Shown here: positions 1 to 57,900 of the stretch, in pieces
How positions within the stretch are numbered: position 1 is the first letter of the stretch
How the letters are laid out: the number at the start of each line of letters is the position of its first letter
Assembly (NCBI GenBank): GCA_016788465.1
Contig: JAEURV010000066.1
Coordinates: forward strand, 1-57,900
Origin: Nitrospira sp.
Lineage (GTDB): Bacteria > Nitrospirota > Nitrospiria > Nitrospirales > Nitrospiraceae
DNA length: 57,900 nt
Reading direction: 5' to 3'
Translations under genes and position numbers: made by a program
The notes under the pieces: generated by a model
The model's database searches: none
Seen by the model: only the letters and a program-made list of their open reading frames with translations
Told to the model about the DNA's origin: nothing

Positions 1-4
1 AACG

Positions 5-997
5 ATGGCACAGACACTTACCGGTGAACAAAAAGCGGCGATTCTGCTTCGTGCGATCGGAGAAGAAGCGGCTGCGCAAGTCATGAAGCAACTGGATCCG
101 AAGGAGATCAAGAAGTTGGGCAGCTTTATGAGCGGGACAGCCCAAATTTCACGGGAGGACGAAGAAACCGTCATTTCTGATTTTCAGGCGGCAAGCGCGA
201 CCGGCGGGGTTCAATTTCAAGGACGAGAGTTCATCAAAACCGTGCTGACGAAGGCATTGGGGCCGGACAAAGCAGCGCGGATCATTGAGTCCATGACGCA
301 GAAAAACTATCCGGGGATCGAGGCGTTGAAGTGGGTCGACGTGAAAACGCTTACACAAATGTTGAAGATAGAACATGCCCAGACGGTTGCCGTCATTCTT
401 GCGCATCTGGAGAGCGACCAGGCAGGCCAAGTCCTGGCCTCGCTTCCCGAGGATATGCGGGGAGATGTGGCGCTTCGGCTTGCCACAATGGAAGAAGTTC
501 AGCCGGATGTGCTGGAGGAGCTGAGCGATACGTTGCAAGAAACATTGCTGGCAGGAAAAGGGGTCGGCGCTCATAGCGTCGGAGGGGCTGAAGTGATTGC
601 CAATATTCTGATGCGAATGGATAAAACGAATGAAGGCGGCATCATGGCCCGCATCACGGAGAAAAGTCAGACGCTTGCCGATAACATTCGAGCGCTCATG
701 TTCGTGTTCGACGATATGGTGAAAGTCGATGATCGTGGAATTCAGGAGCTCATGAAGGAAATCAGCAAGGAAGATTTGCCTGTGGCTCTGCGCGGAGCGA
801 ATCCTGACGTGAAGGACAAGTTCTTTAAGAATATGTCGAGTCGTGCTGCAGAAATGCTGAAGGATGATATGGAAGCCAGAGGGCCGGTCAAAGTGTCAGA
901 TGTCGAGAAAGCACAGCAAAACATCCTCAAGGTGTGTCGAAAGCTGGAAGACGAGGGTCGCATCGTCATCGCCGGTGTGGGAGAGGAGATGCTCTAG
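5..997 (+). CDS. fliG: Flagellar motor switch protein FliG
   Basis: FliG sits on the MS-ring at the cytoplasmic face of the motor and transmits torque from the stator to the rotor. The 330-residue product has the usual family length and reads as FliG from end to end: an N-terminal domain that docks on FliF (starting MAQTLTGEQKAAILL), a middle domain around residues 110-200 (contains EHAQTVAVILAHL, the family's EHPQ-type motif with A for P), and a C-terminal charged torque domain (IRALMFVFDDMVKVDDRGIQ, around residues 225-245). The acidic and basic residues of that helix that contact MotA in other bacteria are visible. The start ATG lies four bases from the window edge, so the ribosome binding site and upstream genes (fliF would be expected) cannot be seen. 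The stop codon overlaps the start of the next gene. Confidence 0.97.
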   Translation: MAQTLTGEQKAAILLRAIGEEAAAQVMKQLDPKEIKKLGSFMSGTAQISREDEETVISDFQAASATGGVQFQGREFIKTVLTKALGPDKAARIIESMTQKNYPGIEALKWVDVKTLTQMLKIEHAQTVAVILAHLESDQAGQVLASLPEDMRGDVALRLATMEEVQPDVLEELSDTLQETLLAGKGVGAHSVGGAEVIANILMRMDKTNEGGIMARITEKSQTLADNIRALMFVFDDMVKVDDRGIQELMKEISKEDLPVALRGANPDVKDKFFKNMSSRAAEMLKDDMEARGPVKVSDVEKAQQNILKVCRKLEDEGRIVIAGVGEEML

Positions 998-2019
998 TGG
1001 CGTCGGCTATGACGGAGGCGACCACTCACAGACGAGGGCTCTCTCGGGTCCAGGGTACCGTCCTCGTCGTGGATGATGAGGAAACAATTCGGAATCTCTT
1101 TCTGGAACTATTCAGGTCTGAAGGAATCGGTGTCCGTGTTGCCAGTTCCGGACGGGACGCGGTGGCGATGGTCAAGCAGATCGCACCGACTCTGTTGATT
1201 GTCGATGTATTGCTGCCGGATGGAGACGGCATTGCAGTTCTAGAAGAAGTACAGAAAATCGACAATCGAATCATCGGAGCGGTGATGACTGGTTCGGCGA
1301 CCGTCGAGCTTGCGGTCCGGGCGATGAAAGCGGGGGCTCTTGAATTCTTCTTGAAGCCGTTTCAGCCCGCGGGACTCATTGCCGCAGTCCGTCGTTTGTT
1401 GGGGATTCATCGTGCGCGGGCGGAGAATTCGGTCGTCAAGCATGCGATCGTGCAATCCGGGGCCGTTCGACTACAGAATTTGCCTTTTCACACGTTTGAG
1501 GAGGGAGGGATATCTCGAAGAGATGACGGGCCGGAGGAATACGAACGTGGGGTGGCGGACGGACGACGGGAATTGGAGGCTCAACGGCAGCAGGACCTGA
1601 CGGTGCTGATCAACGCCGCCCAACAGTTTGATATGGCAAGAAAGACGGTGCGGCAGACGATGGAGGAGGACGTCATCAGATTGGCATTTCAAGTGGCTTC
1701 CAAGATCCTTCATGAATCAGCCGAGTCCTGCCGGGAGCAGATCATTGTCCAGGCCAAGGCCGGGATCAATATGCTTCGAGAGGCGGAGAGTGTGGTGATC
1801 CAGGCACATCCATTGGATGCCGGGGTCTTAGAGACGGCCAAGGCCGAGTTGTCAGCCGAACGGGAGAATTCCCTAGTCATCAGCGTGGAAGCGGTTCCAT
1901 CACTTCCACGGGGAAGTTGCCTCCTGCACACCAGTACGCGATTGGTCGATGCCTCCCTTGAGACGCAGCTGGCCCGTTTGGGGCGTGCTGCGCAGAATAG
2001 GGTGCAGTGTGAGTCTTAG
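997..2019 (+). CDS. fliH: Response-regulator receiver domain fused to FliH-like export ATPase regulator
   Basis: A 340-residue protein. Residues ~20-140 form a complete CheY-like receiver domain: acidic pair D26/D27 (VLVVDDEE), phospho-acceptor D70 (LLIVDVLLPDGDG), T98 (VMTGSA) and K120 (FFLKPF). Residues ~170-340 are FliH-like: a coiled, Gln/Arg/Glu-rich stretch followed by a helical/globular end (DVIRLAFQVASKIL). FliH normally binds and restrains the ATPase FliI and links it to the C-ring through FliN; it normally has no receiver. The gene lies between fliG and fliI, exactly where fliH belongs. GTG at 997 is preferred because GAGGAG at 983-988 is 8 bases upstream and the start overlaps the fliG stop by one base; ATG 1009 is an alternative. 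Phosphorylation control of export is inference. The kinase is unknown. Confidence 0.88.
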   Translation: MASAMTEATTHRRGLSRVQGTVLVVDDEETIRNLFLELFRSEGIGVRVASSGRDAVAMVKQIAPTLLIVDVLLPDGDGIAVLEEVQKIDNRIIGAVMTGSATVELAVRAMKAGALEFFLKPFQPAGLIAAVRRLLGIHRARAENSVVKHAIVQSGAVRLQNLPFHTFEEGGISRRDDGPEEYERGVADGRRELEAQRQQDLTVLINAAQQFDMARKTVRQTMEEDVIRLAFQVASKILHESAESCREQIIVQAKAGINMLREAESVVIQAHPLDAGVLETAKAELSAERENSLVISVEAVPSLPRGSCLLHTSTRLVDASLETQLARLGRAAQNRVQCES

Positions 2020-3316
2020 TCATTTCCTTGAGCATGTCGAACCTATCGAGATATCCGGGCGGGTGGCCCAGGCCGTTGGTATGGTGGTCGAAGGCTATGG
2101 CCCGATGACGACCGTCGGCGAGCTTTGTCATATCACGAGGGAGGGTGGAGAAGTTCCGATCATGGCGGAGGTGGTCGGATTTCGAGGGGATCGTGTGTTG
2201 TTGATGCCGCTCGGAGAAATGCGTGGAATCGGACCAGCCAGCCGCATCACCATGACAGGTCAGGTGGCGAGTCTTGCGGTCGGGCCAGGCTTGTTGGGGC
2301 GGATTCTGGATGGATGCGGGAATCCGATCGACGGGAAGGGAACACCGAAGACGAGTCATTGCTATCCGTTGCACGCGGACGCGCCGAACCCGCTCCAACG
2401 CACTCGTATCCAAGATCCCCTTGATCTCGGTGTTCGAGCGATCAATGGATTTCTGACTTGTGGACGCGGACAAAAGATGGGGATTTTTTCAGGTTCAGGG
2501 GTTGGAAAGAGTGTATTGCTTGGGATGATCAGTCGCTATACCAAAGCGGATGTCAACGTCATTGCCCTCATCGGAGAACGAGGGCGAGAGGTGAATGAGT
2601 TTCTTGAGCGTGATCTGGGGGCAGAGGCACTCGCACGAACCGTTGTGGTCGTCGCCACGTCCGACCAGGCCCCTCTGATCCGTCTACGGGCCGCCTTGGT
2701 GGCTACGACGATTGCCGAGTATTTTCGTGATGCAGGACAACAGGTGCTCCTGTTGATGGATTCCCTCACACGCCTCGCGTATAGCCAAAGAGAGGTCGGA
2801 TTGGCCATCGGGGAGCCGCCGACGACCAAAGGGTATACGCCCTCGGTATTCGCACTGCTGCCGAAACTCTTAGAACGTGTGGGAACGGGGCCTGGACAGG
2901 GGACCATTACCGGCCTGTATACCGTGTTGGTGGACGGTGATGATCTGAGTGATCCCATTGCCGATACGGCCCGCTCGATTCTGGACGGCCATATTGTGCT
3001 GTCCCGTGCGTTGGCCGCGCGCAACCATTTCCCGGCCATTGACCTGCTTCAGAGCACGAGCCGAGTCATGCGGGATATTGTCGGGAGGACGCACCATGAT
3101 GCCGCCAGGCAGGTGCTTGAACTGGTCGCTCGGTATCGGCAGTCCGAAGATCTCGTATTGTTGGGCGCCTACAAGGCCGGGATGAATGCGGTGCTCGACA
3201 AAGCCGTTCAAGCCCAAGACTCGATCAACGGATACCTCCGACAGGCGATCGACCAGCCGGCGAGTTTTGCGTCATCGGTACAAGAACTTGAGGCACTCGC
3301 TCGGCAGGCGGCATGA
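2009..3316 (+). CDS. fliI: Flagellum-specific ATPase FliI
   Basis: FliI is the hexameric ATPase of the flagellar type III export apparatus, related to F1-beta. The protein has the Walker A loop (FSGSGVGKSVLLGM), the catalytic glutamate region (LIGERGREVNEF), Walker B (QVLLLMDSLTRLAYSQREVGLA) and the family signature GEPPTTKGYTPSVF. Length is 435 residues from the GTG at 2009, typical for FliI. I chose GTG 2009 over an upstream ATG at 1949 because the longer form adds a run of FliH-overlapping sequence with no family resemblance, and homologues begin close to the ISGRV segment. The start overlaps the fliH stop by 11 bases, suggesting translational coupling, and the stop overlaps fliJ as ATGA. 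Confidence 0.96.
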   Translation: MSLSHFLEHVEPIEISGRVAQAVGMVVEGYGPMTTVGELCHITREGGEVPIMAEVVGFRGDRVLLMPLGEMRGIGPASRITMTGQVASLAVGPGLLGRILDGCGNPIDGKGTPKTSHCYPLHADAPNPLQRTRIQDPLDLGVRAINGFLTCGRGQKMGIFSGSGVGKSVLLGMISRYTKADVNVIALIGERGREVNEFLERDLGAEALARTVVVVATSDQAPLIRLRAALVATTIAEYFRDAGQQVLLLMDSLTRLAYSQREVGLAIGEPPTTKGYTPSVFALLPKLLERVGTGPGQGTITGLYTVLVDGDDLSDPIADTARSILDGHIVLSRALAARNHFPAIDLLQSTSRVMRDIVGRTHHDAARQVLELVARYRQSEDLVLLGAYKAGMNAVLDKAVQAQDSINGYLRQAIDQPASFASSVQELEALARQAA

Positions 3317-3753
3317 GTCTTGACTCAATCCGAAAGGTCCGTGTGCAGACCGTCGAGTCACTGATGATGGAATTATCACATATCGCACAAACGCTGACAC
3401 AGAGTGAAGAGCAATATCGCACCATGGAAAGTCAGATTCGGGCCGACGCCGAGGTGTATGCTCAACAGGCCACACATGGCCTCACGATCGAGGATTTGTT
3501 GGAATGGCAGGGGCGAATGGCTGCTCAGCGGTCTGCGCTGCAGCAACTCCGTGTCACGATCGATCATGCGACGAGTGTGTGGCAGCAGACAAAGGAGCGG
3601 CTTGTTGGAGCCAAGCAGGAGTGTACGATTCTTGAGAGAGTGGCTGAGCAGCGTCAGGCTGCAATCCAGGCGACGATCGCCAGACGAGAACAGCAAGCGG
3701 CAGACGAGGCGGCACATCGTCAGGTCTCTATTCGAGGTCGAGGCGACTCATGA
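3313..3753 (+). CDS. fliJ: Flagellar export chaperone FliJ-like coiled-coil protein
   Basis: A 146-residue, almost wholly helical protein rich in Gln, Glu, Arg and Ala with heptad-like spacing and no membrane segment. Size, composition and position directly after fliI match FliJ, the antiparallel coiled-coil stalk (like F1-gamma) that sits in the FliI hexamer, promotes its assembly and hands empty chaperones to FlhA. FliJ sequences diverge strongly, so the call rests mainly on position and fold. The ATG overlaps the fliI TGA (ATGA), and the fliJ stop overlaps the next start in the same way, so fliI, fliJ and motE are probably translated as a coupled set. Confidence 0.87.
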   Translation: MSLDSIRKVRVQTVESLMMELSHIAQTLTQSEEQYRTMESQIRADAEVYAQQATHGLTIEDLLEWQGRMAAQRSALQQLRVTIDHATSVWQQTKERLVGAKQECTILERVAEQRQAAIQATIARREQQAADEAAHRQVSIRGRGDS

Positions 3754-4505
3754 AGGAGCGCATCAGACCGATGAAGTCTTCTCCGTTCACCCGCAGGACC
3801 TATTGGCCGTGGTGTATACCAGGGCCGAGGATGAATCGGCGGACGTCTCTCTGGACGATGGTCTGGGGATTGGTCGTCTCCACCATCCTCTTTTGGGTCA
3901 TGGTTCAGTTAGGACAAGCCTCGTCAGATCCCAAGCCCAAGGCCTCGCCGGCACAACATTCTTCCAAACAAGAAGGACAAGCCTCTGCTTCAGGGGGACC
4001 GGCTCTGGAATCTGAAGGCAAAGATGGTGCAACGGTTTCGGTTCGGTCGACGGTTCAGGGGCCGGCGATTGAGATGCCCCGTGAAGTGCTCGAGATGTTG
4101 GACCAACGAAAGCGTGACCTTGATCGACGAGAAGAGGTCCTCCGTCAGAATGAAGAGCGGCTCATGATCGTGAGGAGTCAGGTTGAAGAGCTGCTTGAGC
4201 AGAATGAGGCTTTGGAGAAACGAATCCAGAGTGCACGGGCCAAAGAGGAACGGCCTGCGGCTCAACCGGCAAAAATTCAGGCGGACAAAGATCGTGCTGC
4301 ACAAGAACAACGGACGCAGCTGGCAAAAATTTTTGAATCGATGCCGTCGGAAGATGCGGCGGCGCGTCTTGAGCAGTTGCCGGACAGAAAGGCGATTGAA
4401 ATTCTCCGGATGGTCAAGTCTAAGACCGCAGGGGCGATCCTTTCTCAGGTGAAGGCAGACCGAGCCGCCAAACTCACCGAACAGCTGCTGGGACAAACAC
4501 CATAG
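3750..4505 (+). CDS. motE: MotE-like protein (membrane anchor, coiled coil, MgtE-N-like domain)
   Basis: A 251-residue protein with a basic cytoplasmic start, one membrane segment at about residues 33-52 (LWTMVWGLVVSTILFWVMV), a Pro/Ser/Lys-rich linker, a Glu/Arg/Gln coiled coil at about 92-165 (containing LDRREEVLRQNEERL) and a C-terminal MgtE-N-like helical domain at about 185-250 (FESMPSEDAAARLEQLPDRKAIEIL). This is the architecture of MotE, a periplasmic chaperone/stabiliser for stator components in Helicobacter and relatives, often annotated as MgtE intracellular region. It overlaps fliJ by four bases (ATGA). Another in-frame ATG at 3771 could be used. The fold assignment is strong; the exact function in this organism is inferred. 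Confidence 0.8.
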   Translation: MKERIRPMKSSPFTRRTYWPWCIPGPRMNRRTSLWTMVWGLVVSTILFWVMVQLGQASSDPKPKASPAQHSSKQEGQASASGGPALESEGKDGATVSVRSTVQGPAIEMPREVLEMLDQRKRDLDRREEVLRQNEERLMIVRSQVEELLEQNEALEKRIQSARAKEERPAAQPAKIQADKDRAAQEQRTQLAKIFESMPSEDAAARLEQLPDRKAIEILRMVKSKTAGAILSQVKADRAAKLTEQLLGQTP

Positions 4506-4983
4506 CCCATCGTACTCACGAGTGGTTCTTCGAGAACTCTGAATACCCTGGGGTGACAATACAAGTCGGTCGTCGTTCGTCAAACGCATCGCGGTTCACA
4601 ATTCGGACGCGTCACGAGACAGCCTGCACAGGCGGTTTTATCCTTCCAGAGGCTCAATACGGAACAGCAGGGTCCGGCCGTGGCTCAGGTACGAGACGGT
4701 CGGTACGTTCTAGTCCGATCGGTCTCTCGGTGCGGAAGGCTGGTTCAGTTCTACCTGGTCGTTCGTGCAGCTGGGTCGGCCTGTTCTGTTTAAACTATCA
4801 GAGAAGCACTCCAACCCGATCTGCAGCACAGCGAAAGTTCGTTTGGAAAGAACGTTGAAGGGGGCTCCTTCTTATTCCGATCTCTTTTGCCTACCACCTA
4901 GTAAAATTTTCCTCGTTCTCTCTCTCTGATCGCGAATTGAGTCACAACTCCTCGATATTTCAGTCCCTTAGAAATCACTAGCT
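4506..4983. other. Intergenic region between motE and the fliK promoter, no supported gene
   Basis: About 480 bases with no convincing gene. An open frame from GTG 4553 to 4858 has Ser/Arg/Gly-rich composition and no ribosome binding site. Another frame (same phase as motE) is open from 4557 to 4793 with a more protein-like composition but lacks an early start codon, so it could be the remnant of something older. The segment 4571-4615 resembles the dispersed palindromic repeat described elsewhere in this annotation. From about 4870 the DNA becomes pyrimidine- and AT-rich and leads into the sigma54-like promoter at 4984. A small stem GAAGG/CCTTC (4857-4871) followed by TTATT may be a weak terminator. 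Confidence 0.5.
4571..4615. repeat. Diverged copy of dispersed palindromic intergenic repeat
   Basis: Contains CGTCGTTCGT near its left end and TCGGACGC then TCACG near its right end, in the same order and at about the same spacing as the better preserved copy between motA and motB (57321-57387). Several positions differ, so the palindrome is partly lost. Confidence 0.55.
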
Positions 4984-4999
4984 TGGCACGAGGCTTGTA
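4984..4999 (+). promoter_or_regulatory. Sigma54-type promoter for fliK-flgD-flgE
   Basis: TGGCACGAGGCTTGTA matches the -24/-12 consensus TGGCAC-N5-TTGCW with one change (TTGT for TTGC). It ends 35 bases before the fliK start codon, leaving room for a short leader. The next genes are hook genes, which in many polarly flagellated bacteria use RpoN with a FleQ/FlrC-type activator. No such activator is encoded in the window. Confidence 0.72.
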
Positions 5000-5034
5000 A
5001 TAAGTCCTGCCGGAATCTTACGAGGACGCGAGTT

Positions 5035-6657
5035 ATGGACTTCATGGTAAACGATCTCCTCTCGGCCACACCAAGCACCGCCGCAGATGGGATTGCGCGG
5101 ACAACTCGATCTGCTTCTTTCAGCGGTCCTGCCGTTCGGAAGAGCTTTTCTTCTGTGTTGCAGGGGGTTCGTGGCGAAGAGAAGACGGGGAGCGTTCAGG
5201 AGGCAGATGGTCCTCGGGGTACTCACAAGGTGGAAGATCGACCGGACTCCAAGCAGAGCAGAGGTCTCAACGCGGCGTCGTCTCAAACGGAACAAGCTGA
5301 GTCCACACGGGCTCGCACCTCAGCAGGTGATAAGTTAAACGACGGTCAAAGTCAGATGACGGACAGTGCTCGGGACGAATCTGAATCGGCACTGCCGCAG
5401 AGCAACTCCGGATCAGCAGCTGATGGACAGGTGTTTGTGTCGATGGCATCGGCCGCTGCTTTGCCGGTGGGAGCTCAGACGATGGTGGGTGACGTGCCGG
5501 AGACGCACGATGGTTCAGTCGCAATAGGTCGCGAAGGTAGTTCATCCCCGGAATCGTCACCGGCACTTGTGGCGACTGATGATTCCGTACGGCAGGTCGA
5601 GCACCGATCACTCAAGCAGGGAACAACGGGTTTATCGACTGACTCGCCTGAACAAGCTAAGGATGTATCACTATATCAAAAGGGAACTGAGTCTCAGGGT
5701 AAGCAGTCCCATGAGTTAGAGGTCTCCGAGAAGGAGAATGGCGTGAAGGGGACCACAAGCGATTTTATGAACAGTCATGCGACGATCCAAACCTCACCAT
5801 CCGGTGGAACCGTTTCATCTTCCGATCATCATATTGCTCGTCTTGTTCAAACTCATGACGGGAAGCCGTTGCCGGAGAGTCAATTGGATCGAAACCTGAT
5901 TCCTCTTGATAAAGGGGAAAATGAGGTTCCTCATCCTGCAAAGGACAATCAGGCGTCCGTTCTTCCGCCGATTCATGAGGATCAGGGAGATGCTGGTCCA
6001 AGGACTCAGGGGATCACCCCTCATGATCAACCGATCGTTATTGATCAGAACGCGCCGTCTAGTCAGTCAGGGCATGAGCAGGATGGTCGACAGCAGGGCA
6101 ATCCTGATGCCAAGTTATTTCAGGGGATGGTTGTCGAGCTTCCATCCATGAATGGGCGGACAACGGAATCCTATGCGGCTGTCGCACAGAGTCAGACTGT
6201 TTCTGTGCCAACCGCACCTTCATCAACGGTCATTGTGCCGCCAGCGCAGCCGGCCTTCCCAGTGCCTGATCTGATTCAGCCACCGACGTCTTCCATCCTG
6301 CGATCGGTCGTGCTGGATGTGGCTCAACCGGACCTGGGACATGTGAACATCCGCGTTGCCATGATGAATGACTCCGTTCACGCCCACTTCTCGACGGATC
6401 GGGTAGAGGTTGGGCAGTTCCTGCTCAACGGGCAGGACAGGCTTCAAACCTCGCTTCAAGCGAATGGATTCGACATGGGACAATTTCGAGTTGACATCGA
6501 TCGTCAGAATGGTGGGCGATCGTTCCAACAGGGGCTGTTTCAAGAACAGGGACAATCCACACATCAAGGATCCCAGGGAGCCGTAAAGGAGCAGTCTCAA
6601 GGCTGGTCGGATGAGATGTACCGTCCTCTCCGGGGACGGCTGAACGTGGTGGCGTAA
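5035..6657 (+). CDS. fliK: Flagellar hook-length control protein FliK
   Basis: FliK is the secreted ruler that measures hook length and switches export specificity through FlhB. The 540-residue protein has the expected shape: a long low-complexity region rich in Ser, Gln, Asp and Gly (about residues 1-410), then a compact C-terminal hook-length-control domain (about 415-500, including LDVAQPDLGHVNIRVAMMND and FLLNGQDRLQTSLQANGF), then a Gln-rich tail. The Leu/Gln-rich pattern of the C-terminal domain is typical of Flg_hook domains. It starts just downstream of a sigma54-like promoter and precedes flgD by 18 bases. ATG 5044 is an alternative start. Confidence 0.92.
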   Translation: MDFMVNDLLSATPSTAADGIARTTRSASFSGPAVRKSFSSVLQGVRGEEKTGSVQEADGPRGTHKVEDRPDSKQSRGLNAASSQTEQAESTRARTSAGDKLNDGQSQMTDSARDESESALPQSNSGSAADGQVFVSMASAAALPVGAQTMVGDVPETHDGSVAIGREGSSSPESSPALVATDDSVRQVEHRSLKQGTTGLSTDSPEQAKDVSLYQKGTESQGKQSHELEVSEKENGVKGTTSDFMNSHATIQTSPSGGTVSSSDHHIARLVQTHDGKPLPESQLDRNLIPLDKGENEVPHPAKDNQASVLPPIHEDQGDAGPRTQGITPHDQPIVIDQNAPSSQSGHEQDGRQQGNPDAKLFQGMVVELPSMNGRTTESYAAVAQSQTVSVPTAPSSTVIVPPAQPAFPVPDLIQPPTSSILRSVVLDVAQPDLGHVNIRVAMMNDSVHAHFSTDRVEVGQFLLNGQDRLQTSLQANGFDMGQFRVDIDRQNGGRSFQQGLFQEQGQSTHQGSQGAVKEQSQGWSDEMYRPLRGRLNVVA

Positions 6658-6675
6658 GATTAAGGGAGACTCCAG

Positions 6676-7335
6676 ATGATCGATGCCGCAGGATTAAGTA
6701 CGACCGGGACCACGTCCACATCCACATCGGAAAAGACAGGACCTCGTGCACTAGGGCAGGACGACTTTCTCAGGCTGCTGGTCACACAGCTGAAAAACCA
6801 AGACCCGTTGAATCCGACGGATAATACTGAGTTTGTCTCGCAGCTTGCACAGTTCAGTCAGCTCGAGCAGAGCGCAAAACAAGCGCAGTTGCTCCAGCAG
6901 AGTCTCGATGCGCAAACGGCGTCTTTACAATTCACCCTGCTTCCCATGATCGGCCGCACGGTGACGATTGGTCACCCGTTGGTTCAGTTGGGAGAAGGAC
7001 CGGCGACTTTCGGGTATTCACTGGAGAAGAATGCCGCCAAAGTTCTCGTGAGTATTCAGAATGCGGAAGGACAAGTCATACGGACTCTTGAGCATCGGGA
7101 TCGACTGGCCGGACCTCATGCTGCTGAGTGGGACGGGAAGAACCAGGATGGCGTGAAGATGCCCAAGGGCTTGTACCGGTATGTCATTTCCGCAGCAGAC
7201 GGGGAAGGAAAGTCAGTGAAAGTTGAGGGGCGTGCCACCCTCACGGTGTCCGGTGTTCGTATGGAAGAGGGGCAGGCAAAACTCCTGGTCGGGGATTTGT
7301 CGATTGATCCGTCTGAAATTGTTGAGCTGAGATAA
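6676..7335 (+). CDS. flgD: Flagellar hook cap / scaffolding protein FlgD
   Basis: FlgD caps the growing hook and is discarded before filament assembly. The 219-residue product carries the N-terminal signature around residues 27-60 (DDFLRLLVTQLKNQDPLNPTD followed by FVSQLAQFSQLEQ), followed by the FlgD Ig-like and tudor-like region, with the conserved pattern of a hydrophobic strand, AAEWDGKNQDGVKMPKGLYRY, at about 155-175. A good ribosome binding site (AAGGGAG) precedes the ATG. It lies between fliK and flgE, the standard order for hook operons. Confidence 0.97.
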   Translation: MIDAAGLSTTGTTSTSTSEKTGPRALGQDDFLRLLVTQLKNQDPLNPTDNTEFVSQLAQFSQLEQSAKQAQLLQQSLDAQTASLQFTLLPMIGRTVTIGHPLVQLGEGPATFGYSLEKNAAKVLVSIQNAEGQVIRTLEHRDRLAGPHAAEWDGKNQDGVKMPKGLYRYVISAADGEGKSVKVEGRATLTVSGVRMEEGQAKLLVGDLSIDPSEIVELR

Positions 7336-7355
7336 CAAAGAGGAGGACTGTACCG

Positions 7356-8714
7356 ATGGGAATTCTGTCGTCGCTTTTTACGGGCGTCAGCGGGTTGAAC
7401 GCAAACGGGAATGCGCTATCGGTGGTGGGAAATAATATCGCCAATCTGAGCACAGTGGGGTTCAAGTCAAGCCGTTCGGTTTTTGCCGACCTGATCAGTT
7501 CTTCACTGGGCGGAGCGGGTGGAGCGATTCAGACCGGTCTGGGTGTTGCGCTCAACGGAGTGCAGGGGAACTTCAGTCAAGGTTCACTCAGTACCACGAG
7601 CAATGCATTGGACTTGGCCGTGGACGGTAACGGCTTCTTCATTCTTCGCGACACCGCCGGTGCGGCATATTATTCCCGTGCCGGACAGTTCCATTTGAAC
7701 TCGCAAAACCAGATTGTTGATCCAAGCGGATTCTTGCTCCAGGGATATCAAGTGAATACGAGCGGCCTGATCACAGCCAGCATCAGCGGGGTCACGCTTC
7801 CGACCACAACCGCGCCACCGAACCAGACCAGCACCGTCGATATAGGCGCGAATCTTAATTCACAGTCGACAACGGGAACGTTCTCCCTTGCAGATCCAGC
7901 CGGAACCTCACGGTTTGCGACGTCGATCAGTGTCTATGACTCCGTCGGCAATACTCATCTGCTTACGACTTACTTTACAAAGACGGCGCCAAACACGTGG
8001 ACATATAACGTGGTGGGAAGCACAAGCGAAGTTGTCACGGCTAATTATAATGCGGCCAATATCAACACGTCGCTTGGTCTCGTGCGGTTGGCTTCCGGTA
8101 GTCTGACGTTTACGACATCAGGTGCGCTTGATACCGAGAGCGTGGTAACGAGCTATGATGACGGAACGGCCGGGGGAACAGCCGGTGGTACCGTGGGGCA
8201 AGCTCAGATCGATTTTGTCGGAGCCACCGCGAATCAGGCCATCACGTTCAATTACGGTACGAGCGTCACCACTGACGGAGGCAACGGGATGAATTTGACT
8301 ACGCAGTTCGGTGCCGCCTCGGGACTGGTTCAGCAATCTCAGAATGGATTTGGGGCCGGAGCGCTGCAGACGTTCAGCGTGGAGACCAACGGAATGGTCA
8401 ACGGGAGATTCTCAAATGGCCAGGTTCGGCCGTTGGCCCAATTGGCGTTGGCGCGATTCCCGGATCCGCTCGGACTGGTGCGAACCGGAAAGAACACCTT
8501 TGCGGAATCCGGTACCTCAGGGCAGCCATTGATCGGCGCCGCCACGTCGGCCGGTCTTGGAAGAGTTCTTGCCAACACATTGGAGTTGTCCAATGTAGAT
8601 CTGGGGGAAAGTTTTATTGAGATGATTGCAGCTCAACGAGGGTTCCAAGCAAATTCCAGAGTCATCACGACGTCGGATGAGGTGCTTCAAGAGTTGGTCA
8701 ACTTGAAACGATAG
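7356..8714 (+). CDS. flgE: Flagellar hook protein FlgE
   Basis: FlgE is the structural protein of the hook. The 452-residue protein has the conserved rod/hook N-terminus (SLFTGVSGLNANGNALSVVGN then NIANLSTVGFK), a central Thr/Ser/Gly-rich surface region, and the conserved C-terminus (SNVDLGESFIEMIAAQRGFQ then ANSRVITTSDEVLQELVNL) that packs as coiled coil in the hook core. GAGGAGG lies at good spacing upstream. It ends the fliK-flgD-flgE group and is followed by a strong stem-loop. Confidence 0.97.
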   Translation: MGILSSLFTGVSGLNANGNALSVVGNNIANLSTVGFKSSRSVFADLISSSLGGAGGAIQTGLGVALNGVQGNFSQGSLSTTSNALDLAVDGNGFFILRDTAGAAYYSRAGQFHLNSQNQIVDPSGFLLQGYQVNTSGLITASISGVTLPTTTAPPNQTSTVDIGANLNSQSTTGTFSLADPAGTSRFATSISVYDSVGNTHLLTTYFTKTAPNTWTYNVVGSTSEVVTANYNAANINTSLGLVRLASGSLTFTTSGALDTESVVTSYDDGTAGGTAGGTVGQAQIDFVGATANQAITFNYGTSVTTDGGNGMNLTTQFGAASGLVQQSQNGFGAGALQTFSVETNGMVNGRFSNGQVRPLAQLALARFPDPLGLVRTGKNTFAESGTSGQPLIGAATSAGLGRVLANTLELSNVDLGESFIEMIAAQRGFQANSRVITTSDEVLQELVNLKR

Positions 8715-8728
8715 GTTCCTGGGTTCTA

Positions 8729-8754
8729 GCCCGGGAAGGACAGCCTTCCCGGGC
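8729..8754 (+). terminator. Strong stem-loop after flgE
   Basis: An 11-bp perfect inverted repeat, GCCCGGGAAGG and CCTTCCCGGGC, with a 4-base loop, beginning 15 bases after the flgE stop. No clean T tract follows (the sequence continues CGTGCTCTCCTCCCC), so it may end transcription inefficiently or protect the 3' end of the hook mRNA. Confidence 0.6.
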
Positions 8755-8958
8755 CGTGCTCTCCTCCCCTTCATCCCACTAGGGCGGCCATTTCCAGCCA
8801 GAAGTGGGCGCATGTATCACGTCAGTTTCTTGACGGTGTCAACGACTCGCCTGACGCTGTATGAAGAAATTGCCTGTCATCAGGTCGGCTTTTCAGTAAA
8901 TATCGTGCCAAATACATCTATTGTGAATCACCTTGGTCGGTGGTCACAAAGCGTTCAA

Positions 8959-8974
8959 TGGCATATGCATTGCA
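8959..8974 (+). promoter_or_regulatory. Sigma54-type promoter for fliL and the export-gate operon
   Basis: TGGCATATGCATTGCA fits TGGCAC-N5-TTGCW with a single change at the sixth base. It ends 39 bases before the fliL ATG in a 299-base intergenic region that otherwise holds only the flgE stem-loop. It is the likely start of the long run of same-strand genes fliL to fliA. Confidence 0.78.
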
Positions 8975-9013
8975 GTTGCTTCACGGGGGCGATGAGGCCT
9001 TCAAGGAGGAGCT

Positions 9014-9565
9014 ATGGCAGATGCAGCCGAAACGGACGATAAAACTCCAGGAGCGGCCATCGCTCCGGCATTCCCAATCAAGTTGCTCATTATTGTGTCG
9101 GCGGTTGCCCTCCTGTTCGGTGTGGGAGGAGCGGTCGTGGCGGTCAAATTCTTCGGTGGATCCGATAAAAATGCCGAACATGCTGATGAACATAAGACCG
9201 AGACTGCAGCGAAGTCCGAGGCACCAAGCGGAGCGAGTGGGAAACCAGGGCAGACGGCCGCTCCGGGAGTCATGTTCGACCTCGATCCCTTTATCGTGAA
9301 TCTGGCGGACGTGCCGGATGTGCGCTATCTGAAGCTGACCGTCAAGCTTGAGGTAGAGAATGATGCGGTGTCGGCTGATCTCTCTGCGCGGGTTCCGCAG
9401 GTTCGTGATGCGGTGCTGGTATTGTTGAGCAGTAAAGATGTGAACGCCGTGAGAACCACGCAAGGGAAATTTCAGCTGAGGGATGAGATTACTCAACGAA
9501 TCAATGGGTTGCTCCCCAAGCCTGGTGTACGGTCGGCATACTTCACGGATTTCGTCGTTCAGTAA
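9014..9565 (+). CDS. fliL: Flagellar basal body-associated protein FliL
   Basis: FliL is a single-pass inner-membrane protein that surrounds or stabilises stator units. The 183-residue product has a short cytoplasmic tail, one membrane segment at about residues 25-47 (LLIIVSAVALLFGVGGAVVAV), an Ala/Glu/Lys-rich linker and a periplasmic stomatin-like domain (FDLDPFIVNLADVPDVRYLK near residue 95). The conserved FIVNL motif is present. The ATG has an ideal AAGGAGG five bases upstream. fliM follows after 11 bases. Confidence 0.95.
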   Translation: MADAAETDDKTPGAAIAPAFPIKLLIIVSAVALLFGVGGAVVAVKFFGGSDKNAEHADEHKTETAAKSEAPSGASGKPGQTAAPGVMFDLDPFIVNLADVPDVRYLKLTVKLEVENDAVSADLSARVPQVRDAVLVLLSSKDVNAVRTTQGKFQLRDEITQRINGLLPKPGVRSAYFTDFVVQ

Positions 9566-9576
9566 CCACCGTCATT

Positions 9577-10551
9577 ATGGAAAAGATTCTCTCGCAAGAC
9601 GAAATCGATGCGCTCTTGAAGGGCGTCGTTTCTGGTGAAGTCGATACCGCTCCCAAGGAAAACGAGACCGCTGCAAAGGGTGTTGCTCAATACGATTTAT
9701 TCAATCAAGAGCGGATTATTCGCGGGCGAATGCCCACGATGGAAATGATCAACGATCGCTTTATTCGCCGTCAATCCGTTGCCTGGACCAATATGTTTCG
9801 TGATGCCATCGATTTTGTCGTGGTCGGAACCCAAGTGATCAAGTTCGGCGAGTTTCTGAAAAAGATCCCACAGCCTTCGTCGTTGAATGTGTTTCATATG
9901 TCCCCCTTGCGCGGCAGCGCGCTCTACGTGATGGACGCCTTTCTCGTGTACTTGATCATCGATTATTTCTTCGGCGGCAAGGGGCAAACGCACGTAAAAC
10001 CGGAAGGCCGAGATTTTACCCCGGTGCAGTTGCGCGTGATCAAGAAATTGTTGCTGCAAGCGCTGGTGGATCTCGAAAAAGCGTGGCAGGCGGTCGCTCC
10101 GGTCAAAGTAGAGTATGTGCGATCTGAAAGTAACCCGCAGTTTGCGATGGTGGTGACGTCTTCCGAGATCGTGATGGTCGTCACGTTGCAGGTGGTTCTC
10201 GGGGAAACCGCCCGGGAGCTCTATATTGTCTATCCGTACGCCATGCTCGAACCGATCAAGGAGAAATTATATTCCGGTTTGGTCTCGGACCAAGTGGATC
10301 AGAACGGAGACTGGAGTCAACGATTTCGAGAGCGTCTTCAGGAATGTCCGCTGCCGATCGCCGTCCGACTTGGAACTGCGACGGTGACCGTCAAGGATGT
10401 TCTCAATTTCTCTCCAGGAGACGTGGTGTTGCTGGATCAACGGCCGGGTGATCCGCTCGAATGTTTTATCGAAGGGTACAAGAAATTCCAAGGGAGTCCC
10501 GGTATTTACAAAGGGAATCACGCATGTCGCGTGACCAAAGTGTTGACGTAA
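9577..10551 (+). CDS. fliM: Flagellar motor switch protein FliM
   Basis: FliM is the C-ring protein that binds phosphorylated CheY. The 324-residue protein starts with the CheY-binding peptide (MEKILSQDEIDALLKGV), followed by the middle CheC-like domain (about residues 45-230, containing GRMPTMEMINDRFIRRQSV) and a C-terminal SpoA/FliN-like domain (about 245-320, with FSPGDVVLLDQ). This confirms that the switch can be addressed by the CheY encoded later in the window. No clear ribosome binding site precedes the ATG, so translation may depend on fliL, whose stop is 11 bases upstream. Confidence 0.97.
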   Translation: MEKILSQDEIDALLKGVVSGEVDTAPKENETAAKGVAQYDLFNQERIIRGRMPTMEMINDRFIRRQSVAWTNMFRDAIDFVVVGTQVIKFGEFLKKIPQPSSLNVFHMSPLRGSALYVMDAFLVYLIIDYFFGGKGQTHVKPEGRDFTPVQLRVIKKLLLQALVDLEKAWQAVAPVKVEYVRSESNPQFAMVVTSSEIVMVVTLQVVLGETARELYIVYPYAMLEPIKEKLYSGLVSDQVDQNGDWSQRFRERLQECPLPIAVRLGTATVTVKDVLNFSPGDVVLLDQRPGDPLECFIEGYKKFQGSPGIYKGNHACRVTKVLT

Positions 10552-10576
10552 ACGGGACCGGAGGACGCGAACGACC

Positions 10577-10945
10577 ATGGCCGAATCAGAATCTACGACA
10601 CCTCTTGATTCCAAGACCGGCGGAGGGACGTCTCCACAGCTTGCATCGTTTCCGCCTGTGCAGGGCTCCGAAACAGGCGGCAGTACGAAGAATATCGATT
10701 TTATCCTCGATATTCCGATGAATGTCGCGGTGTATGTGGGATCCACCAAAATGGCGATCCGCGACCTCTTGCAGTTGGCGCAAGGGTCCGTCATCGAGCT
10801 TGATAAATTGGCAGGTGAACCAATGGAAGTGATGGTGAACAATAAGCTGGTTGCACGCGGCGAAGTTGTCGTCGTGAACGAAAAATTCGGTATTCGGCTG
10901 ACGGATGTGGTCAGTGCGGCCGAGCGTGTCCAACAGCTTCGGTAA
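10577..10945 (+). CDS. fliN: Flagellar motor switch protein FliN
   Basis: FliN forms the base of the C-ring and docks the FliH-FliI complex. The 122-residue protein has an unstructured Thr/Ser/Gly-rich N-terminus (about 1-40) and one SpoA domain (about 45-120) with the typical IPMNVAVYVGSTKMAIRDLL, LDKLAGEPMEVMVNNKLVA and FGIRLTDVVSAAERV segments. This hydrophobic patch is where FliH binds in enterobacteria, which is relevant because the FliH here carries a receiver domain. Confidence 0.97.
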   Translation: MAESESTTPLDSKTGGGTSPQLASFPPVQGSETGGSTKNIDFILDIPMNVAVYVGSTKMAIRDLLQLAQGSVIELDKLAGEPMEVMVNNKLVARGEVVVVNEKFGIRLTDVVSAAERVQQLR

Positions 10946-10963
10946 AGGGCAAGGGGAGAGATC

Positions 10964-11371
10964 GTGATCGACATATGGGATAGTCTGATTCGAACCGTCT
11001 TGGCGTTGGCCGTGGTGTTGGTGTGTATTGGGCTTGCTGCCTTCGTGGCGCGTCGTGTGATGGGGCCACGGGCAGGACAGTCCAACGGCCGGCCGCTCAT
11101 CCAGGTGTTGGCCAGCGGCTATCTTGCTCCGCGCAAGACGATCAGTCTGGTGGAAGTCGCCGGTGAGTACTTGATCGTGGGAGCGACGGCAACCGATCTG
11201 ATTTCCTTGGGTCGGATCAGCAACACGGCGCACTTACGCGAATTGCTCGGGCTACCGGCTCAGCCCCCCTCGACCGAGACGACATCGGTCCCAGGGACGG
11301 AAGTCGCATCATGGCTTCAGCGACAACCCCTCCATTGGGCAGATCGTGATAAGGACCACCATGGCCACTGA
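10964..11371 (+). CDS. fliO: Flagellar biosynthesis protein FliO
   Basis: FliO is a small membrane protein that aids assembly of the FliP ring of the export gate. The 135-residue product has one membrane segment at about residues 9-30 (TVLALAVVLVCIGLAAFVAR) and a small cytoplasmic beta-rich domain with the recognisable pattern LASGYLAPRKTISLVEVAGE followed by YLIVGATATDLISL. It starts at GTG with GGGGAGAG upstream and overlaps the fliP start by 11 bases. Confidence 0.92.
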   Translation: MIDIWDSLIRTVLALAVVLVCIGLAAFVARRVMGPRAGQSNGRPLIQVLASGYLAPRKTISLVEVAGEYLIVGATATDLISLGRISNTAHLRELLGLPAQPPSTETTSVPGTEVASWLQRQPLHWADRDKDHHGH

Positions 11372-12128
11372 TCCTGTCCGTTGCAAACTCCTCGGCTGGA
11401 CGGTCGTTGTCGGAGTGGGGATGCTTTTGCTGGCGTCGCCGACAGACGCGGCCACAAACGGTCCGTCTGTCAGTATTGATTTTGGGGCCGGCGGTCCAAA
11501 ACAGATGGCCGTGACCATCCAGATTCTTATCCTATTGACGGTGCTGTCCTTGGCACCGGCGTTATTCATTATGGTCACGTCGTTTACCAGGATCGTTATT
11601 GTCTTGTCCTTCCTACGGCAAGCGCTCGGCACACAAGCCGTGCCACCAAACCAAGTCTTGTTGTCCTTGGCCCTGTTCCTGACGATATTCATCATGGCGC
11701 CGGTTGGGCAGTCTGTCTACAGCAATGCGCTGCAGCCGTTGCTTGCCGAACAGATTTCTTATGAGGATGCCTGGAAGAAGGGGATCGAGCCGGTTCGGGG
11801 GTTTATGCTGAAACAGGTTCGGGATAAGGACCTTGAGTTGTTCATTCAGTTGAGTCACATCCCCAAGCCGGAGCGAGCGGAAGAGATTCCAACCCATGCC
11901 ATCATTCCCGCATTTATTCTGAGTGAGTTGCGAATCGCCTTTCAAATTGGGTTCTTGATCTACATTCCATTTCTCATCGTCGATATGGTGGTCGCAAGCA
12001 TTTTGATGTCGATGGGTATGATGCTCCTGCCTCCAGTCGTGATCTCCCTCCCATTCAAGTTGATTCTGTTTGTGTTGGCTGACGGGTGGTATCTGGTGGT
12101 CGGCTCGATGGTGCGCAGTTTTCAGTGA
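11361..12128 (+). CDS. fliP: Flagellar export gate protein FliP
   Basis: FliP forms the core pentamer of the export gate. The 255-residue protein has a cleavable N-terminal signal peptide (hydrophobic core VVVGVGMLLLASP, then Ala-rich processing region), followed by four membrane segments and the family signatures ITSFTR-type (here VTSFTRIVIVLSFLRQALGT) and the C-terminal segment VASILMSMGMMLLPPVVISL. ATG 11361 is chosen rather than an upstream GTG at 11346, since AAGGA lies five bases before it. Confidence 0.97.
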   Translation: MATDPVRCKLLGWTVVVGVGMLLLASPTDAATNGPSVSIDFGAGGPKQMAVTIQILILLTVLSLAPALFIMVTSFTRIVIVLSFLRQALGTQAVPPNQVLLSLALFLTIFIMAPVGQSVYSNALQPLLAEQISYEDAWKKGIEPVRGFMLKQVRDKDLELFIQLSHIPKPERAEEIPTHAIIPAFILSELRIAFQIGFLIYIPFLIVDMVVASILMSMGMMLLPPVVISLPFKLILFVLADGWYLVVGSMVRSFQ

Positions 12129-12218
12129 CCCCATGATCGTACGAGTGCGTGAGGACACAGAAGTTTCGTGGGCGTTGGCTGCTAACGATTCGGGACAAGC
12201 GCCGGTGAGGAAGCATCG

Positions 12219-12488
12219 ATGACACCTGAAATCGTGACGGAATTGGCCAGGCAGGCACTGGAAACAACGTTGCTTGTATCGGCTCCAATCTTAGGACTGA
12301 GTCTGCTTGTCGGTCTCATCATCAGTGCCTTTCAAGCCATGACTCAGCTGAATGAGGCCACCCTGACATTTGTTCCTAAAGTGTTTGCGCTCTTCGGAGC
12401 GCTCTTGGTGTTTCTCCCCTGGATGTTGAACGTCATGACGACGTTCATGGCGAATCTCCTGATGAACATTCCCAACTACGTGCGCTAG
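12219..12488 (+). CDS. fliQ: Flagellar export gate protein FliQ
   Basis: An 89-residue protein with two membrane helices (about residues 15-38 and 52-75), the whole length of FliQ, which packs around the FliP-FliR gate. The pattern ETTLLVSAPILGLSLLVGLI followed by SAFQAMTQLNEATLTFVPK is the family hallmark. GAGGAAG precedes the ATG. A 90-base gap separates it from fliP, and a 227-base gap with a palindromic repeat follows it. Confidence 0.97.
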   Translation: MTPEIVTELARQALETTLLVSAPILGLSLLVGLIISAFQAMTQLNEATLTFVPKVFALFGALLVFLPWMLNVMTTFMANLLMNIPNYVR

Positions 12489-12545
12489 CTCGTTGGATTC
12501 ATGAACGTGGGTGCTACGAATGACAATGCGCGGCCACGACGATAT

Positions 12546-12614
12546 TCGTCGTCCGTGAAACGTGAAGGGTATCTCGTTTCCGAATTCGAGCGCTTCACGT
12601 CTCACGTTTCACGA
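12546..12614. repeat. Palindromic intergenic repeat between fliQ and fliR
   Basis: Perfect 12-bp inverted arms CGTGAAACGTGA (12554-12565) and TCACGTTTCACG (12602-12613), with CGCTTCACG and an internal GAATTC palindrome between. Left flank CGTCGTCCGTGAA and right part GAGCGCTTCACG match the motA-motB copy (57321-57387). The flanking 63-codon open frame is produced by the repeat and is not a gene. Confidence 0.75.
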
Positions 12615-12715
12615 GGTGAGTGGCCGAGAGTCCCCATTCTCTCGACAGGACTCGGGACCCTGAGCTGGTCGATGGGTCATGAACCGTCATGACGAATGTA
12701 AGTTAGGAAGGAACG

Positions 12716-13504
12716 ATGGCGTTAACTCAAACCATTCAAGTGCTCCTTCCTCAGTTTGAGGCGTTCCTCGTCCTCGTTTCTCGAATCGCAGGACTCCTGG
12801 CCGCATTGCCGGTGCTGAGTGGGAACTCTGTTCCGTTGAAGGTGAAAGGAGCACTGGTCTTGGCGTTGGGAGTGTTGTTGGCTCCGTTAATCCACCTTCC
12901 CACACTGCCGTACGACCCTCTGGTGCTGGCCGCCGGATTGCTTAGCGAACTGGTGATCGGATTGGCTATTGGGTTGGCCGTTCGGCTGTTTTTCGGGGCG
13001 TTCGAGGTTGCGGGAGAAATGATCGGCGTCCAGATGGGATTCGGGGTTGTCCAGCTTCTGGATCCTGCTACGTCGCGTCAGACTCCGCTTATGGCTCAGT
13101 ACTTCACTCTTCTTGCGTCCCTCGTCCTGCTTTCGTTGAACGGACACCTGCTTATCGTGGCGACGATTTTGTCCAGCTATGAGTCGATCCCGGCCTTCGG
13201 GGCTTCTCTTCCGACAGGAGCGGGAGATGAAGTGCTGCGTCTCTCTCAGCACATGTTCATGGTAGGTCTCAAGCTTGCCGCTCCGGTGCTCGTCATTATT
13301 CTGGTGATCAACATTCTGCTCGCGATTCTCGGGCGGGCAGTCAGTCAAATCAACGTATTTGTCCTGAGTTTCCCCATCACCATCATCGGGGGATTGGCGG
13401 TGCTCAGCATATCAATGCCCTTTACGGTGGAACTTCTGGTTCAGGAAATCGAACGCTTACAATTGACGATTCTAGGGTTGATGAAGGCGCTTGGCCATGG
13501 CTGA
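12716..13504 (+). CDS. fliR: Flagellar export gate protein FliR
   Basis: FliR completes the FliP5-Q4-R1 export gate in the inner membrane. The 262-residue product has about six hydrophobic segments and the typical features: an N-terminal RIAGLLAALPVLSGNSVPLK region, the conserved EVAGEMIGVQMGFG segment near residue 95-110 and a long C-terminal pair of helices. AGGAAGGA lies upstream of the ATG. The stop overlaps the flhB start by 8 bases; the frequent FliR-FlhB fusion in some lineages is not present here. Confidence 0.96.
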   Translation: MALTQTIQVLLPQFEAFLVLVSRIAGLLAALPVLSGNSVPLKVKGALVLALGVLLAPLIHLPTLPYDPLVLAAGLLSELVIGLAIGLAVRLFFGAFEVAGEMIGVQMGFGVVQLLDPATSRQTPLMAQYFTLLASLVLLSLNGHLLIVATILSSYESIPAFGASLPTGAGDEVLRLSQHMFMVGLKLAAPVLVIILVINILLAILGRAVSQINVFVLSFPITIIGGLAVLSISMPFTVELLVQEIERLQLTILGLMKALGHG

Positions 13505-14573
13505 GGATCGTGACAATAAGACGGAACCGGCGACCCCGAAACGCAAGGAGGAGGCGCGCAAGCAAGGGCAGGTTGCCGTCAGTCGCGATGTGTCGACGGC
13601 CGCCGTCCTCTTGGGTGGCGTGGGGTTGTTGGGCTCCATGTTACCGGCCGGTCTCCAGAAGATGACCGAGATGACGCGTCAGGGTTTGACGCTTCCGTTT
13701 CCTGGAGCGTGGTATCGAGAGATCTCGATTGATCAGGTCTACACGATTCTGATTCAGACTGGAGTAACCGTTGGTATGTTGAGTTTCCCAATCGTGGCCG
13801 GAGTTGTTGTGTTGGGAAGTGTGGCCAGCCTGTTGCAGACGGGCTTGTTGTGGAAAACGACCGCCTTTAAACTCGATTGGAGTCGAATCAATCCGGCCAA
13901 GGGGTTCTCACGTCTGGCCTCTTTGCGTTCCGTCATGGAGCTCGTGAAGGGGCTGCTCAAGATTGCCGTCATCACAGGAATCGGGCTTTGGGTCACGCGT
14001 CATGACGTGCTGCGGATTCCGGAGTTGATCCAGTTTGAGTTGAGCAGTGTGTTGCCGCTGGCGGGAAGTCTTGCCTTCAAGGTTGGGCTGGCGGTGTCGG
14101 GGGCGATCGCGATGTTGGCTGTCTTTGACTATGCCTACCAGCGCTATGAGTGGGAGCGCAGTCTCCGCATGTCGAAGCAGGAGATTAAAGAAGAACAGAA
14201 AGCGGCGGAAGGCGATCCTCTGATTAAGAGTCGCGTGCGAACGGTCCAGCGGGAATTGGTGAAGAAGCGCATGCTGGCGGCCGTCAAAACTGCCGATGTC
14301 GTGATCACGAACCCAACACACCTGGCCGTAGCACTGAAGTATGACACCACCACGATGGCCGCGCCGATTGTGGTGGCCAAAGGTGCCGGGGTGATTGCGG
14401 AACGGATCCGCGAGTTGGCACGACATCATAGTGTGCCGGTCGTGGAAAACAAGTTCGTCGCCAGGACGGTATTCAAGCTCGTCGATATCGGGAAGGAAAT
14501 TCCTCATGATCTCTATCGAGCAGTGGCCGAGATTCTGGCCTTTGTGTATCGCGCGAGAGGGGGAACGGCGTGA
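13497..14573 (+). CDS. flhB: Flagellar export switch protein FlhB
   Basis: FlhB selects rod/hook versus filament substrates. The 358-residue protein begins with the typical MAEDRDNKTEPATPKRKEEA segment, has four membrane helices (about 30-215), and a cytoplasmic domain with the autocleavage motif NPTH in VVITNPTHLAVALKYD (about residue 265). Cleavage between Asn and Pro resets specificity when FliK signals hook completion; all residues needed are present. ATG 13497 is preferred over TTG 13491. It overlaps fliR by eight bases. Confidence 0.97.
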   Translation: MAEDRDNKTEPATPKRKEEARKQGQVAVSRDVSTAAVLLGGVGLLGSMLPAGLQKMTEMTRQGLTLPFPGAWYREISIDQVYTILIQTGVTVGMLSFPIVAGVVVLGSVASLLQTGLLWKTTAFKLDWSRINPAKGFSRLASLRSVMELVKGLLKIAVITGIGLWVTRHDVLRIPELIQFELSSVLPLAGSLAFKVGLAVSGAIAMLAVFDYAYQRYEWERSLRMSKQEIKEEQKAAEGDPLIKSRVRTVQRELVKKRMLAAVKTADVVITNPTHLAVALKYDTTTMAAPIVVAKGAGVIAERIRELARHHSVPVVENKFVARTVFKLVDIGKEIPHDLYRAVAEILAFVYRARGGTA

Positions 14574-14596
14574 TTCGGTCGTAGTCGCGAACCACT

Positions 14597-16693
14597 ATGG
14601 CAACCGGTACAGAACCAGTGGGCTCATCACAATTCATCAAACACCCGGACATTCTCATGTCCGTCGGGGTCGTTGCCATTATCATGGTGATGCTCCTCCC
14701 GTTGCCGCGATTCATTCTCGACCTGCTGCTCAGCTTCGACATCACGCTCTCCGTGATCATCCTCTTGGTCGGCCTTCAAGTCCGTCGCCCCATCGAATTT
14801 TCTGTATTTCCGTCGATTCTCTTGATGATTACGTTGTTCCGACTGTCGCTGAATATCGCCTCGACACGGCTGATCCTCCTGCATGGCAACGAAGGAGCCG
14901 GGGCGGCCGGTGAGGTCATTCGGGCGTTCGGAAATTTCATTGTCGGCGGCAATTACACCGTCGGTCTGGTGGTTTTTACGATTCTTGTCGTCATCAATTT
15001 TGTGGTGGTCACGAAAGGTGCAGGCCGTGTTGCCGAGGTTGCAGCGCGGTTCACCTTGGATGCCATGCCCGGCAAGCAGATGAGCATTGATGCGGATCTG
15101 AATGCCGGTATGATCACGGAAGCCGACGCACGCCGACGGAGGCGGGAGATCACCGAAGAGGCGGACTTCTACGGGGCAATGGACGGCGCCAGTAAGTTTG
15201 TTCGCGGTGATGCGATTGCGGCGGTGATCATCACTTTGGTGAATATTCTCGGGGGCTTGGCCATCGGCGTCTTGCAGCAAGGGATGAGTCCTGGACTTGC
15301 GGCTCAGACCTATACGGTGCTGACCGTCGGTGAGGGGCTGGTGGCACAGATACCTGCTCTGATCGTGTCGACGGCAGCCGGTATAGTCGTGACGAGGGCT
15401 GCTTCAGAAATGGACTTGGGCGGGGCGATGACGAAGCAGCTGTTGATGTCGCCCAAGCCGGTGGCCATTGCAGCGGGGATTCTTCTTGCCCTTGGCTTGG
15501 TTCCCGGCCTTCCGCATCTGGCATTCTTGGTGTTGGGCGGCGCAGTCGCCTATATGGCCTATCACATGCGCCAGGAGGAACTCCGAGAAGCTGCTCCAAC
15601 CCCTACACCCGCGACTCCAAAGGCTGAGGAAGGGCCGACCCGTGTGACTCCCCTCGATCTGATGGAAGTGCAAGTGGGCTATGGATTGATTGGTTTGGTT
15701 GAAGGAACCCAAGGCACTGCACTGCTTGACCGGATCAAGGCTCTTCGTCGGCAATTTGCGGAAACGATGGGATTTGTCGTGCCTCCCATTCATATCCGTG
15801 ACAACCTTCAGTTGAGGCCGAATGAGTATGCCATCATGTTGAAGGGAGTGGAGGTCGCCAAGGCGGATGTGCTGCCCGGACATTTGCTGGCGATCGACCC
15901 AGGGACGGGGCAGAAGGGGTTGGTCCAAGGCATCGCGACGAAGGAGCCCGCCTTCGGGCTACCGGCGCTATGGATTCCGGAAGACGGAAGAGAGCAGGCT
16001 CAGATGGCGGGGTATACCGTCGTGGATGCGAGTTCGGCCATCGCGACCCATCTGTCAGAGCTGGTGAAACGGTATGGCCACGAACTGCTGGGACGCCAGG
16101 AAGTTCAGACACTTCTGGATGAGGTCGGCAAGTCCCACCCCAAGCTGGTGGAAGAGCTGATTCCGACAATGATCCCACTCGGAACGGTTGTCCGGGTTCT
16201 TGGAAACCTCCTGAAGGAAGGCATTCCGATTCGAGATTTGCGGTCCATTCTGGAGGCCATTTCTGATCAGGCGGCGCACAGTAAAGATCCTGAATTGCTG
16301 ACGGAGTATGCCAGGCAAGCGTTGGCGAGGACGATCACCAAACAGTATCAAGCCTCCGACGGCAGTCTGCAGGTCATTACCTTGGATCCTCTGCTGGATC
16401 GGTCGCTGGCCGATCAAGTCGCGGCGCTTCCTCCCGGTGCAGCCTTACATCTTGATCCGACCCTGTCGCACAAACTTCTCACCGGGATTAAACAGGCAGC
16501 CGAACGGGTGGCCGCTCGGGGGCAACAGCCGATTATCCTTTGCTCACAGGCGGTTCGACGGCATCTTCGGCGCCACAGCGATCGCATTCTTCATTCAGTG
16601 CCGGTGATGGGATTTAACGAGGTCGATTCGTTTGTTCGCTTACAGTCGCTTGATACAGTGCGAGTCGACTTTGAGTTGGCACAGTCATCCTAG
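14597..16693 (+). CDS. flhA: Flagellar export platform protein FlhA
   Basis: FlhA forms the nonameric ring that receives export cargo and couples proton flow to export. The 698-residue protein has eight predicted membrane segments in the first half, the FHIPEP-family segment near residues 135-160 (NFVVVTKGAGRVAEVAARFT then LDAMPGKQMSIDADL) and a large cytoplasmic domain from about residue 350. Length is standard. There is no clear Shine-Dalgarno before the ATG, so it may be coupled to flhB 23 bases upstream. Confidence 0.98.
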   Translation: MATGTEPVGSSQFIKHPDILMSVGVVAIIMVMLLPLPRFILDLLLSFDITLSVIILLVGLQVRRPIEFSVFPSILLMITLFRLSLNIASTRLILLHGNEGAGAAGEVIRAFGNFIVGGNYTVGLVVFTILVVINFVVVTKGAGRVAEVAARFTLDAMPGKQMSIDADLNAGMITEADARRRRREITEEADFYGAMDGASKFVRGDAIAAVIITLVNILGGLAIGVLQQGMSPGLAAQTYTVLTVGEGLVAQIPALIVSTAAGIVVTRAASEMDLGGAMTKQLLMSPKPVAIAAGILLALGLVPGLPHLAFLVLGGAVAYMAYHMRQEELREAAPTPTPATPKAEEGPTRVTPLDLMEVQVGYGLIGLVEGTQGTALLDRIKALRRQFAETMGFVVPPIHIRDNLQLRPNEYAIMLKGVEVAKADVLPGHLLAIDPGTGQKGLVQGIATKEPAFGLPALWIPEDGREQAQMAGYTVVDASSAIATHLSELVKRYGHELLGRQEVQTLLDEVGKSHPKLVEELIPTMIPLGTVVRVLGNLLKEGIPIRDLRSILEAISDQAAHSKDPELLTEYARQALARTITKQYQASDGSLQVITLDPLLDRSLADQVAALPPGAALHLDPTLSHKLLTGIKQAAERVAARGQQPIILCSQAVRRHLRRHSDRILHSVPVMGFNEVDSFVRLQSLDTVRVDFELAQSS

Positions 16694-16701
16694 GATAGCC
16701 T

Positions 16702-18054
16702 ATGAAGGTCAAGACATTTCACGCGCTCACGATGCAGGATGCCCTTCGAGCCATCAAGGAGGAATTGGGGCCGGATGCCATCATCCTGTCATCTAAAGAG
16801 GTACACGAGGGCGGGCGACCCTTACGAGCGTTCAATCATCCGGTGCTAGAGGTGATGGCGGCAGTCGAGTACGAGCGTCCGGTGGTTGTACGAGAACGCG
16901 CACAGGTTCAAGAATCTGTGCCTGCCGTACGAACGTCGGGCGGCCCTCCCTCGGCCATTGATCCGGCGAAGACTTTTCAGCAGACCTTGCGAGGCGTGTT
17001 GGAGCCGACCAGTGAGGCGAGTGCTGGAGAGCGCACGAGACAGCCGACGTCGAAGAAACCGACTGAGTCGAAGGCAAAGCCGATCCGCCTTCGTCAGGTG
17101 CGGACGGTCTACGGTGAATTGAGTCGGCTCTTGCGGGACCTCTCGCCAGGAACAGGTGAATCACCGGAAGGTCAATCGTTGCCATTTCTCTCGACACTAC
17201 GCCGAGCCTTGCATGATCAAGGGATGCGTCCGTCCACGATCGAGATGCTCCTAAGGGAGGCGCTGAGGACAGAACGATTCATCGATCTTCATGACGAGCA
17301 GTCGATACGACGCGCACTCCGTCAGGAAATCGTGCGACGTGTGCGAGGCACCGGACCGTTGGTAGATGGCCAGGCGCGTCCTGCGATCGGACTGCTCATC
17401 GGTCCGAGCGGAGCCGGGAAGACATCGGCTGTGGCCAAACTTGCCGCATACTATCGCCTGGAACAACGGAAGTCGGTCGCCCTGATCACGTTTGATACCT
17501 ATCGAGAGACGGCCGTGGAGCAGCTCCGACGGTACGCCAAGATCATCGGAGTCCCCTTCGCCTGTGCGTTGTCGGCTCGTCAGGTGCAGGCAGGTCTGCG
17601 TCGTCATGCGCAGGTAGATCTGGTCTTGATGGATATGCCCGGCATTGGCTCAACAGACCTGGCACTGGCGAACGATCTTCGGCGACTGTTGAAGCATGAT
17701 TCCATCACGACCCATCTTGTGTTACCAGCGTCAATCAGAACACAAGAAGCCTGTCGAATGACTGATTGCGTGAGGACACTCCCGAATCTCCGTCTCCTCT
17801 TTACCAAGCTCGACGAAACGGATTCCTGTGGGACGATCTTCGACGTGGCACATGCGACAAGTATCCCGCTCTCGTACTGGAGTATCGGACGGAGAGTTCC
17901 AGGGGATATCGAGGTGGCCTCTCCGGAAGTTCTGGCCACAAGGCTTACGACGGATACGACAGATACTACGGAGAGTGAGGAGGATCATGTCAGACAGACA
18001 GGTCGATCAGTGAAAGTAAAACGTGCGTTGGCGGCAACGGGAACTCATGACTGA
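16702..18054 (+). CDS. flhF: SRP-type GTPase FlhF (flagellar placement)
   Basis: FlhF marks the pole for flagellar assembly. The 450-residue protein has the N-terminal basic/B domain (MKVKTFHALTMQDALRAIKE), a linker, then the NG GTPase domain from about residue 170: P-loop IGPSGAGKTSAVAKLA near residue 235, the LITFDTYRETAVEQLRRYA segment, and TKLDE near residue 375. The G3 loop reads DMPGIGS rather than the usual DTAGRS, so this motif is unusual though Asp and Gly are kept. AGGA lies six bases before the ATG. FlhG follows, its usual partner. Confidence 0.95.
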   Translation: MKVKTFHALTMQDALRAIKEELGPDAIILSSKEVHEGGRPLRAFNHPVLEVMAAVEYERPVVVRERAQVQESVPAVRTSGGPPSAIDPAKTFQQTLRGVLEPTSEASAGERTRQPTSKKPTESKAKPIRLRQVRTVYGELSRLLRDLSPGTGESPEGQSLPFLSTLRRALHDQGMRPSTIEMLLREALRTERFIDLHDEQSIRRALRQEIVRRVRGTGPLVDGQARPAIGLLIGPSGAGKTSAVAKLAAYYRLEQRKSVALITFDTYRETAVEQLRRYAKIIGVPFACALSARQVQAGLRRHAQVDLVLMDMPGIGSTDLALANDLRRLLKHDSITTHLVLPASIRTQEACRMTDCVRTLPNLRLLFTKLDETDSCGTIFDVAHATSIPLSYWSIGRRVPGDIEVASPEVLATRLTTDTTDTTESEEDHVRQTGRSVKVKRALAATGTHD

Positions 18055-18076
18055 TAACGTGGTTGGAGGTCATACT

Positions 18077-18946
18077 ATGCAGCTCAGATCCAAAACGCCT
18101 GCCCTGATGTCGGAGCCTGTCAGATCGGAGGGTGAGTCGTTCCCCCATGTCATTGCCGTTTCAAGCGGAAAAGGTGGTGTGGGGAAGACCAATGTCGTGG
18201 CGAATGTGGGCATGGCGCTGACGAAGCTTGGGAAACGGGTCTTGATCCTGGATGCCGATCTCGGGCTTGGAAATCTCGATGTGCTGCTCGGCCTTGTCCC
18301 GCGATTCACGATTGAAGATGTGCTGGCCGGGACCCATACATTCGATGAGATCGTGCTGAAAGGTCCGGCAGATATCCATGTATTGCCGGCAAGCTCCGGA
18401 GTGCCACAGCTGACGACGTTAACGGAATCGCAGCAGCTCATCATCCAAGAACAATTGGCGCAGTTTGCAGCGGGAATGGACGTTCTGTTGATTGATACCG
18501 GGGCCGGGATTTCCGCCAGTGTGACATTTTTTGCCGCCTCCGCTGATGAGATCGTGATTGTCGTGTCTCCGGAACCAACATCGCTTACAGATGCCTATGC
18601 CCTGATTAAGGTCTTGGCACGCCAATATCGTGAACGTCGTTTCAAAATATTAGTCAACCAAGCGAAAAGCCCGAGAGAAGCATCCGAAGTCTTCGGAAAG
18701 CTCGATGTCGCGGCGGATCGATTTTTGCACGTCGCTCTGGAGTTGATCGGGGCCGTTCCCTATGACGATTACGTTCCGATGGCGGTCATGCAACAGAAGG
18801 CTGTCTTAGAATTGTTTCCGGAGGCTCCGGCGTCCGAAGCATTCAAGAAGTTGGCCCGGCAGATCGTGCAATGGCCTAAGCCTGCGCTTCCCAAAAGCTC
18901 GATACAGTTGGTGTGGCAACGGTCGGCGACGCACGTCGGCAACTAG
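18077..18946 (+). CDS. flhG: MinD-like ATPase FlhG/FleN (flagellar number control)
   Basis: FlhG is the ParA/MinD ATPase that, with FlhF, limits flagellar number and delivers FliM-FliN to the basal body. The 289-residue protein has the deviant Walker A motif (SSGKGGVGKTNVVANVG), the switch region LDADLGLGNLDVLLGL and Walker B (VLLIDTGAGIS). The start ATG 18077 has GGAGGT six bases upstream. Upstream ATG 18047 would overlap flhF and lacks such a site. A C-terminal membrane-targeting helix is not obvious. Position after flhF and before fliA fits flhF-flhG-fliA operons. Confidence 0.95.
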   Translation: MQLRSKTPALMSEPVRSEGESFPHVIAVSSGKGGVGKTNVVANVGMALTKLGKRVLILDADLGLGNLDVLLGLVPRFTIEDVLAGTHTFDEIVLKGPADIHVLPASSGVPQLTTLTESQQLIIQEQLAQFAAGMDVLLIDTGAGISASVTFFAASADEIVIVVSPEPTSLTDAYALIKVLARQYRERRFKILVNQAKSPREASEVFGKLDVAADRFLHVALELIGAVPYDDYVPMAVMQQKAVLELFPEAPASEAFKKLARQIVQWPKPALPKSSIQLVWQRSATHVGN

Positions 18947-18966
18947 CGAAGGGTTAGACAACTATT

Positions 18967-19716
18967 ATGAGCAAGGCGGCATTACCACACGAGCGGAAGT
19001 CATTCTCAGCACAAGGGGCGAGGCGGGAGCAGCTGATCAAAGAATTCGCCCATGTCATTCGTGCCATGGCCCATCGATTGGCATTCCGACTTCCAGCCTA
19101 TCTGGATGCGGAGGATCTGATTTCGGTCGGCACTATTGGATTGATGGATGCCATGACGAAGTACGATCCAACACGGGAAGCCAAGTTCAAGACTTATGCG
19201 GAGTTTCGTATTCGAGGTGCCATGCTCGATGAGATTCGCGCCATGGATTGGATTCCACGCTCGGTCCACGAACGTATTTCCTTGCTCCAAAAGACCCACA
19301 CTCTCTTGATGAGTCGTCTGGGTCGACCGCCCCATGACGAGGAGGTGGCAACGGAGTTGAAAATGTCGCTGGAAGAGCTGGATGAGTTTATCACGCGTGC
19401 CAGGGGGGCCGTCATGATCAGTGTGGATGATCTGAGTCTCCATGAGCCAGACGGTCACAAAGTGGTGAAGATGTTGGCCGACACTCATACCCCTGATCCG
19501 CTTTCCTCATTGGTGAATGAACGCGAGCGTGAGTCCATAGCAGGGGCGATTCAGATGTTGCCCGAAAAGGAACGCATGGTACTCACCCTGTATTACTATG
19601 AGGAATTAACCATGAAAGAAATCGGAGAACTTCTCAAGGTAACGGAGTCACGTGTCTGTCAAATCCATACAAAAGCCATCATCCGACTGAAGGCAACCCT
19701 CGAAGCAATCAGTTAG
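18967..19716 (+). CDS. fliA: RNA polymerase sigma factor FliA (sigma28)
   Basis: A 249-residue sigma70-family protein with regions 2 (YLDAEDLISVGTIGLMDAMT then YDPTREAKFKTYAEFRIRGA), 3 (IPRSVHERISLLQKTHTLL) and 4 (LPEKERMVLTLYYYEELTMK then EIGELLKVTESRVCQIHTKA). This is the flagellar sigma28 that reads class III genes. Several sites of the form TCAAG-N14/15-GCCGATA occur upstream of genes in this same window, and the anti-sigma FlgM is encoded 5.6 kb downstream, so the whole sigma28 circuit is present. The gene ends the long fliL-fliA run. Confidence 0.98.
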   Translation: MSKAALPHERKSFSAQGARREQLIKEFAHVIRAMAHRLAFRLPAYLDAEDLISVGTIGLMDAMTKYDPTREAKFKTYAEFRIRGAMLDEIRAMDWIPRSVHERISLLQKTHTLLMSRLGRPPHDEEVATELKMSLEELDEFITRARGAVMISVDDLSLHEPDGHKVVKMLADTHTPDPLSSLVNERERESIAGAIQMLPEKERMVLTLYYYEELTMKEIGELLKVTESRVCQIHTKAIIRLKATLEAIS

Positions 19717-20160
19717 GACTCGTGTTCGGCTGCCGCATGAGTCCGACATCCAACCGGATGTGTGGCGGCATCATTCTCGCCTCTATGCGATAGTTGTCCT
19801 CCGATGCGTGTGATCAATGAGTCCTTGCAGGCTAGGTGGGCAACGCAGTTTGGCTGCTCACATGGGAGCCTCCTTCTCCTTACGTCCCCGTTTGTTGCTG
19901 AGCTGGCACAGTCCAAACAGGTCTTTATTGGATGTGCGTGTCCTCGCTTCGGATTCTCTGAGGAAGAGAAGGGGCTGCGATGAGTAGGGAAAGGATTGGA
20001 GTCGTTCCAGGAAAAATGTGCCGCTTACGGGTGGAATCTTGCCTGGTCGGACGGTTGCTTGATCCAGCAGCACGATGTTCTTCATTCCCCACTGTCGTGA
20101 TTCCTCCATTTTTCATCGGGTTTGAATAGTGAGACTCTGAAATCGGCAGGGAGAGCACCT
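19717..20160. other. Intergenic region between fliA and the flgF promoter, with stem-loop
   Basis: About 440 bases without a supported gene; open frames here on both strands lack ribosome binding sites and family resemblance. Just after fliA there is a two-part stem: TGCCGC (19731-19736) pairs with GCGGCA (19765-19770), enclosing ACATCC/GGATGT (19746-19761) with an AACC loop. No T tract follows, so it is only a possible terminator. The region ends at a sigma54-like promoter. Confidence 0.5.
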
Positions 20161-20176
20161 TGGCACAAGGGTTGCT
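20161..20176 (+). promoter_or_regulatory. Sigma54-type promoter for the rod/ring operon (flgF onward)
   Basis: TGGCACAAGGGTTGCT is a perfect match to the -24/-12 consensus TGGCAC-N5-TTGCW. It ends 34 bases before the flgF ATG, giving a leader that includes the AAGGAG ribosome binding site. It is the best sigma54-like site in the window. Confidence 0.85.
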
Positions 20177-20210
20177 GTCTTTGTATGGGGAACGAGAAGG
20201 AGTGATCCCT

Positions 20211-20981
20211 ATGAATCGTGGTATCTATCCAATCCTATCCGGCGCGCTGGCTCATGAACGACGAATGCAAGTCTTTGCCAATAATATGGCCAATGTGAAT
20301 ACGGCCGGCTTCAAGCAGGACGAGCAGGCCTTCAAGGCCATTTTCCCTAAGTACCAAGCGGTCGTTCCAGCGATTGGGAATAGCGCGGGGTTAGCGCGGC
20401 AGATCGAGGCCAGACCGTTTGGCACGAGCGAACGCGCGTTCGTTGCCCCGCACATGATGAAAACGACGTTTGAAGCGGGGCGAATCAGGCTGACCGGCAA
20501 TCCGCTGGATCTTGCGATTCAGGGAAGAGGGTTTTTAGAAGTGGAGACGCCTCAAGGGGTTCGTTACACCAGGAACGGCATGCTTTCACTCGACAATCAA
20601 CGTAGGTTAGTGAACGGACTGGGCTATCCCGTGATGGGAACAAAAGGAGAAATCAAGATTCCTGCCGGGAAACTCGAAATAACTCCTCAAGGCGATATCA
20701 GAGTGGATGATAAATCTGTTGCGACAATCAAAATTATGGAGTTCTCTGATGAGGAGATGCCGGTCAAGTCTGCCGAAGGGTTGTTCGCATCCGATAAAGG
20801 TAAACCCGTCAAGAATCCGCAGATTCTGGCCGGGCATATCGAAGAATCGAACGTCAATTCGATCGGTGAAATGGTGAAGATGATTGAGGGGATGCGGAGC
20901 TATGAATCCGCACAGAAACTCATTCAGACTCTCGATCGTATGGCCGAAACGGCGATTCAGGATATCGGGCGGGTTGTGTAG
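20211..20981 (+). CDS. flgF: Flagellar proximal rod protein FlgF
   Basis: A 256-residue rod protein with the conserved N-terminus (IYPILSGALAHERRMQVFAN then NMANVNTAGFK) and C-terminus (LAGHIEESNVNSIGEMVKMI then EGMRSYESAQKLIQTLDRM). FlgF and FlgG are paralogues; this one comes first and is shorter in the middle, as usual for FlgF. ATG 20211 is preceded by AAGGAG at eight bases. An upstream TTG at 20160 would extend the frame into the sigma54 promoter and is rejected. Confidence 0.95.
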   Translation: MNRGIYPILSGALAHERRMQVFANNMANVNTAGFKQDEQAFKAIFPKYQAVVPAIGNSAGLARQIEARPFGTSERAFVAPHMMKTTFEAGRIRLTGNPLDLAIQGRGFLEVETPQGVRYTRNGMLSLDNQRRLVNGLGYPVMGTKGEIKIPAGKLEITPQGDIRVDDKSVATIKIMEFSDEEMPVKSAEGLFASDKGKPVKNPQILAGHIEESNVNSIGEMVKMIEGMRSYESAQKLIQTLDRMAETAIQDIGRVV

Positions 20982-21002
20982 CGTCCGAATTAAGGACGAG
21001 AG

Positions 21003-21019
21003 ACGCTTCACGAACGACG
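21003..21019. repeat. Half-copy of the palindromic repeat between flgF and flgG
   Basis: ACGCTTCACGAACGACG is the exact reverse complement of a 17-base stretch at 57321-57337 between motA and motB. It occupies most of the short flgF-flgG gap. Confidence 0.7.
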
Positions 21020-21038
21020 AGAGGCGAGGAGGACACTC

Positions 21039-21830
21039 ATGATTCGTGCTATGTGGACAGCAGCGACGGGAATGACGGCGCAACAGATCAATGTTGATAC
21101 CATTGCACACAACCTTGCCAACGTGAATACCAATTCTTTTAAGCGAAGTCGAGCGGAGTTTGCCGACCTGGTTTATCAAATCCAGCGACTTCCCGGCACG
21201 AACGCCTCGAATGTCGGCGTATTCCCCGTTGGGATCCAAGTCGGGACCGGGGTGCGTCCGACCACCGTGGCAAAAGAATGGCTGCAAGGGAATATGCGTC
21301 AAACGAATAATGAGACGGATCTGGCCATCGATGGCAATGGGTTTTTTCAAGTCTCCCGTCCTGACGGCACAATCATGTACACCAGAAACGGTTCATTCAA
21401 ACGGGACAATGTCGGGAACCTGGTGACCGGTGATGGAGATCTTCTGAATCCGGTCATTACAATTCCGTCCGGCGCGCTCAAGGTGGATATTGGCCAGGAT
21501 GGTACGGTGTCAGTGTTGCTCCCTGGCGTGACTCAAGCCTCACAGGTTGGCCAGATTCAGTTGACTCGGTTCGACAACCCCTCGGGCTTGGTGGCGATGG
21601 GGAATAATCTGTTCATCGATAGCTTTGCGTCAGGTCCTCCCACCCAGGGGACCGGCGGTTTCACGACCGGGTTCGGGACGATTCAACAGGGATTCTTAGA
21701 GAGCTCGAATGTCAATCTTGCTGAAGAAATGGTCAATATGATCATTGCCCAGCGGAGTTATGAGATCAACTCGAAGACGATTCAAGCCTCTGACGAGATG
21801 ATGGCGATTGCCAACAATCTGCGACGGTAG
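21039..21830 (+). CDS. flgG: Flagellar distal rod protein FlgG
   Basis: A 263-residue protein, standard FlgG length, with the N-terminal rod signature (MWTAATGMTAQQINVDTIAH then NLANVNTNSFKRSRAEFADL), and the C-terminal ESSNVNLAEEMVNMIIAQRS region. It forms the driveshaft that crosses the periplasm. GAGGAGG precedes the ATG at good spacing. flgA begins 12 bases after it. Confidence 0.98.
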   Translation: MIRAMWTAATGMTAQQINVDTIAHNLANVNTNSFKRSRAEFADLVYQIQRLPGTNASNVGVFPVGIQVGTGVRPTTVAKEWLQGNMRQTNNETDLAIDGNGFFQVSRPDGTIMYTRNGSFKRDNVGNLVTGDGDLLNPVITIPSGALKVDIGQDGTVSVLLPGVTQASQVGQIQLTRFDNPSGLVAMGNNLFIDSFASGPPTQGTGGFTTGFGTIQQGFLESSNVNLAEEMVNMIIAQRSYEINSKTIQASDEMMAIANNLRR

Positions 21831-21842
21831 TGAGGGGGTAGT

Positions 21843-22643
21843 ATGGTGAGGATTGGGATCGTTCTTGTGTCGTTCTGGGTGGGGTGGTGCGGCTGGACTT
21901 CGACGGCATCAGCCGGGACTCGAGTCGACGCACGTTCCGTCACACTTGTGAATGCGGGGCATCAAACGCGAGCTGTGGAGAAGGAGCGTGAAAAGCCCGT
22001 GATGCAGGAGCTCTCGACCGAACTGTTGCAGGAGGCGATTCATCGATACCTGGAGCAGGCCTGGTCACATAAAGTGAGGACAATCACGGTGACGGTGCTT
22101 GATCCTACTGAATCGATTTCCGTACCGTCAGGCATCATCGGCGTTCAGGTTCTGTCGACCGGTTCAGACGATGGCCTTGGGCGGCGAGCCTTTCCGGTGG
22201 CGGTTGCCGTGGGTGGAAAAGCATGGAAAACCATTCAGGTGTTGGCGGATGTGTCGGCGATGATCGATGCCATTGTTCCCACCCGACTGTTGAAGACGGA
22301 GGAGCTGATCGACGGCACAGATCTCAAGACGACGCGTATTCGAATCCACCAGTGGAATCATCCGTTTCTTACTGATCGAGATGAGGTGATCGGTAAGAGT
22401 GCGGCGCGTCCATTACCGCCTGATACCCCATTGCGTCCGGCGTTTGTGAAGCTTCCCCTCGTGGTCAAGAAGGGAGACCGGGTCATGATAGAGGCTCGTC
22501 GAGGAGGCCTGTCGATTCAGGCTTATGGCATCACGAAATCAAGCGGCCAAGTCGGACAAACGATCATGGTTGCGAATCTTGATTCGGGCCGAGAATTCAG
22601 AGCAAAGGTTGTGGCGCCGAGTCTGGTACAGGTCGATTTCTAG
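21843..22643 (+). CDS. flgA: P-ring assembly chaperone FlgA
   Basis: FlgA is a periplasmic chaperone for P-ring assembly by FlgI. The 266-residue protein has an N-terminal signal peptide (VRIGIVLVSFWVGWCGWTST then an Ala-Ser-Ala cleavage region), a variable first domain and a C-terminal SAF/beta-clip domain (from about residue 150: RLLKTEELIDGTDLKTTRIR, PLPPDTPLRPAFVKLPLVVK and KKGDRVMIEARRGGLSIQ). A GAGGGGG site lies upstream. The neighbours flgH and flgI are its clients or partners. Confidence 0.93.
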   Translation: MVRIGIVLVSFWVGWCGWTSTASAGTRVDARSVTLVNAGHQTRAVEKEREKPVMQELSTELLQEAIHRYLEQAWSHKVRTITVTVLDPTESISVPSGIIGVQVLSTGSDDGLGRRAFPVAVAVGGKAWKTIQVLADVSAMIDAIVPTRLLKTEELIDGTDLKTTRIRIHQWNHPFLTDRDEVIGKSAARPLPPDTPLRPAFVKLPLVVKKGDRVMIEARRGGLSIQAYGITKSSGQVGQTIMVANLDSGREFRAKVVAPSLVQVDF

Positions 22644-22649
22644 GAGCAT

Positions 22650-23369
22650 ATGGAGAAGTTCCTGGTGGTTGCACATCGAACACGGTTGAGACTTGCCATG
22701 GCTGGACTCGGATTCGTTGTGGCGGTCATTTTACAGGGATGTTCGACTCCGCCGCCGGTGTCGAGCAGGGTGAGCGCACCTCCGTTGCCTCCTCCCAAAA
22801 CACTGGGGTCGCTCTGGCAAGAAGAAAATGGCAGGGCCTATCTCTATGAAGACCTCAGAGCCATGCGCATCGGGGATATTCTTACCGTAAAAATTGCCGA
22901 AAATCATAAAGGTTCGAAGTCGGCCGATACGGCAGTTCAACGGGACTCGACGATCAAGAATAGCATGATCGGCAGCGGCGCCGGGTATATCGGACTACCG
23001 GGCATACGATTCAGTGATGAAACAAAACGCGGATTCGGAATCAATGCAAGTGCCAATAATAAGTTCGATGGGAAAGGCGCCACCAATCGGGAGGGAACCT
23101 TAACTGGAACGATCTCGGCCATCGTGACGGAAGTATTCCCGAACGGCGATCTGCGAATCGAAGGTCGCCGCGAAGTCACCGTCAACAGCGAGAAACAGCT
23201 GATGACCATTGCCGGTATCGTGAGACGTATGGATGTCGACACCAAGAATACGGTCATTTCAACGTCGATTGCCGATGCCAAGATTGAGTATTCAGGGTTG
23301 GGTGTATTGGACGATGTTCAACGTCCAGGCTGGTTTGTTCGAATCCTCGATTGGATCTATCCGTTCTAA
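22650..23369 (+). CDS. flgH: L-ring lipoprotein FlgH
   Basis: FlgH forms the outer-membrane bushing of the flagellum. The 239-residue product has a lipoprotein signal with a lipobox ending LQGC (Cys at about residue 31), then a Pro-rich linker and the FlgH domain (SLWQEENGRAYLYEDLRAMR then IGDILTVKI). Conserved EGRREVTVNSEKQ and TKNTVISTSIADAKIEYSG segments are present. A TAGGAG-like site lies before the ATG. Its presence shows that the host has an outer membrane. Confidence 0.97.
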   Translation: MEKFLVVAHRTRLRLAMAGLGFVVAVILQGCSTPPPVSSRVSAPPLPPPKTLGSLWQEENGRAYLYEDLRAMRIGDILTVKIAENHKGSKSADTAVQRDSTIKNSMIGSGAGYIGLPGIRFSDETKRGFGINASANNKFDGKGATNREGTLTGTISAIVTEVFPNGDLRIEGRREVTVNSEKQLMTIAGIVRRMDVDTKNTVISTSIADAKIEYSGLGVLDDVQRPGWFVRILDWIYPF

Positions 23370-23383
23370 GGAGCAGTGTTGCG

Positions 23384-23668
23384 ATGCCGACTCCGATGAG
23401 ACGTACGGTCCCTAGGAAAACGCTTTCCAAACGGCGAGTAGTGAATGTGCAAACGTTGCAGATGATGCTCAGAAGCGGAGTCGTCAGGAGAGCTGATTCC
23501 CTACCCCCACTTCCGCTCAGACAGGCGCGCATGAAACCATCGGATGAGCAACAACGAGCTGGCGGCAAAGAGGTGGTGCAGGCGCAAGGGTGGTTGTCGC
23601 GTGTCATTTTTGGTCCGAGGCCGCAACCTATACCCACAAAGCGTTCCTCATTCGACGGAGGGCAATAG
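23384..23668 (+). CDS. Small basic protein of unknown function between flgH and flgI
   Basis: A 94-residue open frame that fills the gap between flgH and flgI. ATG 23384 has AAGGAG nine bases upstream, overlapping the flgH stop; its stop lies four bases before the flgI start, and the flgI ribosome binding site is inside its end. The product is rich in Arg, Lys, Pro and Gln, with no signal peptide or membrane segment. I do not recognise a family. The tight fit argues for a translated gene. Weak candidates are an export-related or ring-assembly factor, but nothing in the sequence proves this. Confidence 0.6.
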   Translation: MPTPMRRTVPRKTLSKRRVVNVQTLQMMLRSGVVRRADSLPPLPLRQARMKPSDEQQRAGGKEVVQAQGWLSRVIFGPRPQPIPTKRSSFDGGQ

Positions 23669-23672
23669 TTGT

Positions 23673-24809
23673 ATGGTATCACGGTGGTCGATGTTGTTGC
23701 TGTTCTTCGTAGTGGCTGGATCCATCTGGCCTGCGAAGGCCGATGCGGTGAGGATCAAGGACATCGGTTCGATCGAAGGGGTTCGTGAAAACCAGCTGCT
23801 GGGGTACGGGTTAGTAGTCGGGTTGGACAGCACCGGTGATCGGGTCATCGGCGGACAGTTCACGATTCAAGCAATGATGTCGATGTTGAACAAGATGGGA
23901 GTTCATTTGGTTATCGATCCCATTCAACTCCTGACGAGAAATATCGCATCTGTCATGGTCACTGCAAAGCTTCCTCCATTCTCAAAACCTGGTATGACTC
24001 TGGATGCCGTGGTCTCCTCGATGGCCAACGCGAAGAGTTTGCAAGGAGGCACGCTGTTGCTGACGCCACTCAAGTCTGCGAATCAGCAAGTGTTTGCCGT
24101 CGCCCAGGGGCCCGTATCTATAGGAGGATTTCTTGGCGGCACTGGTGGAGCGGGTGGAGCCACGGTGACCAAGAATCATCAGGCGGCGGGTGTGGTGCCT
24201 GGAGGGGCGATTATTGAGAAGGAACTTCCCGTCGACATCGATTCCTGGGAGACCGTGTCCGTTCTGCTGCGCCAGCCGGACTTTACCACTGCGATTCGGA
24301 CGGCCGAGGCCATTGATAATGCTTTCGGGAAGGGTAGTGCATCGGCCGTCAACGCCGGCTACATTAAGGCAACGATTCCTCCGGTGTTTCACGGGCGGGT
24401 TGTTGAATATATTGCGTCCATTGAAGGGCTTGATGTTTCCGTCGATGCCATTGCGAAGGTCGTTGTCAATGAGCGGACGGGGACAGTTGTGTTGGGCGAA
24501 CACGTTCGGATTTCAACCTGTGCCATTTCTCATGGAAATCTGACGATTTCAGTGAAAAATACCCTGAATGTGTCTCAGCCGGCAGCACCACTTGTGGGGA
24601 ATGCTGCGGGACAAACCACTGTTACTCCGGATGTCCAGACGGAGGTCAAGGAACAGGAGTCCCGCCTGATCGTTGTCGATGAAACGGTCACCTTGGGCGA
24701 GGTTGTCCAGGCACTTAACGCCGTGGGGGTCACGCCCAGGGATCTGGTGGCGATTCTCTCAGCGCTCAAGTCCGCTGGGGCGCTTCAGGCAAATCTCGAG
24801 ATTATCTGA
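23673..24809 (+). CDS. flgI: P-ring protein FlgI
   Basis: FlgI polymerises into the periplasmic P-ring. The 378-residue product has a signal peptide (SMLLLFFVVAGSIWPAKADA), then the family pattern starting VRIKDIGSIEGVRENQLLGY then GLVVGLDSTGD and later NAGYIKATIPPVFHGR and the conserved C-terminus (VTPRDLVAILSALKSAGALQ). ATG 23673 is preferred (GGAGGG 10 bases before) over the much longer frame from 23544, because the signal peptide then lies at the N-terminus. It overlaps no other gene except through its upstream site. Confidence 0.96.
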   Translation: MVSRWSMLLLFFVVAGSIWPAKADAVRIKDIGSIEGVRENQLLGYGLVVGLDSTGDRVIGGQFTIQAMMSMLNKMGVHLVIDPIQLLTRNIASVMVTAKLPPFSKPGMTLDAVVSSMANAKSLQGGTLLLTPLKSANQQVFAVAQGPVSIGGFLGGTGGAGGATVTKNHQAAGVVPGGAIIEKELPVDIDSWETVSVLLRQPDFTTAIRTAEAIDNAFGKGSASAVNAGYIKATIPPVFHGRVVEYIASIEGLDVSVDAIAKVVVNERTGTVVLGEHVRISTCAISHGNLTISVKNTLNVSQPAAPLVGNAAGQTTVTPDVQTEVKEQESRLIVVDETVTLGEVVQALNAVGVTPRDLVAILSALKSAGALQANLEII

Positions 24810-24817
24810 GGGGTTCG

Positions 24818-25228
24818 ATGGATAGAATCACGCAAACCGGGTTGGAGAAGAGTCTGGGGTTGATGACGTCACCACCATTATATAGGGATGCTGGGGCACA
24901 GAGCTCACCAAGTCAGCCGAACAGCCAGCATAACCCATTGACAGTACAGGATGTCATGAAGGAGCGACAGAAGCTTATCGAGGCCGGGAAGCAGTATGAA
25001 TCCTATTTTGTGTCATATTTACTGAAAGTTATGAGGGAAACAGTCCCTCAGGGAGCCCTTGCCAATAAACAGGGGGCCTATTTCTATTCATTCTATGATG
25101 AGGAAATCGGAAGACGAGCCGCGGAATCAGGAGGAATCGGTATCGCTCAGATGGTCCAAGAACATGCAGTAAAATATTTTTCAGGCTCCCCTGTCGAACA
25201 CTCAAGTTTTCCCGTGAGAGACCGATAA
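24818..25228 (+). CDS. flgJ: Rod-binding protein FlgJ (rod-cap domain only)
   Basis: A 136-residue protein with the FlgJ rod-binding domain at about residues 50-125 (GKQYESYFVSYLLKVMRETV and YFYSFYDEEIGRRAAESGGI then GIAQMVQEH). The C-terminal muramidase domain of enterobacterial FlgJ is absent, as in many other phyla, so a separate peptidoglycan hydrolase must open the wall. None is encoded in the window. The last three codons and stop lie inside the sigma28-like promoter of flgM. Confidence 0.92.
   Translation: MDRITQTGLEKSLGLMTSPPLYRDAGAQSSPSQPNSQHNPLTVQDVMKERQKLIEAGKQYESYFVSYLLKVMRETVPQGALANKQGAYFYSFYDEEIGRRAAESGGIGIAQMVQEHAVKYFSGSPVEHSSFPVRDR
25202..25228 (+). promoter_or_regulatory. 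Sigma28-type promoter for flgM-flgN-flgK-flgL
   Basis: TCAAGTTT (25202-25209), an 11-base spacer, and ACCGATAA (25221-25228) closely match the FliA consensus TAAAGTTT-N11-GCCGATAA. The -10 box ends exactly at the flgJ stop codon. It would start flgM about 60 bases downstream, the usual class III control for an anti-sigma factor. Confidence 0.82.
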
Positions 25229-25297
25229 GTTACTCGACAGGGATAAAGGGCACTGAGCGTTCAGGATACGCGTCGGGAGAGTTGGGGAAGGAGTAGG

Positions 25298-25606
25298 ATG
25301 ATGCAGATTTCAGGTCATGGGAAAGTTGACCATCTCGCAAAAGTGTTGCTCGGCGTGCATGAGGCTGAGAACGTCGGTGCTCGACAACCGACGACCCAGG
25401 CCAAAGCCGTTAAAGATGAGGTTCAGATTTCTGCACAAGCAAAAGAACTGCAACGGATCCGGGAGTTGGTCAACCAGCCGGATCCCGAACGGGCAGAACG
25501 TGTCGAGCGCATCAAACGCGCTTTCGATAGCGGTACGTACGATATTAGCGGTCGTGCAGTTGGAGACGCGTTAATTAAACAAGTTCTGACCGACGCGGTA
25601 CTTTAA
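25298..25606 (+). CDS. flgM: Anti-sigma28 factor FlgM
   Basis: A 102-residue protein whose C-terminal half has the FlgM pattern: VKDEVQISAQAKELQRIREL and later RVERIKRAFDSGTYDISGRA followed by VGDALIKQVLTDAVL. FlgM holds FliA inactive until the hook is complete and FlgM is exported. The N-terminus is flexible. Start codons ATG 25298 or 25301 are equivalent; AAGGAG is just upstream. It has its own sigma28-like promoter, giving the known negative feedback. Confidence 0.94.
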   Translation: MMQISGHGKVDHLAKVLLGVHEAENVGARQPTTQAKAVKDEVQISAQAKELQRIRELVNQPDPERAERVERIKRAFDSGTYDISGRAVGDALIKQVLTDAVL

Positions 25607-25665
25607 GCGGCTGGAATTCACCAAGTTGAGTCATCAGAGCAACGGATCCTCGATCTGGTCCATGG

Positions 25666-26190
25666 ATGGGCAGGTTTCCGATCGTGAATGCAACAATCGC
25701 TTTCGAGCAGTTGCCTCATATTCTCGCCCGTGAATCAGCTCAGTGTGATCTCTTAGCACAGAATATCGTTCAGGAGCGAGATGCCATCAGACGGATGGCG
25801 CTCAGCGAGTTTCTTTCCATCAACCAATCCAGGATCTCGATTCTCGAGTCTCTACACCGGCTGAAAGACGAGCTCGATCTGCTGCTTGATGATCTCGCGA
25901 ACACCTATCAGGTGCCATCGTCCAGTCGGACGATTACTGACATACTACACCGAGTTGATAGCCCACAGGCTGCGGTGATTCTTCGGCAGTATGAGCATCT
26001 AGCGGAAAAGGTTCGAGCGGTCAAACAGGATATCGCCGCCAATCAAGTATTGATCCACAGTGTTCAGTCATTTCTCCTTCGAGCGCTGGAAGCGCACCGT
26101 CAGTCGTTGCCAGAAGGAGATCTCTATTCAGACTCCGGGTCTCGACAGCAACAGCATGTTCCGGCGGCAGTCATCAGGCGACAGGGGTGA
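25666..26190 (+). CDS. flgN: FlgN-like chaperone for hook-filament junction proteins
   Basis: A 174-residue mostly helical protein without membrane segments. It lies between flgM and flgK, where flgN normally sits, and has the FlgN pattern of heptads with a central segment LLLDDLANTYQVPSSSRTIT and an Arg/Gln-rich tail. FlgN escorts FlgK and FlgL to FlhA. FlgN sequences diverge, so the assignment depends partly on position. The start is uncertain between ATG 25666 and GTG 25684. Confidence 0.8.
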   Translation: MGRFPIVNATIAFEQLPHILARESAQCDLLAQNIVQERDAIRRMALSEFLSINQSRISILESLHRLKDELDLLLDDLANTYQVPSSSRTITDILHRVDSPQAAVILRQYEHLAEKVRAVKQDIAANQVLIHSVQSFLLRALEAHRQSLPEGDLYSDSGSRQQQHVPAAVIRRQG

Positions 26191-26196
26191 TGAACG

Positions 26197-28221
26197 ATGG
26201 GACTTAATGCATTGATGGACGTCGCTAGGACGGCGTTGTTTACTGCACAACGGGGATTAACCGTGACGGGCCACAACATCGGGAATGTCAATACTCCCGG
26301 GTTCTCCAGGCAGCAAGTCATTCTGACCGAAGAACGTCCGATCGATGGAAGTCCGGGGCAAGTCGGGACCGGTGTGAAAATTGCCGAAATTCGGCGAGCC
26401 GTGGATGTCTTTTTGAATCGTGAGTTGATGGAATCCCATGAAGACCTTGGGCAATTCACCACGCTTCGAGATGAGTTAAGCCGACTGGAGAGCCTCTTTG
26501 GAGATGCGCGGGGCCAGGGGCTCTCAGGGAAACTCAACGAGTTTTTTAAGGCGCTGCAGGATGCGACTACCACACCTGCACAGGTTTCGTCACGCTCGGT
26601 GGTATTGGGGAGAGCCGCAACATTGGCGGGAGCATTTCACCAGATCAATACGGACTTGGTTGAGACTCGTCGATCGATCGATGTTCAAGTCGGCGTGACG
26701 ATTAGCGAAATCAATACGTTGACTGGAAAGATTGCAGAGTTCAATACCCAAATAAAGTCTGCCGAGGTGAGCGGGCAGAATGCCAACGATCTTCGCGATC
26801 AACGGGACCTTGCGGTGAATGAGTTGGCCAAGAGGGTCGAAGTCTTCACGCTCGATCGATCAGATGGCACCGTTTCGGTCTTTACAGCCCGTGGGCTGGT
26901 GTTGGTTGATCAGGAGACGACCCGTAACTTAGTTGGGGTGGAATCGGCGGACAACCATGGCCTTTTGGAGATTGGGTACGATATTGGGGGAGCTCAACCA
27001 ACCATCATTAGCGACCTCATTTCGACCGGACGCCTTCGCGGTCTTCTAACGGTGCGAGACCAATCCATTCCCTCGGTTCAAGGAGGGATCGATGCGCTGG
27101 CCGGATCATTGATCAATGAGGTCAACCAACTCCACCGTATGGGATATGGCCTCGATGGTTCAACCGGAAATGATGTGTTTTCTGGATTGTCGGTTACTGC
27201 AAAGACGCCTACGACAAATACGGGATCCAGCTCGATCGGCAACGGAGCCATCACGGCACCAAGTCAGCTGACATTCCATAACTACGAAATTCGCTTCAGC
27301 GGCACGAATAGCTATGCCATCGTTGATGCAACAACGGGTGCCGGGATTCATGGGAACTACACCGGGACAACTGTTACACCTCCAACAACGGATGCTCCGT
27401 TCAGCATTGTCTCTGGGGTCAATGACACATTGGTCGTATCGGTAGACGGGACAACATCCGGGACGATTACACTCAACGGAGCCGCATCACCGGGTCTTTC
27501 CTATGCATCCGGTAACGCCTTGGCTGCTGAGCTACAGAGCAAAATCAACGCGGATACGACACTGGCCGGAGCCGGCCGGCGAGTCACGGTCAATTTTGAC
27601 AGCACCACGAATCGGTTGGTATTGCGATCCAATTCAGCTGGTGGATCGAGTGCTGTCGATGTCACCGGCGGGACGGCAAGAGCGGGCCTCGGCCTATCTG
27701 GGGGAACGTCAACTGCAGCATCCGGAACCTACGGCGATCCCCAAACGTTTCAAGTTGATGGACTGTCCGTGACGGTATCGGGAGTGCCTGCAGCCAACGA
27801 TGTCTTACTGTTCAATTCTCGGGAGAATGCAGCGAGAGACATACTACTGACACTGTCCGATCCGTCAAAGCTTGCACTCTCGTCGACACGAGCAGGTGTT
27901 CCAGGGAACAATCAAAATGGTCTCAGTCTCGGTGCGCTTCAATCCAAGGCCATTACAAGTCTCGACAATACAACACTCCTCGATTCCTATCGTAAGACGA
28001 CGGCTGACTTGGGGGTGGCCTCGCAGGTCGCCAAGCAACGTCTGGATACGGAGGAAATCCGCCAAGAACAGCTCCAAAGCTTTCACGCCCAGGTATCTGG
28101 TGTCTCGCTTGATGAGGAGCTGGTCAATCTTCTCAAGTATCAACGGGCGTTTGAAGCCGCATCGCGTATGATCGTCGCAGCCGATGAAATGATGTCGACA
28201 TTGATTGCCCTCAAGAGATAG
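26197..28221 (+). CDS. flgK: Hook-filament junction protein FlgK (HAP1)
   Basis: FlgK links hook to filament. The 674-residue protein has the conserved N-terminus (TAQRGLTVTGHNIGNVNTPG then FSRQQVIL), helical core to about 310, an expanded surface region from about 310 to 570 and the conserved C-terminus (DEELVNLLKYQRAFEAASRM then IVAADEMMSTL). The inserted region contains a beta-rich repeat with VDGTTSGTI and LQSKINADTTLAGAG-type segments, similar to those in FlgL next door. It is longer than enterobacterial FlgK (about 547 residues). Confidence 0.97.
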   Translation: MGLNALMDVARTALFTAQRGLTVTGHNIGNVNTPGFSRQQVILTEERPIDGSPGQVGTGVKIAEIRRAVDVFLNRELMESHEDLGQFTTLRDELSRLESLFGDARGQGLSGKLNEFFKALQDATTTPAQVSSRSVVLGRAATLAGAFHQINTDLVETRRSIDVQVGVTISEINTLTGKIAEFNTQIKSAEVSGQNANDLRDQRDLAVNELAKRVEVFTLDRSDGTVSVFTARGLVLVDQETTRNLVGVESADNHGLLEIGYDIGGAQPTIISDLISTGRLRGLLTVRDQSIPSVQGGIDALAGSLINEVNQLHRMGYGLDGSTGNDVFSGLSVTAKTPTTNTGSSSIGNGAITAPSQLTFHNYEIRFSGTNSYAIVDATTGAGIHGNYTGTTVTPPTTDAPFSIVSGVNDTLVVSVDGTTSGTITLNGAASPGLSYASGNALAAELQSKINADTTLAGAGRRVTVNFDSTTNRLVLRSNSAGGSSAVDVTGGTARAGLGLSGGTSTAASGTYGDPQTFQVDGLSVTVSGVPAANDVLLFNSRENAARDILLTLSDPSKLALSSTRAGVPGNNQNGLSLGALQSKAITSLDNTTLLDSYRKTTADLGVASQVAKQRLDTEEIRQEQLQSFHAQVSGVSLDEELVNLLKYQRAFEAASRMIVAADEMMSTLIALKR

Positions 28222-28236
28222 ACGAAGGAGTACGCC

Positions 28237-30006
28237 ATGCGCGTAACCGAACAGCAAGTCTTTGGATTCCTCGTCAATAGTTATCAACGGTCTCGATCAC
28301 GAGCCTTGCAATTGCAGGAACATCTTGCAACCGGCAAGCAGGTATTACAACCGTCTGACGATCCCGGTCGATTCCACAGGATCGTCGGGGAGAAAACGAC
28401 GTTAGCGAAACTGGAGCAGCATCTTCGAAATATTTCTTCGGCGACCGTCCGATTAGATTTGGCCGATACGGCTCTCCAGGGTACGACATCCACCCTCTCC
28501 CGCGTGAGACAATTGGCGGTTCAATATGCCTCCGACACCAATGGCGCCGCGGAGCGAGCCGCCGGTGGTCAAGAAGTCAAGGCTTTGCTCCAACACCTCC
28601 TTCAACTTGGAAATGCCGAATACGATGAGAATCAGCCGGTTTTTGGTGGAACAAGCCGTCACGGATTTACTGCAGGGTTGACGCTGTCCACACCCGTGAC
28701 TCTCACAAATGCCGTTGCCGATACGTTGACGGTCTCAGTGGATGGCGTGACCTCCGGAACAGTTGATTTGACCGGGAGTACCGAGACGTTGACCGGAGCT
28801 GAGGTCGCCGCGCGTGTGCAGAGCCGCATCAATGCCGATACAGCGCTGGCAGCGGCGGGTAAGAGTGTGTCGGTTACGTACGAAGATGCGCGACTTGTCA
28901 TTGTCTCCAACTCTGAAGGAGCAAACTCCACGCTGGAAGTGATCGGCGGGTCGGCCCGCACACTGCTTGGATTCAACGGAGGCAGCACGGGCAACGGCGG
29001 TGCGACGTTTGCGACAACCGTGGAGACACATGCGTCCTCCACGAACAGCGGGGGAGGCTTGATCTCTCAGGGAAAAGTGCTGAACTCAAGCACCAGCTCC
29101 TACGACAATTATATCGTTCGATTTACCGGGGCAACAACGTTTGATATCGTCAATGTTTCGAACCCCCTCTCGGTTGTCCCTCATGCTGCCAATACCGGCC
29201 GCGTGGCTGTTGCCGATGCGGGTGTCGTCGATCTGCAACAGACTACACTCGACACGTACGAAATACAGTTTACGTCGGCATCTCAGTATTCCGTGCGAAA
29301 CACGACCACCGGGACAACCCTTTCGACCGGGAATGTGTATGCATCCGGAGGCGCCATCGAATTTGACGGTGTTCGAGTCATTCTTTCTAATGCACAGGGG
29401 GGAGGGCCTGCGACGGGAGATCGATTTACGCTCGCGCTATCTGCAAAATCGGTGTTGGCCAATCAAGCTTATACGGATGGTTCCCCGATTACGTTTGATG
29501 GAATCGAACTTCGTATCACGAACGGGACATCTGCGCCGGCTGCGGGAGATCTGTTTCACGTGAGCCCGCGTACTCGGTATGCGGGAGATTCCGGCAGTCA
29601 ACACATTGAAGTGGCTGATGGGGAGGTCGTCAATACTTCGGTACGTGGGAATCAAGTCTATAGCGGTTCCGATGTGAATCTATTTGATACGGTTCAACAA
29701 CTTCTGGCAGCCCTTCGAGGGAATTTTAAAGCCGGGATTGTTGAGAGCTTGGATAGCCTGGATCGCGCGATCCGCCAAGTTGGGGCAGCGCAGGGAGATG
29801 TGGGTGCTGTGACAAACCGCCTGGAGTCTACAGCGGCGTCTTTAGACATAGCCAAGGAGCTTAGCACGAACACGCTGTCGTCATTTGAGGATATCGACTT
29901 AGCACGGACTATCTCGGATTTGACGCTGCAAGAATATGCCATTCAAGCCGCGGGGGCGACGCTTGGTCGGATCTTTGATAACACTCTTCTTAAGTACCTG
30001 CGTTAA
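28237..30006 (+). CDS. flgL: Hook-filament junction protein FlgL (HAP3), enlarged
   Basis: A 589-residue flagellin-like protein, nearly twice the length of enterobacterial FlgL. The N-terminal helix region (MRVTEQQVFGFLVNSYQRSR) and C-terminal helix (AIQAAGATLGRIFDNTLLKY) are typical, with the LQPSDDP motif near residue 40. From about 150 to 470 there are beta-rich inserts, including LTVSVDGVTSGTVDLTGS and VQSRINADTALAAAGKSV, that resemble the insert in FlgK. A good ribosome binding site (GAAGGAG) precedes the ATG. Confidence 0.95.
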   Translation: MRVTEQQVFGFLVNSYQRSRSRALQLQEHLATGKQVLQPSDDPGRFHRIVGEKTTLAKLEQHLRNISSATVRLDLADTALQGTTSTLSRVRQLAVQYASDTNGAAERAAGGQEVKALLQHLLQLGNAEYDENQPVFGGTSRHGFTAGLTLSTPVTLTNAVADTLTVSVDGVTSGTVDLTGSTETLTGAEVAARVQSRINADTALAAAGKSVSVTYEDARLVIVSNSEGANSTLEVIGGSARTLLGFNGGSTGNGGATFATTVETHASSTNSGGGLISQGKVLNSSTSSYDNYIVRFTGATTFDIVNVSNPLSVVPHAANTGRVAVADAGVVDLQQTTLDTYEIQFTSASQYSVRNTTTGTTLSTGNVYASGGAIEFDGVRVILSNAQGGGPATGDRFTLALSAKSVLANQAYTDGSPITFDGIELRITNGTSAPAAGDLFHVSPRTRYAGDSGSQHIEVADGEVVNTSVRGNQVYSGSDVNLFDTVQQLLAALRGNFKAGIVESLDSLDRAIRQVGAAQGDVGAVTNRLESTAASLDIAKELSTNTLSSFEDIDLARTISDLTLQEYAIQAAGATLGRIFDNTLLKYLR

Positions 30007-30015
30007 GACCGTTGC

Positions 30016-30043
30016 TCAAGTTTGTCGGAGTCGTGGCCGATAG
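30016..30043 (+). promoter_or_regulatory. Sigma28-type promoter for csrA-fliW
   Basis: TCAAGTTT (30016-30023), 12-base spacer, GCCGATAG (30036-30043). The -10 box differs by one base from GCCGATAA; the spacer is one longer than the usual 11. The csrA ATG is 36 bases downstream. Confidence 0.72.
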
Positions 30044-30078
30044 TTCTATGAAGAGCTATTCAGCCAAGGAAGGCAGGT

Positions 30079-30324
30079 ATGCTGGTACTGACCCGTCGAT
30101 GCGGAGAAAGCGTCACGATCGGCCCTGATATTAGGGTCGTCGTACTTGGCTTGAAAAGCGGCCAAGTCCGGTTGGGGATTGAAGCCCCGCCGGCGGTCGC
30201 CGTTCATCGGGAAGAAGTCCATGCGCGGATTCAAGAAGAGAACCGACTGGCGGCTAAAACCCAAGCCGTTCCGCTTGATGCGTTTCGTCGTATGATTCCC
30301 AGGAAACGTGGAATGTTCTCATGA
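30079..30324 (+). CDS. csrA: Carbon storage regulator / translational repressor CsrA
   Basis: An 81-residue protein with the CsrA fold: [20 protein letters not shown] at the start, then [18 protein letters not shown], with the key L4, R6, R7 and the RxE-type VHREEV RNA-binding motif intact, and a longer, positively charged C-terminus than E. coli CsrA. CsrA binds GGA motifs in mRNA leaders. It is followed by fliW, whose product antagonises CsrA at flagellin mRNA in Bacillus and Campylobacter. AAGGAAGG lies before the ATG. Confidence 0.97.
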
Positions 30325-30334
30325 GGATGTCGTG

Positions 30335-30817
30335 ATGCAATGTAGATCGACCCGATTTGGATCATTCGAGGTCTCCGACGACACCATTGTCCACTTCCCT
30401 GCAGGTCTATTGGGGTTTCCCGAGTCTCAACGGTATGTCATTCTCGATCATGATACGGAGGCTCCGTTTAAGTGGCTTCAGTCGGTCGATGAACCTGGAC
30501 TGGCATTCGTCATTCTTGATCCGTCCATGTTTCACACCGACTATCGTGTCAGCGTGCCAGCGGATATCTTGGCCGAGGTGAATAACGGAAAAGAGGAAGA
30601 TGTGGCGTTGGCTGTGATATTGACCATTCCCTCGGACGATCCGGCTCACATTACGGCAAATCTGCGAGGCCCGCTGGTCATGGGTCATAAGACCAGGTTG
30701 GGAGCACAGCTGGTACTATCCGAAGAATATCCAACTCGGTATCCGCTTTTTCCCGCATCGTCCTCCCAGTCACCAATCGCCATAGATTCACTGCCTGTTG
30801 CAAAGTGTCCTGCATAA
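30335..30817 (+). CDS. fliW: Flagellar assembly factor FliW
   Basis: FliW binds CsrA or flagellin and so couples flagellin translation to secretion. The 160-residue protein has the family pattern: FPAGLLGFPESQRYVILDHD near residue 25-45, FKWLQSVDEPGLAFVILDPS, and ANLRGPLVMGHKTRLGAQLV near residue 115-135. ATG 30335 is chosen because it gives the usual N-terminus (MQCRSTRFGSF) with GAGGA upstream; the frame extends to GTG 30308. The csrA-fliW pair is typical of organisms using the FliW-CsrA-flagellin partner switch. Confidence 0.95.
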   Translation: MQCRSTRFGSFEVSDDTIVHFPAGLLGFPESQRYVILDHDTEAPFKWLQSVDEPGLAFVILDPSMFHTDYRVSVPADILAEVNNGKEEDVALAVILTIPSDDPAHITANLRGPLVMGHKTRLGAQLVLSEEYPTRYPLFPASSSQSPIAIDSLPVAKCPA

Positions 30818-30917
30818 CATAGTGCGACGCCACCGTCGTGGTTAGGTCACCTTGGTCGTGACGGTGCATGTCGTATGCGATGGGTGTTGGTGCCGAAGCG
30901 CTCGTGAATAACGTGCG

Positions 30918-33839
30918 TTAGGCCGCTGCTTGTGTCAGCGGAGGATAGCCATTGCGATAGGGTTCCAGGACCTGGACCAGTCGCTCGACTTCAATCTCAA
31001 GTTGCGCATACACAGGGGGGGCGTCGTGAAGTGCGTGAAGGCGGCCGACGGCCTCAAGGCGACTGGCAATCAGGCCAACCTCTGAGGCGCATAGATTTCC
31101 TGCGGTTCCTTTAAATGTGTGGGCTGACCGCTCGACTGCGGACGAGTTCCCATCGGCCAGGGCCGTTCGAATATCGGCCAACATCGTCTGATAGCGATCC
31201 AAGAAGAGACGGATGAGTTGTCCAAACAACTCGTTGTCATTCCCAATGTTTTGATACATCTGTGCGTGATCAAAAATGCCTTGAGCAGGATCCGGGTGTC
31301 GAGGGGCAGCGTGTGCTTGGTCCGCTCGGATCGTCTGAGGTGGAGCTGGCGTCCAACGTGCCAGTGCGGCTCGTAGTTCATCGAGCTTAATGGGTTTCGA
31401 AAGGTAGTCGTCCATTCCCGCGGCCAAGCAGCGTTCTCGGTCACCCTGCATGGCATTGGCTGTGACTGCGATGATCGGAATATGAGGGGACGCATCAAGT
31501 TGTGAGTCGCGCGTATCAGTCGGGCTGTCTGTCTTGCCAGATCCTGAGGCCGAAATCTGATCCTCGGCGTGTGATACGGTGGAGGACGCTTCCCGTTCCC
31601 GAATGGTTCGGGTCGTCTCAAAGCCGTCCATGAGCGGCATCTGACAATCCATTAGGATGGCGGCATATCGTCCTTTTGTGAGTGCCACCAAGGCTTCTTG
31701 CCCATTATCGACGACATCCGGTCGATATCCCAGTTTCTCGACCATTCGAACCGCAAGTTTCTGGTTTACGATATTGTCTTCTACCACTAACACACGCTGG
31801 CGTTGAATATTCTCTGCGACTGTATGTCTCGTAACCAGTTGTGGGACGATGGAACCGATGGGCTCGGTTTTCCGTTCTTGATCGTCCTTGATCCCCAGAA
31901 CGGTTCGGAGGCATCCCTTCAACTCATCGTGACGAACCGGTTTAGGGAGATACCCCATGGCGCCGGAGGATCGGGCCTGTTCCGCGTGTCCTCGCTGAAG
32001 AATGGACGTCATGACGACAAGACGAGTGTGAGCCCCATCAGGATGGCTGTTGAGCTCGCGTGCGAGCTGCAAGCCGTCCTTCCCGGGCATAATGACGTCC
32101 AGAATGGCGAGATCGTAAGGTGTCCCTTTTCGGTTCGCCTCAGTGATACGCTGCCATGCCGAATCGGCATCTTCGGCCAGGTCGTCCACCATGCCCCATC
32201 CGGAAACCAGATGGTGAAGAATCATCCGATTCGATTCATTGTCGTCAACAATCAGGACCCGTTTCCCAGCAAGTTCACCGGAGGGAAGAATGGCACGGAG
32301 GGAACCGATCTGTTTCTGGAAGCGTGCCGTACACCAGAAGGTGCTTCCCTGACCTTCGGTGCTGCGCACTCCCATCCGACCACCCATCAGTTCCACCAGC
32401 TGTTTTGAAATCGACAGACCCAGGCCGGTCCCTCCATATTTTCTTGTGGTCGAGCTGTCAGCTTGAACGAAGGGGCGAAAGAGCTTGTCGATGGTCGTGG
32501 GACTCATGCCGATTCCACTGTCCGTGACTTCAAATCGGATCTCCACGGCATCCGTGGAGTCGTGCTCGAGATAGGCTTGGAGGGTTACCTCTCCTTTGTC
32601 CGTAAACTTCACGGCATTGGCTACAAGATTGGTAAGAACTTGACGCAGACGACCGGGGTCACCTTTGAGGCCGGTCGGAACGGCCGCGTGTACCAACCCT
32701 ATGAGTTCGAGCCCTTTGGTCTCGGCTCGTTCGGCAAACTGTGCCAAGACCTGTTCCACTGTGGTTCTCAGATCGAAGTCCAGAGTCTCCAACTCCAGCT
32801 TCCCGGCTTCGATTTTACTGCATTCGAGTACATCATTGATCAACTGTAAGAGGGCTTCACCACACTGACGTATGGTTTCAGCGTACGAGTGTTGTTCAGG
32901 CGTCAGCGGAGTCTCCATCAGGAGGCTCGTCATGCCGATCACCCCGTTCATGGGCGTACGCAATTCATGACTGACCGTCGCCAAGAATGCCGATTTTACG
33001 CGCGCGGACTCTGTCGCTTTCTCAAGCGCCTGATCGAGGCGTTGGTTGCTCTCGTGCAATTGAATGGCTGTCTGGCGGAGCGCTTGTTGCGTCTCGTAGA
33101 CGGTTGTCATATCCGTTGCGTACCCTCGGACGATTCCGTGGGAAAGGATCGGACAAAAGGTCCATGAAAAACTAGCTTTGGGGAGCAGGACGTCTTCCCC
33201 GTATAAAACCTGGCCGGTGGAAAGACTGCGTTGGATGATCGTCATGAGCTGAGGGGGGGCTACGCTCGGAAATCCCTCGAGACTATAGCCGAAGCGAGAG
33301 AGCAACGAAATCATGGCAGGATTCGCATACAGGAGGCTGCCATGTCTGTCCAACTCAATCATGGGAGAAGGACTTTCATGCGCAATGGCGGCGAGGCGGT
33401 CCCGCTCGTGCTTGACTTCCATTTCCTGCGACAAGTCGCGGATATAGACCATCAGCACAGTGACATCGCCGAATAGGTTGGGAGTACATGTCCATTCCAC
33501 GGGGATGATGGCGCTCGTCCGTTTCAGATGGAGTTGTTGCCTTGAGGCGATGGGATGACCGCTTCGCAATACTCTGGTCAGTTGGGCCGTGATCAAGTCT
33601 GCGTCTGTTGCCGTGAGCATCGACCAGAAGGCTGGAAAGGATTGTTTCATGGGGAGCCGTGATCGTGGCCCCAGGAGTCGGCGTCCTTCCCGGTTGACGG
33701 CAAGGATGGTGAGCTTGTGGTGAAGGACGATCGCACCAATCGGAAGATCTTCGAGTAGGTCGGCGAGGTTGGAAACATGCGACGCATCGACTGCCGTTCG
33801 ACGACGGGATGCTCTATGCGTTCTCTGAGATCGGGACAT
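30918..33839 (-). CDS. Hybrid histidine kinase: PAS-PAS-HisKA-HATPase-REC-REC-HPt
   Basis: A 973-residue soluble sensor kinase. Order: PAS-like domain about 20-130 (DLPIGAIVLHHKLTILAVNR), second PAS about 145-255, HisKA with phospho-His near residue 291 (FLATVSHELRTPMNGVIGM), HATPase with N box (LVANAVKFTDKGEV) and G box (GTGLGLSISKQLVELMGG), receiver 1 at about 535-655 (VLIVDDNESN, ILDVIMPGKDG), receiver 2 at about 680-830 (VLVVEDNIVNQ, MDCQMPLMDGFE) and HPt at about 865-950 with AHTFKGTAGN. No membrane segment is evident, so it senses a cytoplasmic signal. The gene overlaps the upstream HD-GYP-type gene by one base (TAATG) and probably shares its sigma28-like promoter. Which pathway it controls is unknown. 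Confidence 0.93.
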   Translation of the reverse strand: MSRSQRTHRASRRRTAVDASHVSNLADLLEDLPIGAIVLHHKLTILAVNREGRRLLGPRSRLPMKQSFPAFWSMLTATDADLITAQLTRVLRSGHPIASRQQLHLKRTSAIIPVEWTCTPNLFGDVTVLMVYIRDLSQEMEVKHERDRLAAIAHESPSPMIELDRHGSLLYANPAMISLLSRFGYSLEGFPSVAPPQLMTIIQRSLSTGQVLYGEDVLLPKASFSWTFCPILSHGIVRGYATDMTTVYETQQALRQTAIQLHESNQRLDQALEKATESARVKSAFLATVSHELRTPMNGVIGMTSLLMETPLTPEQHSYAETIRQCGEALLQLINDVLECSKIEAGKLELETLDFDLRTTVEQVLAQFAERAETKGLELIGLVHAAVPTGLKGDPGRLRQVLTNLVANAVKFTDKGEVTLQAYLEHDSTDAVEIRFEVTDSGIGMSPTTIDKLFRPFVQADSSTTRKYGGTGLGLSISKQLVELMGGRMGVRSTEGQGSTFWCTARFQKQIGSLRAILPSGELAGKRVLIVDDNESNRMILHHLVSGWGMVDDLAEDADSAWQRITEANRKGTPYDLAILDVIMPGKDGLQLARELNSHPDGAHTRLVVMTSILQRGHAEQARSSGAMGYLPKPVRHDELKGCLRTVLGIKDDQERKTEPIGSIVPQLVTRHTVAENIQRQRVLVVEDNIVNQKLAVRMVEKLGYRPDVVDNGQEALVALTKGRYAAILMDCQMPLMDGFETTRTIREREASSTVSHAEDQISASGSGKTDSPTDTRDSQLDASPHIPIIAVTANAMQGDRERCLAAGMDDYLSKPIKLDELRAALARWTPAPPQTIRADQAHAAPRHPDPAQGIFDHAQMYQNIGNDNELFGQLIRLFLDRYQTMLADIRTALADGNSSAVERSAHTFKGTAGNLCASEVGLIASRLEAVGRLHALHDAPPVYAQLEIEVERLVQVLEPYRNGYPPLTQAAA

Positions 33840-35110
33840 TACGCGGCTCGCAAGTCAGAATTGTCTAGGTGAATACCGATGTTGACTCGTTCACGCGTCG
33901 GGTCGAGCACACGGAGGACCGAACGCACCGTATGGTCGGCAGATGGGGAGGCGAGATCTACCTCTATGGGAGTGGGATAGGAGCCTCCCTGTGGGTCGGT
34001 CGTAATCTTGACGAGTGGTTTAAGTCGTTGCTGAGGGTTGACTCCAACGACGACCGCTTGTTCTCCGGTGTTAAGCTTGACCAAACTCCCCACAGGATAG
34101 ACGCCGATGCTTCGAATCATTAGTTCCACCAGAGACTTCTCGAATTCACCTCGCTCTCCGGCCAAGAATAGTTGTCGAACGGCGTCATGCGGCAACATGG
34201 AGGGGCGTGTACCGTGTCGGCTCACCATGCCGTCATAGAAGTCGACGATGCCGACGATTTGGGCCAGTGGCAAGATGTCGTTGCCGCGAAGGGCGGCAGG
34301 AAATCCGCCTCCATTGCCCCGCTCATGATGCTCCTTGACGATGCGCAGGACTTCCTCAGGCATGCCGGGTTGTTCAGCGAGCACTGCGACGCCAAGTTTG
34401 CAATGTTGTTCCAGAAGGGTCTTATCTTGTCCGGTGCACTCATCTCGTTTGCGTACTAAATTTCGTGGCAATCGTACATATCCGGTATCGTGCAGCAACG
34501 CGCCCATGCCCACTAGTTCCTGCGTCGGTTGATCCAGTTCACTCTCAAGGGCCAGGATGAGCGACAGGATGCAGGTATCCAATGCATGCGTCGTCAGAGA
34601 CCGGTCGAACTGCTTGATTTTTTGAATGGCAAGTTGCGTGGCCATCCCGGCGTGATTGCCGAGCATGTGGTCGAGGACAGTCGAGACAATCGCCTTCGTC
34701 GCTTCGGGTGACGGAGGAACCCCGCGTTCAAGATCGCTGAAAATTCGTTCCACAGCTTCCTGAGCTTGGGCATAGATGACCGAGGGAGGCTGATCGGCAT
34801 CCCGCGCCGTTGCTCCACTGGCTGCGGTTGTACTTGCAGCGGAGGCTAATTCCGGAGGCGATGCTTCAACCTGTGTGTTGTGCTCCATACTTTCCGGACT
34901 GGTCTGCGAGGGGGACGCTGGAAGGTCAAGTCCCTTGCTGGTGTCGATCGTCACGATCCTGATCCCATGGCGTTTCATGAGTTGAATGGTGTCCAGGTCT
35001 TTGATGAGAAATTTATGAGAAAGAAAGGGAGTGCGGTACCAAGGGACATCCATTTCAATGAGGTACATACCGAGGATCAGTTGGTCGATCGAAATACGTT
35101 TGGTGGCCAT
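33839..35110 (-). CDS. HD-GYP-type phosphodiesterase-like protein (HD-GFP variant)
   Basis: A 423-residue protein with a DUF3391-type N-terminal domain (KRISIDQLILGMYLIEMDVP) and a C-terminal HD domain at about 200-380. Metal ligands appear kept: H in HALDTCILSL, the HD pair in ALLHDTGYVRLP, H in QHCKLGVAVL, the HHE of KEHHERGNGGGFP, and D in IVDFYDG. The signature GYP reads GFP, and the HDxGK motif reads HDTGY. HD-GYP enzymes break down c-di-GMP to pGpG or GMP; activity of this variant is uncertain. ATG 35110 (CGGAG four bases upstream) is chosen because the sigma28-like promoter lies beyond it; the frame extends to 35194. Confidence 0.85.
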   Translation of the reverse strand: MATKRISIDQLILGMYLIEMDVPWYRTPFLSHKFLIKDLDTIQLMKRHGIRIVTIDTSKGLDLPASPSQTSPESMEHNTQVEASPPELASAASTTAASGATARDADQPPSVIYAQAQEAVERIFSDLERGVPPSPEATKAIVSTVLDHMLGNHAGMATQLAIQKIKQFDRSLTTHALDTCILSLILALESELDQPTQELVGMGALLHDTGYVRLPRNLVRKRDECTGQDKTLLEQHCKLGVAVLAEQPGMPEEVLRIVKEHHERGNGGGFPAALRGNDILPLAQIVGIVDFYDGMVSRHGTRPSMLPHDAVRQLFLAGERGEFEKSLVELMIRSIGVYPVGSLVKLNTGEQAVVVGVNPQQRLKPLVKITTDPQGGSYPTPIEVDLASPSADHTVRSVLRVLDPTRERVNIGIHLDNSDLRAA

Positions 35111-35175
35111 AGATCTCCGGGCTCCAGATCTAAACGTCGTCGAAGGGGCGTTCATGCTACAGCGGTTCGCGTGCG

Positions 35176-35203
35176 TTATCGGCGGAAGAAACATCGAACT
35201 TGA
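35176..35203 (-). promoter_or_regulatory. Sigma28-type promoter for the HD-GYP/hybrid kinase operon
   Basis: On the minus strand: TCAAGTTC (35203-35196), 12-base spacer, GCCGATAA (35183-35176). The -10 box is a perfect consensus. It lies upstream of the ATG at 35110 and inside the longer reading frame, which supports the shorter start. Confidence 0.8.
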
Positions 35204-35274
35204 TCAGTGTGTGCAGGACAGTGCGTGTTGTAATTCATTCTGAATCAATACGTTCCGTCTTGCATCCTTGCTGC

Positions 35275-35302
35275 TCAAGAATAGTCTCTGACGGGCCGAT
35301 AG
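35275..35302 (+). promoter_or_regulatory. Sigma28-type promoter for the PilZ protein
   Basis: TCAAGAAT (35275-35282), 12-base spacer, GCCGATAG (35295-35302), 49 bases before the PilZ gene start. It faces away from the minus-strand sigma28-like site at 35176-35203, making a divergent pair. Confidence 0.75.
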
Positions 35303-35351
35303 AGCTCATCAGAGATTGTTTTTGGCGACTGCTCAATGAGGACAAGACGCG

Positions 35352-36077
35352 ATGAATGACGTAATCGAAGCTTCTCCCTCTCCAGCAACGTTCTTATCAG
35401 TGGGATTGGCTATCAAGCTTTCTCTGACGCTCGATGGACAGAAGGTGATGTACGGCTCAACGCTGTTGGGCTGGAAAGATCATGCTTGGCTTGTCTGTGA
35501 ATGGCCTCTGCCTCTGAGTCATGACCAGCGTGTTGAGAGTGGAACTCCGTGTACCGTCAGTTACCTTCATGACGGTAAACTCGTCGGATATCGTAGTGAA
35601 ATTCGCGATCTGATTACCTCGCCCGTACCGTTATTGTTCGTGGCCTATCCCAAGACGGTAGAGGAAATGCATTTGCGCAAACATCTCCGAGCATCCGCCA
35701 ACGAACCGATTTTGTTGATGCAAGCCGACATGACAAGCGCATCCACCTCTTTGTCACCAGCGAGCGGTTATTTTGGCGGTTTACTGAAGGATCTCAGCGG
35801 AGGAGGATGCAGTGTGACTTTGGTTCGAAGGCCGGCATGGTTGCGCTCAGGAGCGACTGTTCGTTTGGAGTTCGAGCTGCCTGGACTGGGACATATTACC
35901 AATCTGACGGGTGTCGTGAAGAACCTTGAGGTATGCCATGGAAGCGAAACGATCGGGATCGAGTTTCGCTTCGACGAAATGGAATACATCGAGTATCGAG
36001 GATGGGGAGGATCTGTCCGGCAGGCGATCGAGCAGTGTGTCTTCCAGAGAGCCAGCACCCCTTTTCAAACTTCCTAG
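35352..36077 (+). CDS. YcgR-like PilZ c-di-GMP effector
   Basis: A 241-residue protein with an N-terminal YcgR-N-like beta domain (about 10-110) and a C-terminal PilZ domain (about 110-225). The c-di-GMP binding motifs are visible: RKHLRASAN (RxxxR type, about residue 113-121) and DLSGGGCSV (D/NxSxxG, about 150-158). YcgR-type proteins bind the stator or switch and slow the motor when c-di-GMP is high. The divergent neighbour is an HD-GYP-type c-di-GMP phosphodiesterase, so the two may form one local module. GAGGA lies nine bases before the ATG. Confidence 0.87.
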   Translation: MNDVIEASPSPATFLSVGLAIKLSLTLDGQKVMYGSTLLGWKDHAWLVCEWPLPLSHDQRVESGTPCTVSYLHDGKLVGYRSEIRDLITSPVPLLFVAYPKTVEEMHLRKHLRASANEPILLMQADMTSASTSLSPASGYFGGLLKDLSGGGCSVTLVRRPAWLRSGATVRLEFELPGLGHITNLTGVVKNLEVCHGSETIGIEFRFDEMEYIEYRGWGGSVRQAIEQCVFQRASTPFQTS

Positions 36078-36414
36078 ACAGACCATCTCTTGTTCGGTTG
36101 CGCGACCTCCTAAGCCGATCCCATATCCTCCACCTGGTTCTGGAAATACTCCCTCATTTATCAGGTGAAGCACGTCGACCGCTCCTGATCGAATCACGCG
36201 TGACTTCCGGGCACATCCACAATCATTCGTTTAGGACATCGGGGGTGAAGTTTTGTAAGAAGCGACCCTAAGGCGGTTTTCTGTTGGCTGCCAAGCGTCC
36301 AAGCCGGGCAGTTCCTTCCGCTCCTACTCGGCAAGACTTGCCGGTACATTTTCGTATGGATCACGGGATCTCACGGTTTCCCCAAAAAACTCCATCTATT
36401 TGTTCGGTTGTAGC
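36078..36414. other. Intergenic region upstream of the glycosylation block
   Basis: About 340 bases after the PilZ gene with no supported gene. Short open frames on both strands lack ribosome binding sites and recognisable sequence. A sigma54-like site follows directly at 36415. Confidence 0.5.
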
Positions 36415-36430
36415 TGGCATGCAACTTGTT
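36415..36430 (+). promoter_or_regulatory. Sigma54-like promoter for the glycosylation block
   Basis: TGGCATGCAACTTGTT fits TGGCAC-N5-TTGCW with two changes (T at the sixth base, T for C in TTGC). The GG at -24 and the TTG are kept. It lies 97 bases before the start of the large glycosylation gene. Weaker than the other three sigma54-like sites. Confidence 0.5.
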
Positions 36431-36526
36431 AAAGAGACGGGAGAATAGTTGCACGTATGCCAATTCGTTCAACGGTCACGTTCACTGTTACCGTGGGGGT
36501 AGCGAAGCGGCAGAAAGGTGGAAGGG

Positions 36527-39500
36527 ATGCAGCGATTAAGCGTCAACATCATCTATGGGAATCATGGCCATGCGATTCACACGGAAGATACTCTGGAATA
36601 TGTGCGAGAAGGCCTGGAGAGCACCGGCTTGAGCGTACGATATTCTCGCGGGGAGTACTTAACGGACGGGGTGAACATTGTCATGGAATGTCACCACCGA
36701 GGTCAGAATCTGTATGAGCAGATTTCAACGGCAAGGCAGCGGTATCCGCAGTCTCGGCTATACGTGATTGTTACAGAGATGCTGACTCCGGATGGGTTTA
36801 ATTCGGCAAATATGAAGATGGTGGAATCCCATGAATCAACAACTCCCTACCATGATCGTGCCTACTGGAATGAGAGGACCAAGGCCTTTATGGGTCTTGT
36901 TCCCGTGGTTGACGGGCTATTCCTAATTGGACTGGAGCCTATTGAGGGCTGTTTGCCCCTGGGGTATGAGAAAGAGGTGGGACTCTATTTTCAGTTGGGG
37001 AAACCGGTGCATCTGATTCCCTTGTGTGCTCCACCGCAGCTTTCTACGGTTTCGGGAGGTGAACGTCAGTATGGCGAGCAAGATATCGACGTATTGTTTA
37101 CCGGATCTGTCACGCCGTACCGAAGAAAGATACTCGACACGTTGCGGGCAAAGGACATGCGGGTCGTGACTCTAGAAGCCCATACAGCCGCTTATTTAAG
37201 AAACAACTATGTACGCCGAAGCAAGTTATCTGTCGGACTGAAATTGTCGGATGAGACGCAAATCTTATCCTTGCAACGTGCCTATTTCCATTTGGTGAAT
37301 AGAGTGCCGCATGTGTTTGAGCGTACTCCGATACGGTCTCCGTTCGACCCATTCCTGAATTTTGCCGACAGCGGGGAGGCCTTTGTCAAAGCGTGCGAGG
37401 CCGTATTGACGGGAGAGCAGCCATGTCCTACCCGGTATTTTTCAGAATTTTACCGTGCTACGAGCGGAAAGTATCAGGATACGTTTGAACGTCTTCGGAC
37501 AATGCTGGAGCAAGAGGCCGGATGGCAGCCGACCAGACAGGTTTCTCGGTCTCATGCGGGAGGGAATGGTGAGAGGCACGGACACGGCGTTACGGAAAGG
37601 CACGCCATGAGTGATTGCCGTAAGATGTACGGCAGGCTTGAGGAAGAGTATTACCAGTATTGTCGTGAAGCCAAGCAGCCCTACTTCGGCAAGATCATGT
37701 GGGCATCTCAGGGATTGCCTCTTCGACATGCAATCATGCAGGAAGTCGTGCGTCTCGAAGCAGTGCGTGCCGGGAGTAATCCTCTGCATGTTCTGGAGGT
37801 AGGGGCCTGGGCGGGTGGATCGGCCATCACCTGGGCAGAGGCGATTTCTAAGTTCCATGGAGGCAATGGACAAGTCCTCTGTGTCGATCCCTGGAAGCCC
37901 TACTTCGATATGGCCAAACGGCCGGATACGCGACTTTATCGGGAGATGGCCGATGCATTGTCGAGCGACACGATCTATGATTTATTCCTCCATAATATCC
38001 AGGCGTCCGGGCATGAACAGCGCGTCATTCCACTCCGTGGACAGAGTACAACCGTTCTGCAGACCTTACCGCATGGACATTTTGATTTAGCCTATATCGA
38101 TGGAGATCACAGCTATTCTGCCGTGCTGGCTGATCTGACCGCCGCTTGTGAGCTGGTGAAGGACGGAGGCATCCTGTGCGGTGATGACTTGGAGCTGCAG
38201 CTGGATGAAATTGATGTGGCATACGCCAAGACCCAGATTGAGTCGGACTATATCGAAGATCCCCGATCTCGCAAGCACTATCACCCGGGAGTGACGTTGG
38301 CGGTCGGTGAACTCTTTGGCCGGGTATCCGTCGCGGAAGGCTTCTGGGCGATACGGCGTCAGGGAGCGCAATGGGTGAATGTTGATTTTTCTCCCATTCA
38401 CTGCACGGAAAAGGATATCCCGAGACATCTTATCTCGAATAATCCCGCCGATGATCATGCGTTTCGCGAGTGGTTGAAGCGTAGACGTCAACCTGAGTCG
38501 GTTTCGTCGGTGCCTGTTTCCCATCAAGAAGTACCCTCACCACGCGTAACAGCCCATTCAGCCAAAGGTCCCAAGATCTTACTCCTCCAATTGGAGTTTC
38601 CTAATTGGCAGCAGGGTCGTGCATGGTCGTATGCCGCGTCTTATGGAGTGGCAGATGGCTTGCGTGCGAATGGTGCGCAATGCACAACCATTCCTTTGAT
38701 TGCGAACAGTGCGAGCCATTCGGACGCCTGGCTGGCTCATGCACGGAGCCTCGTGGCAGGACAACGATTCGACCAGGTCTGGGTCTGGCTGGTACATACG
38801 CCCTTTGATCAGCAGGTTTTGGATTGGATCAGCGGTTTGGCCCCTGTCCGAGTCGGGGTGGTGATGGAATCGCTGGTCTATGATCAGACGGACTATGACT
38901 GGGCCCCTCATCTGCGCGAGCGTCAAGGGCGGGTCGAACGGGAGTTACGGAGTTGCACTCATGCCCTATTGCTTGATGAGTGTGATGCTCAACGCCTTAT
39001 CGGGCGTGTGCCGGTTGAAGCCTTATGGTGGCCTCCCATGGTGCCTGCACGGTTCATTAAGGCTTCCACCCTGCCGCCTACGCACGATGTCGGAGTGTTT
39101 CACGGCACTCCCTATGGAACACGGCAACAATGGCTCACGCATCCTATCCTTAAGGAACATCTCCGCTTTGTTCAATCGGGGCAGCCGACCACGCAGTTCC
39201 AACGCATGTATGATCAATTACAGGCCGTGATGCTGCGTCGGATGAGCTCCGCACTACCGGTCTCGCCTGTTCAGATGGCTGAGTATGTGGAGACATTGCA
39301 CAAGATCAGGGAAGGGGAATTCGGCGAATGGATAGGCCGACTGCCACAATGGGCGGCAATAGTGAATTTGCCGAGTCTCGCGAAAGGTTTTGGTGGGCGT
39401 GTGTTCGAAGGCATGGCGGCCGGACGTCCCGTGGTGTCCTATCCCATACCGAATCATCCCTTGAACAATGCCTTGTTTGTGGATGGCGAGGAAATTGTAT

Positions 39501-42500
39501 TCTACGACGCTGCATCTACGGAGTCTCTGAGAGAGGCGCTTGATCGTGTTCTACGCGACCAGTCTTTGGCAACGAAGCTTGCTCGTAACGCGGAAAACAA
39601 GCTTCGGGCCTTCCACACCAGCGAGTACCGCCTGAAGCAAACACTCGCTTGGATCGAATCCGGGCAGAAACCAGATTATGGTGTCGCTGTTTCGCAAAGT
39701 CCCAAACAATCTCGACCGATTGTGGCATCGGAGACGGGTCGGGGAATCCAGGAGCGTTCAGTGGAAGATAAGGACGCAGATCGTTTTTACGTCAATCTCT
39801 TTGTCAACGCACCGGAGTGGTCTACACCTCATCCGAATGCGGATGAGGCCGCACGCTGGACCAAGATTGCCTCGTTCTTGGAGTGCATCCTTCGACGGGT
39901 CCGTCAGAAGAATCCACAGAAGGAATTGCGTATTTTGGACGTCGGGTGTGGGCGTGGCTGGCTTACGAAGTTGGCATCTGTATATGGCGTCTGCGAAGGT
40001 GTCGAGCCCGTGGCGGAGGTTGTGGCCCATGCACGGAAGATGTTTCCGTACCTGAGATTTGAATCAGGGACCGCCGACCAAGTTCTCTCACGTGCGGACT
40101 TCGCTCCGTACGATGTCGTCTTGACTTCCGAAGTTCTCGAACATGTTCCTCACGGGCAGAAAGATCTCTTCCTTGCACAGCTGGCTGCTCTTCTGACAGC
40201 TGAGGGGTACCTCATTCTGACGACCCCTCGCGGAGAAATGTGGGATCAGTGGATGACCATTGCGCCGCCGAATCAGCCGGTTGAGGACTGGGTGACGGAG
40301 GAGGACTTACGTCAGTTGTTCCGCCGCCAAGGATTTACTGAGATTGGTTTGGAGCGAGTCCACGTGGAAGTACCGGGGCTTCGGTACGTGCCTGCACCGA
40401 CTCCAGCGGAGCTCGGATCACGGAAGTTGCTGCCTATCTACCAGGTGTGGGCGTGCCAGCGTGTCGGGCCGGTCCGACCTGCGACTTTCACACGTCGGCC
40501 CAAGGTTTCAGTCATCGTACCGACCTACAATCGACCGGACCGTCTGAAAGTGGCCCTGCAGAGTATCCTCCGACAGACATTTCAGGACTTTGAGATCATG
40601 GTCGTCAATGACGGAGGTCTCGATGTCGCGTCGACGGTGGCGACGCTCAACGACGGGCGCATCGTCTATATTCAGCACGATCGAAATCGAGGCCTTGCAG
40701 CTGCTCGGAATACGGGATTGGCTGCGGCAACAGGCATGTACATCGCCTACCTCGACGACGACGATCGGTATTTGCCGGACCACTTAGAAACACTGGTGTC
40801 GGCCTTGGATGAGGGGGCGCATAAGGTCGTTTATAGCGACGCCTGGCGAGTCAGCGAGCGGCGGGAACAGGATCGCTATATTGAAGTGGGCCGAGACGTG
40901 CCGTATTCGTACGACTTCAATCCGGCCGACCTGCTTGTATCAAATTATTTTCCGGTGCTCTGTGTGATGCACCATCGAGCATGCGTTGAACAGGTTGGGC
41001 GGTTTGATGAATCACTCTTTGCTCATGAAGACTGGGATCTGTGGATCCGCATGGCGACAATATCCCCCTTTAAGCATGTGAAACGCACGACAGCCGAGTT
41101 CAGCTGGCGAACAGACGGGTCTTCGATGACAAGCGCGACGCAAGAAACGTATTGGCGTACGACGGAGATTATCTATCACAAGTATCGGCCTTACGCCGAA
41201 CGAATGAAGGGAGTACGCCAAGCACAGGAGAAACGGTTGGAGGATCTCCGCCGCGCCAGGAGTAGGCGCGACTATGTCTGTTCCATCGTCATGCCAGTGT
41301 ATAACCGAATGGAACTCACGAAAGATTGCCTCACAGCTTTGGCAGGAATGAACGATCAGCCGGAGTACGAACTGATCATTGTGGATAATGGGTCTACTGA
41401 CGGTACAGCCGATTTTCTTCGGCAACTCAGCGGTGACGTCCAGATCATCCGCAATGAAGAGAACCGCGGGTTTGCCAAAGCTTGCAATCAAGGGGCAAAG
41501 GTCGCTCGAGGCCGATATCTGGTGTTCTTGAATAACAACACAATTCCGCAAACGGGTTGGCTGGAAGCCTTGGTCCGAGAGGTGGAGCAAGACCGGGATA
41601 TTGCCGTGGTAGGCAGCAAGCTCCTCTACGGCGACGGGACCATACAGCATGCAGGTCTGGTGTTTCCCCGTACTGGCGGAATTCCATACCACTTGTACCA
41701 GCATCTCCCCGGCGATTGTCAGGCCGTCAGTGGGCGTCGTGAATTTCAGTGCGTGACAGCCGCCTGCATGCTGGTCCGGCGTGAATCCTTTGAGGAAGTC
41801 GGAGGGTTCGATGAAGCCTACCGCAATGGGTTTGAGGATGTGGATTTGTGCCTGAGGATTCGAGAGCAGGGCCACCGCATCGTCTATCAACCGAGAAGCG
41901 TCGTCATCCATCTTGAGGAGCCAACGTTCAGAAGGAAGGCGCATGACGAAGAGAATACGCGCCTGTTTTTGAGCCGCTGGGAGAAACACTGGTGGCTGGT
42001 GGATGAAGATCTCTACTACCACGCCGATGGCTACAAAATGGTCGGCGGTGAAGCGACCGCCAACGATGCGGGGCATGTGCGGATGATCGAGAACATCAAA
42101 GACCGCGCTGCATGGGCACATGTGGCGGCCGCGCAATCAGCCGCGCAAAAAAGAGACTGGGGCGGGATCAAGCGGGAATTGAGCTTGGCGCAGGACTGGC
42201 CGAACGACCCCTCTGTGCTGGACTGGGGCGCGATGGTAGCTGAGCAGCTGGAAGAGCCGGTCTATCGGGCACAGTTTCTCGCCAGGCATGTGGGTTTGGT
42301 CGATGATCCAGTCCGTCGACTCGAATTGATCCGCATGTTGTTGGAACAGAAGAACTTGGCGGGAGCCGAGGAGCACCTACGTGCCATACTGGATGCGTCC
42401 CCTGACCATGCCGGGGGGCTTCTGCTCAAAGGTATTCTGTGTATGCAACATGAGCAGTTCGGAGAAGCGGAAGCTGCATTCAGTGCCGCGCTTTGCCAAG

Positions 42501-42892
42501 GGGCCGAACGCAGAAAATGTCTGATGGGCATGGGGATGGCCGCAATGGGAAGAGCCTACACGCAGGGTGCCTGGGAACGGTTTCTTGAGGTGTTGGCTGA
42601 TTATCCAGATGATACCGAAGCGATTCATTGGTTGCTCCGTGCGGGGACGGCACAAAATCGTTGGCATGAGTTAGCTGAGCATTTGCACATCTACGTAACG
42701 AGGAATCCGGGAGATCTTGCTTCCCGCTTTGCGTATGCCAGCGTTTTGTTGCGGGGTGAACAGATTCATGCAGCTAGGCGCGAATACGATGCGCTATCGC
42801 GGGTTGCTCCCACCTATGACGGGTTGGAGCAACTCGGCCGGGCGATTTCCGGGAGGGAAGCAGTGCTCGCTCTGGAGCCTGCTTCGTCTTAG
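36527..42892 (+). CDS. Giant multi-domain glycosyltransferase/methyltransferase
   Basis: A 2121-residue protein with no signal peptide. Order, by eye: GT-B-like domain about 1-350 (FTGSVTPYRRKILDTLRAK); SAM-methyltransferase-like domain about 380-610 (LEVGAWAGGSAITWAEAI; LAYIDGDHSYSAVLADL); second GT-B domain about 680-1060 (FGGRVFEGMAAGRPVVSYPI); second methyltransferase about 1080-1310 (ILDVGCGRGWLTKLAS; TSEVLEHVPHGQKDLF); GT2 domain about 1324-1570 (VSVIVPTYNRPDRLKVALQS; AYLDDDDRYLPDHLE); second GT2 about 1580-1810 (SIVMPVYNRMELTKDCLTAL; FLNNNTIPQTGWLE); TPR-like helices about 1860-2121. In the second GT2 the usual NND motif reads NNN, so its metal site may be altered. Position before the flagellin gene suggests flagellin glycan synthesis, which is inference. 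AAAGG lies eight bases before the chosen ATG. Confidence 0.85.
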   Translation: MQRLSVNIIYGNHGHAIHTEDTLEYVREGLESTGLSVRYSRGEYLTDGVNIVMECHHRGQNLYEQISTARQRYPQSRLYVIVTEMLTPDGFNSANMKMVESHESTTPYHDRAYWNERTKAFMGLVPVVDGLFLIGLEPIEGCLPLGYEKEVGLYFQLGKPVHLIPLCAPPQLSTVSGGERQYGEQDIDVLFTGSVTPYRRKILDTLRAKDMRVVTLEAHTAAYLRNNYVRRSKLSVGLKLSDETQILSLQRAYFHLVNRVPHVFERTPIRSPFDPFLNFADSGEAFVKACEAVLTGEQPCPTRYFSEFYRATSGKYQDTFERLRTMLEQEAGWQPTRQVSRSHAGGNGERHGHGVTERHAMSDCRKMYGRLEEEYYQYCREAKQPYFGKIMWASQGLPLRHAIMQEVVRLEAVRAGSNPLHVLEVGAWAGGSAITWAEAISKFHGGNGQVLCVDPWKPYFDMAKRPDTRLYREMADALSSDTIYDLFLHNIQASGHEQRVIPLRGQSTTVLQTLPHGHFDLAYIDGDHSYSAVLADLTAACELVKDGGILCGDDLELQLDEIDVAYAKTQIESDYIEDPRSRKHYHPGVTLAVGELFGRVSVAEGFWAIRRQGAQWVNVDFSPIHCTEKDIPRHLISNNPADDHAFREWLKRRRQPESVSSVPVSHQEVPSPRVTAHSAKGPKILLLQLEFPNWQQGRAWSYAASYGVADGLRANGAQCTTIPLIANSASHSDAWLAHARSLVAGQRFDQVWVWLVHTPFDQQVLDWISGLAPVRVGVVMESLVYDQTDYDWAPHLRERQGRVERELRSCTHALLLDECDAQRLIGRVPVEALWWPPMVPARFIKASTLPPTHDVGVFHGTPYGTRQQWLTHPILKEHLRFVQSGQPTTQFQRMYDQLQAVMLRRMSSALPVSPVQMAEYVETLHKIREGEFGEWIGRLPQWAAIVNLPSLAKGFGGRVFEGMAAGRPVVSYPIPNHPLNNALFVDGEEIVFYDAASTESLREALDRVLRDQSLATKLARNAENKLRAFHTSEYRLKQTLAWIESGQKPDYGVAVSQSPKQSRPIVASETGRGIQERSVEDKDADRFYVNLFVNAPEWSTPHPNADEAARWTKIASFLECILRRVRQKNPQKELRILDVGCGRGWLTKLASVYGVCEGVEPVAEVVAHARKMFPYLRFESGTADQVLSRADFAPYDVVLTSEVLEHVPHGQKDLFLAQLAALLTAEGYLILTTPRGEMWDQWMTIAPPNQPVEDWVTEEDLRQLFRRQGFTEIGLERVHVEVPGLRYVPAPTPAELGSRKLLPIYQVWACQRVGPVRPATFTRRPKVSVIVPTYNRPDRLKVALQSILRQTFQDFEIMVVNDGGLDVASTVATLNDGRIVYIQHDRNRGLAAARNTGLAAATGMYIAYLDDDDRYLPDHLETLVSALDEGAHKVVYSDAWRVSERREQDRYIEVGRDVPYSYDFNPADLLVSNYFPVLCVMHHRACVEQVGRFDESLFAHEDWDLWIRMATISPFKHVKRTTAEFSWRTDGSSMTSATQETYWRTTEIIYHKYRPYAERMKGVRQAQEKRLEDLRRARSRRDYVCSIVMPVYNRMELTKDCLTALAGMNDQPEYELIIVDNGSTDGTADFLRQLSGDVQIIRNEENRGFAKACNQGAKVARGRYLVFLNNNTIPQTGWLEALVREVEQDRDIAVVGSKLLYGDGTIQHAGLVFPRTGGIPYHLYQHLPGDCQAVSGRREFQCVTAACMLVRRESFEEVGGFDEAYRNGFEDVDLCLRIREQGHRIVYQPRSVVIHLEEPTFRRKAHDEENTRLFLSRWEKHWWLVDEDLYYHADGYKMVGGEATANDAGHVRMIENIKDRAAWAHVAAAQSAAQKRDWGGIKRELSLAQDWPNDPSVLDWGAMVAEQLEEPVYRAQFLARHVGLVDDPVRRLELIRMLLEQKNLAGAEEHLRAILDASPDHAGGLLLKGILCMQHEQFGEAEAAFSAALCQGAERRKCLMGMGMAAMGRAYTQGAWERFLEVLADYPDDTEAIHWLLRAGTAQNRWHELAEHLHIYVTRNPGDLASRFAYASVLLRGEQIHAARREYDALSRVAPTYDGLEQLGRAISGREAVLALEPASS

Positions 42893-42896
42893 AGAG

Positions 42897-44081
42897 ATGG
42901 CCAAACGCGCACTTCTGATCCAATTGGCCAGACTTGGTGATCTTGTACAAACGGTTCCGGTCATTACGGCGCTTAAGGAAACGCATGAAGACTGGATCCT
43001 TGACCTGTTGTGTCCGGCACATCTGGAAGGAATTGGACTAATCTTGCCGGGAATTGGAGCAGTGGTACCGTGGGATGGGGCTGCATGGAATCAACGGGCG
43101 CGGGTCGTGGAGAACGATCTACTGCCCGACCACGTGGTCGAGGCCGATGCCGCGCTTCGTACGATCGTGGACGAGCCCTATGAGTGCGCATTTGTGCTCA
43201 ACCAACATCCCCGTGCGATCCTGGCTGGGGCGCTCCTGGCACGAAAGAGTCTGGGAGCAGTGAGCGGTGGGCCGGTTGATCATAGATTATCACCCTGGGC
43301 AACCTACGTGAGAGCTGTGGCCAACGACAGAAGAGAGAACCGCATTCATCTAGCCGATGCATTTTGCGGGATGTGCGGTGTTCCTCCGCCCAAAGACGTG
43401 GTGCAGATACAGATGCCCTCCGTTCGACTTCCGCAAGAGCTTGATCCGATCGGAGAGTCTTCCGGCCCATGGATCGGAGTCTTAGTGGGAGCAGCTGCCT
43501 CGGAGCGAGTGGTTCCGGTCACGGCTTGGGCAGAATTCATTGCAGGTTGCCTGGATGCTCTCCATGGGAGTCGTGTCGTATTGATCGGAAGTCGACAGGA
43601 ACAAGAACGAGCCGGCTGGATTCTGACGTCACTTCCTTCTTCCCTCTTAGGGCGAGTCTGGGACACGACCGGTCGACTTTCGTTGACGGAATTGGCACAG
43701 GCACTTACTCGTTGCCAGGTTGTCGTTGGATCCGACACCGGCCCGCTGCATCTGGCAGTAGCCCTGGGGACCAAGGTGATCGGCTGGTATTTTGCCAGGG
43801 CGCGGGTTCATGAAACGGGACCCTACGGCCGGAGCCATTGGGTATGGCAAGCAGAAGGAGTAGGGGGGGAGACTGGAGAAGCAATTACGCCGCACTGTTG
43901 GCCGATCGAGGAGACCATCGGCCTCCTGTCCAATTCCCAGGTGGTCGCAGCTCAAGATTGGTCGCTCTGGAGCAGTCATCGGGATCGGTGGGGCGCATAT
44001 TATGTTCAGGCGGGACATGAACCGGTTGCCCCGCTTCAACGGGAACAGGTTTGGAACGAGTTGCATTCTACGGCGGTGTAA
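42897..44081 (+). CDS. Glycosyltransferase family 9 (heptosyltransferase-like)
   Basis: A 394-residue GT9-like protein. The N-terminal pattern ALLIQLARLGDLVQTVPVIT (residues 5-24) is the classic start of ADP-heptose:LPS heptosyltransferases, and SDTGPLHLAVALGTKVIGWY near residue 280-300 is the nucleotide-sugar binding signature. ATG 42897 follows the previous stop by four bases and makes the conserved segment N-terminal; the longer frame from 42717 lies within the giant gene. As part of a flagellar locus it may add a sugar to a flagellin glycan rather than to LPS. Confidence 0.87.
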   Translation: MAKRALLIQLARLGDLVQTVPVITALKETHEDWILDLLCPAHLEGIGLILPGIGAVVPWDGAAWNQRARVVENDLLPDHVVEADAALRTIVDEPYECAFVLNQHPRAILAGALLARKSLGAVSGGPVDHRLSPWATYVRAVANDRRENRIHLADAFCGMCGVPPPKDVVQIQMPSVRLPQELDPIGESSGPWIGVLVGAAASERVVPVTAWAEFIAGCLDALHGSRVVLIGSRQEQERAGWILTSLPSSLLGRVWDTTGRLSLTELAQALTRCQVVVGSDTGPLHLAVALGTKVIGWYFARARVHETGPYGRSHWVWQAEGVGGETGEAITPHCWPIEETIGLLSNSQVVAAQDWSLWSSHRDRWGAYYVQAGHEPVAPLQREQVWNELHSTAV

Positions 44082-44092
44082 GGGGGAATTCA

Positions 44093-45910
44093 GTGGAGTA
44101 CCTGAACGCAAACTTAGAGCGTCTTCGTCAGACCGCTCCCGATCTTGCCGGGGCTGTGCGAGACAGCCCCGGTGGTGTGCTCACCGTGGTTCCTTCACGC
44201 GAGGGTTCTCCTTCGGCGACGTATGGAGGGCAATGGATCCATAGTGCCTATGACCCCAAGAAAGAGGCCAGGTCCTGGGTAGAACAACAACTCAAGGAAT
44301 GGAAATCGGACGAGGCGGCCGTGGTTCTTGGGGTAGGTCTCCTCCATCACGTGGAGGCCCTCGCCATTTCGCTGCCGCCCGATGCAGGAATGGTCGTCGT
44401 AGTACCAGATATGTCTGTATTGAAAGATGCAATGGGTGCAAGGCCTTTCGGATCCTGGGTCAACAGGATTCAGTGGGTGACCGGTACAGTCGAGGATATG
44501 GCCGCGCAGCTGGCTGCACAACCATCTCCTCTACGATTCTTGACGTATGGGGCAGCGGCACGACTCCATGCTGACGCGCATCAGCAACTACAGAAGAGGC
44601 TAGGCCAAATCATGGCTGGCAAGGCGGGCGGCCAACTGCATGTGGCGGTGGTTGGTCCGATCTACGGCGGATCGCTCCCGATTGCTCGCCATGTTGTATC
44701 CGCGTTGAACGAACTGGGTCACCGAGTGACGTGGCTCGATCATCATCTCCATCAGGGTAGCTATGACGCCCTCGGATCCTTTCGTGAAGAGCGTCATCGA
44801 CTGACGCTGCAGAGTCGATTTGCCGACGTCCTGAGCCTGAGCACCATGGCGCATCTGGCGGAGGATCCACCGGATCTGGTTCTGGCTCTTGCCCAAGCGC
44901 CGCTGACACTGGCGGTGTTGCAGCACTTGCGGAAGAAGAAATTTCTGACGGCGATGTGGTTTGTCGAAAACTACAGACATCTCACATACTGGCGTCAATT
45001 GGCGGCTGGGTACGATTACTGGTTTGTGATTCAGCAAGGGGATTGTCCTGATGCGTTGAAACGGGCTGGAGCGACTCACGTTCATTATCTACCTATGGCG
45101 GCAGATCCCAACGTACATCGTCCAGTGACCCTAACCACGGCTGAGCAACAGGAATATGGAGCCGACGTCTCCTTTGTCGGGGCTGGCTATGCCAACCGGA
45201 GGAAACTGCTGCCTCAGTGGTTGTCGAAGGAATGGACGTTGAAGCTGTGGGGGAATGAATGGGACGGTGCCCTGGATCTCTTGAGCGTACTCCAACGCAA
45301 CGGGGCTCGTATCGATATGGATACCTGCATCAAGGTGTTCAACGCTACGGCCGTGAATCTGAATGTGCATTCGTGCTCCGGCATGGGCCTGGATCCTCAA
45401 CCGGATTTCGTTAATCCTCGCACCTTTGAGCTGGCCGCCTGCGGCGCATTTCAGTTGGTGGACGAGAGGACACTGCTCCCCGATCTCTTTACGCCGGAGG
45501 AAGTCGTTCGCTTTCGGAAGCCTGAAGAGGTTCCGCAGTTGATTCGGACGTGGGTCAAGGATGGCACTGGACGGCGTGACTATGCCGACGCGTCTCGCCG
45601 ACGGGTCTTACGTGACCATACCTATCGTCATCGTGTGCAGGAGCTTCTTGCCGCGGTTGGTCTACATCAGCCGGATCGCATAGGCTCAATCTTGCGGGGG
45701 GATCGGTCGACGATAGGACTCACGGAACGGGCCACTGCCTTGCCGGAGCTGCTCCCCTTGCTCAACCGGTTTCCGACGGGGCAACGTATCGAGTTGAAAG
45801 ACCTTGCAGCTGATATTCGCGCACGAGCTCCCGGGCGCCAACTGGCACGAGAGGAGTTGCTTGTCCTGATGCTCGACAGTTATCGGGTTGAAACAAAAGA
45901 TCTTGTATGA
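44093..45910 (+). CDS. Maf-like N-terminal region joined to CgeB-type glycosyltransferase
   Basis: A 605-residue protein. The first 190 residues include YDPKKEARSWVEQQLKEWKS followed by a VVLGVGLLHHVEALA segment, a pattern seen in the N-terminal part of Maf (motility accessory factor) flagellin glycosylation proteins. Residues ~200-560 are CgeB/GT1-like (LHVAVVGPIYGGSLPIARHV, ADVSFVGAGYANRRKLLPQW, NPRTFELAACGAFQLVDERT). The join of the two is inferred by eye. GTG 44093 is chosen: AGGGGG lies upstream, 11 bases after the preceding stop. A longer frame from 44051 overlaps the previous gene. Confidence 0.72.
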   Translation: MEYLNANLERLRQTAPDLAGAVRDSPGGVLTVVPSREGSPSATYGGQWIHSAYDPKKEARSWVEQQLKEWKSDEAAVVLGVGLLHHVEALAISLPPDAGMVVVVPDMSVLKDAMGARPFGSWVNRIQWVTGTVEDMAAQLAAQPSPLRFLTYGAAARLHADAHQQLQKRLGQIMAGKAGGQLHVAVVGPIYGGSLPIARHVVSALNELGHRVTWLDHHLHQGSYDALGSFREERHRLTLQSRFADVLSLSTMAHLAEDPPDLVLALAQAPLTLAVLQHLRKKKFLTAMWFVENYRHLTYWRQLAAGYDYWFVIQQGDCPDALKRAGATHVHYLPMAADPNVHRPVTLTTAEQQEYGADVSFVGAGYANRRKLLPQWLSKEWTLKLWGNEWDGALDLLSVLQRNGARIDMDTCIKVFNATAVNLNVHSCSGMGLDPQPDFVNPRTFELAACGAFQLVDERTLLPDLFTPEEVVRFRKPEEVPQLIRTWVKDGTGRRDYADASRRRVLRDHTYRHRVQELLAAVGLHQPDRIGSILRGDRSTIGLTERATALPELLPLLNRFPTGQRIELKDLAADIRARAPGRQLAREELLVLMLDSYRVETKDLV

Positions 45911-45937
45911 AGGCATGTCCCGTGTTGCTGGTTCCTC

Positions 45938-45958
45938 GTTTCGCGTTGAACACGAAAC
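45938..45958. repeat. Short inverted repeat between glycosyltransferase genes
   Basis: GTTTCGCG (45938-45945) and CACGAAAC (45951-45958) form an imperfect stem (one C/A mismatch) with a five-base loop. It is followed by CATGAAACTCGCAAC. It resembles the dispersed TTTCACG-type repeat only loosely. Confidence 0.4.
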
Positions 45959-45995
45959 ATGAAACTCGCAACTGGCTGTCTGGTCGAGATTGTAC

Positions 45996-47669
45996 ATGAA
46001 GCAAGTCTTAATTTTAAACATTACCAGGATGGGCGATCTCGTCCAGATGGGTACATTGTTGGAACGTCTCCATGAGGAGTGGCCTGGAGTTGCCGTGGAC
46101 CTGGTTGTGGATCGCCGGTTTGCGCCGGTTGCGTCGTTACTGAGGGGTTTGCGCGAGGTCGTCGCCTTGGATTTTCAGGTCCTGATCGAGGAGAGCCGTG
46201 CCCTCGTGAAGGATGTGGTTGCGCTGTATCACGAGACGGCGGCCTGGGCGAAGCCGTTGGCGGAACGGCGGTATGATCGCGTGATTAATCTCACGTTTAA
46301 TAAGCCGAGCGCGCTCCTGGCTGGATTCATCGGCGCACCCGATATTCGAGGGGTACAAAGCGCATGGGATGGGGGGCTCGTGATCGAGAATCCTTGGATG
46401 GCGTATTTTTCGGATTTTCACCAATTCCGACAATTGAATCGGTTCAATCTCGTCGATATCTACGCGCTTGGCGGCAGTCGCCCAGGGGCATTTTCGCCGC
46501 TTCGACTCTTCCTTGCTCGGGAGGACCACATGTGGGCGAAGGAAACCCTCACCGGGTCGACTCAGTGGATTGCCGTGCAGGCCGGAGCCAGTGACAGCAT
46601 GAAAGCCTGGCGGCCTCACCTTTTTGGCCAGACGTTGGCTCAGGTGGCCAAACGATGGCGCGGTGGAATTGTCTTCATCGGCAGCCGGGAAGAGGAAGCC
46701 ACGATCGCGGAAGTCATGCAGGTCTATCGAGAGGCAGGGGGGAAGAACGCGGTTAAGAATATGGCGGGTCGCACAACGTTAAGTCAGCTGGCCGGGCTAC
46801 TGGCGGAATGCCAAGTGCTGCTGACCAACGATACCGGACCTATGCATATTGGCGTGGCGGTGGGCACTTCGGTGATCGATCTGTCGGTGGGACATGTCTC
46901 GTTCCAGGAGACCGGCCCCTATGGGCCTGGCCATTGGGTGGTTCAGCCGGAATTGGACTGTGCTCCTTGTGGGTTCGAACAAGTCTGTGCCCACCATGCC
47001 TGCAAGGACCGTCTCTCCCCAGATTTTGTGGCTGATCTCATGTGTCATGTGTTGAAGACTGGACCATGTCCCACCAAGGCTGTCGGGGGACGCCTCTACG
47101 AGTCCGGAGTGGATGAGGATGGACTCGGTTCCTTTAACTTAAGAATCGGGATGGAGGCTCCCACCACGGCATGGTATGCGGCGTTTTGGCGCCGCTACTG
47201 GTATGAAACACATACTGGATTACCGAGCCGTCTTCCACTCCTGGAAGCGAAGCCTCCCGATGCCCCAGCGGTCACGGCACAGCTGCGGACACTGATGCCG
47301 CTTCTGGAGGTATCCTGCCGACGAGCTGATCAGATTGCACAGGTGGCTCGTAGGGCATCGGCCAACATTCCGGAGTTGAAACGGCTTCAGGGCGAGCAGC
47401 GAGTTGATCAGGAGCGGCTGCTGCGTATTGGCCTAACCACGGAGGCCATCGCTCCTCTCACGGCAGCGTTCGGCCGTGAGATGCGAAATGACAATGTCGT
47501 CGGTCTGGCTAAACTTGCACAGCATCAGGCTCATGCCTATCACACATGGCTGAGACGTTTGAGAGATTTTGAGCGGTATCTGGTTGACAGATCCCCCAGG
47601 GATCGGGGTGTCACGCCTGGGCATAGAGGAAATCTGATCACAGGTGGGCGGGAGCGGCAAGTGGCATAA
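45996..47669 (+). CDS. Second GT9 (heptosyltransferase-like) glycosyltransferase
   Basis: A 557-residue protein. The N-terminus VLILNITRMGDLVQMGTLLE is the GT9 start pattern, and the segment LLTNDTGPMHIGVAVGTSVI near residue 270-290 is the nucleotide-sugar signature. A Cys-rich stretch near residue 325-345 (DCAPCGFEQVCAHHACKD) is typical of some heptosyltransferases. The C-terminal ~200 residues are a helical extension with charged and hydrophobic heptads, absent from plain GT9 proteins. ATG 45996 is chosen over an in-frame TTG at 45990. Confidence 0.85.
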   Translation: MKQVLILNITRMGDLVQMGTLLERLHEEWPGVAVDLVVDRRFAPVASLLRGLREVVALDFQVLIEESRALVKDVVALYHETAAWAKPLAERRYDRVINLTFNKPSALLAGFIGAPDIRGVQSAWDGGLVIENPWMAYFSDFHQFRQLNRFNLVDIYALGGSRPGAFSPLRLFLAREDHMWAKETLTGSTQWIAVQAGASDSMKAWRPHLFGQTLAQVAKRWRGGIVFIGSREEEATIAEVMQVYREAGGKNAVKNMAGRTTLSQLAGLLAECQVLLTNDTGPMHIGVAVGTSVIDLSVGHVSFQETGPYGPGHWVVQPELDCAPCGFEQVCAHHACKDRLSPDFVADLMCHVLKTGPCPTKAVGGRLYESGVDEDGLGSFNLRIGMEAPTTAWYAAFWRRYWYETHTGLPSRLPLLEAKPPDAPAVTAQLRTLMPLLEVSCRRADQIAQVARRASANIPELKRLQGEQRVDQERLLRIGLTTEAIAPLTAAFGREMRNDNVVGLAKLAQHQAHAYHTWLRRLRDFERYLVDRSPRDRGVTPGHRGNLITGGRERQVA

Positions 47670-47687
47670 GCTGAGGGGAGATGACAC

Positions 47688-48215
47688 ATGAATGTAAAAT
47701 TGGACAACGAGCAGTGGCAAGCCATCAGTACCGCAACGCTCGGTGACATCCTCGCAGAATTGAGCGAGCGGGCCGATGCGCGGTCTCGAATCGTCACGAA
47801 GATCGTATTGGATCATCGTCGGATTACGGATCGAGACATCGATCCACATTTACTTCAACAACCGGCTACGAGTTACCGTGAGTTAGTCGCGACTTCTGAG
47901 ACGCAGCTGGAGATGATTGAATCGGCTCGTGGTGCGATCGAGCGCTACTGTAGGTTGGTCGTGGCCGAAGGCACCTCGCTGGCCAATCAGTTTCGGATGG
48001 GGGTACAGGATTTGTCGTCGTTCGATGCTTGGCTCGGGAAGGTGGCGGATGCAGTCGAGGTCATTGAGAACGGCCGGAAACAGGTAGGAACGCCATCTCA
48101 GGGGCAAGCCATCGCAGGGTGGATCGAACAGCTCCTGGCTGCGAGGCATATTCATGATACCGTGAGGATGGCAGATCTACTGGAATATGAGATCCTTCCG
48201 CGGATAGCGGCTTGA
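47688..48215 (+). CDS. Conserved-looking protein of unknown function upstream of flagellin
   Basis: A 175-residue soluble, mostly helical protein (MNVKLDNEQWQAISTATLGD at the start), with no signal peptide, membrane segment or motif I recognise. It has a strong ribosome binding site (GAGGGGAGATG) and follows the second GT9 gene by 18 bases, so it is likely co-transcribed with the glycosylation block. Its charged, heptad-like composition with few Cys residues resembles secretion chaperones or adaptor proteins, but nothing proves a function. Confidence 0.72.
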   Translation: MNVKLDNEQWQAISTATLGDILAELSERADARSRIVTKIVLDHRRITDRDIDPHLLQQPATSYRELVATSETQLEMIESARGAIERYCRLVVAEGTSLANQFRMGVQDLSSFDAWLGKVADAVEVIENGRKQVGTPSQGQAIAGWIEQLLAARHIHDTVRMADLLEYEILPRIAA

Positions 48216-48282
48216 GGCTGTGATGTTCATTCGTTTCCATTCTAGCGAGGTAACCCTCGTCGCTGCGAATTCCTGTCGAAGC

Positions 48283-48309
48283 TCAAGTCCTAGGGGGATT
48301 GGCCGATAA
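48283..48309 (+). promoter_or_regulatory. Sigma28-type promoter for the flagellin gene
   Basis: TCAAGTCC (48283-48290), 11-base spacer, GCCGATAA (48302-48309). The -10 box is a perfect consensus and the spacing is the canonical 11. Transcription would begin near 48316, about 92 bases before the flagellin ATG. Confidence 0.87.
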
Positions 48310-48316
48310 GACAGGC

Positions 48317-48407
48317 ACGCCACGTATAGGCGTAAGGGACTACGGCTTCTACACGGATGTCGGAAGCGCAGCAGCGGATGGTGTTCTAGTTTCAAGGAGG
48401 AAGGGCA
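48317..48407 (+). promoter_or_regulatory. Flagellin mRNA leader with six GGA motifs (likely CsrA target)
   Basis: GGA triplets begin at 48337, 48355, 48362, 48376, 48396 and 48399; the last two are in the ribosome binding site AAGGAGGAA. A short stem ACGCC/GGCGT (48317-48333) is near the 5' end. CsrA binds GGA, usually in loops, and covering the last two would block ribosome binding. csrA and fliW are encoded in the window. Confidence 0.6.
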
Positions 48408-49235
48408 ATGGCACTTATCGTTAACAATAACCCCGCATCCATTGCGGCACAGCGCAACCTGTCGGTCAATACCCTTGGCCTGAACCGGTCGGTTGAGCGG
48501 CTGTCATCTGGTCTCCGGATCACACGAGCAGCTGATGACGCTGCTGGCCTCGGATTGTCGGAGTCCTTGCGGGCGCAGATTCGCAGTATCAATCAAGCGA
48601 CTCGAAACGCGTCGGACGGTATCAGCTTGACGCAGATCGCCGACGGTGCGGCAGCCACCATCGGGTCGTTGCTCGCTCGGCTTCGCGAACTGTCCTCCCA
48701 GTCCGCCAGCGGCACGGTGGGGAATACCGAGCGGTCCTACATCGATCAGGAGTTTATCGCGCTGCGGTCAGAAATCGACCGTATTGCTCAGGTGACCGAA
48801 TTCAACGGCCAGGCACTGACGAGTGGTTCTACAATCAGCTTCTCAATCGCCATTGGGTTCCGCAGTGGTTCAGGGAATACGCTGAGCCTGGATCTCAACG
48901 ACATCACCACCAGCTCGTTGGGGCTGAGCTCGGTGAACGTGTCCACGGCGACAGCTGCGACAAACGCATTAGCCAGTATCGACAGTGCGATCAGTGCCGT
49001 TGCAAGTGCACGAGCCGAATACGGGTCAATTCAGAACCGATTCGAGGCGACCATCGCCAATCTGCAGGTGACGAGTGAGAACCTCACGGCTGCAGAATCG
49101 CGTATCCGTGATGCGGATATTGCGCTTGAGACCTCTGTCTTCACCAAGAACCAGATCTTGGTGCAGGCCGGTATCGCGACCTTGGCCCAGGCCAACACGC
49201 TACCGCAACAAGCACTGGCGTTACTCAGAGGATAA
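48408..49235 (+). CDS. fliC: Flagellin (filament protein)
   Basis: A 275-residue flagellin, short relative to the ~500 residues of enterobacterial FliC. The conserved D0/D1 N-terminus (MALIVNNNPASIAAQRNLSV, later LSSGLRITRAADDAAGL) and C-terminus (ESRIRDADIALETSVFTKNQ, ILVQAGIATLAQANTLPQQA) are complete, and the surface domain between is only about 50 residues (Ser/Thr-rich). Such Ser/Thr-rich regions are typical glycosylation sites. It is the only flagellin in the window. A strong AAGGAGG precedes the ATG. It has its own sigma28-like promoter. Confidence 0.98.
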   Translation: MALIVNNNPASIAAQRNLSVNTLGLNRSVERLSSGLRITRAADDAAGLGLSESLRAQIRSINQATRNASDGISLTQIADGAAATIGSLLARLRELSSQSASGTVGNTERSYIDQEFIALRSEIDRIAQVTEFNGQALTSGSTISFSIAIGFRSGSGNTLSLDLNDITTSSLGLSSVNVSTATAATNALASIDSAISAVASARAEYGSIQNRFEATIANLQVTSENLTAAESRIRDADIALETSVFTKNQILVQAGIATLAQANTLPQQALALLRG

Positions 49236-49254
49236 TAGCGGCACACCGCCCACC

Positions 49255-49280
49255 GCCCCTCTCCTGAATGGGAGAGGGGC
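49255..49280 (+). terminator. Stem-loop between flagellin and flaG
   Basis: A perfect 10-bp stem, GCCCCTCTCC (49255-49264) and GGAGAGGGGC (49271-49280), with a six-base loop. There is no T tract after it. It may act as an attenuator or an mRNA 3'-end stabiliser, raising flagellin transcript above flaG-fliD. Confidence 0.6.
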
Positions 49281-49307
49281 TCGGTGAACGGAGTGAGATA
49301 AGGGGGC

Positions 49308-49670
49308 ATGATGATCACCAATGTCACATCGAAGGTGGATCTCCCGGCCGCTGCTAACAATAAGAGTCAAGCCAGTGTTCCTCTCAGGAGCAAACCTGTG
49401 GCGGAACACAAACAGGGTGCTGACTTTTCGTTCGCCTCTCCCACGGATCGGGTAGCGCTCGAGCATGCCGTGAGTAAAGTGAAGGAAGCCGTACAGCAAT
49501 CGGGTTCGCAATTGCAGATCGAAGTGGATCCGGACCTTGAACGGGTTATCGTGAAAATTCTCAATGGGGATTCTGGCGAAGTGATCCGACAGATTCCTCC
49601 CAAAGAAGTGATTGATCTGGCCAAGAATCTGTCAGGCGCAAAAGGGGCGTTGTTTGGGGAACATGCCTAA
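49308..49670 (+). CDS. flaG: FlaG family protein
   Basis: A 120-residue protein with a disordered N-terminal half and a FlaG domain in the C-terminal half (SQLQIEVDPDLERVIVKILN and GDSGEVIRQIPPKEVIDLAK near residues 65-105). FlaG is linked to filament length control. It sits between flagellin and fliD, the usual location. The ATG at 49308 and the next ATG at 49311 are both usable; AAGGGGG precedes them. Confidence 0.93.
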   Translation: MMITNVTSKVDLPAAANNKSQASVPLRSKPVAEHKQGADFSFASPTDRVALEHAVSKVKEAVQQSGSQLQIEVDPDLERVIVKILNGDSGEVIRQIPPKEVIDLAKNLSGAKGALFGEHA

Positions 49671-49691
49671 CCGGACGCACAAGGATGTGCT

Positions 49692-51092
49692 ATGGCCACG
49701 ATAAGCTTTGGTGGACTCGGTAACGGGTTGGATTTCGGACAGGTCGTCGATCAACTGGTCAAAGTTGCGAAACTGCCGGTTGATCGACTGACCAAGAAAA
49801 AAACCGATCTCAGTACCAAGTTTACTGATTTCACCACGGCGAGCACCAAAGTGGCGGCGTTGCAAAGCGCCGCACAGGCATTACGGCTGTCGACCTCGTT
49901 TGACCGCACGACCGCATCCGTGACCGATAGCACGGTTCTGTCTGTGTCGGCCTCCTCGTCGTCAACTCCGGGAACTTACAGTGTTCGGGTCGTTCAGCTG
50001 GCCCAAGCCCATCAAATCATCAGTAAAACGGATAAGGCTGTCTCGTCCGCAACGACGGACATAGTCAGCGGAGGGTCAGCCACGTTCACGTTCAGGGTGG
50101 GATCCGGCGCAAATCAGACGGTGACACTCGGTGCGACAGGAACCTTAACCGACTTGCGCGATCAGATCAATAGCTTGGGCGCCGGCGTAACGGCTTCGGT
50201 GATCAATGCCGGAACAGAGGAGACGCCATCCTACCGTTTAGCATTATCCTCAACGAATACGGGCAGCGCGAATGCCATTACGATCGTGGCGGATGGGACG
50301 GATTTGGATCTTCTGAACGGTAGTGGAACCGGCGGCATCGATACCCTTGCGGCGGCGCAAAACTCACAAATTCAGATCGGTGATCAGACATTGAGCCCGT
50401 TGACGGTTGAACGAAGTTCCAACACCGTATCTGATGCGATCGTCGGTGTAACTCTGGCCCTGACGAAGACCACGGGAACGGGGACAGTTCAGGTGAACCT
50501 CTCGCAAGATGTGAACGCGGTGAGGACGAACATCAAGGCTGTTGCCACGGCCTACAATGAAGTCGTGAAATTCATCAATGAGCGGAGCAATTATGATGTG
50601 ACGACGAAGCAGGGGGGGATCTTTTTCAACGAAGGAGCGGCAAGGACTGTCTTGTCTCGACTCCGAAGCGCGCTGTCTTCCTCGGTGAGTGGCGCCACGG
50701 TCTATTCGAATGTCGGACAAGTCGGGTTCAAGACCGAGCGGGATGGCACCATTACGGTTGATGAGGGACAGCTGTCTACCGCCTTGAGTACGAACTATAG
50801 CGGAGTCAAGGCATTGTTCAGTAACCAAGGAGCGGCAACGGGACTCGCACAGTCCATTGTTTCTGCGGTGGATGCCCTCAACGATATATCTGGTGGTGTG
50901 CTTGCGCTTCGGAAAAACGGATTGACGAGTGAAATATCACGAGTTGGGAATGACATTGCCAGACAAGAAGACTTTCTTGCTGGATACGAGGAACGCTTGA
51001 AGAAACAGTTCGCGGCTTTGGATGGCCTGTTGCGGCAACTTCAAAGTCAGAGCGGATTTCTTCAAGCTCAATCAACACAGCGACAACAATAA
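49692..51092 (+). CDS. fliD: Filament cap protein FliD (HAP2)
   Basis: FliD caps the filament and inserts flagellin. The 466-residue product has the conserved N-terminal FliD-N region (SFGGLGNGLDFGQVVDQLVK followed by VAKLPVDRLTKKKTDLSTKF), variable beta-rich domains from about 90 to 310 and the conserved C-terminal coiled coil (LRKNGLTSEISRVGNDIARQ then EDFLAGYEERLKKQFAALDG). Length is usual. AAGGA lies before the ATG. fliS follows after 18 bases. Confidence 0.97.
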   Translation: MATISFGGLGNGLDFGQVVDQLVKVAKLPVDRLTKKKTDLSTKFTDFTTASTKVAALQSAAQALRLSTSFDRTTASVTDSTVLSVSASSSSTPGTYSVRVVQLAQAHQIISKTDKAVSSATTDIVSGGSATFTFRVGSGANQTVTLGATGTLTDLRDQINSLGAGVTASVINAGTEETPSYRLALSSTNTGSANAITIVADGTDLDLLNGSGTGGIDTLAAAQNSQIQIGDQTLSPLTVERSSNTVSDAIVGVTLALTKTTGTGTVQVNLSQDVNAVRTNIKAVATAYNEVVKFINERSNYDVTTKQGGIFFNEGAARTVLSRLRSALSSSVSGATVYSNVGQVGFKTERDGTITVDEGQLSTALSTNYSGVKALFSNQGAATGLAQSIVSAVDALNDISGGVLALRKNGLTSEISRVGNDIARQEDFLAGYEERLKKQFAALDGLLRQLQSQSGFLQAQSTQRQQ

Positions 51093-51110
51093 GGACGAGG
51101 GACAGATTCC

Positions 51111-51506
51111 ATGATCACGCAGTATGCTCGTCAGTATGAACAGACTCAGGTGGTGACGTCGTCCGGCCTTCAGCTGGTGGTCCTCCTCTATGATGGTGCG
51201 ATTCAATCGTTGGAGATCGCCAAGCGGGAAATTCGGGCAAAGAATATTCGGGAGAAAGCGCGACATCTGGGACGGGCGATTGCCATCATCGGCGAGCTGA
51301 ATAGCGTTCTCGATCTTGAACAAGGGGGAGAGATTGCGCGGTCACTCCGACGGTTGTACGACTACATGCTGATGGAGATGGTCGAGGCCAATGCACGCAA
51401 TAATGAGCAGAAGTTAGAGGGGCCGCTGCGCTGCCTCAGCACGCTTCGTGAGGCATGGCGGGAAGTAGCCAATCAGCAACAGCCTCGGCTGGTCGGTGCC
51501 CGATGA
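51111..51506 (+). CDS. fliS: Flagellin export chaperone FliS
   Basis: A 131-residue helical protein with the FliS pattern: YARQYEQTQVVTSSGLQLVV then LLYDGAIQSLEIAKREIRAK near residues 4-45, and LDLEQGGEIARSLRRLYDYM near residue 65-85. FliS holds flagellin unfolded until export. GAGGGAC precedes the ATG. The stop overlaps the fliT-like start (ATGA). Confidence 0.97.
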   Translation: MITQYARQYEQTQVVTSSGLQLVVLLYDGAIQSLEIAKREIRAKNIREKARHLGRAIAIIGELNSVLDLEQGGEIARSLRRLYDYMLMEMVEANARNNEQKLEGPLRCLSTLREAWREVANQQQPRLVGAR

Positions 51507-51829
51507 GGTCGCCGGTGAGTGGAAGTCACGCTGAGATCATGCGACTGACCAAGGCGGCACGTGAGGCGGCTGAGCAGGGTCGATGGGATGAGGTCACTCA
51601 ATGTTACAGCGAACGAGGCATGCTCTTGGCCTCAACTCCAGCCTCAACACTCCCGACCGATGAACTGTTGAGCATGGATGACGAACTACGTGACCGTATC
51701 CATACCGCTCAAGTCTTGTTAGACACGCTATTGACCGAGGCCCAGACTGCAAAACGGCAGGTGCAGGACTTACGTCAGCGTCTTGCGGTCCTACCATCAG
51801 GACCGAAGGCCGTGTCCGTGGAAGCCTAG
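51503..51829 (+). CDS. fliT: FliT-like chaperone
   Basis: A 108-residue helical protein that begins in ATGA overlap with the fliS stop. Its Ala/Glu/Arg/Leu-rich heptads, Gln-rich end and lack of Trp fit FliT, the chaperone of FliD. FliT sequences are poorly conserved, so position (fliD-fliS-fliT order) carries most of the weight. The longer frame from 51455 overlaps fliS by 52 bases and is not preferred. Confidence 0.72.
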   Translation: MRSPVSGSHAEIMRLTKAAREAAEQGRWDEVTQCYSERGMLLASTPASTLPTDELLSMDDELRDRIHTAQVLLDTLLTEAQTAKRQVQDLRQRLAVLPSGPKAVSVEA

Positions 51830-52021
51830 CTCGTATCGTATGACGAGTCAAATATGACGCGTGGTTCAGGAATCACCAGAAGGCAGTGAAGCGTTGGATG
51901 TTGGGAAGTCCGGAGGTCTAAGGTTTGAACCATGAGTCGCAGATCTTCAGCGTCCAACCTCAAACGCCTACCCGTGACCGTTTTACGCTACATGTCTCAC
52001 TGTTCGACAGACTCACGGCCC

Positions 52022-52048
52022 TAAGTTGTATCGAAGGGCGAACGATAA
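52022..52048 (+). promoter_or_regulatory. Possible sigma28-type promoter for the second PilZ gene
   Basis: TAAGTTGT (52022-52029), 11-base spacer, AACGATAA (52041-52048). Spacing is canonical but both boxes deviate. It lies 46 bases before the PilZ ATG in a 265-base gap holding no gene. Confidence 0.5.
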
Positions 52049-52094
52049 ACACCGAATCGTGCGGATTAGCATGAGGTCGAAGGGTGTCTGAATC

Positions 52095-52703
52095 ATGAAG
52101 TCATCCATCATGACTGCCTCGAGCACATCTCACAGTGCGGAGCCCGACGAACGCCGGGAATGGATCAGGATCGAGGATCGGGTCCTGATGGAATATCGAT
52201 TAGTGACCGAGGGGGGAACCAGTGTGCCGATCGAACTGGAGCGTGCCAATCCAGAGTCGATTGCTGCAGCGGTGAACAAACCAACGTCGGATCTGTTGGC
52301 CCGCTCGGGTGAGATCATGGTCGATTCGGCGGTGCTCCCATGGATCAGAAAGGTGGATTACCTGCTTGAAGTGATCTTGAACGCTCTTGCCGTCAATCAA
52401 CCGTCCAGTGTCATGATGGCACAGCCTACGGATGTGAATCTGAGCGGAGGAGGAATTGGGTTCGTCGCTGTGGGGGAATTCGCAGCCGATGATCAACTGG
52501 AGATCAAGCTCATCCTTCCGCCGTTCACGATGATCCGGGCGCGTGTCAAGGTCATTCGGGCAGTGCCGGTAGCTGATGGTCGATCCTTTGAGATCGCCAC
52601 CGAGTTTGTCGATCTGAAGCCCGATGATCAGGAACAGGTGATCCGCCACATTCTTCATGTGCAAGCCCAACGATTGCGCGCCGGACGGAGTCAGTCGAGC
52701 TAG
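52095..52703 (+). CDS. PilZ-domain protein, second copy
   Basis: A 202-residue protein with an Arg-rich segment near residue 17-30 ([16 protein letters not shown]) and a PilZ-like core whose D/NxSxxG motif is visible as [10 protein letters not shown] near residue 116-125, followed by [20 protein letters not shown]. It differs from the YcgR-like protein at 35352: no N-terminal YcgR-N domain, and the Arg-rich motif lies about 95 residues from the NxSxxG motif, with a helical insert between. It may bind c-di-GMP and act on the motor or pole. An in-frame ATG at 52110 is an alternative start. Confidence 0.75.
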
Positions 52704-52753
52704 CTGGAGAGCGATGTCGGGGATACAAAGGCTGCCTCGTTGAGAAGACGCTC

Positions 52754-53752
52754 ATGAGTCGATCCAGTATCAAGGAAATCATCACAAAAGTCGAAAAGCG
52801 GATCGACGCCTACCGAAATGAAAATGCCAGGATCAGCAGCCAGATCACGATTCTCTCACTGAACGCCACTATTGAAGCAGCGAGAGCCGGGGAAGCGGGA
52901 CGAGGGTTCGGGGTCGTCGCTAATGAGGTGCGGACGCTTGCATCCCAGGCGGCTGCTGCATCGGAGGATCTTGGAAGCCTGCGGAACGAGTTATTGCAAC
53001 AGTTTACAGAACGGGAATGGGACCGATTATCCGATACTGCACAGACGCTGGTGCAGTTGATCGTTCGTAATCTGTATGAACGCACTGCCGATGTTCGGTG
53101 GTGGGCTACCGATGAAGCGTTGGTTCATGCGTTAGAATCGATGGAGAGCGCCGCCCTAAGGCATGCAGAGGAACGGCTCAGTCTCATCAACCGCTTCTAT
53201 TCCGTTTATCTGAATTTGATCTTGGTGGGGATGAACGGAGAGGTGCTCGCCTGCTCGCGTCCGACACAATTCCCCAAGGTCAGGGGATCGAATGTCTCGC
53301 GGTCGCACTGGTTTAGGAAGGCCATGGCCACGACGGCCGGCGATCAGTATGCCGTCGATGATATTGCCAATGATGCCGCGCATGATGGCCGATTGGTCGC
53401 GGTCTTTGCGGCAGCCGTACGGCAGGCCGGGAAAGTGGATGGGAAGTGCATTGGCGTACTGGGAGTGGTGTTTGATTGGGAACCTCAGGCCAGAACCATC
53501 GTTCGGAAGGAAGTGACGATGTCGGCTGAGACGTGGACGCGCAGTCGCGTGATGTTGCTCGACAACAATCTGCGGGTGATTGCATCGTCCGACGACAAGG
53601 GGTTGCTTCAGCCATTTCTGCTGGAGCATAACGGACAGGCGAAGGGCTATTACCTGAATACCGATCGGGAGATCATTGCGTTCGCAAAGACGATCGGATA
53701 CCAGGAGTATGACGGGTTGGGATGGTACGCCGTGATCGTCCAGAAACCGTAA
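52754..53752 (+). CDS. Soluble chemoreceptor-like protein: minimal MCP tip then Cache-like domain
   Basis: A 332-residue protein with no membrane segment or signal peptide. Residues ~15-75 contain the MCP signalling tip, [20 protein letters not shown] then [15 protein letters not shown], with the Glu and Arg residues that contact CheA and CheW in E. coli receptors. Only about 30 residues of helix lie before the tip, so the long coiled-coil stalk is missing. Residues ~135-330 resemble a Cache-type sensor ([20 protein letters not shown] and [20 protein letters not shown]). Order is thus reversed relative to normal receptors. No CheA or CheW gene is in the window. GAGAAGA precedes the ATG. Confidence 0.8.
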
Positions 53753-53795
53753 GACGGGTTGCCGGGAGAGAACGCACACCGCCAGCCGGCACAGG

Positions 53796-54695
53796 TTAAG
53801 CGGCGGAGGAACCAGCTGTCCCCAGCGTTGTCAGTACGGCATCAGCGATCCGTCCCAGGGCAAGTGCAGCAGGGCAAGACGGGCTATGCTGGATGACTGG
53901 CACGTAGGCCCGAACCGACTGTTCCATTGCAGCATCCTCAGGGATCTCGCCAAGCAAACTCAAATCTCCTCCGACATATTCCTTGAGGAGCTTCCTGAGC
54001 TGCTGCACATTCACGCGGGCCCGTCCTGAGGTGCGGTTAAGGATGAGGGCAGGGTGAAAAGCCTGCAGGGCTGATTCAGCCACCCTCCGACCGGATTCAT
54101 CCGTCTTGCCTGCGACGTCCAGGACCTCTTCTACGCTGCTGTAATCGCGGTTGGCGAGACCCTCTGCCGTCACGTCTTTCATCAGGAACATGGAGAGGAC
54201 GCGGCGAATCGCTGCCAGCTTAATGAATCGATAGAGGTCGAGCACTGACGTGGGGTCCGGAGTTGCAACAGCGATGTGATGGTCGGCCATTAAAAAAAAG
54301 TCCAGCGCATGATAGCTCGTTCCGGCGCCGATATCGACGAGGATGATGTCTGCATGGATGTCTTGGAAATGCCGAATCAGACGCTTCTTCTGTGAATAGG
54401 GCATGTTGGCGGTGGCCAATGTATCGCCGGTGCCCGGGATGATCCTCAAGTTCGGATGGAGTGGGAGTTGTTGCGCGAGTGCGTCCAACTGCTCAACCCG
54501 ATGGGTGAGAAAGTCCGTCAAGGTCATGGGCGGGTTGAGGAGGCCGAGCAAGATATGAGCATCAGCGCCACCGACGTCCAGGTCCGCGAGCACCACCCGT
54601 CTTCCTTTTTTCGCAAGGAGTAGGGCCAGATTGGTTGCGACGACACTCTTCCCGACACCACCTTTACCTGATGCGACGGAAATGATCTGTGCCAT
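53796..54695 (-). CDS. MinD/ParA-family ATPase (second copy, FlhG-like)
   Basis: A 299-residue MinD/ParA protein on the minus strand. Deviant Walker A: SVASGKGGVGKSVVATNLAL; switch segment LADLDVGGADAHILLGLL; Walker B: IILVDIGAGTSYHAL. It is related to but distinct from flhG (18077-18946): it lacks the LGLGNLD segment, reading VGGADAH instead. It is transcribed away from the HTH gene at 54875 and faces the MCP-like gene. ATG 54695 with AGGA about ten bases upstream is preferred to ATG 54731. A role in positioning or regulating flagella is suggested by context only. Confidence 0.85.
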   Translation of the reverse strand: MAQIISVASGKGGVGKSVVATNLALLLAKKGRRVVLADLDVGGADAHILLGLLNPPMTLTDFLTHRVEQLDALAQQLPLHPNLRIIPGTGDTLATANMPYSQKKRLIRHFQDIHADIILVDIGAGTSYHALDFFLMADHHIAVATPDPTSVLDLYRFIKLAAIRRVLSMFLMKDVTAEGLANRDYSSVEEVLDVAGKTDESGRRVAESALQAFHPALILNRTSGRARVNVQQLRKLLKEYVGGDLSLLGEIPEDAAMEQSVRAYVPVIQHSPSCPAALALGRIADAVLTTLGTAGSSAA

Positions 54696-54836
54696 TGAGA
54701 TCCGTTCCTGTTGGTTTGAGGCAACTGTCACAGACTTCTTCGGTCGCTGCGCCTGAAATCTGAACAGACCGGCAGTTATCCGTACACAGCGGAAAGAAAT
54801 GAATCGTGACGGTGGAGATGTGGGCTCAACAGTCGC

Positions 54837-54864
54837 TTAAGTTTTCTAGCCGATACGCCGATAC
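54837..54864 (+). promoter_or_regulatory. Possible sigma28-type promoter for the HTH-cheY side
   Basis: TTAAGTTT (54837-54844), 12-base spacer, GCCGATAC (54857-54864); TAAGTTTT with an 11-base spacer fits equally. The -10 box is close to consensus. A second GCCGATAC copy lies at 54849-54856. Transcription would begin near 54871, leaving almost no leader before ATG 54875. Confidence 0.65.
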
Positions 54865-54874
54865 GTCACTCGTT

Positions 54875-55108
54875 ATGAACAGTGATGTATCTGCAGAAAC
54901 GACGACTCAATCCGAGACGAGCGACGCTCGGGACGGAGAAATTCTCACTGTCATGGAGGTCGCACGGTTTCTTCGGGTGCCCAAGTCCACGGTCTATAAG
55001 CTGGCACGAGTTGGTGAGCTCCCGGCGTCCAAAATCGGAAAGCACTGGCGCTTCCTTCGGCGTGACATCCATGAATGGATGCATAGCCGGTCCAAGCAAG
55101 CCACATGA
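54875..55108 (+). CDS. Small excisionase/MerR-type helix-turn-helix DNA-binding protein
   Basis: A 77-residue protein. A Ser/Thr/Glu-rich tail (about residues 1-24) precedes a winged helix-turn-helix of the excisionase/BldC type: LTVMEVARFLRVPKSTVYKL then ARVGELPASKIGKHWRFLRR. Such proteins bind DNA as adaptors or regulators. It is divergent from a MinD-like ATPase, a combination that suggests a shared regulatory role. ATG 54875 is chosen because the sigma28-like promoter overlaps the longer frame from 54806; no Shine-Dalgarno is evident, so the start is uncertain and the mRNA might be leaderless. ATG 54953-54955 inside the domain is unlikely. Confidence 0.7.
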   Translation: MNSDVSAETTTQSETSDARDGEILTVMEVARFLRVPKSTVYKLARVGELPASKIGKHWRFLRRDIHEWMHSRSKQAT

Positions 55109-55296
55109 CACGCCCAACAGTGCGAAAGCCTCTGGAGCCCGGCTATTCGCTATCCAGGTGCACACCAGATGAGGTGCAGGCGTGAGCGGTCAGTATGAGG
55201 CGCTCCGGGGTGTGTGCATGCGAGTGAGTCGTTTCCCATACGCACATATGAATTCCTCTCTGCCTGGCACGAGTCAAGAGCGGTGGTCTCTCAGGA

Positions 55297-55323
55297 TCAA
55301 GTCGTACAAGAGTTATTCCGATT
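55297..55323 (+). promoter_or_regulatory. Possible sigma28-type promoter for cheY-cheZ-motA
   Basis: TCAAGTCG (55297-55304), 11-base spacer, TTCCGATT (55316-55323); the CCGAT core is kept. It lies 82 bases before cheY in a 296-base gap that holds no gene. Confidence 0.5.
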
Positions 55324-55404
55324 CATGGTGAAGGAGTTCCCCATGCACCACCGATCATTCACTGCGGTTGGAGCGTCGGGAGTGAGCTGAGAAAAGGAGG
55401 CACT

Positions 55405-55785
55405 ATGCCAGCCGATCTAAGTATGAAGATTCTCATCGTGGATGACATGGTCACGATGCGAAGAATTGTGACAAATGTTCTGAAACAGCTCGGCTTTTCT
55501 AATATCGACGAAGCGGAGAACGGCCAGGATGGTCTGCAGAAGCTCAAGGCTGGCAAGTATGATTTCGTCGTTTCGGATTGGAACATGCCGGTGATGACCG
55601 GAATCGACATGCTCCGGGCGATCCGGGCGGACGAGCAATTAAAAGCCATACCGGTTCTGATGGTGACGGCTGAAGCGCAACAGAAGAACTTGGTAGAGGC
55701 CGTACAGGCCGGAGTCAGTAATTACATCGTGAAACCGTTCACGGCTGAGACCATGCAAGAAAAACTCGCCAAGATATTCAAGTAA
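55405..55785 (+). CDS. cheY: Chemotaxis response regulator CheY
   Basis: A 126-residue receiver, standard CheY length. Key residues: D13/D14 ([15 protein letters not shown]), phospho-acceptor D58 ([10 protein letters not shown]), T88 ([11 protein letters not shown]) and K110 (IVKPF). It is highly similar to E. coli CheY through the FliM-binding face (alpha4-beta5-alpha5). Phosphorylated CheY binds FliM, whose N-terminal peptide is intact (9577). AAGGAGG lies five bases before the ATG. cheZ follows after 50 bases. Confidence 0.97.
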
Positions 55786-55835
55786 CGTGGAGTGCACGGG
55801 GCATGTGTGCATGAGTGAACTCGAGGGAGGTAAGA

Positions 55836-56423
55836 GTGAAAAAACGAGGACATAAACTCTACGAAGAACTCGGCGACCTGGCCCGGTTTGTTGAAAACGC
55901 GATGAAGACCATTTCCAATGTCGGTCCACAGATCGTCTCCAGCAGTCAACAGTTGCCGACGGCATCCTCGCATCTGAGCGACCTCAATAAAATGACGGAA
56001 GAAGGGACTCTTGAGGTGATGCGCTTGACAGAGCTGCTTCAGGATGAGCACGGCCACATCGGAAAGGAATTGCGAGCGGTGATTGAGGTCTTACAAACCA
56101 TGGACTGTGCCAAGCTTGCAGAGCGACTGGAGAACATCAATGCCCTCTTGGGTCAAGAAGGGAAACACTTGACCGAGATCATGACGGCGTTGTCGTTTCA
56201 GGACTTGGTGGCACAACGAGTCAAGAAACTCGTCTCGATTATCGATGAAGTCCAACAACGGTTGATGGAACTCGTAGTGGTGTTCGGTCTGCAACAGAGC
56301 GGAGACAAGGCGGTGACGGACGGCACAGCGGGACATTTGTTGAAACAACTTGAGGAGTCAAAGACCACCGCCATGAAACAGAAAGTGGCCGACGATATCC
56401 TGGCGCAGTTTGGGTTCAAATAA
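55836..56423 (+). CDS. cheZ: CheY-P phosphatase CheZ-like protein
   Basis: A 195-residue helical-bundle protein. The catalytic region matches CheZ: SFQDLVAQRVKKLVSIIDEV near residue 125-145, where the Asp and the Gln that inserts into CheY's active site line up with E. coli D143 and Q147. The C-terminal peptide ADDILAQFGFK matches the CheY-binding tail. GTG 55836 with GGGAGG five bases upstream is chosen over a longer frame. It sits between cheY and motA. Confidence 0.9.
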   Translation: MKKRGHKLYEELGDLARFVENAMKTISNVGPQIVSSSQQLPTASSHLSDLNKMTEEGTLEVMRLTELLQDEHGHIGKELRAVIEVLQTMDCAKLAERLENINALLGQEGKHLTEIMTALSFQDLVAQRVKKLVSIIDEVQQRLMELVVVFGLQQSGDKAVTDGTAGHLLKQLEESKTTAMKQKVADDILAQFGFK

Positions 56424-56547
56424 GGCGCTCAAGAACAGGGCCGGCGTTTCTGGTTGTGAGTTCCACGGTGGGAAAAGCGAGAACTCGAAAACTTTCAAAC
56501 AGAAATCAATAGCGCGTGATCGGTTGCATGTATGAGGGCGATGGCGA

Positions 56548-57318
56548 ATGGATATCGCAACAATTCTTGGAATCGTAATCGCCTTAGGTTCCATCATCGG
56601 CGGGCAGGTGCTCGAAGGTGGGCATGTCGGCTCGATCATGCAGCTGACGGCCTTCATCATCGTGATCGGAGGTACGTTTGGTGCCATTTGCATTCAGAAT
56701 CCGTTGCCGGTGGTGATCAAGGCATTCGGCGCGCTGACCCTCGCGATCTCAGGACCTCACATCGACAACAAAGGCACGATCAAGCTCATACTGGAACTCG
56801 CCAATATCTCACGGAAACAAGGGCTGTTGGCGTTAGAGGGAAAGCTGAAAACCATCACGGATCCGTTCATGAAAAAAGGCGTCCAGCTCATTGTCGACGG
56901 AACGGAGCCCAAGGCCGTCATCGAGATCCTCGAAATTGAGGTGGAGCACCACGAAGAGCAAGGTGTGATCGCAGCCAAGGTGTGGGAAGCAGCCGGCGGT
57001 TATGCGCCAACCATTGGGATTATCGGAGCCGTGCTCGGCCTCATTCACGTGATGGAGAACCTCGCTGATCCGTCGAAGTTGGGTGGCGGAATCGCGGTGG
57101 CGTTCGTGGCGACGGTATACGGAGTAGGAGCGGCCAACCTCTTTTTCTTGCCTTTGGCCAATAAGATCAAACTGAAGCTGAAGGAGGAAGCCGGCTCCAG
57201 GAACTTGATTATTATGGGACTGGCTGGTCTGGCTCAGGGGGAAAACCCTCGACTCCTACAAGAGAAGTTGGAAGGCGTGCTGCCGCACAATGAACGGACG
57301 AAGGAGGCGAAGAAGTGA
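56548..57318 (+). CDS. motA: Stator protein MotA
   Basis: MotA surrounds MotB in the stator and pushes FliG. The 256-residue protein has four membrane segments (first two at about residues 3-22 and 32-52, last two after residue 150), a cytoplasmic loop with charged residues, and the conserved end of TM3 and TM4 (GYAPTIGIIGAVLGLIHVME and GGGIAVAFVATVYGVGAANL). No Shine-Dalgarno of good quality precedes ATG 56548. motB follows after a repeat-filled gap. Confidence 0.96.
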   Translation: MDIATILGIVIALGSIIGGQVLEGGHVGSIMQLTAFIIVIGGTFGAICIQNPLPVVIKAFGALTLAISGPHIDNKGTIKLILELANISRKQGLLALEGKLKTITDPFMKKGVQLIVDGTEPKAVIEILEIEVEHHEEQGVIAAKVWEAAGGYAPTIGIIGAVLGLIHVMENLADPSKLGGGIAVAFVATVYGVGAANLFFLPLANKIKLKLKEEAGSRNLIIMGLAGLAQGENPRLLQEKLEGVLPHNERTKEAKK

Positions 57319-57320
57319 AG

Positions 57321-57387
57321 CGTCGTTCGTGAAGCGTATTCCGCTCTGAACTCGGACGCTTCACGGTTCACGGTTCACGGTTCACGC
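57321..57387. repeat. Palindromic repeat with TTCACGG tandem units between motA and motB
   Basis: Perfect 10-bp inverted arms CGTGAAGCGT (57328-57337) and ACGCTTCACG (57356-57365), followed by tandem TTCACGG units at 57360, 57367 and 57374 and TTCACGC at 57381. The stretch 57321-57337 is an exact reverse complement of 21003-21019 between flgF and flgG. It fills the motA-motB gap. Confidence 0.75.
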
Positions 57388-57394
57388 GTGATAC

Positions 57395-57900
57395 ATGGCG
57401 AAACACAAGCACGAGGAACATGAAAACCACGAGCGATGGCTCGTCTCCTATGCCGACTTTATCACGTTGCTGTTTGCGTTTTTCGTCGTGATGTATTCCA
57501 TCTCCTCGGTCAATGTTGGAAAGTACCGAACCGTCAGCGAGTCGATCAAAGCGGCATTGAATCCGATCGTGAGTCCGCCGGCCACCCCGACTCCGTTGAC
57601 GTTGAGCACCAATAAACAGGCACTGACGGCGCCCGATGCTCCGGGAAGCAAGGATGTTGCGATCCGCAAACTGCGCAATCTTGTGAAGGGGATTAAGGCT
57701 TCGCCGCAATTGGTGTTGGTGCGGATCACGGAACGGGTGAACGGAGATATCGTGATTACCATTCCTGATCAGTTGCTGTTCAACAGCGGCGAGGCAGCCA
57801 TCCGCAACGAAGCGCTGCCGTTTCTTGAAGGCCTGAGCGCGGCCGTTGTGGAACTCAACCGGTATACCAGGGTTGAGGGACATACGGACAATGTCCCCAT
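57395..57900 (+). CDS. motB: Stator protein MotB, truncated by the window end
   Basis: The first 168 residues of MotB are visible. A short basic N-terminus (MAKHKHEEHENHERW) is followed by the single membrane helix (LVSYADFITLLFAFFVVMYS), which carries the ion-binding Asp at residue 21, then a linker and the start of the OmpA-like peptidoglycan-binding domain, with FNSGEAAIRNEALPFLEGLS and VEGHTDNVP near the end of the window. The ATG is 8 bases after the repeat; no good Shine-Dalgarno is seen, so it may depend on motA. The C-terminus is missing. Confidence 0.95.
   Translation, partial: MAKHKHEEHENHERWLVSYADFITLLFAFFVVMYSISSVNVGKYRTVSESIKAALNPIVSPPATPTPLTLSTNKQALTAPDAPGSKDVAIRKLRNLVKGIKASPQLVLVRITERVNGDIVITIPDQLLFNSGEAAIRNEALPFLEGLSAAVVELNRYTRVEGHTDNVP

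Follow-up and report, generated by a model that had tools for sequence, protein, structure and literature searches.

Fused glycosyltransferase (GT) and methyltransferase (MT) proteins that act on bacterial surface glycans are already known, as is a TPR-GT protein that docks flagellin. WsaE of Geobacillus stearothermophilus is a trifunctional S-layer glycan enzyme with one MT and two GT domains (PMC2943079). GT2 of the C. difficile type B flagellin system (CDR20291_0242) adds rhamnoses and was proposed to methylate them (PMC5207246). The TPR domain of FlmG from Caulobacter crescentus was shown to bind flagellin (PMC7591256), and enterobacterial flagellin islands with GT41-methyltransferase proteins carry signs of horizontal transfer (PMC4875605). 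The flagella of Nitrospira were described without mention of glycosyl terms (PMC5767232). A literature search found no paper on flagellin glycosylation in Nitrospira, which is not proof of novelty, and none on a flagellin glycosylation protein with modules swapped within one ORF and a fixed C-terminus.

The window, that is, the whole stretch of DNA analysed (57,900 nucleotides; GCA_016788465.1, JAEURV010000066.1:1-57900), was taken from a draft genome of 380 contigs, and its host is a Nitrospira species. A single uninterrupted reading frame of 2121 codons occupies 36527-42892 on the plus strand, in agreement with the single polypeptide of 2121 residues claimed in the first-pass annotation, and the source genome contains one copy of this giant gene. 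Pfam matches were found in the order Methyltransf_24 (residues 423-554, whole-protein E 4e-18), Glyco_trans_1_2 (947-1040, 1e-13), Methyltransf_23 (1123-1271, 2e-17), Glycos_transf_2 (1328-1452), a second GT2 (approximately 1585-1801; protein E 2e-65 for the GT2 matches) and TPR_19 (1938-1988, 1e-5). The AlphaFold2 model of residues 1075-2121 (mean pLDDT 84) contained an MT, two GT-A domains and a TPR superhelix, and the top Foldseek ranks for this model were tandem-GT2 polymerases (K4CP and heparosan synthase). A clear membrane segment was not found in a sequence scan. Six of the seven parts proposed earlier (MT24, GT-B, MT23, GT2, GT2 and TPR) were thus recovered by Pfam, structure or both. 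The seventh, a first GT-B at residues 1-340 (module A), gave zero Pfam matches at E up to 10, and its model was poor, with pLDDT below 50 over most of these residues (AlphaFold2). Positions of all features are given in Table 1.

Table 1. Features of the giant gene and its locus, with positions in the window
Feature	Position	Strand	Basis or remark
Sigma54-like promoter candidate, TGGCATGCAACTTGTT	36415..36430	+	112 bp 5' of giant gene start codon
Module A, residues 1-340, putative GT-B	36527..37546	+	Sequence; fused only in source genome
In-frame ATG (Met361), possible internal translation start at beginning of module B	37607..37609	+	AAAGG 6 nt upstream
Module B, Methyltransf_24 / TylF-MycF-like sugar O-methyltransferase	37634..38446	+	Pfam, Foldseek
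Module C, GT-B glycosyltransferase (Glyco_trans_1_2)	38549..39706	+	Pfam and profile matches
Module D, class I SAM methyltransferase (Methyltransf_23), GxGxG motif	39779..40426	+	Pfam, motif, structure
Module E, GT2 (GT-A), DDDD 1410-1413, HEDWD 1500-1504	40469..41161	+	Pfam, motifs, structure
Module F, GT2 (GT-A), universal in family	41234..42016	+	Pfam, structure, alignment
Codon AAC (Asn1671), replaces family Asp of GT2 metal motif	41537..41539	+	Alignment
Module T, TPR superhelix, C-terminal, putative flagellin-docking	42029..42889	+	Pfam, structure model; FlmG precedent
GT9 heptosyltransferase-like gene	42897..44081	+	Begins 4 bp past giant gene stop
DUF3880 + Glyco_trans_1_2 (GT-B) gene (DUF3880-GT)	44051..45910	+	Conserved in 41/41 loci
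Second GT9-like gene	45996..47669	+	Family match, synteny
175-aa protein, no known family	47688..48215	+	Conserved immediately 5' of flagellin
Sigma28 (FliA)-type flagellin promoter, TCAAGTCC-N11-GCCGATAA	48283..48309	+	0 mismatches
Flagellin, 275 aa	48408..49235	+	Ser/Thr-rich surface loop 139-180, conserved S/T

Modules B and D each gave a class I SAM methyltransferase profile match above the cut-off together with a SAM-binding motif. Foldseek matches of module B were MycF, SpnH and Rv0187, of which MycF and SpnH are sugar methylating enzymes, and its GDD motif was retained in the few homologues available. Module D aligned with SAM methyltransferases at a VIA-align Z of about 21. Module C scored 51.7 bits against PF13524 (curated cut-off 25), with profile matches to the GT-B chains of Tll1590 and TarM. 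Modules E and F both combined a PF00535 profile match (above the curated cut-off for E) with a GT-A fold, E aligning with AvpGT, WrtF and SpsA (VIA-align Z 24-27) and F with polypeptide GalNAc-transferases (Z about 22); the GT-A fold that F shares with the latter does not by itself make it a protein-directed transferase. The catalytic motifs of D (GxGxG) and E (DDDD, HEDWD) were kept in nearly all homologues having these modules. The metal-binding acidic motif was absent from module F, which reads NNN (1669-1671) in the source genome and NND in most of the 41 homologues; either the module F transferase is weakened in the source species or the base at Asn1671 is wrong. The NNN in this universal GT2, along with the unique, recent-looking fusion of module A and the possible internal start described below, could indicate a remnant protein, degenerate or partly dead, with several modules inactive and sugar addition confined to some of them. 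We consider this unlikely, given that 2121 codons are open, that the motifs of B, D and E are intact and that the whole locus is kept in the source genome.

Module A was compared with the DUF3880-GT family and module C (hhalign), in a PDB profile search and with Foldseek, and no clear match for a putative GT-B was obtained. A distant relative in Azospirillum matched PF13524 at E 0.012, which falls below the cut-off, and the Azospirillum relatives spanned only the C-terminal half of the module. Within the genus the module was detected in just four further genomes, and it was absent from the sampled genomes of other genera in the phylum. Its GC content was 50.7%, compared with 55% for the window, and the fusion looks recent. 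Draft-assembly error could in principle have produced it. The product may be split in two, with A of about 360 aa and B-to-T of 1761 aa beginning at Met361, the fused ORF arising by read-through or from a sequence error in the linker. In favour of this, module A lies apart from the giant ORF in all four other genomes (a separate ORF in G029, G051 and G053, and present also in G017), with a TGA within the match in one of them; ATG361 is preceded by AAAGG, and in the alignment the A-less G056 protein begins at Met361; and the window comes from a draft assembly. The reading frame is nevertheless open and continuous. We regard two polypeptides as a serious possibility, though the less probable one, and internal initiation may, from the sequence context, accompany the fusion. 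The two-polypeptide reading is compatible with the best explanation given below and concerns the form of the product only.

The giant gene is located within a flagellar gene cluster, approximately 5.5 kb upstream of flagellin, with four intervening genes of which three are glycosyltransferase-like. The two had been described as adjacent; they share a locus and are separated by these four genes. The description of this flagellin gene as the only one was right, the remaining PF00669 match being FlgL. The comparison covered 41 loci, from the window plus 40 relatives in the order (a few loci are cut by contig ends), and the gene arrangement across them was giant gene, GT9, DUF3880-GT, GT9, 175-aa protein and flagellin. 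Glycosyltransferases lie beside flagellin, as in a glycosylation island. Sugar-nucleotide biosynthesis genes are a usual, though not absolute, feature of such islands; none was found between the giant gene and flagellin, nor among the other window genes scanned (a subset of ORFs), which counts against the glycosylation reading.

The sigma54-like candidate upstream of the giant gene has two mismatches to TGGCACG-N4-TTGCW. The window scan alone was rejected as evidence, with 9 such sites found and 10 expected by chance. Two-mismatch sites were present upstream of the homologous ORF in 17 of 41 loci, compared with 1.2 expected from shuffles (maximum 5). TGGCAY-N5-TTG was present there in 15 of 41 loci (one site lying just within the stop-to-stop frame), compared with 2 matches in 209 kb of coding sequence; this pattern was picked after the two-mismatch result, and its count is partly post hoc. 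RpoN is present in the genome. The sigma54-like promoter proposed in the first pass is credible only because of its recurrence across the family, there being no excess over chance in the window. The sigma28-type element also precedes flagellin in most relatives; the pattern was widened (TMAAGTYY) after the site had been seen, which makes the window's zero-mismatch count partly post hoc, though not the recurrence in relatives. If, as we infer, the modifying enzyme is expressed early and flagellin late, this would fit modification before export, by analogy with Maf in Aeromonas, where flagellin is modified before export (PMC4065374).

Named relatives of the GT2-TPR half were nearly all from Nitrospira or other Nitrospirota, including N. 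moscoviensis, which has a 1620-aa family member. For g9, a different genus in the order, sequence search detected the TPR end only. Among 79 genomes of the genus, the GT2-TPR half was present in 66 of 67 that bear flagellin and in 2 of 12 that do not, giving 66 with both, 1 with flagellin only, 2 with the giant gene but no flagellin (the fragmented assemblies G044 and G108) and 10 with neither; G035, with a GT2-like match only, was scored as lacking this half. Fisher's exact test gave P = 4.9e-10 without phylogenetic correction, a value that overstates significance since the genomes are not independent. The exception was G038, in which NeuB, UDP-GlcNAc 2-epimerase, Polysacc_synt_2 and an 881-aa Maf-TPR protein are followed by a 640-aa flagellin. 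This Maf island occupies the slot of the giant gene in other genomes, flanked by FlgK, FlgL, histidine kinase, HD-GYP and PilZ on one side and by FliD and FliS on the other. Maf (PF01973) was found above the cut-off in none of the other 78 genomes, including the source genome (G000). That a known flagellin glycosylation system replaces the giant gene in G038 is the strongest argument for function. The proposed link to flagellin is thus strongly supported by co-occurrence, fixed synteny and this replacement; flagellin glycosylation is, on sequence evidence, the most likely function of the giant gene, and the Nitrospira system appears to be genus-wide and Maf-independent.

A role in modifying some other component of the flagellum or the surface would also be consistent with the synteny and co-occurrence. 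The locus might instead make a surface polysaccharide (an LPS or capsule side chain) and simply share the location and inheritance of the flagellar genes, its GT9 proteins being LPS heptosyltransferases. The GT9 neighbours do resemble LPS heptosyltransferases, although they score far below the equivalog cut-offs for these, and the tandem GT2 domains resemble chondroitin and heparosan polymerases. The giant gene is, however, lost together with flagellin, is swapped one-for-one with a Maf/NulO island in the same slot and sits inside the flagellar gene cluster, and we judge a surface polysaccharide improbable.

Module content varied among family members. Modules F and T were present in all 41 loci, T being the most widely retained part of the protein, while C was present in 25, D in 30 and B in 2, and A was fused only in the source genome; further modules in other members were FkbM, CDP-glycerol transferase-like, GT4 and extra GT2 domains. 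Identities were correlated with that of DUF3880-GT (Spearman; pairs are non-independent and P values are omitted). The coefficients were 0.80 for GT9a, 0.82 for GT9b and 0.75 for the 175-aa protein, with a looser 0.62 for flagellin, and 0.11, 0.39, 0.21, 0.23 and 0.51 for modules C, D, E, F and T, respectively. The DUF3880-GT proteins of L051 and L066 are 94% identical and their module sets differ; between G024 and the window, D, E and F are 75, 72 and 67% identical and DUF3880-GT only 55%. These comparisons suggest that N-terminal modules are exchanged between species and that the C-terminal GT2-TPR end is near constant. Since the fusion of module A is peculiar to the source genome, the 2121-residue architecture is, judging by the sequences, only one variant of a variable family. 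Of the glycan assembly line first envisaged, the multi-enzyme part is supported by the folds and, for most modules, by conservation of the catalytic motifs. The second GT2 has lost its metal-motif Asp here. As the first module is fused only in this genome, the assembly line would not be a fixed one.

We propose, with a probability of approximately 0.78, that the giant gene encodes a cytoplasmic multi-enzyme flagellin O-glycosylation protein with TPR docking, whose modules are swapped between species. The C-terminal TPR domain would dock flagellin. The universal GT2 and the presumably co-transcribed GT9 and DUF3880 transferases would form a core that starts or extends an O-glycan on Ser/Thr of the surface loop, and the N-terminal MT24, GT-B, MT23 and GT2 modules, with putative module A, would add and methylate further sugars. 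N-terminal modules swapped between species by recombination would then give each species its own outer glycan, while the flagellin beneath stays nearly constant. In this scheme we infer the glycan, the order of action, the docking, the co-transcription and the role of methylation; which module links to protein is a guess. A stricter version, in which a combinatorial system operates within one gene, the GT2-TPR end being a fixed dock and the N-terminal array setting the glycan through swaps inside the ORF and not by gene gain or loss, is tentative and on balance doubtful. Nitrospira is a dominant nitrite oxidiser group. If the proposal is true, module content could be tested as a predictor of glycan structure in dozens of species that share one flagellin type, with the Maf island of G038 as a natural internal control. 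A high rate of exchange would point, speculatively, to selection on the flagellum surface, for example by flagellum-binding phages or grazers.

The giant protein resembles WsaE, one soluble protein whose MT and two GT domains act on one glycan; WsaE differs in having three modules and not seven, in making a lipid-carrier S-layer glycan, and in having no reported TPR and no flagellin link. C. difficile GT2 likewise adjoins flagellin and fuses a GT to an MT, but it has fewer modules and no reported TPR, and extends a sugar put on flagellin by a separate GT1. FlmG combines a TPR and a glycosyltransferase in one protein, with a single GT-B, an N-terminal TPR and the use of pseudaminic acid as differences. 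K4 chondroitin polymerase and heparosan synthase (PDB 2z87, 8vh8) share tandem GT-A domains in one chain, but are capsule polysaccharide polymerases without an MT or TPR module. In G038 the Maf/nonulosonate system fills this slot ahead of flagellin, but its enzymes are unrelated and Maf is absent from the other 78 genus genomes. The enterobacterial islands are also variable, flagellin-adjacent and equipped with GTs having MT domains; their variation is by whole genes, with sugar-synthesis genes included, whereas the Nitrospira modules vary within an ORF of constant C-terminus. Unusual in Nitrospira are the seven modules in one chain, the fixed GT2-TPR end with an exchangeable front, and a genus-wide system that is independent of Maf.

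The position of the 175-aa protein directly 5′ of flagellin was conserved in 39 of the 41 loci (the window and 40 relatives). It had no Pfam or NCBIfam matches, and none was found by tblastn against the Maf-type locus of G038, the sole flagellin-bearing genome among the 79 compared in the genus without the giant glycosyltransferase/methyltransferase gene. It is possibly an accessory protein or chaperone of the glycosylation system. The G038 island encodes NeuB, UDP-GlcNAc 2-epimerase, Polysacc_synt_2, Maf-TPR and one BNR-repeat protein, and the flagellin at this locus has 640 aa.

Features and their coordinates (bare numbers refer to the window)
Feature	Coordinates	Remark
175-aa protein	47688-48215	immediately 5′ of flagellin
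G029 region 5′ of giant gene	L056:1-6557	translations judged by eye
G038 replacement island	L174:63-11894	whole glycosylation island exchanged, flanks unchanged
Receiver- and Hpt-containing histidine kinase; HD-GYP-type protein; YcgR-like PilZ protein	30918-36077	FlgL-to-giant-gene interval

Two giant genes were located on separate contigs of G017 (L072 and L037, G017:C21), one adjoining flagellin and the other with module A (the putative GT-B) close by. Stand-alone module A of G029 is adjoined by two proteins resembling radical-SAM enzymes and by a pair resembling dehydrogenases, which would perhaps synthesize an unusual sugar or acyl group. The GT2-TPR end was also encoded (46% identity, L164) on a contig labelled Deltaproteobacteria, which may reflect either transfer or a misclassified assembly.

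The three signalling genes, also retained in G038, suggest that the flagellum is under c-di-GMP control.

Follow-up and report, generated by a model that had tools for sequence, protein, structure and literature searches.

That bacteria glycosylate their flagellin is well established. In Maf systems, as described for Aeromonas Maf1 (PMC4065374), flagellin is modified in the cytoplasm by a transferase that binds it. For Caulobacter, a second report (PMC7591256) describes FlmG, a dedicated flagellin-glycosylating enzyme carrying its own flagellin-binding N-terminal domain, and FlaF, a separate small flagellin-related protein that serves as a secretion chaperone.

Composition of the locus and comparison with described systems

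We analysed the window, that is, the whole stretch of 57,900 nucleotides of Nitrospira DNA, and within it a gene for a protein of 175 residues (the accessory protein) located between glycosyltransferase genes and the flagellin gene fliC. The features of this region are the following:

36518..42892, + strand: giant 2124-aa multidomain glycosyltransferase/methyltransferase, located upstream in the cluster (Pfam)
42717..44081, + strand: GT9a, second GT9 glycosyltransferase, less constant (PF01075, E 1.4e-16)
44051..45910, + strand: GT4, glycosyltransferase with DUF3880 and Glyco_trans_1_2 (PF13524, E 6.7e-34; PF12996, E 1.7e-16)
45990..47669, + strand: GT9b, glycosyltransferase of the GT9 (heptosyltransferase) type, extended at its C-terminus (PF01075, E 1.2e-20)
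47673..47681, + strand: Shine-Dalgarno-like GAGGGGAGA, a few bases 5' of the accessory ATG (sequence)
47688..48215, + strand: accessory protein gene, 175 aa (open reading frame with ATG start; AlphaFold2 pLDDT 91.5)
47688..47903, + strand: predicted N-terminal beta-grasp (ubiquitin-like) domain, residues 1-72 (AlphaFold2, Foldseek)
47928..48212, + strand: predicted C-terminal four-helix bundle, residues 81-175, whose end D157..D163..LEYE..P171 is conserved (AlphaFold2; columns invariant in 80 sequences)
48283..48309, + strand: possible sigma-28-type promoter of fliC, TCAAG-N14-GCCGATAA, 3' of the accessory gene (sequence)
48408..49235, + strand: fliC, short flagellin, 275 aa (PF00669, E 7.5e-35; PF00700, E 4e-25)

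Comparison of the module formed by GT4, GT9b and the accessory protein with the Maf systems gave three likenesses, namely that flagellin would here too be modified in the cytoplasm by a transferase binding it, that part of the GT4 family shares the Maf N-terminal domain, and that in a genome of the same genus the slot is taken by a classical NeuB/Maf cluster. The Maf domain, PF20157, was found in 11 of the 22 GT4 family members (distant orthologues; best E 4.7e-11); it was not reported for the window's own GT4, which is 31-38% identical to the 11 distant members. The locus differs from the Maf systems in that DUF3880 and Glyco_trans_1_2 stand in place of the MptE-like catalytic part (PF01973 was listed for none of the 22 members at E<=0.01), in that no NeuB occurs among the module cluster genes examined, and in that two further proteins, GT9b and the beta-grasp/helical accessory protein, are present. 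The joining of the Maf N-terminal domain to a different catalytic part suggests that GT4 is related to the Maf transferases but has had its catalytic domain exchanged.

The locus would resemble the FlmG/FlaF pair of Caulobacter (PMC7591256) in combining a dedicated flagellin-glycosylating enzyme with a separate small flagellin-related protein. A difference is that the accessory protein gave no FlaF profile match and tracks the transferase rather than the flagellin. It has a helical bundle of a size similar to FliS, but shows no profile relation to FliS, which is encoded separately in the same cluster.

The accessory gene and its neighbors

The initial annotation had credited the accessory gene with a ribosome binding site, and a ribosome-binding-like GAGGGGAG indeed precedes its ATG, with AGGAG-like sites at the same position in most of 80 relatives. 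Among six near relatives, the substitutions at codon positions 1, 2 and 3 numbered 328, 193 and 1060, respectively, and 851 codon differences were synonymous as against 457 non-synonymous; since the differences lie mostly at third positions, the open reading frame is that of a maintained protein. The protein had been assigned to no family, and profile searches agreed, with zero Pfam families at E<=1 and zero NCBIfam matches at E<=10, while distant members gave only chance-level NCBIfam matches. A sequence search of solved structures with the accessory profile returned four weak and uninformative matches, the best of which (E 0.043) was a designed fibre.

In the window, 18 bases separate the end of GT9b from the accessory gene and 192 bases separate the accessory gene from the start of fliC. 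Across 80 relatives' loci from Nitrospira and its sister families, GT9b was immediately 5' in 79 of the 79 assessable loci and fliC was immediately 3', again in 79 of 79 (one locus per side reached a contig end), which confirms the fixed place between glycosylation genes and flagellin that had been proposed. The accessory gene overlapped GT9b by 17-20 bases in 5 of these 79 loci. The distant families, from which we fetched 16 loci of 31 weak positives (see below), showed another arrangement: GT9b was directly 5' of the accessory gene in 14 of the 16, but fliC was not adjacent, the usual followers being CheY-, PilZ- and MotA-like genes. In the remaining two loci (L142 and L144) GT9b was not in the fetched stretch.

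The gene located 5' of GT4 was variable, a different transferase being present in five loci (L032, L033, L113, L120 and L122) while GT9b was constant, so that the giant glycosyltransferase is not a constant partner of the accessory protein. The giant protein combines two GT2 domains and one that is GT1-like with methyltransferase domains and TPRs. GT9b itself contains a CxPCxF-x3-C-x4-C motif (46959-47003 in the window) that is unchanged in all 18 orthologues aligned and is possibly a metal site. A second GT9b copy with no accessory gene alongside was seen at 5047-6759 of locus L157 (genome G232).

The promoter candidate at 48283..48309 is, judged by the consensus, possibly of the sigma-28 type. 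One half of the motif, GCCGAxA, was present in 40 of 80 loci compared with about 11% of shuffles, and in 15 of 80 on the reverse strand; this enrichment suggests that fliC may have a transcript separate from that of the glycosylation genes.

Distribution of the accessory family

A single-sequence query detected the accessory protein in 33 of 59 near genomes, and profile A1, built from 19 sequences, detected it in 118 of the 395 genomes of the phylum. Cultured Nitrospira moscoviensis has the gene too (locus L067). Two families (f1 and f3) accounted for 87 of these positives, all strong except G173, in which the hit is cut by a contig end, while the other 31 were weak (E 4e-6 to 5e-3) and came from other families. 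Alignment of the Nitrospira-type and distant profiles with hhalign gave a prob of 95.3 and an E of 2e-8 over 79 C-terminal columns. Of 14 distant relatives aligned, 10 were 132-147 aa long and lacked the beta-grasp domain; three loci (L134, L135 and L138) encoded an N-terminal domain at its place.

No plasmid relative was found with one distant member as query, and the plasmid search with GT9b returned 71 records with partial GT9 matches only, none spanning 80% of GT9b. Four pattern matches of the distant profile in viral contigs were rejected, none being a true relative. Locus L048 (G014) holds a 36-residue C-terminal remnant of the accessory protein (42% identity) near PilZ- and FlhG-like pieces, with no flagellin match there; it is perhaps a scar of flagellar loss.

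Co-occurrence and co-divergence with GT9b

A profile of the C-terminal part of GT9b matched 127 of the 395 genomes, and 114 genomes had both this match and profile A1. Thirteen genomes had matched GT9b alone, and a second profile, built from distant members, then recovered the accessory protein in 10 of them (in G142 as a piece at a contig end); since it was built after the first result, these 10 genomes are no blind test. In the final tally, 124 of the 131 genomes with either protein had both, four had the accessory protein only and three had GT9b only, the latter being G242, with GT9b at a contig end, and G084 and G122, with a weak GT9b match and flagellin frames of 379 aa.

Pairwise distances were compared for the 64 of the 80 loci that have all eight cluster genes. 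The divergence of the accessory protein followed that of GT9b with an r of 0.930 and a partial correlation of 0.599 (bootstrap 95% 0.44-0.70), while the partial correlations were 0.02 for GT4, -0.30 for FliC, 0.005 for FliS and 0.14 for FlaG. FliD was also above zero, at 0.27 (0.12-0.43). When the set was thinned to 32 loci, GT9b was still first, with a partial correlation of 0.49. Being adjacent is not enough to explain the signal seen with GT9b, because fliC is adjacent too and shows no co-divergence; nevertheless, shared constraint together with tight linkage would also be expected to produce such a signal, which is suggestive and not proof of contact.

Relation to flagellin and its length

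A flagellin match (E<1e-22) was present in 116 of the 118 accessory-positive genomes, the exceptions being G173, whose accessory hit is the one cut by a contig end, and G083. The family is thus not confined to non-flagellar contexts, and its proposed tie to flagellin-glycosylation genes stands.

We then compared flagellin lengths in the 204 genomes with flagellin, of which 129 have the module (defined as a match to profile A1 or GT9b) and 75 do not. The flagellin frame had a median of 284 aa (range 219-379) in the module genomes and of 510 aa (range 255-802) in the others, and frames of <=330 aa were found in 125 of 129 and 13 of 75 genomes, respectively (Mann-Whitney p 1.6e-24, Fisher 4e-34, both of which ignore relatedness). 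The same contrast was seen within genera. In g1, 47 module genomes had flagellins of <=319 aa and the module-less G127 had one of 652 aa; in g14, the length was 284 aa in five genomes with the module and 634-655 aa in four without it; in g116, it was 281 and 303 aa with the module and 522 aa without it. The accessory protein is therefore found mostly where the flagellin is unusually short, and the association of module and short flagellin is strong. The Nitrospira moscoviensis flagellin has a centre rich in Ser and Thr, at residues of about 150-200. Counter-cases were short flagellins with no module in G206 and G350 (g106, a genus that otherwise has it) and in G218 (g101), and module genomes with flagellins of >330 aa (G076, G084, G122 and G284). 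The second profile did not find the accessory protein in any of the 13 module-less genomes with short flagellins.

In G127, which belongs to the window's genus, the slot before a 640-aa flagellin is filled by genes for NeuB, a UDP-GlcNAc 2-epimerase and a Polysacc_synt_2 protein, together with one for a protein of 881 aa that has an MptE-like domain and TPRs and weakly matches the Maf N-terminal domain; judged by its gene content, this is a classical nonulosonate/Maf cluster. The same genes, 78-99% identical to those of G127, are present in G141 and G201 of genus g14, and the flagellins of G127 and G141 are 95.8% identical. Such identity of a cassette between two genera suggests joint horizontal transfer of the flagellin and the system that glycosylates it. 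The cassette (NeuB, epimerases, Maf-like 881-aa protein, flagellin) lies at 563-12394 of locus L145 (G127), with counterparts in L146 (G141) and L149 (G201).

Predicted structure of the accessory protein

AlphaFold2, run on the 80-sequence alignment A2, gave a mean pLDDT of 91.5 and a pTM of 0.72 for the whole protein, with the beta-grasp order spanning residues 2-71 and helices at residues 81-103, 109-129, 138-154 and 158-174. The initial annotation's description of a helical protein therefore holds for the C-terminal four-helix bundle but not for residues 1-72. Modelled alone, residues 1-75 were compact (pLDDT 92.8, order b-b-a-b-b-a-b). Foldseek with this domain gave nearly all ubiquitin-like proteins among the 50 matches listed (best E 0.011, prob 0.96), including FAT10, NEDD8 and ThiS (3cwi, E 0.016; prob 0.96 and E 0.011-0.016 for the three), and VIA-align gave the Ddi2 UBL as best match, with a middling score (Z 5.5, rmsd 2.6, 60 aligned). 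These scores support a ubiquitin-like beta-grasp fold class for residues 1-72, not a function. The predicted fold is that of NEDD8, FAT10 and ThiS, but the accessory protein has no Gly-Gly tail, is fused to a helical bundle and is encoded in a bacterial flagellar locus.

The bundle matched generic helical bundles (best Z 10.2, rmsd 2.5, 96 aligned), and its weak matches included 6ch3, a complex of FliS and FliC (Z 6.7, rmsd 2.5, 86 aligned). The bundle is a common shape, none of the fold matches indicates a glycosyltransferase partner, and Foldseek on the whole protein gave no row below E 0.18. The last helix pair is the most conserved stretch, D157, D163, L165, E166, E168 and P171 being invariant in 80 sequences. 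Visual inspection had hinted at homology between the bundle and the extension that GT9b carries at its C-terminus, but this was rejected with hhalign (prob 0.1-0.2), as was kinship with FliS (PF02561; prob 2.7 for the distant and 0.1 for the Nitrospira-type alignment). No similarity to FlaF or FlbT profiles was found in Pfam (E<=1) or NCBIfam (E<=10).

Discussion

The link of the accessory protein to flagellin glycosylation is well supported. The explanation that fits best, and that we hold with roughly even confidence, is that the accessory protein, with no catalytic activity of its own, is a partner subunit of GT9b, and that GT4 (with a Maf-type N-terminus), GT9b and the accessory protein make up a module that glycosylates flagellin in the cytoplasm. 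Linkage, co-occurrence and co-divergence would fit physical binding between the accessory protein and GT9b. The initial annotation had suggested an adaptor presenting flagellin to the giant glycosyltransferase; an adaptor-type role is what we retain, with a different partner, since GT9b is constant and co-diverging while the gene 5' of GT4 varies.

A flagellin-specific chaperone or presenter, FlaF- or FliS-like, that binds nascent flagellin and passes it to the transferases or to the export gate would account for fliC being the next gene in all 79 assessable Nitrospira-type loci and for the helical bundle with 6ch3 among its weak fold matches. It seems rather unlikely to us, because the accessory gene stays with GT9b when fliC moves away, as in the distant families, and does not co-diverge with flagellin (or with FliS); moreover, the cluster already encodes FliS, to which the accessory protein has no profile relation, and relatives with long flagellins manage without it. 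The distant families bear on two other readings. Their CheY-like, PilZ and MotA-like next genes would suit a flagellar protein with another task, in the motor or in chemotaxis, that is merely co-transcribed; co-occurrence with GT9b in 124 of 131 genomes (among 395), against 75 flagellin genomes in which neither was found, makes this improbable. Retention of the accessory gene with GT9b and not with fliC in the same families likewise argues against a protein that times flagellin synthesis as a regulator or through export control, in the manner of FlbT or an anti-sigma factor. Such a role would draw on the position of the gene before a fliC that has its own possible sigma-28 promoter, but with no Pfam match of any kind at E<=1 we regard it as decidedly improbable, and the export control raised in the initial annotation found no support in our analysis.

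Sulfur carriers of the ThiS/MoaD type end, as a rule, in a C-terminal Gly-Gly. The beta-grasp N-domain, with ThiS (3cwi, E 0.016) among its top Foldseek rows, could recall a small enzyme or ubiquitin-like carrier making or loading a sugar donor; however, a Gly-Gly is missing both behind the domain and at the end of the protein, and 10 of the 14 distant relatives aligned lack the domain, so that this reading is hardly credible.

If the accessory protein is a partner subunit of GT9b, the four-helix bundle, common to all members, would bind GT9b, and the beta-grasp domain, which Nitrospira-type members have and most of the distant members lack, would offer another surface for docking, perhaps of flagellin or GT4. 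A division of steps can be proposed by analogy: GT4 would use its Maf-type part to recognise flagellin, GT9b would extend the glycan or add to it, and the accessory protein would hold or activate GT9b. The complex would build a glycan on the short flagellin, the presumed acceptor, prior to export, and this glycan would stand in for the missing outer flagellin domains. A broader proposal, possible but short of probable in our view, is that the accessory protein is the first member to be recognised of a class of partner subunits dedicated to flagellin glycosyltransferases, that the module of a GT4 with a Maf-type N-terminus, GT9b and the partner replaces the classical nonulosonate/Maf system, and that module and flagellin size change in step, since what the outer flagellin domains do elsewhere is here done by the module's glycan.

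We found no description of the accessory protein or of a GT9-containing flagellin module in the open-licence literature, and three things appear to be new, namely the unnamed partner family, its bond to a GT9 enzyme and the connection with flagellin length. These results bear on why flagellins span about 275 to over 600 residues and on the extent to which a glycan at the surface can take the place of outer protein domains. The question is directly testable here, since flagellin length can be predicted from the presence of a three-gene module in much of the phylum and within single genera too. They also give a function-linked place to a family outside Pfam and NCBIfam, in ecologically important nitrite oxidisers.
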